Assembly (NCBI GenBank): GCA_030615855.1
Contig: JAUWYL010000013.1
Coordinates: forward strand, 1-36,278
Length of the DNA: 36,278 nt
Source of the DNA: a bacterium
GTDB lineage: Bacteria > UBP18 > UBA7526
Reading direction: 5' to 3'
In this document: piece by piece, positions 1-36,278 of the stretch
How the letters are laid out: every line of letters begins with the position of its first letter
Numbering within the stretch: position 1 is the stretch's first letter
The notes under the pieces: model-generated
Told to the model about the DNA's origin: nothing
Seen by the model: the letters and a program-made list of their open reading frames with translations, nothing else
Databases searched by the model: none
Position numbers and translations under genes: made by a program

Positions 1-813
1 TTACAGTATCTGGGCAATGTAGAGAGGGTGGCCTTAGCAAAGGCCGAGCTGATGTATACCCTGGGGAAGGATGATGTTGCCATTTTAAATATCGATGACC
101 CCTATGTACGGGATATGAGGAAGAAAATAAGGGCAAGAATAATCACCTATGGCATAAGGAGAAGAGTCCAGGTCAAGGCCCAGAAAATTGAGAACCTAAG
201 AGAGGAAGGGATGAAGTTTACCTTAGGGATAGAGAAAGGGGACTTCCCCCTTCACCTAAGATGTCTCGGTTATCACAATATATATAATGCCCTGGCGGCG
301 GCAGCGGCTACCCATGCCTTAGGCATGAAGAAAGAGATGATCCAAGAAGGACTCTCCCAATTCCAACCCCTGGTAGGAAGGATGAGAATAATGAGGATGA
401 GGGGTCTCACCATTCTCGACGACACCTACAACGCCTCTCCCAAGTCTTTTATCGCCGCCATCGAGACCTTGAGAGACCTCTCTCCAAAGGGGAGGAAGAT
501 ACTGGTGACCGGAGACATGTTAGAATTGGGAGAGAGGGCTCCCCTAGCCCATAAAGAGACCGGAATATATGTTGCTCATTCAGGAATAGATACCCTCATC
601 ACCTGTGGGGGTCTGGCAGGATACATCGCCCAGGGGGCGATAAGGGCGGGAATGGAAAAGAGAAGAATAGTCTCTTGCCAGAATAAAAGGGAGACCGGCG
701 ATAAGCTACTCTCCCTCGCTAAAGAGGGGGACACCATTCTCATTAAGGGCTCCCACGCCACAGGAATGGAAGAAATCATAAAAAAGTTGAAGAGCAAATA
801 TATCCCAAAGTAA
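1..813 (+). CDS. murF: UDP-N-acetylmuramoyl-tripeptide--D-alanyl-D-alanine ligase (5' truncated by window)
   Basis: MurF adds D-Ala-D-Ala to the UDP-MurNAc-tripeptide in the cytoplasm, the last soluble step of precursor synthesis. The frame is open from base 1 and reads a Mur-ligase middle and C-terminal part. Visible are the ALAKAEL stretch, the nucleotide-site NIDDP motif, the HNIYNALAAAAA segment that starts the C-terminal domain, and LDDTYNASP followed by TGDMLELG, which are typical of MurF rather than MurC, D or E. The ATP-binding P-loop (GTxGKTT) must lie upstream of the window. About 270 residues are present of a usual ~450. It heads the visible dcw cluster and is followed by a repeat-filled spacer before mraY. 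Confidence 0.95.
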   Translation, partial: LQYLGNVERVALAKAELMYTLGKDDVAILNIDDPYVRDMRKKIRARIITYGIRRRVQVKAQKIENLREEGMKFTLGIEKGDFPLHLRCLGYHNIYNALAAAAATHALGMKKEMIQEGLSQFQPLVGRMRIMRMRGLTILDDTYNASPKSFIAAIETLRDLSPKGRKILVTGDMLELGERAPLAHKETGIYVAHSGIDTLITCGGLAGYIAQGAIRAGMEKRRIVSCQNKRETGDKLLSLAKEGDTILIKGSHATGMEEIIKKLKSKYIPK

Positions 814-1007
814 CCAGTAACCAGTTAACAGTAACCAGTTTTTTTACTATGAACTGTTCACTGTAAACCCCGTTAGACTTTTTAGAAAAAGTTATTGCCA
901 ATTCTTAGGGCTCAGTAGAATAATAACAGTTATATAACCGATTGAAAAAGTTTTTAGCCAAAAGTCTTACGGGGTAAACTGTAAACTAATACCACCTTAA
1001 AGGAGGC
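814..1007 (+). repeat. murF-mraY spacer: 7-bp repeats around a 108-bp CCCCGTTA-ended inverted-repeat element
   Basis: The spacer starts with heptamers of the type AGTAACC/AGTTAAC (about 818-840), followed by the inverted form (gaactgttcactg). Inside, 868-882 (CCCCGTTAGACTTTT) is repeated inverted at 961-975 (AAAAGTCTTACGGGG), 14 of 15 positions matching, which makes a MITE-like unit of 108 bp. The right flank 979-1007 (ACTGTAAACTAATACC, then ACCTTAAAGGAGG) carries the mraY Shine-Dalgarno and is nearly identical to the leader of fba at 17086-17115. A weak promoter (TTGCCA at about 895) could lie inside; I do not call it. Confidence 0.75.
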
Positions 1008-1011
1008 ACAA

Positions 1012-2112
1012 ATGCTCTATCAATTGCTCATTCGCTTTAAAGACCTACATATCGTCTTCAACGTCTTTCGCTATATCACAGTCCGCGCCGGCCTTGCGGC
1101 TCTAACTGCTCTTCTAGCGAGCATTATCTTTGGACCTCTGATCATCAAGAGATTGAAGAGACTAAGGACCTCCCAGAAAGCAGTAGAGGATGAGAAGTAT
1201 CCCATCCTCTATCGTCTCCATCGGGAGAAGTCAGGCACTCCTACCATGGGTGGTCTTTTAATCCTGGGCGCCATCCTCCTCGCCTGTCTCTTATGGGCCG
1301 ACCTGGGGAATAGGTTCGTCCAACTCATACTCTTCGCCACTCTTTGGCTGGGGACCTTGGGCTTCATTGATGATCTCTTGAAGATTAAGAAGAAAAGCAC
1401 AGAGGGCCTGAGACCCCTGGTCAAGTTAGGAGGACAGATCGCCTTAGGATTCATGATCGGCCTCTATCTCTTTCGCCACCCCTTAATCCCGGAATATGGG
1501 ACCTGCCTCACCGTCCCCTTCTTCAAGAACGTCCTACCCGATCTGGGCTGGCTCTATATCCCCTTCGCCATCTTGGTCATCGTGGCCTCCTCCAATGCGG
1601 TCAACCTGACCAATGGGCTGGATGGATTGGCCATAGGAAGCCTCTTAATCGCGGGGGGGGCCTTCGCTGGACTCTCTTATGTCACTGGCCATAGCGGAAT
1701 GGCAAAATATTTGAATATCTTGCATATGTCTGGAGCAGGGGAGCTCACCATATTCTGTTCTGCCCTAGTAGGGGCGGGATTGGGATTTCTATGGTTCAAT
1801 GCCTATCCTGCCCAGGTGATCATGGGGGATACTGGGTCCCTGGCCTTAGGGGGAGCCTTGGGTACTATCGCCATTCTCATCAAGAAAGAGATCATCCTCT
1901 TGATCGTGGGAGGGCTTTTCGTCTTAGAGGCCCTCTCGGTCATCATCCAGGTAGCCTCCTATAAAATGCGCAAGAAGAGGGTCTTTCTCATGACCCCTCT
2001 TCATCATCACTTCGAGCTCTTAGGATGGAAGGAACCTAAGATAATAATCCGCTTCTGGATCATTGCCATCATCTTCGCCTTGTTAAGCCTGGGAACCCTG
2101 AAACTAAGATAG
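1012..2112 (+). CDS. mraY: Phospho-N-acetylmuramoyl-pentapeptide transferase
   Basis: MraY moves phospho-MurNAc-pentapeptide onto undecaprenyl phosphate to make lipid I at the inner membrane. The 366-residue length matches the family. Diagnostic motifs are present: SGTPTMGG near residue 75, the aspartate pair in GFIDDLLK, the NLTNGLDGLA loop, MGDTGSLALGG, and the histidine cluster MTPLHHHFE near residue 330. About ten hydrophobic membrane segments are visible. The ATG at 1012 follows a strong AAAGGAGG supplied by the right end of the upstream repeat element. Gene order murF-mraY-murD agrees with the canonical dcw cluster. Confidence 0.97.
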   Translation: MLYQLLIRFKDLHIVFNVFRYITVRAGLAALTALLASIIFGPLIIKRLKRLRTSQKAVEDEKYPILYRLHREKSGTPTMGGLLILGAILLACLLWADLGNRFVQLILFATLWLGTLGFIDDLLKIKKKSTEGLRPLVKLGGQIALGFMIGLYLFRHPLIPEYGTCLTVPFFKNVLPDLGWLYIPFAILVIVASSNAVNLTNGLDGLAIGSLLIAGGAFAGLSYVTGHSGMAKYLNILHMSGAGELTIFCSALVGAGLGFLWFNAYPAQVIMGDTGSLALGGALGTIAILIKKEIILLIVGGLFVLEALSVIIQVASYKMRKKRVFLMTPLHHHFELLGWKEPKIIIRFWIIAIIFALLSLGTLKLR

Positions 2113-2116
2113 CCGA

Positions 2117-2200
2117 GGAAAGTGGGAAAGTGGGAAAGTGAGAGTCAAACCGGTCAACTGGTAAACCGGCAAACTGGCTAACTGGCAAACCGTCAAACTG
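2117..2200 (+). repeat. 8-bp-period tandem array between mraY and murD
   Basis: The whole spacer reads as about ten consecutive 8-bp units. It begins with GTGGGAAA twice and drifts into CAAACCGG / TCAACTGG / TAAACCGG / CAAACTGG types. The array ends about ten bases before the murD ATG and leaves no recognisable Shine-Dalgarno. It is the only clear octamer array I see; most other arrays here are heptamers. Confidence 0.7.
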
Positions 2201-2209
2201 AAAGTAGCT

Positions 2210-3550
2210 ATGGAATTAAAAGGGAAAAGAGTTCTGGTAATTGGAATGGGCAGAGCCGGGGTAGCGGCCGCCAAACTTCTTGAAGCCCGAGGGGCAAGAG
2301 TAACCATTACTGATAAAAAGGGAAGGGAAGAACTAAAAGAAGCTTTTAGAGAACTTGAGGGGAGAAGAATAAGGATTGAAACTGGCGGCCATCCTTTAGA
2401 ACTACTTGAGGATACGGAGCTCGTTGTAGCAAGCCCTGGTATCGCCCCCGATACTCCGTTACTTGAAAAGGCAAAAGAGAAGAGAATCTCCATCATAGGG
2501 GAGCTGGAACTCGCCTCCTCTTTCTTAAAAGTACCCATTATCGCTATTACGGGAACGAATGGCAAAACAACCACTGCTACCCTGATAGGAGAGATACTTA
2601 AAGAAGAAGGGAAGAGAGTAGCGGTAGCTGGGAATATCGGCCATCCCCTCTCTTCCTGTATAGGTGAGGATTACGAGCTCATGGTTAGTGAGGTATCGAG
2701 CTTTCAACTGGAGAGGATAAAAACCTTCCATCCCTTCATAAGCATCATGCTCAACATCGCTCCAGACCATCTGGATAGGTATCGAGACCTGGATGAATAT
2801 ATCGGGGCCAAGAAGAGGATATTTCTGAATCAGAGGAAAGGCGACTTTGCCGTCCTGAACTGGGATGATCCTCACTGCCGAACTCTTTCCGTAGAGGCCG
2901 AGAGGATCTTCTTCAGTCAGGAAAAGATAGAGGAAGGGGTCTATCTAAAGGAAGAGAGAATAATGGCCAACCTATCTGGAGGATTACAGGAGGTCATCCA
3001 TCGAGAAGAGATAGGAATTAAAGGTCCCCATAATCTGGAGAATGCCTTAGCAGCCATCGCCACCTCCCTCATCCTAAGGGTGAAGGTTGCTAGTATTAAA
3101 AGGGTTTTGAAAGAGTTTAAGGGGATTCCCCATAGGATGGAGTTTGTTAGGAAGGTTAGGGGAGTGAGGTTTGTCAATGACTCCAAAGCTACCAATGTCT
3201 CTGCAGTAATGAAATCCCTGGCTTCCTTCCCAGAACCCATTATTCTGATTGCTGGAGGAAGAGATAAGGGGCTTGACTACTCTCCCTTACGCCCCCTGGT
3301 GGAGAAGAGGGTAAAGGCGCTCATCCTGCTGGGCGAAGCAAAAGAAAAAATCGCCCAAGCTTTTTCTCCTAATAAAAGAATTAAGATGGCAGAAAATATG
3401 AAAGAAGCAGTAAATATCGCCTTTAAGTTGGCCGAAGAGGGGGAGACCGTCCTCCTCTCTCCGGCCTGTTCGAGCTACGACATGTTCAAGGATTTCCAGG
3501 AGAGAGGAGAAGCCTTTAAAGAAGCGGTAAGAAGACTTAAGAGTAATTGA
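2210..3550 (+). CDS. murD: UDP-N-acetylmuramoylalanine--D-glutamate ligase
   Basis: MurD adds D-glutamate to UDP-MurNAc-L-Ala with ATP. The 446-residue product begins with a Rossmann-like UDP-binding segment (VLVIGMGRAG), then ASPGIAPDTP near residue 85, the P-loop ITGTNGKTTT near 112, the NIAPDHLDRY motif near 182, HNLENALAA near 273, and the late motifs RMEFV, NDSKATN and LIAGGRDKG that are specific for MurD. The ATG at 2210 begins where the family usually begins. It has no visible Shine-Dalgarno because the octamer array runs up to it, so translation may depend on readthrough from mraY or on an unusual leader. Confidence 0.96.
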   Translation: MELKGKRVLVIGMGRAGVAAAKLLEARGARVTITDKKGREELKEAFRELEGRRIRIETGGHPLELLEDTELVVASPGIAPDTPLLEKAKEKRISIIGELELASSFLKVPIIAITGTNGKTTTATLIGEILKEEGKRVAVAGNIGHPLSSCIGEDYELMVSEVSSFQLERIKTFHPFISIMLNIAPDHLDRYRDLDEYIGAKKRIFLNQRKGDFAVLNWDDPHCRTLSVEAERIFFSQEKIEEGVYLKEERIMANLSGGLQEVIHREEIGIKGPHNLENALAAIATSLILRVKVASIKRVLKEFKGIPHRMEFVRKVRGVRFVNDSKATNVSAVMKSLASFPEPIILIAGGRDKGLDYSPLRPLVEKRVKALILLGEAKEKIAQAFSPNKRIKMAENMKEAVNIAFKLAEEGETVLLSPACSSYDMFKDFQERGEAFKEAVRRLKSN

Positions 3551-3828
3551 ATCACAAATCGCAAACAAGATGAAAGCATATCAGAATAGACGCCAGACAA
3601 GCTGGCTAAATTCTTCGCGATGCTCTGAATGCAGCAAATCAGTGGGCAGAATATCAGAACATCAGAAAATTCTTCTTTCAAGCCTGATATCCTGATCTTC
3701 TGATACCCTCCCTTCTGATACCCTGATTCTCTGATCTGCTTATTTCCTTTTGGGGTATGGGGCATTAAAAATTTTATTGGGAATTAGAAATTGGTAATTG
3801 GAAATTATTGGAAAAATTGAGGTAGTCA
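3551..3828 (+). repeat. murD-ftsW spacer: palindrome plus convergent ATCAGA/TCTGAT arrays
   Basis: No gene is visible in these 278 bases. A first palindrome at about 3579-3632 contains GCCAG-acaag-CTGGC at its centre. A second, longer imperfect palindrome (3633-3740) starts AGCAAATCAG, holds a left array of ATCAGAA-type units, and ends with TCTGAT/CTGAT units and CTGATCTGCT, the inverted form of its start. From about 3775 to 3815 a different heptamer array (GAAATTG/GTAATTG) leads to the ftsW start. No convincing terminator or promoter was found. Confidence 0.65.
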
Positions 3829-5037
3829 ATGAAAAGAATCTCTTCCCATCTGGGACTCTTTCTAATAACCCTGGCCCTGATAAGCATAGGGATCATCATG
3901 GTCTATAGTGCCAGCGCCATCCTCTCCTTGGAGAGGTATAATGACCCCTATTTCTTTTTGAAGCGCCAGCTGGCTTGGGTCCTTTTGGGCCTTTCTGGGA
4001 TGCTTATCGCCGCAAGGATTAACTACCGTGCCCTACCCAAGCTATTAAAGCCTGCACTCTTCCTTACTCTTTGCTTACTCATCATGGTCCTCTTTCCCCA
4101 GTTTGGGAAGGAGATCGCTGGTGCCCGGAGGTGGCTCAAGATAGGAGACTTCACCCTTCAGCCTTCAGAGCTGGCCAAGCTCATCCTCATCCTCTATATG
4201 GCAGATACCCTCTCCAGAAAGAAAGAGAAGATAAAGAGCTTTGCTTATGGTTTCCTCCCCCCGCTTATCATCCTGGGGGCCATCTTTATCCTCATCCTCC
4301 TCCAGCCAGATTTAGGAACTGCCCTCATAATCCTGGTGGTTATTCTGGGGATGCTCTTTGTCTCTGGGGTGCGCTTGAAGTATCTCTTCTCCCTATTCCT
4401 CATTGCCCTCCCCAGCATCTGGCTCTTAATCAACAAGGTCGGTTATAGAAAGAGAAGGATCCTGGCCTTCCTCGATCCCTGGGGCGATCCTCGGGGCTAT
4501 GGCTTCCAGATCATCCAGTCCCTTCTCGCCTTAGGGTCGGGGGGGATCTTCGGTCGGGGTTTAGGAGAGGGAACCCAGAAGCTCTTCTACCTTCCTGCTC
4601 CCCATACCGACTTCATCTTCGCCATACTGGGTGAGGAGCTTGGGTTCTTGGGGGGGATAGCGGTCATCATTCTCTTTGGGGCATTCATCTATTCTGGGGC
4701 CAGGATCGCTCGCCGGGCCCCGGACCTCTTCGGTAGCCTCCTGGCCTTGGGGATAACCACCTGGATCGGACTACAGGCCATGATCAATATCGGGGTAGCC
4801 ACGGGAACCCTGCCCACCAAAGGGATACCCCTGCCCTTCATAAGCTTCGGTGGCTCCTCCCTGGTCTTCTCTTTAATCGGAGTGGGAATCCTCTTGAGCA
4901 TCTCCCTACGCAGCCATAGGTCGCCGACGCTCTCCATCCTCCGAAACAAAGCTTCTGCGGAGGACGGGCATGGCTTTGGTCACTTACGCTCCAGAGTTTC
5001 AGCGACGGGGCGCGACGGAGCGAGGCAGAAGAGATGA
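3829..5037 (+). CDS. ftsW: Peptidoglycan glycosyltransferase FtsW, with a repeat-derived C-terminal tail
   Basis: FtsW is the SEDS-family glycosyltransferase that polymerises lipid II at the septum. The product has about ten membrane segments, the early IMVYSAS motif, the AGARRWL loop near residue 98, KLILILYMAD, and the conserved loops QPDLGTALI, FLDPWGDPRGYGFQ, HTDFIFAILGEELG and KGIPLPFISFGGSS. The family core ends near residue 364 (LLSISLRSH). The last ~38 residues are encoded by GC-rich palindromic DNA (4934-4967 and following) and look like an addition. The stop TGA overlaps the murG start (ATGA at 5034-5037), which suggests translational coupling. Confidence 0.95.
   Translation: MKRISSHLGLFLITLALISIGIIMVYSASAILSLERYNDPYFFLKRQLAWVLLGLSGMLIAARINYRALPKLLKPALFLTLCLLIMVLFPQFGKEIAGARRWLKIGDFTLQPSELAKLILILYMADTLSRKKEKIKSFAYGFLPPLIILGAIFILILLQPDLGTALIILVVILGMLFVSGVRLKYLFSLFLIALPSIWLLINKVGYRKRRILAFLDPWGDPRGYGFQIIQSLLALGSGGIFGRGLGEGTQKLFYLPAPHTDFIFAILGEELGFLGGIAVIILFGAFIYSGARIARRAPDLFGSLLALGITTWIGLQAMINIGVATGTLPTKGIPLPFISFGGSSLVFSLIGVGILLSISLRSHRSPTLSILRNKASAEDGHGFGHLRSRVSATGRDGARQKR
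4934..4967 (+). repeat. GC-rich palindromic element inside the ftsW 3' end
   Basis: CCATCCTCCG at 4934-4943 is answered by CTGCGGAGGACGG at 4955-4967, an inverted repeat with an 11-base middle. The same core (CCATCCTCCG ... CTGCGGAGGATGG) lies in frame inside trpE at 31989-32028. A second inverted pair (CGCTCC ... GGAGCG) follows within about 4988-5027. Both are translated as the FtsW tail. Confidence 0.7.
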
Positions 5038-6158
5038 GGATCCTAGTTACTGGGGGAGGGACAGGAGGCCACATCTATCCAGCACTGGCCATTGCCCATC
5101 GCCTTAGAAAAGAGAATTATCGGATCCTCTTTGTGGGAGCAGAAGAGGCCCTGGACAGGGATATCATTATCCGGGAAGGCTTTGAATTCAGAAGCATCTC
5201 GGTCCTACCTCTAGAGAGAAGGGTCTCCCTTCAATTACTTAAATTTCTAATTAAATTCATCATGGGATTCTTCCAATCCTTTCCCGTTCTATTTAATTTC
5301 AAGCCCCATCTAATAGTAGGTACTGGAGGATATTCCAGCGCCCCGGTTGCTCTGGCAGCCTATTTCTTGCGCATCCCTCTTCTGATCCATGAGCAGAACC
5401 TCTATCCTGGCCTGACCAATCGCTTCCTCTCTCGCTTCGCAAAAGAGATAAACATCACTTTTGCGGAGTCGAAGGAATATTTTAAGAAGAAAGAGGCAAG
5501 AGTAACGGGAAATCCCATACGAGAAAAGATCTTGAATCTGGATAGGGAAAGAGCACTCAAAGACCTTAAGCTTCGTTCCAAGAGGTTTAATCTCTTAATC
5601 TTTGGGGGGAGTCGGGGGGCGAGGGCCATCAACTATTGCCTTGCCCAAGTCCTAAAAAAAGGTCTCTTAGAAGGAAAGGGTCTCCAGATCATCCTCCTCA
5701 CCGGCTTTCTCGACTTTGAGTACCTCATTCAGGCTTCAAAGAGTAGTAAGATTCCTTTACTCATAAAGCCCTTTCTCCATAATATGGCCCAGGCCTACGG
5801 GGCGGCAGACCTGATCGTCTCTCGAGCCGGAGCAACCACCTTAGCCGAGCTCACTGCCTGCGGCCTGCCCGCCATTCTCATCCCCTATCCCCATGCCACC
5901 AGCAGGCATCAGGAGTATAATGCCCGTTTCCTTGCCAAAGAAGGAGCGGCTATGGTAATATTGGAGAAGGACCTCTCTCCAGAGAGGTTGGCAGATAGCA
6001 TCCTGCGGTTGATGAGAGATAAAGAGAGATTGGAAAGGATGAGGGAGAGAAGTAGGGGGTTGGGAAGGCCCTGGGCAACAGATCGGGTGATGGAGTCCAT
6101 CTATAAATTGACGATGGCTAAGCCATCACTTCGCGAGGAAAAATGTTTAAGAAAGTAG
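5034..6158 (+). CDS. murG: UDP-N-acetylglucosamine--N-acetylmuramyl-(pentapeptide) pyrophosphoryl-undecaprenol GlcNAc transferase
   Basis: MurG adds GlcNAc to lipid I to give lipid II on the cytoplasmic face of the membrane. The 374-residue GT-B protein starts with the G-loop TGGGTGGHIYPA, has GTGGYSSAP near residue 97, IHEQNLYPGLTNR near 119, TGNPIRE near 156, the FGGSRGARAIN second G-loop near 190, and the donor-site SRAGATTLAEL and PYPHATSRHQEYNA motifs. It begins inside the ftsW stop codon (ATGA). A GAGG in the ftsW palindromic tail lies just upstream. Its last codons overlap murC by 16 bases, and the tail is encoded over a small palindrome at 6113-6127. Confidence 0.97.
   Translation: MRILVTGGGTGGHIYPALAIAHRLRKENYRILFVGAEEALDRDIIIREGFEFRSISVLPLERRVSLQLLKFLIKFIMGFFQSFPVLFNFKPHLIVGTGGYSSAPVALAAYFLRIPLLIHEQNLYPGLTNRFLSRFAKEINITFAESKEYFKKKEARVTGNPIREKILNLDRERALKDLKLRSKRFNLLIFGGSRGARAINYCLAQVLKKGLLEGKGLQIILLTGFLDFEYLIQASKSSKIPLLIKPFLHNMAQAYGAADLIVSRAGATTLAELTACGLPAILIPYPHATSRHQEYNARFLAKEGAAMVILEKDLSPERLADSILRLMRDKERLERMRERSRGLGRPWATDRVMESIYKLTMAKPSLREEKCLRK
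6113..6127 (+). repeat. Small palindrome at the murG-murC junction
   Basis: GATGGCT and AGCCATC form a 7-bp inverted repeat separated by one base, inside the last codons of murG and just upstream of the murC ribosome-binding site (GAGGAAAA). As RNA the loop would open by a few bases. It could affect murC translation, but it may be chance. Confidence 0.45.
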
Positions 6159-7525
6159 AGAGAATCCACTTCATCGGCATTGGGGGAGCAGGGATGAGCG
6201 GCATGGCAGAACTCTTATTCAATCTGGGCTATAAGGTTACTGGTTCAGATATCGCAGAGAGCCCGGTAACGAAGAGGCTTAAAGATTTGGGAATAAAGGT
6301 CTATCTCGGCCATAGAAGTTCCCAGATCGGCCCCTGTGATGTAGTAGTTACCTCTAGTGCCATCCCTCCCAGCAATCCAGAGGTAAGGGCTGCGGTAGCG
6401 GCTAAGATACCGGTCATCCCCAGGGCGGTGATGCTTGCCGAACTGATGAGGATGAAGGAGGGGATCGCCATCGCCGGTACCCACGGGAAGACGACCACCA
6501 CCGCCATGGTGGCCAGGGTACTGGCCAAGGGAGGCCTGGATCCCACCTTCGTCATTGGGGGAATATTGAATAGGACGAGAAGTTCGGCCAAGCTGGGCAA
6601 AGGGGATTTTCTGGTGGCCGAGGCGGATGAATCGGATGGCTCCTTTCTTCATCTCTCTCCAGCCATGGCAATCGTCACCTCTATCGACGAGGACCATCTG
6701 GACTACTATGGCACACTTTCCAGGCTAAAAGAGACCTTCCTGGAGTTCATCAATAAGGTCCCCTTCTATGGCCTGGCTATACTCTGTTCTGACGATCCCA
6801 ATATCCGGGATTTCCTTCCTCGGGTGAAAAAGAGGTATCTCACCTATGGTCTGAAGGGACCAGCGGAGCTCATAGCCCAGAGAATAAAGAGGACGAAAAG
6901 GGGATTGGTAGAATTTACTGTCATCTATCACCAGAAGAATTTGGGAAGGATAACCCTGGGCCTTCCCGGTATCCATAACGTTCAAAATAGCCTGGCAGCT
7001 ATTGGGGTGGGTCTGGAGCTGGGCATCGACTTTGCTAATATCCGGAAGGCACTGAAGGATCTCAAAGGAGTAGAGAGGAGATTAGAAATCAAGGGGGAGA
7101 AAGAATCCATCCTGGTCATCGATGACTATGCCCACCATCCTACAGAAATAAGGGCGGTACTCGCCACCATTAAGGGGAGGTATCCAGGGAGAAGGGTAGT
7201 AGGCGTCTTCCAGCCCCATCGCTATACTAGAACCAGGGGTCTACTAAAAAGTTTTGCCGCCTGTTTTAAAGGTCTGGATATCCTGATCCTCGCTAAGATC
7301 TATCCTGCGGGTGAGAAGCCCATCCCGGGAGTAAAGACGAAGAACCTACTTCCCCTCATGGCTAAAAGAAAGAGGCCAAGGGTGAGATATATTGCTTCTT
7401 TGGAGAAAATAGTTAAGTATCTTCTAAAAATATTAGAGCCCAATGATTTACTTCTTACTTTAGGAGCCGGGGATGTCTATTGGGTGGGAGAGGAACTCCT
7501 CAGGAAAATGAAAAATGCAAAATGA
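6143..7525 (+). CDS. murC: UDP-N-acetylmuramate--L-alanine ligase
   Basis: MurC starts the peptide stem by adding L-Ala to UDP-MurNAc with ATP. The 460-residue product shows HFIGIGGAGMSG at the N-terminus, SSAIPPSNPE near residue 72, the P-loop AGTHGKTTTTAMV near 112, EADESDGSFL near 162, SIDEDHLDYYG near 184, HNVQNSLAA near 279, DDYAHHPTE near 330 and FQPHRYTRT near 355, all standard MurC signatures. The start overlaps the end of murG and follows GAGGAAAA. The last residues (RKMKNAK) are encoded by the AAAATGA heptamer array that also supplies the stop codon and the murB start. Confidence 0.97.
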   Translation: MFKKVERIHFIGIGGAGMSGMAELLFNLGYKVTGSDIAESPVTKRLKDLGIKVYLGHRSSQIGPCDVVVTSSAIPPSNPEVRAAVAAKIPVIPRAVMLAELMRMKEGIAIAGTHGKTTTTAMVARVLAKGGLDPTFVIGGILNRTRSSAKLGKGDFLVAEADESDGSFLHLSPAMAIVTSIDEDHLDYYGTLSRLKETFLEFINKVPFYGLAILCSDDPNIRDFLPRVKKRYLTYGLKGPAELIAQRIKRTKRGLVEFTVIYHQKNLGRITLGLPGIHNVQNSLAAIGVGLELGIDFANIRKALKDLKGVERRLEIKGEKESILVIDDYAHHPTEIRAVLATIKGRYPGRRVVGVFQPHRYTRTRGLLKSFAACFKGLDILILAKIYPAGEKPIPGVKTKNLLPLMAKRKRPRVRYIASLEKIVKYLLKILEPNDLLLTLGAGDVYWVGEELLRKMKNAK

Positions 7526-7550
7526 AAAATGAAAAATGTAAAATCAAAAA
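7503..7550 (+). repeat. AAAATGA heptamer array spanning murC stop and murB start
   Basis: About six units of the type GAAAAATG / GCAAAATG follow each other at 7-bp spacing. Each unit carries ATG, and most carry ATGA, so the array offers a start in one frame and a stop in another. murC ends at TGA 7523-7525 and murB can start at ATG 7522 in the same unit. No Shine-Dalgarno is near except AGGA at 7502-7505. Confidence 0.75.
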
Positions 7551-8451
7551 TAAGATTAGAGACGAGATTCAGAGGATAGTGAAGGGGGAAGTAAAGTTCG
7601 CTGAGCCTATGAGCAGGCATACCTCTTTTAACATTGGTGGCCCGGCGGACTGCCTCATTGCCCCCCAAGATATAGAGGATATAAGAAAAATTATTCTTTT
7701 TAGCAGAAAGAGAAAGCTCCCCCTAAGAGTAATGGGCCAGGGAACGAACCTCCTGGTCCGGGATAAGGGGGTAAGAGAAATAGTCATAAAGTTAGGGAAA
7801 GGTTTTGAGGGCATCAAGTTTTCAGGAGATCATCTTCTGGCAGGAGCGGCGGTGAGACTCTCTACTTTAATAAAGCTGGCTGCCTCCAAAGGATTGGGGG
7901 GTTTGGAGTTTGCTGTCGGTATCCCGGGGAGTCTGGGTGGGGCCGTGGCAACCAATGCTGGGACAGGAAGCCTTTCCATCTCTCAGAGGCTCATGAGTAT
8001 CCGGGTGATGTCTGAGGAAGGGAGGGTAAAGGATCTGGGAGCGAAGGATTTAAACTTTGGCTACCGTAGGTGCCCCCTGGGGAAGGATAGCATAATCCTA
8101 GATGCCAGACTGAGACTGGAGAGAGCGAAAGAGGAGGAGATCCTGAAGAGAATGAACACTTTCTTAGAGAAGAGAGAGAAGACCCAGCCCCTGGGCGCGG
8201 CCAATGCTGGCTGTATCTTCAAGAACCCAGATCCTAAGACTCCAGCAGCGAGGCTCATTGAAGAGACGGGATTAAAGGGGAAGAGGATAGGAAGGGCCGT
8301 TGTCTCTAAGGTCCATGCCAACTTCATCCTCAACCTGGGAAGAGCAAGAGCAGAGGATGTGCTCACCCTCATGGAAGCAATAAAGGAGGAAGTGAAGGGA
8401 AAGACAGGAATAGATCTGGAGCCAGAGATTGAGATCTGGGGAGAAGACTAA
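7522..8451 (+). CDS. murB: UDP-N-acetylenolpyruvoylglucosamine reductase
   Basis: MurB is the FAD- and NADPH-dependent reductase that makes UDP-MurNAc. Motifs: RHTSFNIGGPAD, the FAD-binding GQGTNLLVRD, GIPGSLGGAVATNAG near residue 134, LNFGYRR, the catalytic-serine region where the family's S is replaced by AANAGCIFKNP, and the C-terminal glutamate region EPEIEIWGE. The frame is open back to 7480 within murC, but I place the start at ATG 7522, which overlaps the murC stop as ATGA. The first dozen residues (MKNEKCKIKNK) are repeat-encoded. Product about 309 residues, normal for the family. The cysteine at the usual serine proton-donor position fits known variant MurB proteins. Confidence 0.94.
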   Translation: MKNEKCKIKNKIRDEIQRIVKGEVKFAEPMSRHTSFNIGGPADCLIAPQDIEDIRKIILFSRKRKLPLRVMGQGTNLLVRDKGVREIVIKLGKGFEGIKFSGDHLLAGAAVRLSTLIKLAASKGLGGLEFAVGIPGSLGGAVATNAGTGSLSISQRLMSIRVMSEEGRVKDLGAKDLNFGYRRCPLGKDSIILDARLRLERAKEEEILKRMNTFLEKREKTQPLGAANAGCIFKNPDPKTPAARLIEETGLKGKRIGRAVVSKVHANFILNLGRARAEDVLTLMEAIKEEVKGKTGIDLEPEIEIWGED

Positions 8452-8472
8452 TAAAAATGCAAAATTTAAAAT

Positions 8473-8495
8473 GCCTGCCTCGTCGGCAGACAGGC
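8473..8495 (+). repeat. REP-like palindrome at the murB-ddl junction
   Basis: GCCTGCC at 8473-8479 pairs with GGCAGACAGGC at 8485-8495. The same sequence occurs inverted at 21742-21762, with only a one-base insertion of difference over about 21 positions. It is surrounded by AAAATG/AAAATGA units (8455-8516). Confidence 0.7.
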
Positions 8496-8498
8496 AAA

Positions 8499-9425
8499 AT
8501 GAAAAATGAAAAATTAAAGAGACTTAAGAAGAAAAAAATTGGGGTTTTGATGGGTGGGACCTCTGCTGAGAGGGAGATCTCCCTGAAGACCGGGAAGGCC
8601 ATTCTTCAGGCCCTAAAGAGAAAGGGCTTGAAGGCAATTCCCATAGATGTTGGCAAGGATATCGCTGAGAGACTTCTGGGGGAGAAGATCGAATTGGCCT
8701 TCGTTGCCCTCCACGGGAGGGGAGGGGAGGATGGAACGGTACAGGGCCTGTTAGAATTATTGAAAATCCCCTATACGGGAAGTGGGGTCCTGGCCAGCGC
8801 CCTGGCCCTGAATAAAGTTCAGGCCAAGAAGGTCTTTAAGTTTCACAGACTCCCTGTTCCAAGATTCCAAGTTTTGAAGAAGGGTCAAGGGTCAAGGGTC
8901 AAGGGTCAAGGTTTCTCTTTGCCCCTGGTCATTAAGCCCGCCCGAGAGGGCTCAACCATAGGTCTCTCCATCGTCCACAATAAGAGGGATATAGGGAAGG
9001 CCATGGAGAAGGCCTTCGGGTATGACGAGGAGATCATATTAGAGGAGTATATCGAGGGGAAGGAAGTAACGGTAGGGATAGTGGGGGATGAAGCCCTGCC
9101 GGTCATTGAGATCCGGCCAAAGGATGTCTTCTATACATATGAGGCGAAGTATATTAAGGGACTGACGGACTTCATCATACCGGCCCGCTTATCTAAGAGA
9201 GTCTATTCACAAGTGCAGAGGATTGCCCTTGCTGCTTATCACGCCTTGGGCTGTCGCCACTTCGCCCGGGTGGACATGATAGTGAATAAGAAGAATAAGC
9301 CCTATCTCTTAGAGGTCAATACCATACCAGGCATGACCGCTACCAGCCTCCTCCCCCAGGCAGCAGCGAAAAGGGGGATCGGTTTCGATGATCTAGTGCT
9401 GAAAATTCTGGAATTAGCACTATAA
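8499..9425 (+). CDS. ddl: D-alanine--D-alanine ligase
   Basis: Ddl joins two D-alanines with ATP, giving the dipeptide used by MurF. It is an ATP-grasp enzyme with GVLMGGTSAEREISL at the N-terminus, ALHGRGGEDGTVQG, YTGSGVLASALALNK, the ATP-binding VIKPAREGSTIG, EEYIEGKEVTVGI, and the metal-binding end VDMIVNKKNKPYLLEVNTIPGMT. The frame is open from ATG 8457, but the first 14 codons there read through the palindrome. I prefer ATG 8499, close to the family start, although neither start has a good Shine-Dalgarno. The loop before VIKPA is built from four GGGTCAA units in frame (8882-8909). Confidence 0.94.
   Translation: MKNEKLKRLKKKKIGVLMGGTSAEREISLKTGKAILQALKRKGLKAIPIDVGKDIAERLLGEKIELAFVALHGRGGEDGTVQGLLELLKIPYTGSGVLASALALNKVQAKKVFKFHRLPVPRFQVLKKGQGSRVKGQGFSLPLVIKPAREGSTIGLSIVHNKRDIGKAMEKAFGYDEEIILEEYIEGKEVTVGIVGDEALPVIEIRPKDVFYTYEAKYIKGLTDFIIPARLSKRVYSQVQRIALAAYHALGCRHFARVDMIVNKKNKPYLLEVNTIPGMTATSLLPQAAAKRGIGFDDLVLKILELAL
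8882..8911 (+). repeat. In-frame GGGTCAA x4 array inside ddl
   Basis: Four exact copies of GGGTCAA lie at 8882-8909, followed by GG. They are translated as a G-S-R-V-K-G-Q type repeat, in the linker between the N-terminal and central domains of Ddl, where the family varies in length. Looser 7-bp periodicity extends some 20 bases upstream. Confidence 0.85.
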
Positions 9426-9490
9426 AAAGTAGGAGAGGAAGTAAGAAAGTAAGTAATACAAAGTGCAAAATTAGCAATATAAAATGTAAA
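9426..9490 (+). repeat. Heptamer spacer between ddl and ftsQ
   Basis: Units such as AAAGTGC, AAAATTA, AAAATGT and AAAATGA run up to the ftsQ start at 7-bp spacing. The ftsQ ATG is itself part of the last unit. No clear Shine-Dalgarno is present near the start; the GGAGAGGAAG at about 9431-9441 is too far upstream. Confidence 0.6.
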
Positions 9491-10303
9491 ATGAGAAAGT
9501 ATCGCATTAAAAACCTTAGGATCGCTCCCCGACCTAAACATCTTAAGGGGAAAAGAAAAAGGATAAAGAGTCTCTTTAAGAATACCTTTAGGTTACTTCT
9601 CATCTTAGCCATCGTCTCCTCTCTGGGATTTATGGGGAAGTGGTTCCATGAATTTATTCATACCTCTTCGAGTTTTAATATAGAGGAGATCGATATCCAG
9701 GGATTGAATCGACTGAAGGAGAAAGAGATCCTCAATCTTTTATCTTTAGAGCTTCCCCAGAATATATTCTACATGGATCTGAAAGAAGCAAGAGAGAGGA
9801 TCGAGACCCACCCCCGCATCAAAGAGGCCATCATCCATCGTCGTCCCCCAGGGAGGGTCATCATCCGGGTCAGGGAGAGGGAACCCATGGCCCTCATTAA
9901 TCGGGAAGGGGAGTTCTTGGGGATAGATTCCTCATGCGTTCCCTTTCCCCTGGTGGAGCCCCTAAAGGGAGTTGATCTACCCCTCATCACGGGAATAGAA
10001 TCCGGCGAGATAATCATTGGTGAAGAGTCAAAATCTCCCAATCTCAGGACGGCCCTGGATATCCTGAAGACCATTCTCTCTTTGAAGGGGCACTTATTCA
10101 GCCAGATCTCAGAGATAAATGTGCTAAATGGGATAATCCTCTATACCATAGGGGCCACCCGGGTTCGAATGGGAAAAGAGGACTTCCGGGATCAACTTCT
10201 CAATCTCCAGGGGGTGCTCATTCACCTGAATCAGGAGAAGAGGAGGGCGGAATATATCGATCTAAGATTCAAGAATAAAGTCATTGTCAAAGAACACGAA
10301 TAG
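9491..10303 (+). CDS. ftsQ: Cell division protein FtsQ (POTRA domain)
   Basis: FtsQ is a bitopic membrane protein that links early and late divisome proteins. The 270-residue product has a basic cytoplasmic N-terminus, one membrane segment at about residues 33-50 (LLLILAIVSSLGFMG), then a POTRA domain (FNIEEIDIQGLNRLKEKEIL) and the FtsQ/DivIB segment with RRPPGRVIIRVREREPMALI and GVDLPLITGI. Position between ddl and ftsA is canonical. The ATG is inside a heptamer array and lacks an obvious ribosome-binding site. Confidence 0.93.
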   Translation: MRKYRIKNLRIAPRPKHLKGKRKRIKSLFKNTFRLLLILAIVSSLGFMGKWFHEFIHTSSSFNIEEIDIQGLNRLKEKEILNLLSLELPQNIFYMDLKEARERIETHPRIKEAIIHRRPPGRVIIRVREREPMALINREGEFLGIDSSCVPFPLVEPLKGVDLPLITGIESGEIIIGEESKSPNLRTALDILKTILSLKGHLFSQISEINVLNGIILYTIGATRVRMGKEDFRDQLLNLQGVLIHLNQEKRRAEYIDLRFKNKVIVKEHE

Positions 10304-10404
10304 ACACGAACTGACACGAGAAAAGATAGGAAATGACACACGAAATAACACGAAGAAATTCGTGTGAATTCGTAATAAATTCGCGTGGATTCGTGTAATA
10401 TGAT
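10291..10404 (+). repeat. Convergent ACACGA / TTCGTGT array upstream of ftsA
   Basis: ACACGA recurs at exactly 10-bp steps on the left side, starting at the end of ftsQ (gAACACGAAtag, then two more). TTCG(T/C)G units recur at 10-11 bp steps on the right side. The centre is CACGAA-gaaa-TTCGTG at about 10349-10364. The whole spacer can fold as an imperfect hairpin, leaving the ftsA ribosome-binding site GAGGAG (10406-10411) just outside it. Confidence 0.7.
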
Positions 10405-10415
10405 AGCGAGGAGAA

Positions 10416-11651
10416 ATGGCGAAAGAGGACTTTGTCGTTGGACTCGATATCGGGACAACCAAAATCTGTGCCCTTGTAGGGAAAAGAGACCTGGAGGGAA
10501 GAATAGAAATCTTGGGCCTGGGCCTCAGTCCCTCTAAGGGCTTGCGCAAAGGGATGGTAGTTGACATAGAGCATACCATTCAATCCATAACCAAGGCAGT
10601 TGAGGAGGCAGAAGCTCAAGCTGGGGTTGAGATAACCGGGATCTATGCCGGGATTGCCGGAGGACATATCGAAGGATTAAACAGGAGCGGGGCGGTGGCT
10701 GTTGCTCATCCAAACAGGGAGATTACCAGGAGGGATGTGGAGCGGGCGATGAATGCTGCCCAGGTGGTAGCCATATCCCCGGATAGGGAGGTCATCCATG
10801 TCCTTCCCCAGGACTTCACCATCGATGATCAGGATGGGATTAAGGAGCCGGTGGGCATGTCCGGGGTGAGATTAGAGGCCAGGATTCACATCGTCACCGG
10901 AGCCGTGGCTGCTGCCCAGAATATTGTGCGGAGCGTCAATCGGGCTGGCTTCCGGGTGGAGGACATTATCCTCCAGCCCCTGGCCTCAGCAGAGGCGGTC
11001 CTGACCCCGGAAGAGAAGGAGCTAGGGGTGGTCTTGGTCGACATTGGAGGAGGAACCTCGGATATCACCCTCTTCCTGGAGGGGAATGTGTGGCATACTG
11101 CGGTTCTCTCCGTAGGAGGGGATCAGGTAACCAATGACGTCGCCATCGGTCTTTCTACCCCCATCAGTGGCGCAGAGAAAATAAAGAAAAGCTACGGTTC
11201 CTGTCTCACTTCCTTAGTGGGAGAGGAGGAGATGCTCCGTATTCCCGGGATTGGGGGAAGGAAGGATCACCCCCTAAAAAGAAGGGTCTTGAGTGAGATA
11301 ATTCAGCCCAGGATGGAGGAGATATTCTCTTTAGTAAATGAGGAGATAAGGAAGACTGGTTATGAGGACTTGGTCAATGCTGGAGTAGTCGTTACTGGTG
11401 GCGCCTCCTTAATGAAGGGGGTGGTGGAATTGGCGGAGCAGGTTCTCGATGTTCCGATAAGACTTGGCCTGCCCCAGGGGGTTAGTGGACTTACTCCGAA
11501 CGTAAATAGTCCCATCTACGCCACCGGGGTTGGTCTGGTCATGCAGGGTCTGAGGTATCGTGCCTTGGGCCGGCCCTCAAGGTTCACCGAGGGCCATCTC
11601 TTCACCAAGATCACAGATAGGATGAAGGAGTGGCTCAAAGAATTTTTTTAA
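10416..11651 (+). CDS. ftsA: Cell division protein FtsA
   Basis: FtsA is the actin-like protein that anchors FtsZ to the membrane. The 411-residue product has the phosphate-1 motif VGLDIGTTKICALVG, the SHS2/1C region HVLPQDFTIDDQDGIKEPVGMSGVRLE near residue 128, phosphate-2 VDIGGGTSDITLF near 208, the adenosine motif GVVVTGGASLMKG near 328, and a C-terminal amphipathic helix (ITDRMKEWLKEFF) that fits the membrane-targeting sequence. The start follows GAGGAG with five bases spacing. It is separated from ftsZ by only nine bases. Confidence 0.97.
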   Translation: MAKEDFVVGLDIGTTKICALVGKRDLEGRIEILGLGLSPSKGLRKGMVVDIEHTIQSITKAVEEAEAQAGVEITGIYAGIAGGHIEGLNRSGAVAVAHPNREITRRDVERAMNAAQVVAISPDREVIHVLPQDFTIDDQDGIKEPVGMSGVRLEARIHIVTGAVAAAQNIVRSVNRAGFRVEDIILQPLASAEAVLTPEEKELGVVLVDIGGGTSDITLFLEGNVWHTAVLSVGGDQVTNDVAIGLSTPISGAEKIKKSYGSCLTSLVGEEEMLRIPGIGGRKDHPLKRRVLSEIIQPRMEEIFSLVNEEIRKTGYEDLVNAGVVVTGGASLMKGVVELAEQVLDVPIRLGLPQGVSGLTPNVNSPIYATGVGLVMQGLRYRALGRPSRFTEGHLFTKITDRMKEWLKEFF

Positions 11652-11660
11652 GAGGAAGAA

Positions 11661-12752
11661 ATGGCTATTGAATTTGAGGAAGAGATTCAGGTTCCCACAA
11701 AGATAAAGATCATCGGCCTGGGCGGTGGAGGGGGGAATGCTGTGGGAAGACTAGTGGATAAGAGGCTTCCCCAAGTAGATCTCATTGTGGCCAATACCGA
11801 TGCCCAAGCCTTGAAAGGTTGTCGAGTCTCCCAGAAGATCCAACTGGGCTGTAAGATCACCAAGGGCCTCGGTTCCGGAGCTGATCCCGAGATCGGGAAA
11901 AACGCTGCCCTTGAGGATAGGGAAAGAATAAGAGAAGCCTTGGAGGAGGCAGACATCGTCTTTGTCGCTGCCGGGTTAGGAGGGGGAACGGGAACCGGCG
12001 CTGCTCCAGTCGTTGCCCAGGTCTCGCACTCTCTGGATGCTCTGACCATCGCTATTGTTACCCTCCCCTTTACCTTTGAGGGGAGAAGGCGGGCCCTTGT
12101 GGCAGAGGCCGGCCTCAAAGAACTGAGGCCCAAAGTGGACATCCTGATCGCTATCCCCAATCAGAGATTAATCGATCTGGTGGAAAAAGGGGATTCCATT
12201 ATCCAGGCCTTCCAGCCAGCAGATGATATCCTCTATCACGGGGTAGCTTCTCTCTCAGATCTGGTGAGCCTTCCCGGATTGGTCAACGTAGACTTCGCCG
12301 ATATTCGAACAGTCATGAACTCTAAGGGAGAGGCTATTCTAGGATTTGGAAAGGCAAAAGGAGAAAAGAGAGCTCTTGAGGCTACCCAACTGGCCCTGGC
12401 CAATCCCCTATTAGAGGAAAAATCCATTAAAGGAGCAAAGGGTGCCTTAATCAATATTGCTGGACCCAAGGACCTTACCCTGAGCGAAGTAAACGAAGTG
12501 ATGGACATCGTCCACAAAGAGGCGGATGACGATGCCCAGATTATCTTTGGAGCGGGAATAGACGAAAGACTCGAGGAGCTAATCAAGGTAACGGTGATTG
12601 CCACGGGCCTGGAGACTCCTGAGAGAGAGGAGGAGGAACCAAAGAGAATCGAAACCATAGACTTTGAAGCCCTACTTTCTAAAGAGCGTGGCATTCCGGC
12701 AGGAAAAGACGAGGAGTATCTGGATATCCCCACCTTCATAAGAAAGAAATAG
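11661..12752 (+). CDS. ftsZ: Cell division protein FtsZ
   Basis: FtsZ is the tubulin-like GTPase that forms the Z-ring. The 363-residue protein contains GLGGGGGNAV near residue 19, NTDAQAL, the tubulin signature GLGGGTGTGAAPV near 105, TLPFTFEGRRR, the T7-loop region VNVDFADIRTVM, and the conserved C-terminal tail DIPTFIRKK that binds FtsA and other partners. The start follows AGAGGAAG. It is the last gene of the cluster. The stop is followed at once by a hairpin and later by strong terminators. Confidence 0.98.
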   Translation: MAIEFEEEIQVPTKIKIIGLGGGGGNAVGRLVDKRLPQVDLIVANTDAQALKGCRVSQKIQLGCKITKGLGSGADPEIGKNAALEDRERIREALEEADIVFVAAGLGGGTGTGAAPVVAQVSHSLDALTIAIVTLPFTFEGRRRALVAEAGLKELRPKVDILIAIPNQRLIDLVEKGDSIIQAFQPADDILYHGVASLSDLVSLPGLVNVDFADIRTVMNSKGEAILGFGKAKGEKRALEATQLALANPLLEEKSIKGAKGALINIAGPKDLTLSEVNEVMDIVHKEADDDAQIIFGAGIDERLEELIKVTVIATGLETPEREEEEPKRIETIDFEALLSKERGIPAGKDEEYLDIPTFIRKK

Positions 12753-12887
12753 AGATTTCTGAAAAAGTCAGAAATCTTTGATTACATTGATTAAAAATGA
12801 GATTACACAGATTAGTTATAAATGAGAAAATCTGTGTAATCAGAGGGCTCTGAAGATTTTTTTGAGCCCTTAAGGATGTTACCCCAA

Positions 12888-12920
12888 AGGGGCCCTTGGA
12901 TTCAAGGGCCCCTCTTTTTT
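12888..12920 (+). terminator. Rho-independent terminator after ftsZ
   Basis: Stem AGGGGCCCTTG (12888-12898), loop GATT, stem CAAGGGCCCCT (12903-12913), then CTTTTTT. The eleven-pair GC-rich stem and T-run are a strong intrinsic terminator for the dcw transcript. Confidence 0.9.
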
Positions 12921-13054
12921 GCAACCGCCCGTTCAGGATCCTGAGGATCCTTCAGGATCTGAAGGACAAAGACGCTAAAATATTCGACATTTGTCGAAGA
13001 TTTTGTTCCGATCTTATCGGAACTCAATTAACTGAAAGACGCAAAAAGAAAATG

Positions 13055-13085
13055 AAAAGGCCCGAGATTCTCGGGCCTTTTTCTC
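13055..13085 (+). terminator. Second Rho-independent terminator before dnaE
   Basis: AAAAGGCCCGAG (13055-13066), loop ATT, CTCGGGCCTTTTT (13070-13082), then CTCTTT. Strong stem and T-run on the + strand. The A-run before the stem would also let it act on the - strand. Confidence 0.9.
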
Positions 13086-13114
13086 TTTCGAGGGAAAAAA
13101 GTAAAAAAAAGGAC

Positions 13115-13143
13115 TTGCCCCGTTAGAAATTTTGTGATATCAT
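13115..13143 (+). promoter_or_regulatory. Predicted sigma70-type promoter of dnaE
   Basis: -35 TTGCCC (13115-13120), 17-base spacing, -10 TATCAT (13138-13143). The -35 box overlaps the left end of the CCCCGTTAGAA inverted repeat, so anything binding that repeat would overlap the promoter. The site lies just after the second terminator. Confidence 0.6.
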
Positions 13144-13217
13144 TTACTTAGTAGAGACTTTACCAAGCCCCTAATTTTCTCAAGCAGAATTCTGATCGAG
13201 ATAAGTTCTAACGGGGC
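13117..13217 (+). repeat. CCCCGTTAGAA-ended inverted-repeat element upstream of dnaE
   Basis: GCCCCGTTAGAA (13117-13128) is repeated inverted without mismatch as TTCTAACGGGGC (13206-13217), giving a 101-bp MITE-like unit. The left end ACTTGCCCCGTTAGAAAT matches 17 of 18 bases at 24007-24024. Related ends occur at 868-975. Confidence 0.75.
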
Positions 13218-13272
13218 TTAAAATAGAGTTCAACTTCTGATAGAGTAGAAGTTGAAAGCAAGAGGTATCAAA

Positions 13273-16200
13273 ATGGTTGAGCATACCCACTTCGTTCATC
13301 TTCATGTCCATACCGAGTATAGCCTTCTGGACGGTGCCTGCCGCCTGAAAGACCTGGTGAAGGCCGCCCGAGACTATCGCATGCCTGCTCTGGCCATTAC
13401 CGATCATGGGAATATGTTTGGGTCCATCGACTTCTATCGCACGGCCATGACCCGGGGAATAAAGCCCATCATTGGCTGTGAAGTCTACGTTGCCCCCAAG
13501 TCAAGATTTGAGAAATCTCTAAGTCAGACGAAAGAAGCCTCCTACCATCTGGTGCTCTTAGTGAAGGATGAGACGGGCTATAGGAATCTGATAAAACTGG
13601 TCTCCATCGCTTACTTAGAAGGCTTCTACTATAAACCGAGGGTGGATAAAGAGGTCCTGACCAAATATCATGAGGGGCTAATCGCCCTATCCGGCTGCCT
13701 GAAGGGAGAGATCCCCACCCTCATCCTGGATAATAGGATAGAGGAGGCGAAGAAGGTAGCCCTAGAATATAAAGATATATTTGGGCAAAAGAACTTTTTC
13801 TTAGAGCTCCACGATCATGGAATAGCGGAGCAGAAGAGGGTAAATAAGGAACTGATCTCGATGGGAAAAGAACTGGGAATCGGCCTGGTGGCCACTAACG
13901 ACTGCCACTATATCAGAAGGTCAGATGCTCCGGCTCATGATATCCTCTTATCCATCCAGACCGCCACCACCATCGATGACCCCAACCGCCTCAGGTTCTC
14001 CACAGAGGAGTTCTATCTCAAGTCCCCTCAGGAGATGGGAGACCTCTTCCGCCATATACCAGAGGCCATTGAGAATACTATTCAGATCGCAGAAAGATGT
14101 AACCTAGAACTTAGTTTTGGCGAAACCTACCTCCCTCATTATAAACCTCCCGAGGGCTATACCCTGGATGACTACTTAGGGGGACTCTGCCATAAAGGGC
14201 TAAAGGAAAGGCATCCTCAGGCTACACCGGAGATAGAAGAGAGGCTGGAGCACGAATTAAAGATCATCAAGGATACGGGATACGCCTCTTACTTTTTAAT
14301 CGTTTGGGATTTTATCCAGCTTGCCAAGAGTAAAGGGATTGCGGTTGGCCCGGGAAGGGGTTCTGCTCCGGGAAGCTTGGTGGCCTTCTCCTTAGGCGTC
14401 ACCAGTCTCGACCCCCTAAAACATGGTCTTCTCTTTGAACGTTTCTTGAACCCGGAACGGGTAACCATGCCCGATATCGACATCGATTTCGCTGATGACC
14501 GAAGGGATGAGGTCATCGACTATGTGATAGAGAAGTATGGTAAGGAGAATGTTGCTCAGATCGCCACCTTCGGCACCATGAAAGCCCGGGCGGTGGTCAG
14601 AGATGTGGGAAGAAGCCTTAAGATCCCATATTCTGAAGTGGACAGGATCGCCAAGCTCATTCCTCCTGAGATAGGCATAACCATTGAACGGGCCTTAAGC
14701 ATGGTTCCCGAGTTAAAGGAACTTACCAAGAAGAACGAGAAGGTGAAGAGGCTGGTTGATATTGCCAAGTCACTGGAAGGCCTGGTGCGCCACGCCTCTA
14801 CCCATGCTGCAGGAATAGTAATTTCCAAAGAACCCCTGACAAACCATGTTCCCCTCTTTAAAGGAGCCCGGGATGAGATCGCCACCCAGTATGCCATGGG
14901 ACCCTTAGAGGCCATTGGCTTACTCAAGATGGACTTCCTTGGTCTGCGTAACCTCACGGTCATGGGCAATACTATGAAGATTCTAAAGGAGAAAGAGAAT
15001 ATCGATATCGATATGAGCAAGATCCCCTTGGATGATGAGAAAACCTTCCAGCTTCTAAGGAAGGCCCATACGGTTGGTGTATTCCAGATAGAATCAAGCG
15101 GGATGAGGGATCTCTTAAAGAAGCTCAAGCCAGAGGAATTCTCAGATATTGTCGCTTTAATCGCCTTATATCGACCAGGCCCTATGGGAAGCGGCATGAC
15201 GGATGACTTCATCAGGAGGAAGCATGGCCTCATTCCTATAAAGTATCTCCACTCCAGGTTAGAGCCCATCCTGAAGGATACCTATGGGGTCATTCTCTAT
15301 CAGGAGCAGGTGATGCGCATCGCAAGTGACCTGGCGGGCTTCACTATGGCCAAGGCAGACCTCTTAAGGCAGGCCATGGGAAAGAAGATTTCGGTGCTTT
15401 TAGATCAGCAGAGAAAGGAGTTCGTAGAAGGAGCAATAAAGAATGAAATAAGTAGAAATATTGCGAATAGGATCTTTGACCTCATCTCCCACTTCGCAGG
15501 TTATGGTTTCAATAAGAGCCATTCCAGCGCCTATGCTTTGATTTCCTATCAGACCGCCTATCTTAAGGCCAATTATCCTTTATACTATATGGCGGCCCTC
15601 CTTACCAGCGAGATGAATAATACTGATAAACTTATTAAGTATATTGAATTGACAAAGAGGATGGAGATCGATATCCTTCCCCCAGATATTAATGAGAGCA
15701 TGAGGGATTTTACGGTAGTAGGGAATGGCATCAGGTTTGGCCTGGCAGCAGTGAAGAATGTGGGGTCTGGGGCCATCACCTCTATGACTGAGATACGCGA
15801 GAAAAAGGGGAAATTCCGCTCACTATACCATTTCTGTGAGGAGGTGGATACCAGGCTCATCAATAGAAGGGCGATAGAGAGCCTCATAAAGTGTGGGGCC
15901 CTCGATTCCCTGGGAGCAAAGCGCTCCCAGCTCATGGCCGTCATGGATGAGGCCTTAGAGCGAGCGAGTGTGAGACAGAAGGAGCGGGCCCGGGGGCAGA
16001 CTTCCTTCTTGGAGGTCCTGGAAGAGGTGAGAGAGACTGGCTATCTTCCCGATATGGAGGAGTGGCCAGAGAATAAGCTCTTGGCCTTTGAGAAAGGGGC
16101 CCTGGGATTCTATATCTCAGGCCATCCCTTAGCCAGATTCTCCCGGGTTCTGGAGAAGTATACCACCACTACCACTGCCGAACTGGGAGAACTGACCAAT

Positions 16201-16704
16201 GGAAGCGAAGTTACTCTGGGGGGAATAATAACTACCTTGAGGCTCATCACCACCAGGAACGGAAAACGGATGGCCTTTGCCGGCTTAGAGGACTTGAAGG
16301 GAAGGGTGGAGGTCATCGTCTTTCCCGATGTCTATAATCAAGAGGCCTCTCTAGTAAGGAAGGAGACCATGGTCATCATCAAGGGAAGGGTGGATAAGAG
16401 TGGAGAGATAGCCAAGGTCATTACCTCCCAGATCCTTCCCCTGGAAGAGGCAGAGGAGCTCTTGACGAAAGCGATTCACATCAATATGACCACCACAGGA
16501 TTGGAAGGGGAGATGCTGAACCCCCTGAACAAGATTATGCTCAACCATCCGGGAGAGGCGAAGGTCTATCTCCATCTCAGGACCACCCATCATGGGGAGG
16601 CGGTGATAAGCCCCGGCCCCAGGATTAAGGTGAAGGCAACCCCGAAACTTAAGAGAGAGATTGAGGAGCTATTGGGAGAAGGAACTATCTATTATACAAG
16701 TTGA
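13273..16704 (+). CDS. dnaE: DNA polymerase III subunit alpha
   Basis: DnaE is the replicative polymerase. The 1143-residue product (1150 from an upstream TTG at 13252) fits DnaE1. It starts with the PHP domain (HLHVHTEYSLLDGA, ITDHGNMFGSIDF), followed by the polymerase palm with GPGRGSAPGSLVAF near residue 364 and the catalytic PDIDIDFADDRRDEV near 406. Further on are HAAGIV, LLKMDFLGLRNL, ALYRPGPM and YQEQVM, the HhH region FAGYGFNKSHSSAYA, and a C-terminal OB-fold (VTLGGIITTLRLITTRNGKRMAF). I prefer ATG 13273 because AAGAGG lies seven bases upstream, while TTG 13252 lies inside a hairpin. Transcription probably starts at the promoter at 13115-13143. Confidence 0.96.
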   Translation: MVEHTHFVHLHVHTEYSLLDGACRLKDLVKAARDYRMPALAITDHGNMFGSIDFYRTAMTRGIKPIIGCEVYVAPKSRFEKSLSQTKEASYHLVLLVKDETGYRNLIKLVSIAYLEGFYYKPRVDKEVLTKYHEGLIALSGCLKGEIPTLILDNRIEEAKKVALEYKDIFGQKNFFLELHDHGIAEQKRVNKELISMGKELGIGLVATNDCHYIRRSDAPAHDILLSIQTATTIDDPNRLRFSTEEFYLKSPQEMGDLFRHIPEAIENTIQIAERCNLELSFGETYLPHYKPPEGYTLDDYLGGLCHKGLKERHPQATPEIEERLEHELKIIKDTGYASYFLIVWDFIQLAKSKGIAVGPGRGSAPGSLVAFSLGVTSLDPLKHGLLFERFLNPERVTMPDIDIDFADDRRDEVIDYVIEKYGKENVAQIATFGTMKARAVVRDVGRSLKIPYSEVDRIAKLIPPEIGITIERALSMVPELKELTKKNEKVKRLVDIAKSLEGLVRHASTHAAGIVISKEPLTNHVPLFKGARDEIATQYAMGPLEAIGLLKMDFLGLRNLTVMGNTMKILKEKENIDIDMSKIPLDDEKTFQLLRKAHTVGVFQIESSGMRDLLKKLKPEEFSDIVALIALYRPGPMGSGMTDDFIRRKHGLIPIKYLHSRLEPILKDTYGVILYQEQVMRIASDLAGFTMAKADLLRQAMGKKISVLLDQQRKEFVEGAIKNEISRNIANRIFDLISHFAGYGFNKSHSSAYALISYQTAYLKANYPLYYMAALLTSEMNNTDKLIKYIELTKRMEIDILPPDINESMRDFTVVGNGIRFGLAAVKNVGSGAITSMTEIREKKGKFRSLYHFCEEVDTRLINRRAIESLIKCGALDSLGAKRSQLMAVMDEALERASVRQKERARGQTSFLEVLEEVRETGYLPDMEEWPENKLLAFEKGALGFYISGHPLARFSRVLEKYTTTTTAELGELTNGSEVTLGGIITTLRLITTRNGKRMAFAGLEDLKGRVEVIVFPDVYNQEASLVRKETMVIIKGRVDKSGEIAKVITSQILPLEEAEELLTKAIHINMTTTGLEGEMLNPLNKIMLNHPGEAKVYLHLRTTHHGEAVISPGPRIKVKATPKLKREIEELLGEGTIYYTS

Positions 16705-16729
16705 ATAATTCCACTTAGTATAGTATAAT
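16701..16729 (+). promoter_or_regulatory. Predicted promoter overlapping the dnaE stop
   Basis: -35 TTGAAT (16701-16706), 17-base spacing, -10 TATAAT (16724-16729, a perfect consensus). It would transcribe about 390 bases of repeat-rich leader before fba. Confidence 0.6.
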
Positions 16730-16738
16730 AAAATAGTA

Positions 16739-17115
16739 ATCAGTGAACGGTGAACTTCGAAGTAACCAGCGAACAGTAGCCAGCGAAACCATAGATTATC
16801 AGAACATCAGACTATCAGAATGAGAATTCAGATGGTCAGAATATCAGATTAGAACATCAGTGCATCCCCGAAGGAAAGCCTCCCCGAAGGACAAGCCTAC
16901 GGGGCAGGTCGGTTTCCAACGGGGCAGGCAGAACATCAGAATAAGAACTCAGAATACCAGATTCATTTTTTTCAATCTGACCCTCTGATAACTGACCTTC
17001 TCCATCTGATAATCTGGTTATCTGATACTCTTCTACTTTTTTACTGTCCCGAAGGGATCCCATTAGGATAAACTGTAAACTGGTTACTGTAAACTAATAC
17101 CTACCTGAAAGGAGG
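16739..17115 (+). repeat. Large nested inverted repeat made of heptamer arrays, forming the fba leader
   Basis: No gene is visible in this 418-base spacer. The outer left arm (16739-16790) has units like CAGTGAACGGTGAAC and AGTAACCAGCGAAC; the outer right arm (about 17066-17098) is the inverted type AAACTGTAAACTGGTTACTG. Inside these, a left array of ATCAGA units (16796-16858) faces a right array of TCTGAT units (16976-17030). The centre (16864-16930) has two direct copies of CCCCGAAGGA and CCCCGAAGGAAA inverted as TTTCCAACGGGG. The right end 17086-17115 (ACTGTAAACTAATACC, then TACCTGAAAGGAGG) includes the fba Shine-Dalgarno and repeats the mraY leader at 979-1007. Confidence 0.75.
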
Positions 17116-17122
17116 AAAAAAG

Positions 17123-17986
17123 ATGCCATTAGTAACCACGAAAGAGATGTTGAAGAAGGCCCAGGCAGAAGGGTATGCAGTAGGGGGGTTCAATGCCAAT
17201 AACCTGGAGATCGTCCAGGCCATCATTGAGGTAGCGGAAGAGGAGAGGGCCCCGGTGATCTTACAGGCCTCTCAGGGAGCGATAAAGTATGCCGGTCTGG
17301 AATATATCGTGGCCATGGTACGGGTTGCTGCGGAGAAGGCAACCGTTCCCGTTGCCCTACATCTGGATCACGGGACAGATTATCTACAGAATATCAAGTG
17401 TATGAGAGCGGGTTTTACCTCTCTTATGTTCGATGGCTCAAAGCTACCCTTCGATGAGAATGTTGCTTTAACCAAGAAGGTTTGTGAGATGGCCCATGCG
17501 GTGGGCATACCAGTTGAGGCAGAGATAGGCCAGATTGGAAAGGCAGGAGGGGATGAACCGGGAGTGGCCATAGAGAAGGCCCAGGAGTTCTATGCCAAGC
17601 CAGAGGAAGCCAAGAGATTTGTGGAATTAACTGGCCTGGATTCCTTAGCCGCAGCAATAGGAACGATACATGGTTGCCGGACCCCCTTTGCCAAATTGGA
17701 TATACCCAGGATAGAGAAGATCAGGGAATTAACCAATGTCCCTCTGGTATTGCATGGGGCCAGTGGCGTCGATAACGAAGAGATTAAGAAGGGAATTGCT
17801 GCTGGGATGAGCAAGATAAATATCGATACGCGAATAAGGATGGCCTTTGTCAAGAAGACCAGAGAGGTCTTGGCAGAAAAGCCAGACGAGATCGATCCCA
17901 GAAAGGTCCTTGGTCCAGCAAAGGAAGCGGCAAAAGAGGTGATTAGGGATAGGATGAGACACTTCGGCTGCAACGGCAAAGCCTGA
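17123..17986 (+). CDS. fba: Class II fructose-1,6-bisphosphate aldolase
   Basis: A zinc-dependent class II aldolase that splits or forms fructose 1,6-bisphosphate. The 287-residue length fits the short class IIB (GatY/Fba) type. Visible are GYAVGGFNANN near residue 17, the zinc-ligand motif HLDHG at residues 80-84, FDGSKLPFDEN near 110, VEAEIGQIG near 132, the second zinc region GTIHG, and VLHGASG followed by KINIDTRIRMAF with phosphate-binding residues. The start follows a strong GAAAGGAGG. The next gene is a phosphofructokinase, so the pair covers two adjacent steps of glycolysis or gluconeogenesis. The close relatives GatY and KbaY cannot be fully excluded. Confidence 0.93.
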   Translation: MPLVTTKEMLKKAQAEGYAVGGFNANNLEIVQAIIEVAEEERAPVILQASQGAIKYAGLEYIVAMVRVAAEKATVPVALHLDHGTDYLQNIKCMRAGFTSLMFDGSKLPFDENVALTKKVCEMAHAVGIPVEAEIGQIGKAGGDEPGVAIEKAQEFYAKPEEAKRFVELTGLDSLAAAIGTIHGCRTPFAKLDIPRIEKIRELTNVPLVLHGASGVDNEEIKKGIAAGMSKINIDTRIRMAFVKKTREVLAEKPDEIDPRKVLGPAKEAAKEVIRDRMRHFGCNGKA

Positions 17987-18150
17987 ACGCAGATGTCGGA
18001 TGCGCTTCGCTGGCATCCGAGAGAGCATGAATATCAAGCAATGACCGCAGATCAAAACGCAGATGACCGCAGACAAAAATCAGCGGCTGACGCCTCAAGG
18101 CAAACAAAGTGCGTTAAGTATCAGTGTACTATGTCAGCGATAATCAGCGT
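17987..18150 (+). repeat. fba-pfk spacer: hairpin and convergent CGCAGAT / ATCAGCG units
   Basis: CGGATGC (17997-18003) and GCATCCG (18013-18019) form a hairpin. It is followed by AACGCAGAT / GACCGCAGAT units (from 17986 on), then ATCAGCGG and AATCAGCGTTT (18141-18151), the inverted form. The pattern resembles the other spacers. No terminator is seen, so fba and pfk are probably cotranscribed. Confidence 0.55.
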
Positions 18151-18164
18151 TTGAGGGGGGAGAT

Positions 18165-19196
18165 ATGGTGAAAAGGATTGGAATACTGAATGGAGGAGGA
18201 GACTGCCCGGGATTGAACCCGGCCATAAGAGGAGTTGTAGCAAGAGCATTAGACTATGGTTTCGAGGTCATTGGAATATTGGAGGGGTATAAGGGACTCA
18301 TTGAAGGAAAAAGTAAGCCTTTGAAACTAAAGGATGTGGAAGAAATCATCGGTAAGGGGGGAACCATATTAGGAACCTCAAGGGTCAACCCCTTCAAGGA
18401 GAAGAGGGGGGTAGCGAGGTCCTTAAAGAACATTATGAGACTTAAACTCCATGGACTTATTGTCATGGGTGGTGAGGATACCTTAGGAGTGGCAAATAGA
18501 TTACATAAAGAATGTAAGGTAAAGGTAGTGGGCGTTCCCAAGACCATGGACAATGACCTATCTGCCACAGACTATACCTTCGGCTTTGACACCTCAGTGA
18601 CCATTGCGGTCGATGCTGCGGAAAGATTAAGGGATACTGGAAGATCTCATCGGAGGATAATGATCCTGGAAGTCATGGGAAGGCATGCCGGCTGGGTGGC
18701 CCTCTTCACTGGCATGGCTTCCGGCGCGGACTGGATTCTCATTCCAGAGGAGAGAGTAGATATCGATAAGATGTGTAAGCACTTAAAGAAAGTTCATAAG
18801 AGAAAGAACTATGCCTTAGTGGTAACCTCTGAGGGAATAAAGATTCCCGGAATGGGGGTGGCAAAGGAGAAATTAGACCAGTTCGGTCATATGATATTGA
18901 GGAAGAGGGGAGTGGGAGAGGATCTGGCAACCATAATCAAGGAGAAGACCGGGCTCGAAACCCGGGCATCGGTCATCGGTCACATCCAGAGAGGAGGGCC
19001 CCCCACCCTATTTGATAGGATGCTGGGAACGAGGTGCGGGGTAAAGGCAGCCGATTTAGTGGCTAAGGAAAAGTTTGGAAGGATGGTTGCTTTAAGAGGA
19101 AATGAGATAATCGATGTTCCTCTATCAAAAGCAGTAGCCCAGTTAAAGACCGTTGATAAGAAGTGGCGGGACTTAGCAAAAGTCTTCTTTAAGTAA
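18165..19196 (+). CDS. pfp: 6-phosphofructokinase, predicted pyrophosphate-dependent
   Basis: This PfkA-superfamily enzyme phosphorylates fructose 6-phosphate. The 343-residue product has GILNGGGDCPGLNPAIRG at the N-terminus, GGTILGTSR near residue 65, the cofactor site GGEDT (residues 102-106), PKTMDNDL (125-132) with catalytic Asp129, MGRHAGWVAL, the E-G-I region (SEGIKIPG), and GHIQRGGPPTLFDR. In ATP-dependent enzymes the cofactor site reads GGDGS and PGTIDND. Here Asp105 and Lys126 replace the two glycines, the pair used to recognise PPi-dependent enzymes, so I infer a reversible PPi enzyme. The start follows AGGGGGGAG. The isoleucine usual in PKTIDND is methionine here. Confidence 0.9.
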   Translation: MVKRIGILNGGGDCPGLNPAIRGVVARALDYGFEVIGILEGYKGLIEGKSKPLKLKDVEEIIGKGGTILGTSRVNPFKEKRGVARSLKNIMRLKLHGLIVMGGEDTLGVANRLHKECKVKVVGVPKTMDNDLSATDYTFGFDTSVTIAVDAAERLRDTGRSHRRIMILEVMGRHAGWVALFTGMASGADWILIPEERVDIDKMCKHLKKVHKRKNYALVVTSEGIKIPGMGVAKEKLDQFGHMILRKRGVGEDLATIIKEKTGLETRASVIGHIQRGGPPTLFDRMLGTRCGVKAADLVAKEKFGRMVALRGNEIIDVPLSKAVAQLKTVDKKWRDLAKVFFK

Positions 19197-19218
19197 GACG
19201 CGAATAAAACGAAGCAGT

Positions 19219-19305
19219 GCCGAAGTGGCGGAATTGGTAGACGCACACGACTCAAAATCGTGTGGCCGTAAGGCCGTGTGGGTTCAACTCCCTCCTTCGG
19301 CACCA
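19219..19305 (+). tRNA. tRNA-Leu (anticodon CAA)
   Basis: An 87-base class II tRNA. Acceptor GCCGAAG pairs with CTTCGGC (19295-19301). The anticodon stem CACGA/TCGTG encloses CTCAAAA with anticodon CAA, reading UUG. The long variable arm (GGCCG-taa-GGCC type) is typical of leucine tRNA, and ACCA is encoded at the 3' end. The T-stem GTGGG/CCCTC has one T-T mismatch. It lies 22 bases after the phosphofructokinase stop and is probably on the same transcript. Confidence 0.95.
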
Positions 19306-19323
19306 AATTTTTAGGAGAAATAT

Positions 19324-20730
19324 TTGATTAACCGATTAGTTAAAAAACATAGGAAACTTATTTTTTTCATTGTCATTCTTTTCATCCTCTTTTTGATTCC
19401 TACCTCTAGATTAAAGCCCATTGATGGAGTAACTGGCTTGCCTTTGGAAGGATATAAGATAAAGATTCCTGCGACCGCCTATATCCTTGAGCCCTTTGTA
19501 GGAGTCTCCCAGTACTTCTGGCGCTTCACAGACTTCAGATTCCAGACCCTTTCCTGGCTGGTCTGGATAATCGTTCTATATCTTTTTTTCAACTTAAAAA
19601 GGAAAATTAATATTTCTGAAAGGTTAAAGGGGCTATTTAAAGTCCTCATATCCTTTGTTTTAGTCTGTTTTTTTATTACCTTGGTGCCTCTACCAAAGTA
19701 TAGTCTGCAACCAGAGAATCCTAAAGAAATTTTGATCGATCTCCATAGTCACACCACTTGTTCCCATGAGGGGATCGCTTCCCCAGAAGAGAATATCAGA
19801 TGGCACCTGGCTCATGGTTTCGATGCTTGGGCGATTACTGATCATCCTCGAACATTAGAAGGAGCAAGGAGAGCAAAAGAGATAGCTAAAGAAAAGTATC
19901 CTCAAGCAGTGATCATTACTGGGCAGGAAATAAAGTGCTATACGGGAAAACAAGGAGAAAACTTTCTCCTTTTAGGAATTGATGAGGTTATAGATGAACG
20001 GAAATACGGTAGAGAGATCGCTAAGATTGCTAACTTAATTCATGAAAAATACAAAGGAGCGGTTATCGTCCCCCATTGGTGGAGGAAGAAATTCCATAAC
20101 TTAAAAAACTTGGCTGAGGCTGGAGTGGATGGGTTTGAGATCTATACTGCACGCGCCCTGGGGCCTGAAAGATCTATTCGAGAAGCAATCAAAGATGTCT
20201 GCCAGGGAAATAATCTCATCATGCTTGGGTCAAGCAACTGGCATGGCTGGGGAAGTGCCTCTCACATCTGGACCTCAACCCATATAGCGGATTGGCCCAA
20301 GCTGAATAAGGATGAGAGGGAAGAAGCGATACTCAAGGCTCTACGCGATAGAAAAGCAGATCAATTTAGGGTGATTCTCTATAATAGGGTTGAGCCTCAG
20401 AATAGAATGAGGTATCTCTTCGAGCCTTTCATTGGTTCATTCTACTATTTCTCCAGTTTAAATGGTTCCCAGTTCTTATCCTGGATTATTTGGTCAATCA
20501 TATTCTATTCCCTTTTGTGTCTCATTAGGGAAAGACCTATATTTTTAGATTTAACGGTAATTGGAATAGCCCTCTTCCTCTTCTCCAAAGGGATTACATT
20601 CTTGAATCTTTGGGTTCGTTACCTGGCGTATAATGAAATCCTCCTCATTTTAGGAAACATCCTCTTGTGTTTTGGAGCCTTCCTCCTTATTATAGCCATC
20701 CTTCCCCTTGTCCATAGGAAATTAAGATGA
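19324..20730 (+). CDS. Membrane protein with a central PHP phosphoesterase domain
   Basis: The 468-residue product starts at TTG 19324, six bases after AGGAG. Three hydrophobic segments precede the catalytic part (about residues 12-28, 76-90 and 103-122) and three or more follow it (about 384-400, 404-425, 436-458). The middle is a PHP domain: LHSHT with His141/His143, AITDHP with Asp173/His174, a glutamate in TGQEIKC, VPHWW and a late SSNWHGW. These are metal ligands of PHP phosphoesterases and histidinol-phosphatase-like enzymes, so a metal-dependent phosphoesterase facing one side of the membrane is likely; the substrate is unknown. Residues 53-88 and 364-397 look like copies of one another (EPFxG...YF...SWxxW). 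Its stop overlaps the nfo start (ATGA). Confidence 0.85.
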   Translation: MINRLVKKHRKLIFFIVILFILFLIPTSRLKPIDGVTGLPLEGYKIKIPATAYILEPFVGVSQYFWRFTDFRFQTLSWLVWIIVLYLFFNLKRKINISERLKGLFKVLISFVLVCFFITLVPLPKYSLQPENPKEILIDLHSHTTCSHEGIASPEENIRWHLAHGFDAWAITDHPRTLEGARRAKEIAKEKYPQAVIITGQEIKCYTGKQGENFLLLGIDEVIDERKYGREIAKIANLIHEKYKGAVIVPHWWRKKFHNLKNLAEAGVDGFEIYTARALGPERSIREAIKDVCQGNNLIMLGSSNWHGWGSASHIWTSTHIADWPKLNKDEREEAILKALRDRKADQFRVILYNRVEPQNRMRYLFEPFIGSFYYFSSLNGSQFLSWIIWSIIFYSLLCLIRERPIFLDLTVIGIALFLFSKGITFLNLWVRYLAYNEILLILGNILLCFGAFLLIIAILPLVHRKLR

Positions 20731-21569
20731 GGTTTGGGGCTCACATCTCCATTGCGGGTAAGATATATCAGGTGGCAGAGAGGGCCAAAAGGATAGGCTG
20801 CAATACTGCCCAGATCTTCTCTCGAAACCCAAGGGGATGGCAACTCAAAGAACTCCTTTCCGATGAAGCAAAGAGACTGAAGGATGATTTAGAAAGATTT
20901 GACATCCATCCCCTCATCGTTCATATGCCCTATCTTCCCAACCTGGCCTCTCCTAAAATTGGATTATATCTTAAATCAGTCAATGCCTTAGAAGAAGACT
21001 TAAGAAGATCCGAGGTCTTGGGAGCGCCTTATCTCGTTACTCATATCGGAAGCTTTTCCGACCTTTCCAGCCGGAAAGAGGGATTAGAGAGGGTAATTGA
21101 GGGAATAAATACCGCTTTTAACAGGGTCAGAAACGATGTCATACTCTTACTGGAGAATACCGCAGGGGGAGGGAGAGAGTTGGGCAGCAGTTTCGAAGAG
21201 ATTGCAAAAATTATCAAAGATGTTAAAGAGAAGGAAAGGATCGGGATCTGTTTCGATACCTGCCATGGTTTTGCCAGTGGGTATGATTTTAGAACGAAGA
21301 AGGCAGTCTCTAAAACCTTGAGATTGTTTGACGATGTAATTGGTTTGAAGAAATTCAAGGTCATCCATGCCAACGACTCCAAAAGTCCTTTAGGTTCCCA
21401 TATCGATCGCCACTGGCACATTGGGAAGGGATATATTGGAGAGGAAGGGTTCCGGGCATTATTGCATCATCCAGCGATAATAAATCTACCAATCATTATT
21501 GAAACTCCTTTTAAAGAACCAGGGGATGATTTAAAGAACTTGGCCACTCTGCGAAGATTGGCCAGATAA
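20727..21569 (+). CDS. nfo: Endonuclease IV (AP endonuclease)
   Basis: Endonuclease IV cuts DNA at abasic sites in base-excision repair, using a tri-zinc TIM-barrel. The 280-residue product matches the family from its first residues (RFGAHISIAGKIYQ), with AQIFSRNPRGW near residue 28, HMPYLPNLASP, VTHIGSF, LLLENTAGGG near 141, GICFDTCHGFASGYD near 173, HANDSKSPLGSHIDRHWHIGKGYIG near 214, and a terminal IIETPF. Zinc ligands His, Glu, Asp and His are all in place. It begins in the stop codon of the PHP gene (ATGA), which suggests coupling. Confidence 0.96.
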   Translation: MRFGAHISIAGKIYQVAERAKRIGCNTAQIFSRNPRGWQLKELLSDEAKRLKDDLERFDIHPLIVHMPYLPNLASPKIGLYLKSVNALEEDLRRSEVLGAPYLVTHIGSFSDLSSRKEGLERVIEGINTAFNRVRNDVILLLENTAGGGRELGSSFEEIAKIIKDVKEKERIGICFDTCHGFASGYDFRTKKAVSKTLRLFDDVIGLKKFKVIHANDSKSPLGSHIDRHWHIGKGYIGEEGFRALLHHPAIINLPIIIETPFKEPGDDLKNLATLRRLAR

Positions 21570-21573
21570 TTAC

Positions 21574-21602
21574 TTGCAAAAGTCCAAATAATACGCTATA
21601 GT
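21574..21602 (+). promoter_or_regulatory. Predicted promoter for the 21820 gene
   Basis: -35 TTGCAA (21574-21579), 17-base spacing, -10 TATAGT (21597-21602). The layout TTGCAAAAG ... TATA(G/C)T resembles the predicted leuS promoter at 26177-26205. Confidence 0.5.
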
Positions 21603-21815
21603 ATAATAAAGTAACAAGGGATCTCAGTTTTGCGTCTTTAAGTTAAATTTTGCGTCTTTGCAGTTATAATGTCCGCAATGATTTCCGTCCGACCGCCTCT
21701 GGCGGACGGACAGGCGCGCTTGTAATTTATCCGTGACCATCCCTGTCTGCCGACAGGCAGGCGTGTTTTTAAACTAACGCAATAAGCGGTAAAAAGAAAT
21801 CCGTGTATAGGAGGG
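21603..21815 (+). repeat. Leader of the 21820 gene: AAAGACGC units and two palindromes
   Basis: TTTTGCGTCTTT occurs twice at about 21628-21660, the inverted form of AAAGACGC(A/T)AAAA units seen at 12966-12980 and 13036-13046. GTCCGACCGCC (21687-21697) pairs with GGCGGACGGAC (21701-21711), 10 of 11 positions. CCTGTCTGCCGACAGGCAGGC (21742-21762) is the inverted copy of the palindrome at 8473-8495. The AGGAGG of the next gene follows at about 21810. Confidence 0.65.
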
Positions 21816-21819
21816 AGAG

Positions 21820-22173
21820 ATGGCAAAGAAGAAGATAGAAGGGATTCTGGAGAGGACGAAGAAGAGCCTCATTAAGGATTTGGAAGAGGCGAGGAAGAGG
21901 CTGGCGGAATTTAGGAAGAGGACCACCGCCCTGGCTAAGAAGGCGAAAGAAGGGGCGGAAAAGACAGCCAGGATTAGCAGGTTGAGACTGGAGATCGTTT
22001 CCTTGGTTCAGAGAAAGGATAGGAAACTAAAGGAGCTGGGGAAGAAGGCCTATCACCTGATTAAGAGCGGAAAGATCTCTGGAAAGGGTCTGAAATCCTT
22101 GAGTGAAGAGATAAGGAATCTGGAGACGAAGATCCGAAAGAAGGAGAAAGAGATCAAACAATTAAGAAAATAA
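21820..22173 (+). CDS. Small basic coiled-coil protein, function unknown
   Basis: I do not recognise this 117-residue protein. It is very rich in Lys, Arg and Glu, has no membrane segment and no cysteine, and appears almost wholly alpha-helical: residues 1-55 and 85-117 have leucine/isoleucine spacing consistent with coiled coils, joined by a short KSGKISGKG linker near residue 80. The start at ATG 21820 follows AGGAGGGAGAG. A CTCCGAT/ATCGGAG hairpin follows the stop. A nucleoid-associated or structural role is conceivable for such a basic helix pair, but nothing in the sequence proves it. Confidence 0.75.
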   Translation: MAKKKIEGILERTKKSLIKDLEEARKRLAEFRKRTTALAKKAKEGAEKTARISRLRLEIVSLVQRKDRKLKELGKKAYHLIKSGKISGKGLKSLSEEIRNLETKIRKKEKEIKQLRK

Positions 22174-22177
22174 GGAC

Positions 22178-22194
22178 CTCCGATTTCATCGGAG
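22178..22194 (+). terminator. Hairpin after the coiled-coil gene, possible weak terminator
   Basis: CTCCGAT-TTC-ATCGGAG forms a 7-bp stem right after the 21820 gene. The downstream tract (AACCTTGTTTTATT) is poor in T at the key positions, so readthrough into the pilin gene is likely. Confidence 0.4.
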
Positions 22195-22239
22195 AACCTT
22201 GTTTTATTGAAATTTCGATACCTTAAAATAGGTAATAGA

Positions 22240-22716
22240 ATGAATAGAAGGAGAGGCATAACCTTGATCGAACTCATGGTAGTGGTAGTCATCGTGGGAC
22301 TAATAGCCGCTATTGCTTCAGTGAAGATCATCCCTCATCGCAAAGAGGAGGTAAGGGTCAAGGCAGCCAAGGCAGAGATGGATACCATAAGTATCTCTTT
22401 GGAGATGTATCGCTCAGATATCGGGTGTTTTCCTGAAACGGATTATCATCTTCGCGCTCTGATTGAGAACCCATTTCCAGTGGGAAGTAATGATTTCGAC
22501 AAATGGAATGGACCATATATAAAGTATAGAAGATTCGTTGTTAAGGGTTGTGGCTGTTTTAGACAAGAAACTATTTATCCTACTGATCCCTGGGGAAATG
22601 AATACGGCTACCAGAAAAACGCAGATGGCTCTTGTGATATCGTCTCTTATGGAAAGGATGGGGTATCAGGAGGAACGGGCTGGGATGAGGACATTGTAAG
22701 AACCTGCATTAAGTAA
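22240..22716 (+). CDS. GspG-like type II secretion major pseudopilin (orphan)
   Basis: The 158-residue product begins MNRRRGITLIEL, a type III prepilin signal: cleavage is expected between Gly6 and Ile7, with the conserved glutamate at mature position 5, followed by a hydrophobic helix (MVVVVIVGLIAAIA). The C-terminal part has GspG marks: KWNGPYI, YPTDPWGNEYGY and SYGKDGVSGGTGWDEDI, the calcium-site region of GspG. An in-frame TTG exists at 22207, but ATG 22240 gives the proper signal length; AGG at 22230 is a weak ribosome-binding site. No other secretion genes are nearby. Five to six cysteines (DIGC, KGCGC, GSC, RTC) are unusual for the family and may form disulfides. Confidence 0.88.
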   Translation: MNRRRGITLIELMVVVVIVGLIAAIASVKIIPHRKEEVRVKAAKAEMDTISISLEMYRSDIGCFPETDYHLRALIENPFPVGSNDFDKWNGPYIKYRRFVVKGCGCFRQETIYPTDPWGNEYGYQKNADGSCDIVSYGKDGVSGGTGWDEDIVRTCIK

Positions 22717-22731
22717 TAATTGACAAAAAGG

Positions 22732-22761
22732 AAAGGCCGTCCAAAAGGACGGCCTTTTTTT
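22732..22761. terminator. Bidirectional terminator between convergent genes
   Basis: AAAGGCCGTCC (22732-22742), loop AAAA, GGACGGCCTTT (22747-22757), then TTTT. It sits between the pilin gene (+) and the slipin gene (-). The preceding A-rich tract gives a shorter T-run for the - strand. Confidence 0.9.
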
Positions 22762-22776
22762 ATTCCCTAATACTTA

Positions 22777-23766
22777 TTACTTTTTTCCCGCCTTTGGCGG
22801 TGGCTCTTTCTCTTTTTCCTTCTCCTTCTTCTCCTCGGCCTCCATCTCCTTTGTTGTTATCTTGGAGAGGGCGGTCAACCCCGCATAAGCACCTATATTC
22901 ATGGTATCTACTGCCGTAGAGGGAACGATCATGATGGTGGCCTTCTCCTTCAATCCCTCATAGAGCATATTCATGGCCCTGAGATGTAGGGCAGTAGGAT
23001 TGTTAGCATAGGTCTTTGCTGCATCTGCAAACTTACCGGCGATCAACCTTTCTGACTCTCCCAGTAGAACCCGGGCCTGCTTCTCTCTCTCTGCCTGGGC
23101 CTGCATGGACATGGCCTTCTGCAACTCCTGGGGAATGAGTACCTCTCGGATCTCCACCGACTGAACGGAGATCCCCCAGGGATCGCTTCGATCGTCGATC
23201 CTCTTCTTAAGATCGACATCCAGCCTCTCCCTTCCCACGAGCATCTCGGAGAGTGTGGTCTTTCCTATGGTGTCCCTTAAGGCGGTCTGGGAGGCCAGGG
23301 AGATGGCTGTTCTATAGTTCTCTACCTCAAGGGCAGCCTTCTCGGGATCGAAGACCTTCCAGAAGACGATGGCATCCACATCCACCGGAACATTATCCTT
23401 AGTCAGAGTCTGCTCTGCCCTGATATCCGTAGCCCAGACCCTGATATCTATCCAGTAGGGGGTGTTTTCCACAATGGGAACGACCCAGAAGAGTCCCGGT
23501 CCTTTCATGCGATGGAACTTCCCCAATTTTAAAATAATCACCCTCTCCCACTGGGAGGCGATCTTCAGAGCTGCTCCTACTAGAAAAGCGAGTAAAACAA
23601 AGGGAATGGCCCAGATAGGATTTTGAAAGTAGGAGCTTAATCCTATTCCAATCCCGGCAATAATAATGAAGAGTAACGTAGCTACTGGGTTTATCCTTCC
23701 TCCCTCTTTAGGAGCCATACGCAGCAGATCCTCCATCCTAACCATCTCTCTCCTCGGATATTCCAT
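22777..23766 (-). CDS. Slipin / stomatin-like SPFH-domain membrane protein
   Basis: SPFH proteins form membrane-associated oligomers linked to membrane microdomains and protein quality control. The 329-residue product has a short cytoplasmic N-terminus, two membrane segments (about residues 27-45 and 50-68), then the SPFH domain: QWERVIILKLGKFHRMKGPGLFWVVP, IDIRVWATDIRAEQTLTKDNVPVDVDAIVFWKV and LRDTIGKTTLSEML. A coiled segment (QAQAEREKQARVLLGESER) follows, and the C-terminus is highly charged (EKEKEKEPPPK). The start follows AGGAGG. No NfeD partner, often next to slipins, is seen; tRNA-Ala lies upstream on the same strand. Confidence 0.93.
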   Translation of the reverse strand: MEYPRREMVRMEDLLRMAPKEGGRINPVATLLFIIIAGIGIGLSSYFQNPIWAIPFVLLAFLVGAALKIASQWERVIILKLGKFHRMKGPGLFWVVPIVENTPYWIDIRVWATDIRAEQTLTKDNVPVDVDAIVFWKVFDPEKAALEVENYRTAISLASQTALRDTIGKTTLSEMLVGRERLDVDLKKRIDDRSDPWGISVQSVEIREVLIPQELQKAMSMQAQAEREKQARVLLGESERLIAGKFADAAKTYANNPTALHLRAMNMLYEGLKEKATIMIVPSTAVDTMNIGAYAGLTALSKITTKEMEAEEKKEKEKEKEPPPKAGKK

Positions 23767-23775
23767 TTTTTTCCT

Positions 23776-23882
23776 CCTTAGACACGGATTTCTTTGTTCT
23801 GCTCACTATTTAGGATTAAATACACGGATAATTATGGATAAATCTGTGTCAATCCGTGCTGTTATCTGTGTGCATCCGTGTT
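23776..23882 (-). repeat. Convergent ACACGGAT / ATCCGTGT units between tRNA-Ala and slipin
   Basis: ACACGGAT (23782-23789, again near 23822) faces AATCTGTGTCAATCCGTG and ATCCGTGT (23874-23881). The spacer can fold on itself as the other spacers do. It lies between the tRNA 3' end and the slipin ribosome-binding site, so it would be in a joint transcript. Confidence 0.6.
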
Positions 23883-23883
23883 A

Positions 23884-23959
<76 letters not shown>

Positions 23960-23972
23960 ATCCTTTATTCTC

Positions 23973-24001
23973 ATCTTATCCTATTTTTTTAGACTTGTCA
24001 A
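23973..24001 (-). promoter_or_regulatory. Predicted promoter for tRNA-Ala and slipin
   Basis: On the - strand: -35 TTGACA (24001-23996), 17-base spacing, -10 TAAGAT (23978-23973). Transcription would start about six bases upstream of the tRNA. Confidence 0.65.
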
Positions 24002-24010
24002 GAAATACTT

Positions 24011-24035
24011 GCCCCGTTAAAAATCTTAACGGGGC
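24011..24035. promoter_or_regulatory. Perfect palindrome between two divergent -35 boxes
   Basis: GCCCCGTTAA-AAATC-TTAACGGGGC, ten perfect pairs. The -35 of the tRNA-Ala promoter ends ten bases to the left and the -35 of the + strand promoter starts directly at its right edge. It matches the ends of the longer elements at 13117-13217 and, partly, 868-975. It could be an operator or simply a minimal copy of a mobile repeat. Confidence 0.6.
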
Positions 24036-24064
24036 TTGACAAATAGAAAAGTTTGTTTTATCAT
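24036..24064 (+). promoter_or_regulatory. Predicted promoter of the DUF1284 / beta-barrel operon
   Basis: -35 TTGACA (24036-24041, consensus), 17-base spacing, -10 TATCAT (24059-24064). The first gene starts at 24098 after AGAGG. Confidence 0.7.
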
Positions 24065-24097
24065 AATAGTTAACCAAAATTTAAAAGAGGTTAACAG

Positions 24098-24523
24098 ATG
24101 AGATTACGTTTCCACCACCTACTCTGCATCCTTGGCTTTCGAGGATTGGGGTACGATGAGAAGTTTATTAAAGGGATGGAGAGAATCATTCAGACGATAA
24201 AAGAAAATCTGGACTTAAAAATTAAGTTAGTAGAAGGATGTGATGATATCTGTCAAGCCTGTCCTTTTAATATTAATGGACTTTGCGAGAATGAAGCGGT
24301 AGGGGGCGAAGAAAGGGTCAGAGAAAGGGATAGGCAGGTAGCAGGAAGGCTGGATCTCAAAGCTGAGGATATATTGACTATAAAGGAAGTCCTGGATTCG
24401 GTAAAGAAGAAGATCAAGCCAGGTGATTTATCAGTTATCTGTAAGGATTGTCCCTGGCTAAAAATGGGATACTGTGAAGAAGGTCTTAAGAAGGTAGACA
24501 ATTTTCTAAAGGAGGAAGGATGA
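24098..24523 (+). CDS. DUF1284 family cysteine-rich protein
   Basis: This 141-residue protein matches DUF1284 by its opening (FHHLLCILGFRGLGY) and its cysteine pattern; the function of the family is not known to me. It has eight cysteines (10, 48, 52, 55, 63, 115, 118, 126) and His6/His7 but no membrane segment. Two stretches, residues 51-64 and 114-127, share the pattern I-C-x2-C-P-[FW]-x3-G-[LY]-C-E, which looks like a duplicated metal- or Fe-S-binding motif. Its stop overlaps the start of the next gene (ATGA), with GGAGGAAGG just upstream, so the two are probably made together. Confidence 0.88.
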   Translation: MRLRFHHLLCILGFRGLGYDEKFIKGMERIIQTIKENLDLKIKLVEGCDDICQACPFNINGLCENEAVGGEERVRERDRQVAGRLDLKAEDILTIKEVLDSVKKKIKPGDLSVICKDCPWLKMGYCEEGLKKVDNFLKEEG

Positions 24524-25317
24524 AAAAAGGTTTAATACTTTTAGGTCTAATTGGTTCATTAATCTTTAGCTTTTCTACGCCAGGAGAGGCACGCCACACA
24601 AAGTATGGTGCGGGAGTGGTCTTGGATGATGCGGGAACAGAACCCAAGGGGACATTTGAGCTCACCATCCCCAAGGTAGTCTATAGTGGCTCACCTGGCT
24701 ATTATACCACCTCCATCTGGCTTGCTTTAACCTATGGGATAACAGATCATTTAGAAATGGTCATTGCCCCTGAGGTGCATGATGCCATATGGGGAAGGGA
24801 TAATAGTGGTAGCGACCATGACTTTGGGGATGTTGTCTGCGGGCTTAAGTATCAATTCTCAGAGGAAAGGGATAATCTACCATCCTTAGCAGCAAAGTAT
24901 TCTCTGAAAATCCCTACTAATACGGATAGCAAGGGTCTGACTACAGGAGAGGTTGATCATGCGCTCTATCTCATTGTGAGTAAAGGCCTAATTGGAGGGC
25001 AACTCAATCTCAATCTAGGCTATAAGTATGTTGGTAAACCAAATGATAAGACCTATTCCAACCAGGTGAGCTATGGAGCGGCTTATGTCTATCCCGTGAA
25101 GAAGGTTTCATTGGTCCTGGAATTAGTGGGGAAGACAAACTATAAGGAACCCCATCTCACAGTAAAGGAGAATACTCTGGATCTCTATGGTGGCTTTAAG
25201 TATGGCTTTACTCCCGCCCTCGGTATGAAGGCTTCCCTGGGCACCAGATTGAACCAGGCCTCACCAGATTATTTAGCCTTTCTTGCCTGCGCTTATTATT
25301 TCAGTATTAAAAATTAA
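24520..25317 (+). CDS. Predicted outer-membrane beta-barrel protein
   Basis: The 265-residue product has a signal peptide (MKKGLILLGLIGSLIFSFS, cleavage probably near GEA-R at about residue 24). It continues as alternating polar/hydrophobic strands rich in Tyr, Gly and Asn, such as TTSIWLALTYGITDHLEMVIAPEV, GQLNLNLGYKYVG and TLDLYGGFKYGFTPALGMKASLGTRLNQ, and ends in ACAYYFSIKN with aromatic residues close to the terminus. This resembles the MetA-pathway/transporter-like barrel families (DUF3187/Phenol_MetA_deg type), with no firm substrate. It is coupled to the DUF1284 gene. Its presence supports a diderm envelope. Confidence 0.8.
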   Translation: MKKGLILLGLIGSLIFSFSTPGEARHTKYGAGVVLDDAGTEPKGTFELTIPKVVYSGSPGYYTTSIWLALTYGITDHLEMVIAPEVHDAIWGRDNSGSDHDFGDVVCGLKYQFSEERDNLPSLAAKYSLKIPTNTDSKGLTTGEVDHALYLIVSKGLIGGQLNLNLGYKYVGKPNDKTYSNQVSYGAAYVYPVKKVSLVLELVGKTNYKEPHLTVKENTLDLYGGFKYGFTPALGMKASLGTRLNQASPDYLAFLACAYYFSIKN

Positions 25318-25318
25318 C

Positions 25319-25347
25319 TTGAAATCAAAAATAATTTATGGTAGGAT
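25319..25347 (+). promoter_or_regulatory. Possible promoter of bioY
   Basis: -35 TTGAAA (25319-25324), 17-base spacing, -10 TAGGAT (25342-25347). The transcript would start almost at the AGGAGG (25353-25358), leaving a leader of about 13 bases, so the call is tentative. No BirA-like operator was recognised. Confidence 0.35.
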
Positions 25348-25366
25348 GTAATAGGAGGTACAAGAG

Positions 25367-25972
25367 ATGGTCGTTATTGAAAAAACATGGGGTAGTTTCT
25401 GGAGAATAGGAAAGCGGGAAGTAATTACTAATAGATTTAGTTGTGCCCTGGTTGGGATAGGTAGCTTCATCGCCTTCACTGCCTTAGGAGCCTTTGTTCG
25501 GATTCCCTTACCCTTTACCCCGGTTCCCATCACCCTGCAGACCTTCTTCGTTTTATTGGCCGGAGCCCTATTAGGCAAGAGGTTGGGGACCTTGAGCCAG
25601 TTGGGATACGTATTCCTTGGCAGTCTAGGTCTTCCCATCTTCGCCGGTGCTACAGGTGGCTTAATCCCCCTCTTTGGCCCTACAGGTGGCTATCTTTTAG
25701 GATTCATCCTTGCCGCCTATATAATTGGAAAGGTACTCAGCATTAGAGAGAAAGCCAGTTTTGGCTGGGTGGTTTTGGCCATGGCCATAGGCTCCTTAAT
25801 CATCTATCTCTTGGGCGCTATTCAGCTCGCTCTGTTCGCTCACCTGGGAGTCAGGAAGGCACTCTTTTTAGGGGTAGTCCCCTTCATCCCTGGAGATGCC
25901 TTAAAGTTATTTGCTGCTGCCAGCCTCTACTATAAACTTCAGCATCGGGCAAGTCACATCTTCCCTCGCTAA
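25367..25972 (+). CDS. bioY: Biotin transporter BioY (ECF S component)
   Basis: BioY binds biotin in the membrane and works alone or with an ECF energy-coupling module. The 201-residue product has about six membrane segments and the family core: ALGAFVRIPLPFTPVPITLQTFFVLLAGALLG near residue 38, LGYVFLGSLGLPIFAGATGG near 83, GPTGGYLLGFILAAY near 103, and the late FIPGDALKLFAAASLYYKL. The start follows AGGAGG by eight bases. No ecfA/ecfT or biotin-synthesis genes are in the window, so the energising partner, if any, must be elsewhere. Confidence 0.95.
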   Translation: MVVIEKTWGSFWRIGKREVITNRFSCALVGIGSFIAFTALGAFVRIPLPFTPVPITLQTFFVLLAGALLGKRLGTLSQLGYVFLGSLGLPIFAGATGGLIPLFGPTGGYLLGFILAAYIIGKVLSIREKASFGWVVLAMAIGSLIIYLLGAIQLALFAHLGVRKALFLGVVPFIPGDALKLFAAASLYYKLQHRASHIFPR

Positions 25973-26061
25973 ACCATTTCTCTTACGCTCCAGTCAAACT
26001 CTTTGAGTCACTAAATAAAAAGAATCAAGATATCCCTAGAAATTTTGAGTTCCTAAGGTTT

Positions 26062-26110
26062 TGCCACAAATCTTGTCCGATCGGACACCATTTGTGGCAT
26101 TTTTATTTTG
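26062..26110 (+). terminator. Rho-independent terminator between bioY and leuS
   Basis: TGCCACAAAT (26062-26071) pairs perfectly with ATTTGTGGCA (26090-26099), followed by TTTTTATTTT. The loop contains a second palindrome GTCCGATCGGAC. Confidence 0.88.
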
Positions 26111-26137
26111 AGATATCAGAACTTCAATAAGCAAAAG

Positions 26138-26163
26138 ACGGCGGAGAGCGAAGCGCGCCGTCA
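26138..26163. repeat. GACGGCG / CGCCGTC hairpin upstream of leuS
   Basis: GACGGCG and CGCCGTC form a 7-bp stem with a GAGAGCGAAGCG loop, flanked by AAAA on the left and ATTTT on the right. It could be a second weak terminator or a repeat remnant. The rest of 25973-26226 holds the bioY-leuS terminator and the leuS promoter; I see no gene and no T-box. Confidence 0.5.
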
Positions 26164-26176
26164 TTTTGCCAAAAAT

Positions 26177-26205
26177 TTGCAAAAGGGTCTTATCTATGCT
26201 ATACT
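26177..26205 (+). promoter_or_regulatory. Predicted promoter of leuS
   Basis: -35 TTGCAA (26177-26182), 17-base spacing, -10 TATACT (26200-26205). The leader would be about 15 bases and contains GGAGG before the leuS ATG. Confidence 0.6.
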
Positions 26206-26226
26206 AACTAAATTAATGGAGGCAGA

Positions 26227-28749
26227 ATGGGAAGATACTATCCTTTCCAGAAGATTGAGAAAAAATGGCAGGATTACTGGAGGAAGAGGAACCAGTTTAA
26301 GGTCAAGGAAGACCCCAAGAAGAAAAAGTACTATCTTCTTGAGATGTTTCCTTATCCATCTGGAAAGCTCCATATGGGCCATATGAGAAATTACGTGGTA
26401 GGGGATACCCTGGCTCGCTTCTTGAGGATGAAAGGATATAACACATTATACCCTATGGGCTATGACTCCTTCGGCCTTCCGGCAGAGAATGCTGCTCTTC
26501 AGAATAGAACCCATCCTGCAGAGTGGACGAAGAGATGCATCTCTGATATGAGGAAGCAGCAGGAGAAGATGGGATTATCCTATGACTGGAATAGGCTGAT
26601 CATCACCTGTCAGCCAGACTATTATAAATGGAATCAGTGGATCTTCTTGAAGTTCTATGAGAGGGGATTGGCCTATAAGAGGAAGGCGCCCATCAACTGG
26701 TGCCCCTCTTGTAAAACAGTCTTAGCCAATGAACAGGTTGAGGAGGGGAAGTGCTGGAGATGCGAATCAAGGGTTGAGATAAGAGACTTAGAGCAGTGGT
26801 TCTTCAAGATTACAGAATATGCTCAGGAATTATTAGAAGATTTAGAGAGGTTGGAGGGATGGCCGGAGAGGGTGAAACTGATGCAGGAGAACTGGATCGG
26901 AAGATCAACTGGAACTCTGGTCAACTTCAGACTCAAGGATAGCGATAAGATCCTCCCCATCTTTACTACCAGGCCAGATACTCTCTATGGAGTGACCTTC
27001 ATGACCATGGCCTGTGAACATCCCTTGGTTTTAGAATTGGTTGAGGGTACCAAATATGAGAAAGAAGTTAGGGAATTTATAAATAGAGTAATCTTGGAGG
27101 ATAGATTTACCAGAACGGCAGAGGATAAGGAGAAGGAAGGGGTCTTCATTGGTAGGTGCGCCATCAATCCCCTAACCAATGAAGAGATTCCCGTCTATGT
27201 GGCCAACTTCGTTCTCTTAGAGTATGGTACCGGGATTATCATGGCCGTTCCTGCCCATGATCAAAGAGACTTCGAGTTCGCCCAGAAATATAACATCCCC
27301 ATAAAGCAAGTCATTCAGAAGTCAGATATCAGATATCAGATATCTGAATTGACTGAGGCTTATATTGACCCTGGAATCATGGTAGATTCTGCTCAATTCA
27401 CTGGTCTGAAATCAGAAGAGGCCAAGGGGAAGATTACTACCTATCTAAAAGAGAAGGGGTGGGGGAAGAGGGCGGTTCAGTATAAGTTGCGCGATTGGCT
27501 CATATCCCGCCAGAGATACTGGGGAACACCCATTCCTATCATCTACTGCAAGAAGTGTGGAGTAGTTCCTGTTCCGAGAGAGGAACTACCGGTAGAATTA
27601 CCGCAGGATGTTAAATTTACCGGAAAAGGTAACCCCCTAAAGAAATGTCAAGAATTTGTAAATTGCAGATGTCCTAAGTGTAAGGGGAAGGCCAGAAGGG
27701 AGACGGATACCATGGATACCTTCGTTGACTCCTCCTGGTACTTCTCTAGATATTGTAGCCCGGATTATGATAAGGAACCATTTGATAAAAAGAGGATAGA
27801 TTACTGGATGCCCGTTGATCAGTATATTGGGGGAATAGAGCACGCCATTATGCATCTTTTATATGCCCGATTCTTTACCAAGGCCTTGAGAGACATAAAA
27901 TTATATAAGATCGATGAGCCCTTCAAGAGACTATTCTGTCAGGGGATGGTGGTAAAGGATGGGGCCAAGATGTCCAAGTCAAAGGGGAATGTGGTCTCTG
28001 TTGACGAGATAACGAATAAATACGGTGCAGATACTGCCCGGCTATTCATTCTCTTTGCCTCTCCTCCAGAAAAGGACCTGGAATGGAGTGTGGAAGGAGT
28101 AGAAGGGTCATTTAGGTTTTTGAATAGGGTATGGAGATTAATTAATGATTTTAATTTCCAATTTCCCCCGGCCTCGCCAAGCGAAGCGGGGCGGGCAATT
28201 TCTAATTTACAAGGTAAACCCGAAACCCGAAACCCGAAACCCGAAACTGAGTTAAAAAAGATTACTCATAAAACGATTAAGAAGGTGACTGAGGATATTG
28301 AAAAGAGGTTCCATTTCAATACCGCCATCTCTGCCATTATGGAGCTGGTCAATGCTATACAAAACTCAAAACTCAAAACTCAAAACTCAAAACTCCGAAC
28401 TCCGAACTCCGAACTCCGAAAAGCTATTGAGACCGTAGTGCTATTACTATCTCCCTTTGCTCCCCATATCTGTGAAGAGATCTGGGAGAACCTGGGTAAT
28501 AAACCGAGTATCGGCCAAAAGGATTGGCCAACCTATGATCCAAAAGCAATTATAGAAGAGGAGATTCTAATCGTCATTCAAGTAGATGGAAAACTCCGAA
28601 GCAGAATAAAGGTCCCTATAAATTCAAGCGATGACGAAGTAAAAGAGAAGGCCTTAGCGGATGACAGAATAAAGAAATTTATTTCGGAAAAAAAGATCAA
28701 AAGAGTCATTTTAGTGCCCAAGAAACTGGTGAATATCGTCACCAGATAG
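26227..28749 (+). CDS. leuS: Leucyl-tRNA synthetase with repeat-encoded insertions
   Basis: Class I synthetase that charges tRNA-Leu. The 840-residue product has the HIGH-type motif PSGKLHMGHMRNY near residue 45, a zinc-like CPSC...CWRC, the editing domain with TTRPDTLYGVTF and the aspartate in VPAHDQRDFEF, a second cysteine set (CKKCG, CRCPKCKG), SRQRYWGTPIPI, and KMSKSKGN at 581-588. The anticodon-binding helices (TIKKVTEDIEKRFHFNTAISAIMELV, LSPFAPHICEEIWE) follow. Three repeat tracts are translated in frame: CAGATAT x3 in the editing-domain loop (27323-27343), a palindrome plus CCCGAAA x4 (28158-28250), and ACTCAAA/ACTCCGA x8 (28364-28419). All lie where family members vary in length, so the enzyme is probably active. 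Confidence 0.96.
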   Translation: MGRYYPFQKIEKKWQDYWRKRNQFKVKEDPKKKKYYLLEMFPYPSGKLHMGHMRNYVVGDTLARFLRMKGYNTLYPMGYDSFGLPAENAALQNRTHPAEWTKRCISDMRKQQEKMGLSYDWNRLIITCQPDYYKWNQWIFLKFYERGLAYKRKAPINWCPSCKTVLANEQVEEGKCWRCESRVEIRDLEQWFFKITEYAQELLEDLERLEGWPERVKLMQENWIGRSTGTLVNFRLKDSDKILPIFTTRPDTLYGVTFMTMACEHPLVLELVEGTKYEKEVREFINRVILEDRFTRTAEDKEKEGVFIGRCAINPLTNEEIPVYVANFVLLEYGTGIIMAVPAHDQRDFEFAQKYNIPIKQVIQKSDIRYQISELTEAYIDPGIMVDSAQFTGLKSEEAKGKITTYLKEKGWGKRAVQYKLRDWLISRQRYWGTPIPIIYCKKCGVVPVPREELPVELPQDVKFTGKGNPLKKCQEFVNCRCPKCKGKARRETDTMDTFVDSSWYFSRYCSPDYDKEPFDKKRIDYWMPVDQYIGGIEHAIMHLLYARFFTKALRDIKLYKIDEPFKRLFCQGMVVKDGAKMSKSKGNVVSVDEITNKYGADTARLFILFASPPEKDLEWSVEGVEGSFRFLNRVWRLINDFNFQFPPASPSEAGRAISNLQGKPETRNPKPETELKKITHKTIKKVTEDIEKRFHFNTAISAIMELVNAIQNSKLKTQNSKLRTPNSELRKAIETVVLLLSPFAPHICEEIWENLGNKPSIGQKDWPTYDPKAIIEEEILIVIQVDGKLRSRIKVPINSSDDEVKEKALADDRIKKFISEKKIKRVILVPKKLVNIVTR
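27323..27343 (+). repeat. CAGATAT x3 in the leuS editing-domain loop
   Basis: Three exact CAGATAT units followed by CTG, also palindromic around CAGATATCTG. Translated as part of KSDIRYQISE. Confidence 0.75.
28158..28250 (+). repeat. Palindrome plus CCCGAAA x4 inside leuS
   Basis: A GC-rich hairpin (about 28166-28191, CCCCG...CGC-caa-GCG...CGGGG) is followed by AATTTCTAATTT and by four exact CCCGAAA units (28219-28246). It is translated as a proline-rich insert (GKPETRNPKPET) between two helices of the anticodon-binding domain. Confidence 0.8.
28364..28419 (+). repeat. ACTCAAA x4 + ACTCCGA x4 inside leuS
   Basis: Eight consecutive heptamers, 56 bases, in frame. The peptide repeats every seven residues (QNSKLKT / QNSKLRT / PNSELRK), because 21 bases hold three heptamers and seven codons. 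The change from CAA to CGA after the fourth unit shows two homogeneous blocks, as expected from unit duplication. Confidence 0.9.
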
Positions 28750-28815
28750 TAAGTAACAAGTAGCAATTGTTCAATATTAATTGTTCAATGTTCATTGTAA
28801 ATTGTAAGCTATCAG
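28750..28815 (+). repeat. Heptamer spacer between leuS and lptE
   Basis: Units ATTGTTC / AATATTA / AATGTTC / ATTGTAA follow at 7-bp spacing. The ribosome-binding site GGGGGA (about 28816-28821) lies just after the array. Confidence 0.6.
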
Positions 28816-28825
28816 GGGGAATAAA

Positions 28826-29386
28826 ATGAAGATAAGACGAATCATTCTATTGGTAGCGCTTATGATTGGAATAGTGGCGGCTGGTTGCGCCTATAAGGCA
28901 GAATATAGACTGCCTCCCCATATCAAGAAGATCGCCATTCCCATATTTGGAAACGATACCTATGAGTATGGGGCAGAGAATAGTCTGACCGATGCTGTCA
29001 TTGAGAGCTTTCTTACCGATGGGAGGTTGAAGATTGTAAGTCTAAGGGATGCTGACGCTGTGCTTCAGGGGACAATAAGCGGCTATGGTAAGGATATTTT
29101 ATCCTATGACGATTACGATGTGGCCGAGGAGTACCGGGTATATATTGAGGCCAATATTGCCCTGAAGGATCTGACAACCGGTGAAATCTTGTGGGAAGAG
29201 AAGGAGATGAGGGAGACGAGCACCTACTGGGATACGGATACTGCCCTCCAGCCAAAAGAGACAGAGGCAGAAGGAAAGGCCAGAGCCATCGACAACTTGG
29301 CAAAGGATATCGTTAATCGGGTAATCAGAGGATTCCCCACTGCAAAGTGGAAGAGGGGAATAATTCCGGTAGAAGAGGAGAAGTAA
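28826..29386 (+). CDS. lptE: LptE-like LPS-assembly lipoprotein
   Basis: LptE plugs the LptD barrel that inserts lipopolysaccharide into the outer membrane. The 186-residue product has a lipoprotein signal (IIRRIILL-type core, lipobox VAAGC with Cys21), then the family pattern: YRLPPHIKKIAIPIFGNDTYEYGAENSLTDAVIESFL, a strand with DADAVLQGTISGY, and alternating strands ending in LAKDIVNRVIRGF. It sits between leuS and a permease; leuS-lptE-holA proximity is common in bacteria, and holA is found 3.5 kb downstream here. LptD is not in the window. Confidence 0.85.
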   Translation: MKIRRIILLVALMIGIVAAGCAYKAEYRLPPHIKKIAIPIFGNDTYEYGAENSLTDAVIESFLTDGRLKIVSLRDADAVLQGTISGYGKDILSYDDYDVAEEYRVYIEANIALKDLTTGEILWEEKEMRETSTYWDTDTALQPKETEAEGKARAIDNLAKDIVNRVIRGFPTAKWKRGIIPVEEEK

Positions 29387-29393
29387 GACACCT

Positions 29394-31256
29394 ATGGAAG
29401 AGAAATTAAAGAAAGGACTGGGACTTCTCGATGTCTTCTGCATCGCTTCCGGTGCCATGATCAGTTCTGGATTATTCATTCTGCCTGCTTTAGCATATGC
29501 TAAGACCGGACCGGCTATGGTCTTCTCTTATATCTTAGCTGGCCTTCTCATCTTACCAGCCATGCTTGCCAAGGCGGAACTGGCCACTGCTATGCCCAAA
29601 GCAGGAGGAACCTATTTTTTTATTGAAAGAAGTATGGGGGCCGCTGCCGGTACCATAGGTGGGCTCACCAGCTGGTTCTCCCTGAGTTTTAAAAGCGCCT
29701 TTGCTCTGGTGGGGATGGGTATATTTGCAACGCTGGTTAACCCCAATATTACCGAGATGCAGATAAAACTTATTGCCGTAGGATGCTGTCTCTTCTTTAT
29801 GTTCGTAAATATCATCGGGGTCAAACATACCGGGAGGTTTCAGATAGCACTGGTTCTCTCTCTCATTGGCATCCTTGTCTTATATGTCCTTCGTGGTTCT
29901 TTCTCTCTTCAACACTCCAGATATATTCCCTTTATGCCTTTTGGTCCGGGTTCTGTCTTTGCTACCGCCGGTCTTGTTTTTATCTCTTTCGGGGGACTAA
30001 CAAAGATATGCTGTGTGGCAGAAGAGGTAAAGAACCCGGGACGAAATATACCACTGGGAATGTTTCTTGCTTTTAGCATAGTAATGGTTCTCTATGCTTT
30101 AGTTACTTTGGTAACCGTAGGCTTGCTCGATCCCCAAAATCTTTCCAGTTCTCTTACCCCCATCTCGCTTGGCGCCAGCACTTTCATGGGAACCGCGGGA
30201 GGTGTGGTATTGGCCATTGCTGCCTTCTTGGCCTTCATCTCCACGGCCAATGCTGGAATTTTAGCCGCCTCTCGCTCACCTATGTCTATGAGCCGGGATC
30301 AACTTCTGCCCGGGTTCTTCAAGAAGATCGGCTCCAAATTTAAAACTCCTTATTCCTCTATAATCTTCACCACTCTCTTTATGATTATCGTTATCTTATT
30401 CTTAAGTCTGGAGAATTTGGTCAAGACCGCCTCTACTTTAATGATTCTATTGTTCGCCTTTGTAAACCTGTCTGTGATCGTTATGCGGGAAAGTAAGATA
30501 CAGACCTATCGCCCAAAATTCCGCTCTCCCCTCTATCCCTGGATTCAGATCTTAGCCATTGGTAGTTATGGATTTCTCATTTTTAAAATGGGAAGGCTTC
30601 CCCTCGAAATAACTGGAATTTTTATCGCTTGTGCCCTGGCCTGGTATCTGGTCTATGCCCGGGCTAAGGTAAGCCGCCGGTCGGCCCTGATGCATATTGT
30701 GGAGCGCATCACTGCCAAAGAATTAAAAGGTACCACCTTACGAGATGAATTAAGGGAGATTATAATTGAGCGAGACAAGATCGTTGAAGATAGATTTGAT
30801 CGCCTGATAAGAAACTCCAAAATTTTAGATATAGACCGCTCTATATCATTAGAAGAGATGTTTACAATGTTATCCGCTACCTTCTCCCAGCGCGTAGGGA
30901 TAGATGAAAAGACCCTCTTTGACCTCTTTGTGGAGAGGGAGAAGCAGACCAGCACCGTGATCGCCCCCGGGCTGGCCATACCGCATGTCATTGTCAAAGG
31001 AGTCCAAGAGTTTGACATTCTTTTAGTCCGTTGTAAAGAAGGGATTATCTTCCCTGATGTTCCTCAACCAGTACATACCATGTTTGTTCTGGTCGCTTCT
31101 CCTGACGAACGCAATTTCTACCTCCGCGCTTTAGCGGCCATTGCCCAGATTGCCCAGGATAAAGACTTTGATAAGAATTGGTTAAAGGCCCGCAACATTG
31201 AGGAGTTGAGAGATATCATTCTCTTGGCAGAGAGGAAACGCATCGGCATAATTTAA
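29394..31256 (+). CDS. APC-family amino-acid permease fused to a PTS EIIA-like domain
   Basis: Residues 1-425 form an APC/LeuT-fold permease of about 12 membrane segments, with the unwound-helix motif GAMISSGLFILP at the start and KAGGTYFFIERSMG near residue 64, followed by FGGLTKICCVAEEVKNPGRNIP near 200. Residues ~435-480 form a charged helical linker (ERDKIVEDRFDRLI). Residues ~485-620 match the fructose/nitrogen type EIIA domain: FVEREKQTSTVIAPGLAIPH with the phosphorylatable-type His531, then CKEGIIFPDVPQPVHTMFVLVASPDE. I infer an amino-acid transporter controlled by, or sensing through, the EIIA domain. No EI or HPr gene is nearby. The start lies seven bases after the lptE stop, so cotranscription is likely. 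Confidence 0.9.
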   Translation: MEEKLKKGLGLLDVFCIASGAMISSGLFILPALAYAKTGPAMVFSYILAGLLILPAMLAKAELATAMPKAGGTYFFIERSMGAAAGTIGGLTSWFSLSFKSAFALVGMGIFATLVNPNITEMQIKLIAVGCCLFFMFVNIIGVKHTGRFQIALVLSLIGILVLYVLRGSFSLQHSRYIPFMPFGPGSVFATAGLVFISFGGLTKICCVAEEVKNPGRNIPLGMFLAFSIVMVLYALVTLVTVGLLDPQNLSSSLTPISLGASTFMGTAGGVVLAIAAFLAFISTANAGILAASRSPMSMSRDQLLPGFFKKIGSKFKTPYSSIIFTTLFMIIVILFLSLENLVKTASTLMILLFAFVNLSVIVMRESKIQTYRPKFRSPLYPWIQILAIGSYGFLIFKMGRLPLEITGIFIACALAWYLVYARAKVSRRSALMHIVERITAKELKGTTLRDELREIIIERDKIVEDRFDRLIRNSKILDIDRSISLEEMFTMLSATFSQRVGIDEKTLFDLFVEREKQTSTVIAPGLAIPHVIVKGVQEFDILLVRCKEGIIFPDVPQPVHTMFVLVASPDERNFYLRALAAIAQIAQDKDFDKNWLKARNIEELRDIILLAERKRIGII

Positions 31257-31360
31257 AGCATCGGAACTTCAATGGAACCACGGATTAAATGGATTGGACA
31301 GATTTTTAAAGAGACTACTAATCTGTGTAAATCTGTGAAATCTGTGGTTACTATTTTGGA
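31257..31360 (+). repeat. Convergent repeats upstream of trpE
   Basis: AACCACGGATT (31276-31286) is answered by AATCTGTGGTT (31339-31349), 10 of 11 positions. The right side carries three AATCTGTG units at 9-10 bp spacing. No promoter or trp-type attenuator peptide is recognised, though the hairpin would lie in the leader. Confidence 0.6.
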
Positions 31361-31372
31361 ATGGAGAGATAA

Positions 31373-32896
31373 ATGTATCATCCTTCATTGAAAGAGTTTA
31401 TTAGGAAGGCTAAAGAGGGGAATCTGATCTCGGTTTACAGAGAAGTGTCAGCGGATTTAGAGACTCCAATATCCATCTTCAGCAAGATTGAGACCGGAAA
31501 ATATGCCTTTCTTTTAGAAAGCGTAGAAAGAGGAAAGAAAATCAGTCGTTACTCCCTGCTGGGTTCTGACCCTTCTCTCATCTTCAAGATTAAGGGTAAG
31601 AGGATAGAGATTATTAGAAGAAATAGAAAAGAAGACTATGAAACACCTAATCCTTTAGAGGCCTTGAAGAAGTTATTGCTCAGTTACAAAACGGTGAAGG
31701 ATGAGAACCTACCGGGGTTCGTTGGGGGTGCGGTGGGCTACCTCGGTTATGACATCGTGCGCCTCTTTGAAGAATTACCGGATGAAAATCCTGACGATCT
31801 CAATCTACCCGATGCCCTATTCTTCTTTGTTTCCACATTTCTTCTCTTTGACCATCTAAAGCATAGAATCAAGGTAGTATCCTGTGCCCCAATTAAGGGG
31901 AATCCTAAAAGAGCATATCAAGAAGCGATTAGAAAGATTGAAAATTTAATAAATCAGCTGGAGAAACCAACCCCCCATCACCGATCATCCATCCTCCGTA
32001 GCAGTTGCACTGCTACTGCGGAGGATGGACCGGTCACTGCGGGCACCCCGACAGAGGTCGGGGTCGGATCACCGATTACTATAAAGTCCAATCTCAGTAA
32101 GGAAGAATTCAAGAGAATAGTAGAGAGGATCAAAGAATACATTAAGGCAAAAGAGGTGCGACAGGTCATCATCTCCCAGAGGTTAGAGACCAGGATCAAC
32201 GTTCCTCCTTTTAATATTTATAGAGCGCTGCGCACCATCAATCCCTCCCCTTATATGTTCTATCTGAAGTGTGAAGATCTGAGATTGATCGGCGCCTCTC
32301 CTGAAAACTTGGTGAAGTTTGAAGGCAGAAAAGTGATAACCAGGCCGGTAGCCTCAACCAGACCGAGGGGGAAGGATGCCCGGGAAGATGGGAGAATGGC
32401 TCAAGAACTCTTTCATAGCTCCAAAGAGAGATCGGAGCATCTGATGCTCGCTCGTTTATGCCAGAAGGAACTGGAAGAGATATGCCAGAGGAATAGTATA
32501 AAGATGGAGAGGGAGATGGAGATTGAAAGATATTCCCATGTGATGCATCTGGTCTCCACCATATCGGGAAGACTTAAAAAGAATAAGGATGCCTTTGACC
32601 TTATCTATACCTGTTTTCCTTCAGCCACTATTACTGGTGTTCCAAAGAAAAGGGCCATGGAGATTATTGAAGAGGTAGAATCAATAAAGAGGGGTCCTTA
32701 TACCGGGGCTATAGGGGTCTTAAGTTTCTCTGGCGATCTGGACCTGGGCATCATAGTTAGAAGTATCATCATTAAGGGAAAACGGGCCTATATCCCGGTG
32801 GGATGTGGGATTGTAGCGGCCTCTATTCCGGAGAGGGAATATCAGGAGACCAGAGATAAGGCCCAGGCCCAGATTGAGGCCATAAATGCTGCTTAG
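31373..32896 (+). CDS. trpE: Anthranilate synthase component I (TrpE-like)
   Basis: TrpE makes anthranilate from chorismate with ammonia from TrpG. The 507-residue product has the TrpE N-terminal domain (GNLISVYREVSADLETPISIF, YAFLLESVERGKKISRYSLLG) and the chorismate-binding domain: PVASTRPRG, ERSEHLML, SHVMHLVSTISG, SATITGVPK, YTGAIG, IIVRS and the terminal PEREYQETRDKAQAQ with metal/substrate glutamates. The alanine in PVAST favours TrpE over PabB. Two motifs diverge: AST for AGT, and ARLCQKELEEIC in place of VDLARNDL. About 30 residues near 202-235 are encoded by a palindromic insert. No trpG or other trp gene adjoins, so the assignment is good but not proven. Start follows GGAGAG. Confidence 0.85.
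   Translation: MYHPSLKEFIRKAKEGNLISVYREVSADLETPISIFSKIETGKYAFLLESVERGKKISRYSLLGSDPSLIFKIKGKRIEIIRRNRKEDYETPNPLEALKKLLLSYKTVKDENLPGFVGGAVGYLGYDIVRLFEELPDENPDDLNLPDALFFFVSTFLLFDHLKHRIKVVSCAPIKGNPKRAYQEAIRKIENLINQLEKPTPHHRSSILRSSCTATAEDGPVTAGTPTEVGVGSPITIKSNLSKEEFKRIVERIKEYIKAKEVRQVIISQRLETRINVPPFNIYRALRTINPSPYMFYLKCEDLRLIGASPENLVKFEGRKVITRPVASTRPRGKDAREDGRMAQELFHSSKERSEHLMLARLCQKELEEICQRNSIKMEREMEIERYSHVMHLVSTISGRLKKNKDAFDLIYTCFPSATITGVPKKRAMEIIEEVESIKRGPYTGAIGVLSFSGDLDLGIIVRSIIIKGKRAYIPVGCGIVAASIPEREYQETRDKAQAQIEAINAA
31977..32076 (+). repeat. Palindromic insert in trpE flanked by a 9-bp direct repeat
   Basis: CCATCCTCCG-TAGCAG (31989-32004), loop TTGCA, CTGCTA-ctg-CGGAGGATGG (32010-32028) is a 16-pair hairpin with a three-base bulge. 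ACCCCGAC-agag-GTCGGGGT (32045-32064) follows. ATCACCGAT occurs on both sides (31977-31985 and 32068-32076), like a target-site duplication. The core is shared with the ftsW tail. Confidence 0.8.
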
Positions 32897-32908
32897 GAAG
32901 TTATTGGA

Positions 32909-33901
32909 ATGAGGTATCAAGAATTAATAAGAGAAATAGAGACGGGTAGAATAAGGCCGGTTTATTTATTCAGCGGAGAAGAGAATTATCTGAAAGAGGA
33001 TGCTTTAAGGAGAATAAAAGAGGCTTTAATAAAACCGGAATTTTTGCAGTTTAACTATGATCTTCTCTCTGGCAAGGAAATAAGCGGGACAGAACTTTTG
33101 AATAAACTTTTAACTCTACCTGTAGGAGAAGGAAAGAGGTTGATACTAATAAGGGATGCCCAGAAATTAAATCCCTTTGTCAAAGAGAAGATAATAGAAT
33201 ATTTGGAGAGCCCTTCCCAGACCAGTTGTCTCATTCTTTGGGCTCCTAAAGTAGACTTAAGGAAGAAATTCTATACTACCATAGAAAAGCAAGGGGAATC
33301 TGTTACTTTCTATCCCTTGAGGAATAGGGAATTATCTCTCTGGGTAAGGAATTATCTCTCTCGAAGAAAGAAGAAGATTTCTGCCGATGCCCTTGGGCTC
33401 TTAATGGAGAAGGTGGGGAATAATTTAGGTGAGATGGCCGGGGAACTCGAAAAGCTGCTCATTCACGTTGAGAAGGGAAATGAGATTAATCTCGAGGATG
33501 TAGAAAGCCTGGTAGGAGCAATAAAGAGCCATACCATCTTTGAATTAACTGATGCTATAGGAAAAAAAAGGGAGAAGGAGGCCCTGAGTATCCTTTCCCG
33601 GATGATGGATGAGGGAACTTCGGCTACTGAGATTCTATATATGATCGTTCGCCAGTTTCGTCTTCTCCTGCGTACCAAAAATTTACTGGAGAAGAAGTTC
33701 TCTGAAAATAAAATTATCCCGGCCTTAGCCTTAAAACCTTTTGTAGTAAAGAATCTGGCCATCCAGGCCAAGAATTTCTCTTTAAAAAAGTTGATAGAAA
33801 GTTTTGAAAATCTGCTCCAGGCAGAAGTAGAGATAAAATCAAGCATTAAGACCCCGAGGATGGTACTGGAACTACTCATCCTAAATCTCTGTGAACAGTG
33901 A
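32909..33901 (+). CDS. holA: DNA polymerase III subunit delta
   Basis: Delta opens the sliding clamp within the clamp loader. The 330-residue product matches HolA: RPVYLFSGEENYLKEDALRRI at the N-terminus, FNYDLLSGKEI, LLTLPVGEGKRLILIRDAQKLN near residue 68, FYPLRNRELSLWVRNYL, LLMEKVGNNLGEMAGELEKLLIH near 168, VESLVGAIKSHTIFELTDAIGKK, and ending in RMVLELLILNLC. The start is 12 bases after the trpE stop, with AGGAAG overlapping that stop, so it is likely on the trpE transcript. Confidence 0.93.
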   Translation: MRYQELIREIETGRIRPVYLFSGEENYLKEDALRRIKEALIKPEFLQFNYDLLSGKEISGTELLNKLLTLPVGEGKRLILIRDAQKLNPFVKEKIIEYLESPSQTSCLILWAPKVDLRKKFYTTIEKQGESVTFYPLRNRELSLWVRNYLSRRKKKISADALGLLMEKVGNNLGEMAGELEKLLIHVEKGNEINLEDVESLVGAIKSHTIFELTDAIGKKREKEALSILSRMMDEGTSATEILYMIVRQFRLLLRTKNLLEKKFSENKIIPALALKPFVVKNLAIQAKNFSLKKLIESFENLLQAEVEIKSSIKTPRMVLELLILNLCEQ

Positions 33902-33902
33902 T

Positions 33903-34088
33903 CGGTAAACGGTGACCGGATTACGAGTAACGGGTAACGAGTTACGGGTGACGGGGAAAGTAGGAAACGGAGAAGAAGAGAAATGGGGAAAGGGAAAAGT
34001 CAAATTGCAAATTTCAAAGTGCAAAATGAAAAATGGAGAATTAGGTGATTAACTGTTTTCAATTTTTACTTTTTACTTTTTACTTGTT
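33903..34088 (+). repeat. holA-murJ spacer: three successive heptamer arrays
   Basis: About seven units of GGTAACG type (GTAAACG, GTGACCG, GATTACG, AGTAACG and so on, 33905-33954) come first. After a purine-rich stretch come units TGCAAAT / TTCAAAG / TGCAAAA / TGAAAAA (about 34001-34036), then TTTTTAC three times (34066-34085), the inverted form of the preceding GTAAAAA-like type. No promoter or terminator is clear. Confidence 0.7.
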
Positions 34089-34090
34089 AA

Positions 34091-35659
34091 ATGAAGCGAG
34101 GGACAATGACGGATGAAGAAAAGATAACCAGGAGGGCAGCAACAGTCAGTCTGGGCACCATGACCAGCCGCATACTGGGCCTGGTGCGAGATATCGTCAT
34201 TGGCACCATGCTTGCTACTGGGATGAGAGATATCTTCTTCTTCGCCTTCACCATACCTAATCTATTCAGGAGATTATTGGGTGAGGGAGCCCTCTCCGCA
34301 GCCTTCATCCCGGTCTTCAACGAATATCTGGCTAAAGAGAAAAAAGAAGAGGCTTTCCGGATAGCAAATACTACCTTCCATCTCTTATTCCTCATTTTGG
34401 TTTTTCTTACTATTATTGGTATCCTGATCGCTCCCCTGATCGTCCACCCCACAGGTTTTGATACTGAAGGTAAGATATTAACCCTTGGACTCTTAAGAGC
34501 TATGTTTCCCTTTGTAATCTTCATCTGTCTTGCAGCCCTTATTATGGGGATTCTCAACTCCTTCGGAAACTTCGCTGTTCCCGCCTTTGCTCCTTGCATC
34601 TTAAACATCTTCATCATCGCTTCAGCGTTTACTATCTGTAATAGGCTCAGACACCCGGTCATGGGCCTTGCTTTGGGGGTAGTCCTTGGTGGTGCCGGCC
34701 AATTACTCTTCCAAGTCCCCTTTGCCATAAAGAAGGGTTTTACCCTTCGTCCTCGAATAGATTATCGTCATCCGGCGGTCAAGAAAATTGGGATGCTTAT
34801 GTTTCCCCTGGCACTTGGTCTAGCAGTTACCCCCATAAATACCTTTGTCGACCGCCTGTTGGCCTCCCTTCCCAGGTTCTGTCCCACGGGAAGCGTCTCC
34901 GCCCTGTGGTATAGCAATAGATTATTTCAGCTTCCTTTGGCTCTCTTCGGTATCGCTATCGCTACCGCCATCTTCCCCACCATATCCCGACAGGCCACCC
35001 TCAAGAAAATAGAAGAACTGAAGGAGACCTTATCTCATGCTTTAGGTCTGGCTTTCTTTACCACCATACCAGCAAGCATAGGGTTAATTGTCTTAAGAGT
35101 GCCCATTCTCCGCCTTCTATTCCAATATAAGAAGTTCACCACCTACGATACCTCTGCCACTGCCTGGGCTCTTCTCTTCTATTCCTTAGGGCTCTTCGCC
35201 TTTGGCGCAGTAATCATTTTAGTGCGAGTCTTCTACTCTTTGAAGGATACTAAGACCCCAGTCATAATCGCCTCTTTTGCTGTAGTAGCCAATATCATTC
35301 TGGACCTCATTCTCATGAGACCTCTGGCTCATGGGGGATTAGCCCTGGCCACCAGTCTGGTAGCTATCTTGAATATGTCTATCCTCTTCTGGTTCTTGAG
35401 GAGAAGGATTGGTAGGTTAGGGGGAAAGAGGATTCTTACTAATTTTATCCGGATACTCATTGCCTCTTCTCTTATGGGTGGAATCTGTTGGTTAGTAGCA
35501 AGGGCTTTCGAGCCTTATGTTCTTACTATTGGCTTTAGAGTTCTTCAGGTGGGGGTAGCGACTGTCGCTGGTCTGATAACCTTAGCTATCACATCCATTA
35601 TATTAAGGATTAAAGAGATGAGGACCATCTTAGAGATAGTAACCGGAAGAACAAGATGA
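34091..35659 (+). CDS. murJ: Lipid II flippase MurJ
   Basis: MurJ, of the MOP superfamily, flips lipid II to the periplasmic face, completing the pathway that begins in the dcw cluster of this window. The 522-residue product has about 14 membrane segments and the family opening RAATVSLGTMTSRILGLVRDIVIG, then FRRLLGEGALSAAFIPVF near residue 62, INTFVDRLLAS with SALWYSNRLFQLPLALFGIAIATAIFP near 280, and FYSLKDTKTP near 395. ATG 34106, preceded by GAGGG, is an alternative start five codons in; ATG 34091 has no ribosome-binding site because the TTTTTAC array precedes it. The stop lies at the edge of an inverted-repeat element. Confidence 0.95.
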   Translation: MKRGTMTDEEKITRRAATVSLGTMTSRILGLVRDIVIGTMLATGMRDIFFFAFTIPNLFRRLLGEGALSAAFIPVFNEYLAKEKKEEAFRIANTTFHLLFLILVFLTIIGILIAPLIVHPTGFDTEGKILTLGLLRAMFPFVIFICLAALIMGILNSFGNFAVPAFAPCILNIFIIASAFTICNRLRHPVMGLALGVVLGGAGQLLFQVPFAIKKGFTLRPRIDYRHPAVKKIGMLMFPLALGLAVTPINTFVDRLLASLPRFCPTGSVSALWYSNRLFQLPLALFGIAIATAIFPTISRQATLKKIEELKETLSHALGLAFFTTIPASIGLIVLRVPILRLLFQYKKFTTYDTSATAWALLFYSLGLFAFGAVIILVRVFYSLKDTKTPVIIASFAVVANIILDLILMRPLAHGGLALATSLVAILNMSILFWFLRRRIGRLGGKRILTNFIRILIASSLMGGICWLVARAFEPYVLTIGFRVLQVGVATVAGLITLAITSIILRIKEMRTILEIVTGRTR

Positions 35660-35660
35660 G

Positions 35661-35798
35661 TCCCGCACCTTTTATCATATTTTATACTTATCTTTTAAGA
35701 AGTAAAAGAAAAAGTCCTGTGAACCCCGCCCCTTCCTTGCCTGTGGTTGAGATTTGGGGAGAAGAAGGAGCGGGGTGAATCATAAAAAAGGTGCGGGA
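35661..35798 (+). repeat. 138-bp nested inverted-repeat element between murJ and uvrC
   Basis: Outer arms TCCCGCACCTTTT (35661-35673) and AAAAGGTGCGGGA (35786-35798) are perfectly complementary over 13 bases. Inner arms ACCCCGCCCCTTC (35723-35735) and GAAGGAGCGGGGT (35764-35776) match at 12 of 13. The element begins one base after the murJ stop codon and its last base is the A of the uvrC ATG; the right arm provides AAAGGTG, the probable uvrC ribosome-binding site. Confidence 0.8.
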
Positions 35799-36278
35799 TG
35801 AGATTAGAAGAAAGAATAAGATCCCTTCCCCAGAGCTGTGGGGTCTATCTATTCAAGGACACTTCGGGAAAGATCCTCTATGTAGGCAAGGCAGCCAACC
35901 TCGCCAAGCGCGTGAAGAGTTACTTCCAGGTGCCCTCTCCCACTCCCAAGCTGGGCGCCCTAATCTCTCAGATCGGGGATCTAGATTATAAAATTACGGA
36001 CAATGAGGTAGAGGCTTTACTTTTAGAATGTAATCTCATTAAGGAATACCATCCTAGATATAACGTAAGCCTTAAGGACGACAAGAAATACCCTTATCTT
36101 AAGATAACCAAGGAGGACTTTCCTAGAATATTCGTTACCCGCAAGGTAAAGAACGATGGAGCAAAATACTTCGGTCCCTATACCAATGCCAAAGCCATCC
36201 GCCAAACCCTAAAATTCCTAAGGACCCTCTTTCCCATCAGGACCTGCAAGAGGAAGATTGGCAAAAAGCCCTTGAAAC
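35798..36278 (+). CDS. uvrC: Excinuclease ABC subunit C (3' truncated by window)
   Basis: UvrC makes the dual incisions in nucleotide-excision repair. About 160 residues are visible: RLEERIRSLPQSCGVYLFKD, the GIY-YIG nuclease pair GVY and YVGKAANLAKRVKSYF (GIY-type Tyr and YVG present), EVEALLLECNLIKEYHPRYNV with the catalytic glutamate, LKDDKKYPYLKIT, FGPYTNAKAIRQTL, and the start of FPIRTCK with its cysteine. The ATG at 35798 is the end of the upstream inverted repeat and fits the family start. An out-of-frame GTG reading at 35791-35991 is not the gene. The remaining ~450 residues lie beyond the window. Confidence 0.96.
   Translation, partial: MRLEERIRSLPQSCGVYLFKDTSGKILYVGKAANLAKRVKSYFQVPSPTPKLGALISQIGDLDYKITDNEVEALLLECNLIKEYHPRYNVSLKDDKKYPYLKITKEDFPRIFVTRKVKNDGAKYFGPYTNAKAIRQTLKFLRTLFPIRTCKRKIGKKPLK

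Follow-up and report, generated by a model that had tools for sequence, protein, structure and literature searches.

Dispersed heptamer repeats have been described in bacteria. They include the cyanobacterial STRR and the GGGAATC repeats of Xanthomonas and Nostoc (PMC4692102), as well as the TAACTGA repeats of Beggiatoaceae (PMC4679880). An earlier proposal, reported in passages of both papers, holds that the heptamer length may reflect the stretch of DNA held by the polymerase (PMC4692102; PMC4679880). The arrays discussed here belong to this known kind; what is new is their in-frame position in many housekeeping genes, with units of 7 or 8 bp, and the turnover of these units in register. The arrays in leuS are probably part of a family-wide set of dispersed 7/8-bp micro-arrays that are turned over by replication misalignment and filtered by the reading frame.

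The window (the whole stretch of DNA analysed, 36,278 nucleotides) carries a leucyl-tRNA synthetase (LeuRS) gene whose repeats were singled out in a sequence-only reading as arrays within a single essential gene. Three arrays are indeed present in one intact open reading frame (ORF), at the places named sites A, B and C in Table 1. The split AATTTCC-type repeat at site B is a fourth heptamer array, interrupted. Site C had been described as two blocks of four units each; the two blocks stand, whereas the counts are really about five and four (five ACTCAAA-type units, then four ACTCCGA-type units). The frame independence claimed for such repeats holds as well, the three frames of each array being rotations of one heptapeptide. 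An exact scan of the window for periods up to 30 returned only six arrays of period 7, one of period 8 and a short TC run, and 30 simulated Markov-3 control sequences gave no array at periods 4-12. Elsewhere in the window, a dcw cluster of cell-wall and division genes (mraY, murD, ftsW, murC, murB, ddl and ftsZ among others) occupies positions 1012-12752 and is followed by dnaE (13252-16704); several intergenic gaps of this cluster consist of 7/8-bp arrays.

Table 1. Array features of the window and their host gene (window coordinates).
Feature	Position	Strand	Remarks
leuS, bacterial leucyl-tRNA synthetase, host gene of the arrays	26227-28749	+	TIGR00396, 1105 bits; uninterrupted ORF, 840 aa
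leuS site A, TCAGATA x3.3	27322-27344	+	loop near end of editing domain; Tandem Repeats Finder, exact scan
leuS site B, first part, AATTTCC x2 (28153-28166) and AATTTCT+AATTTAC (28197-28210) around a 30-bp insert	28153-28210	+	sequence
leuS site B insert, 30 bp, G+C-rich, weakly hairpin-forming	28167-28196	+	DNA fold -9.9 kcal/mol, z only -1.6; also in G004
leuS site B, second part, AAACCCG x4.6	28216-28247	+	Tandem Repeats Finder, exact scan
leuS site C, two-block, CAAAACT x5.1 (28360-28395) into AACTCCG x4.3 (28391-28420)	28360-28420	+	Tandem Repeats Finder, exact scan
AAGGGTC x4.6 array inside ddl (8457-9425)	8880-8911	+	in register with a diverged G004 array
AAAATGA-type array where murC and murB meet; N-terminal end of the murB ORF, not within the matched domain	7505-7551	+	
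Intergenic 8-mer arrays, GGAAAGTG x3 and AAACCGGC-type, between mraY and murD	2117-2198	.	another array there in G004
Intergenic degenerate heptamer/14-mer array 3' of leuS	28765-28798	.	longer in G001, none in G005
Intergenic TTTTTAC array before murJ	34056-34089	.	

The arrays were said to lie in variable loops, and the structural data agree. The AlphaFold model of this LeuRS, whose best solved relative is 1h3n, has a mean pLDDT of 87.5. Values below 50 occur at sites B and C alone (residues 644-646, 648-670 and 722-725), and site A is modelled at about 80. The array residues are not conserved among 77 distant LeuRS, a comparison that the earlier reading had proposed. Against these proteins, the site A loop has the median length (31 residues in both), the site B loop is 11 residues longer (41 versus 30) and the site C loop has 28 residues versus 26, with up to 43 in other family members. 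Arrays in other enzymes have been placed on solved structures. The AhcY segment aligns gap-free to PDB 7o5l, the enolase segment is five residues longer than 4a3r and the three PurH segments are longer than 4ehi by about four, two and three residues. The arrays thus mostly overwrite native residues, with a net change of 0 to +6 residues and of +11 at site B.

The arrays were at first taken as a peculiarity of leuS. They are instead genome-wide, both in the window's own genome (G000; 1.375 Mb in 45 contigs) and in five relatives (G001-G005), and it is confirmed that the leuS arrays are a small part of this phenomenon. Searches at the family level and at the phylum level gave these same six genomes. 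Array statistics come from 677 kb of the 1375 kb and from partial samples of the relatives. In the 677 kb, a mismatch-tolerant detector found period 7 in 75 arrays, period 8 in 37, and periods 6 and 12 in one each; periods 4, 5, 9 and 11 were absent. Array density over the six genomes is about 65-350 per Mb, nearly all of it period 7 or 8.

ORFs make up about 88% of the DNA but hold about half of the arrays, so that the density per base is roughly nine-fold greater between ORFs than inside them. The ORF calls are mechanical, and the consensus unit contains a stop in 21 of 139 coding arrays, so that some arrays must have been wrongly assigned to ORFs. In the sample, ORFs with arrays fall into 69 families, and all 20 ORFs that were tested match known families: MurB, Ddl, SsnA, PurH, VorB, AhcY (two species), PcrA/UvrD helicase, enolase, KsgA, LysA, Mfd, ValRS, IleRS (two species), NadC, GatB, a GatA-like amidase and two radical-SAM proteins. 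Coding arrays are narrow in size (31-35 bp in 28 of 39), and intergenic arrays vary more in length.

Array sites are shared between species. In 209 usable coding comparisons, partly reciprocal, the partner also has an array in 176, and in 30 of these the array has the other period. When leuS is aligned across four to five species, as the sequence-only reading had advised, repeats stand in the same three loops with different units. At site A the species carry TCAGATA, an ACCGTTC-type unit, ACCGATC or a longer G+C-rich insert. At site B the AAACCCG array is identical in G000 and G004, and GCCACAA 7-mers are found in G003 and 8-mers in G001. Site C holds 7-mers in G000 and G005 and 8-mers in G004, G003 and G001. 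Assembly error is very unlikely because in-frame arrays recur at the same places in other genomes. At least one relative (L110, the same locus as G003) is a fragmentary metagenome-assembled genome, which would suit an assembly or binning artefact; however, the arrays, at about 32 bp, are shorter than reads, the frames are intact and the orthologs have a coherent structure, and we put the chance of an artefact close to nil.

Arrays of this kind could also be produced by classical slippage, that is by recent expansion from short seeds and whole-unit change, with steps of three units retained in genes. Such slippage would fit the homogeneous blocks and the more variable length of the intergenic arrays, and passages of two papers cite a link between the bacterial heptamer excess and polymerase slippage (PMC4692102; PMC4679880). 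The gain or loss of three units, which the earlier reading had also expected, is not supported by the orthologous period-7 in-gene comparisons: only 3 of 120 differ by exactly 21 nt, and 48 of 120 are equal in length. Length differences between orthologous coding arrays are nearly always multiples of three, and the number of units in genes is rather stable between species. Moreover, the array sites predate the species splits, and it is the identity of the unit that changes, not the number. The recent expansion that had been proposed for leuS holds for part of the gene: G004, the sister species, differs at sites A and C but has nearly the same array and insert at site B. Classical slippage is therefore an unlikely account of the arrays.

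The change of units takes place in register and in blocks. At one position of enolase, five species carry ATTACCA, GTTACGG, GTTAAGG, TTTACGG and GATTACC in the same register; four of these arrays are gap-free and one has a 51-nt insert inside it. Related units in register were likewise found at two sites of SsnA and three of PurH. Fourteen pairs of equal length have units that differ from each other at two or more positions. Their identity in register is 0.59, versus 0.26 when unrelated units are compared in random phase. These pairs preserve position, phase and period, and 85% of their differences belong to columns in which nearly all units differ. Variant columns also form two contiguous blocks within single arrays (86 observed versus 26 expected), leuS site C among them. 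Such patterns are the signature of a variant that spreads from unit to unit, a concerted evolution in place. Period switches and wholly different sites show that replacement of arrays happens too.

A function of the repeat peptide or of the DNA or RNA repeat, for instance as a flexible linker, in regulation or in chromosome organisation, might retain the arrays. The conservation of array sites across the family and the narrow size of coding arrays would agree with such a role, but the peptides of orthologs are completely different, the loops at sites B and C are predicted to be disordered and the unit sequence changes freely. Retention by function is accordingly quite improbable.

Units are shared locally. 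Two coding arrays of a genome that are separated by less than 1 kb carry the same unit in 8 of 22 cases, whereas arrays on different contig pieces do so in 55 of 1376 (Fisher p=2e-6). This approximately nine-fold difference between close and distant arrays rests on small numbers, the eight close pairs deriving from about seven loci. For example, both SsnA sites carry AACTCCG in G000 and AAAGTCC in G003. Sites B and C of leuS share a nearly identical composite 8-mer array in G001, and the site B array of G003 is different. Genome-wide homogenisation in trans was rejected, since far loci of the same genome share units in 2.8% of cases and loci of different genomes in 2.5%. For this reason only local copying is claimed.

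Some of these patterns would also be expected if small mobile elements, like Rickettsia palindromic elements or MITEs, had been inserted in frame into permissive loops and later replaced. Clean filled and empty sites exist between species (e.g., 110 bp in G003, at L058 11192, versus none in G004). Some units recur at unrelated loci, with 23 same-unit pairs in G000 versus 1.7 expected; a unit vocabulary is common to different loci and genomes, and composite 8-mer elements recur. However, nothing but period 7/8 is common to the sequences of the arrays, native residues are for the most part written over and not displaced, and orthologs with different units keep place, phase and length. The near-equal unit sharing of far same-genome and between-genome loci speaks against mobility as well. 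Reverse transcriptase and Y1 transposase were looked for and not found, and target-site duplication was not established. On balance, an origin from mobile elements appears improbable.

The composite 8-mer design consists of AGTTAACC/AGTTACCC units followed by AAACCGGC/AAACTGGC units, the two halves being approximately reverse-complementary. It recurs at coding and intergenic loci (L003 645-734, L100 4739-5038, L097 7099-7221, L085 7871-7964 and window 2148-2198). Within in-gene heptamer arrays, G+C-rich and mostly hairpin-forming inserts of 30, 30, 51 and 63 nt have been found, all multiples of three. They are located at leuS site B of the window, at about 277-306 of L106 (G005), in the enolase of G002 (L234) and in purH of G004 (L249). 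A general hairpin design of the arrays was rejected: an inverted-arm test (an array and a reverse-complement array within 70 bp) gave 2/150 versus 10/450 at strict thresholds, which is no excess, and a mild excess at looser ones. The RNase P RNA of the own genome (L204 6723-7131, minus strand) has an insert of approximately 70 nt near its 3' end in which a AATCTGCGGTAATCAGCG-like motif is repeated; no array of period 7 or 8 was reported in this RNA. The length of the RNase P RNA match varies among the relatives from 332 to 423 nt. Judging by the title of a 1997 paper by Vioque, STRR are reportedly present inside the essential RNA gene rnpB.

Replication misalignment by 7-8 nt is the reading that we favour. 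The nascent strand would mispair one unit away, copy and realign, so that the neighbouring unit would be written over the next one. Repeated overwriting would homogenise the array, and a variant would spread unit by unit. Now and then a longer template switch may replace an array, or carry one over to another array within about 1 kb, and such switches would include changes between period 7 and period 8. In genes, only frame-keeping outcomes would survive, which would explain why coding arrays keep their place, phase and often length while the unit changes. Coding arrays would persist in loops that tolerate almost any sequence. We infer the polymerase-level event, the realignment that follows it and whatever part a lack of mismatch repair may play. 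A search for MutS (TIGR01070) gave no match in the six family genomes, five of which are incomplete; 11 of 14 control genomes were positive. Missing MutS could ease copying between imperfect repeats, and alone would not be expected to favour 7 over 2.

Several observations do not sit easily with misalignment. Missing MutS should also destabilise units of 1-4 bp, yet these are not enriched. The wholly differing or period-switched sites (30/209) are unexplained by drift in place. The narrow size of coding arrays and the shared unit vocabulary are not predicted by misalignment, and the clean filled and empty counterparts look like insertion. A bolder proposal can be offered only tentatively, and we consider it more doubtful than probable: frequent misalignment and realignment by 7 or 8 nt, with length preserved, would rewrite coding sequence into a 7/8-bp periodicity without indels, the loops of core enzymes would evolve by templated block substitution rather than by point mutation, and the loss of MutS may have unleashed the process.

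The arrays bear on the question why heptamers dominate among bacterial simple repeats. Period-7/8 arrays at conserved sites in dozens of core genes, their length held by the frame, separate unit turnover from change in copy number. The lineage makes the polymerase-contact idea testable through substitutions that are templated from an offset of 7 or 8. Indels and amino-acid blocks in array loops are not independent mutations, which is relevant to phylogenies and tests of selection. The arrays also offer natural data on how freely the loops of LeuRS, enolase or AhcY accept arbitrary peptide.

How widely are such arrays distributed? A scan for the pattern ACCGWTC x3 was positive in all six family genomes versus 1 of 50 distant genomes. 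Metagenome-assembled genomes that bear the labels Nitrospira sp. and Nitrospirae have LeuRS genes in which 7- or 8-bp arrays stand in the site A loop and at other places (L153 3051-3086 and 3661-3692; L173 3078-3112, 3547-3576 and 4062-4089). Because these two distant leuS genes also have site A arrays, the phenomenon is probably wider than the family. In the openly licensed literature, no description was found of 7/8-bp arrays that lie in frame in many housekeeping genes and turn over their units in register, and a literature search for six unit strings gave no matches.

The arrays can be compared with three known systems. Borg tandem repeats and their aaTR proteins (PMC9879509) are similar in that about half of them are located in ORFs, where they preserve the frame and encode disordered segments. 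Their in-ORF units are divisible by three, whereas the units here are of 7 or 8 bp, and they often lie in surface proteins of extrachromosomal elements rather than in chromosomal core enzymes. Rickettsia palindromic elements (PMC10969869) likewise place repeated DNA in frame within unrelated metabolic genes, apparently compatible with function, as the 69 ORF families do here. However, they are palindromic insertions of about 150 bp that fall into sequence families, and no common palindrome of ~100-150 bp was found among the arrays, which are tandem, about 32 bp long, unrelated in unit and largely written over native residues. The STRR-like heptamer repeats agree in form: both systems consist of many dispersed short arrays of 7-bp units, with heptamers dominating over other unit lengths, and GGGAATC favours about four units. 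STRR-like repeats are mainly of one or a few unit types and mostly non-coding. By contrast, the arrays described here have periods 7 and 8 and dozens of unit types (46 distinct units in 92 period-7 arrays), about half of them are in ORFs of housekeeping genes, and their units are replaced in register between species.
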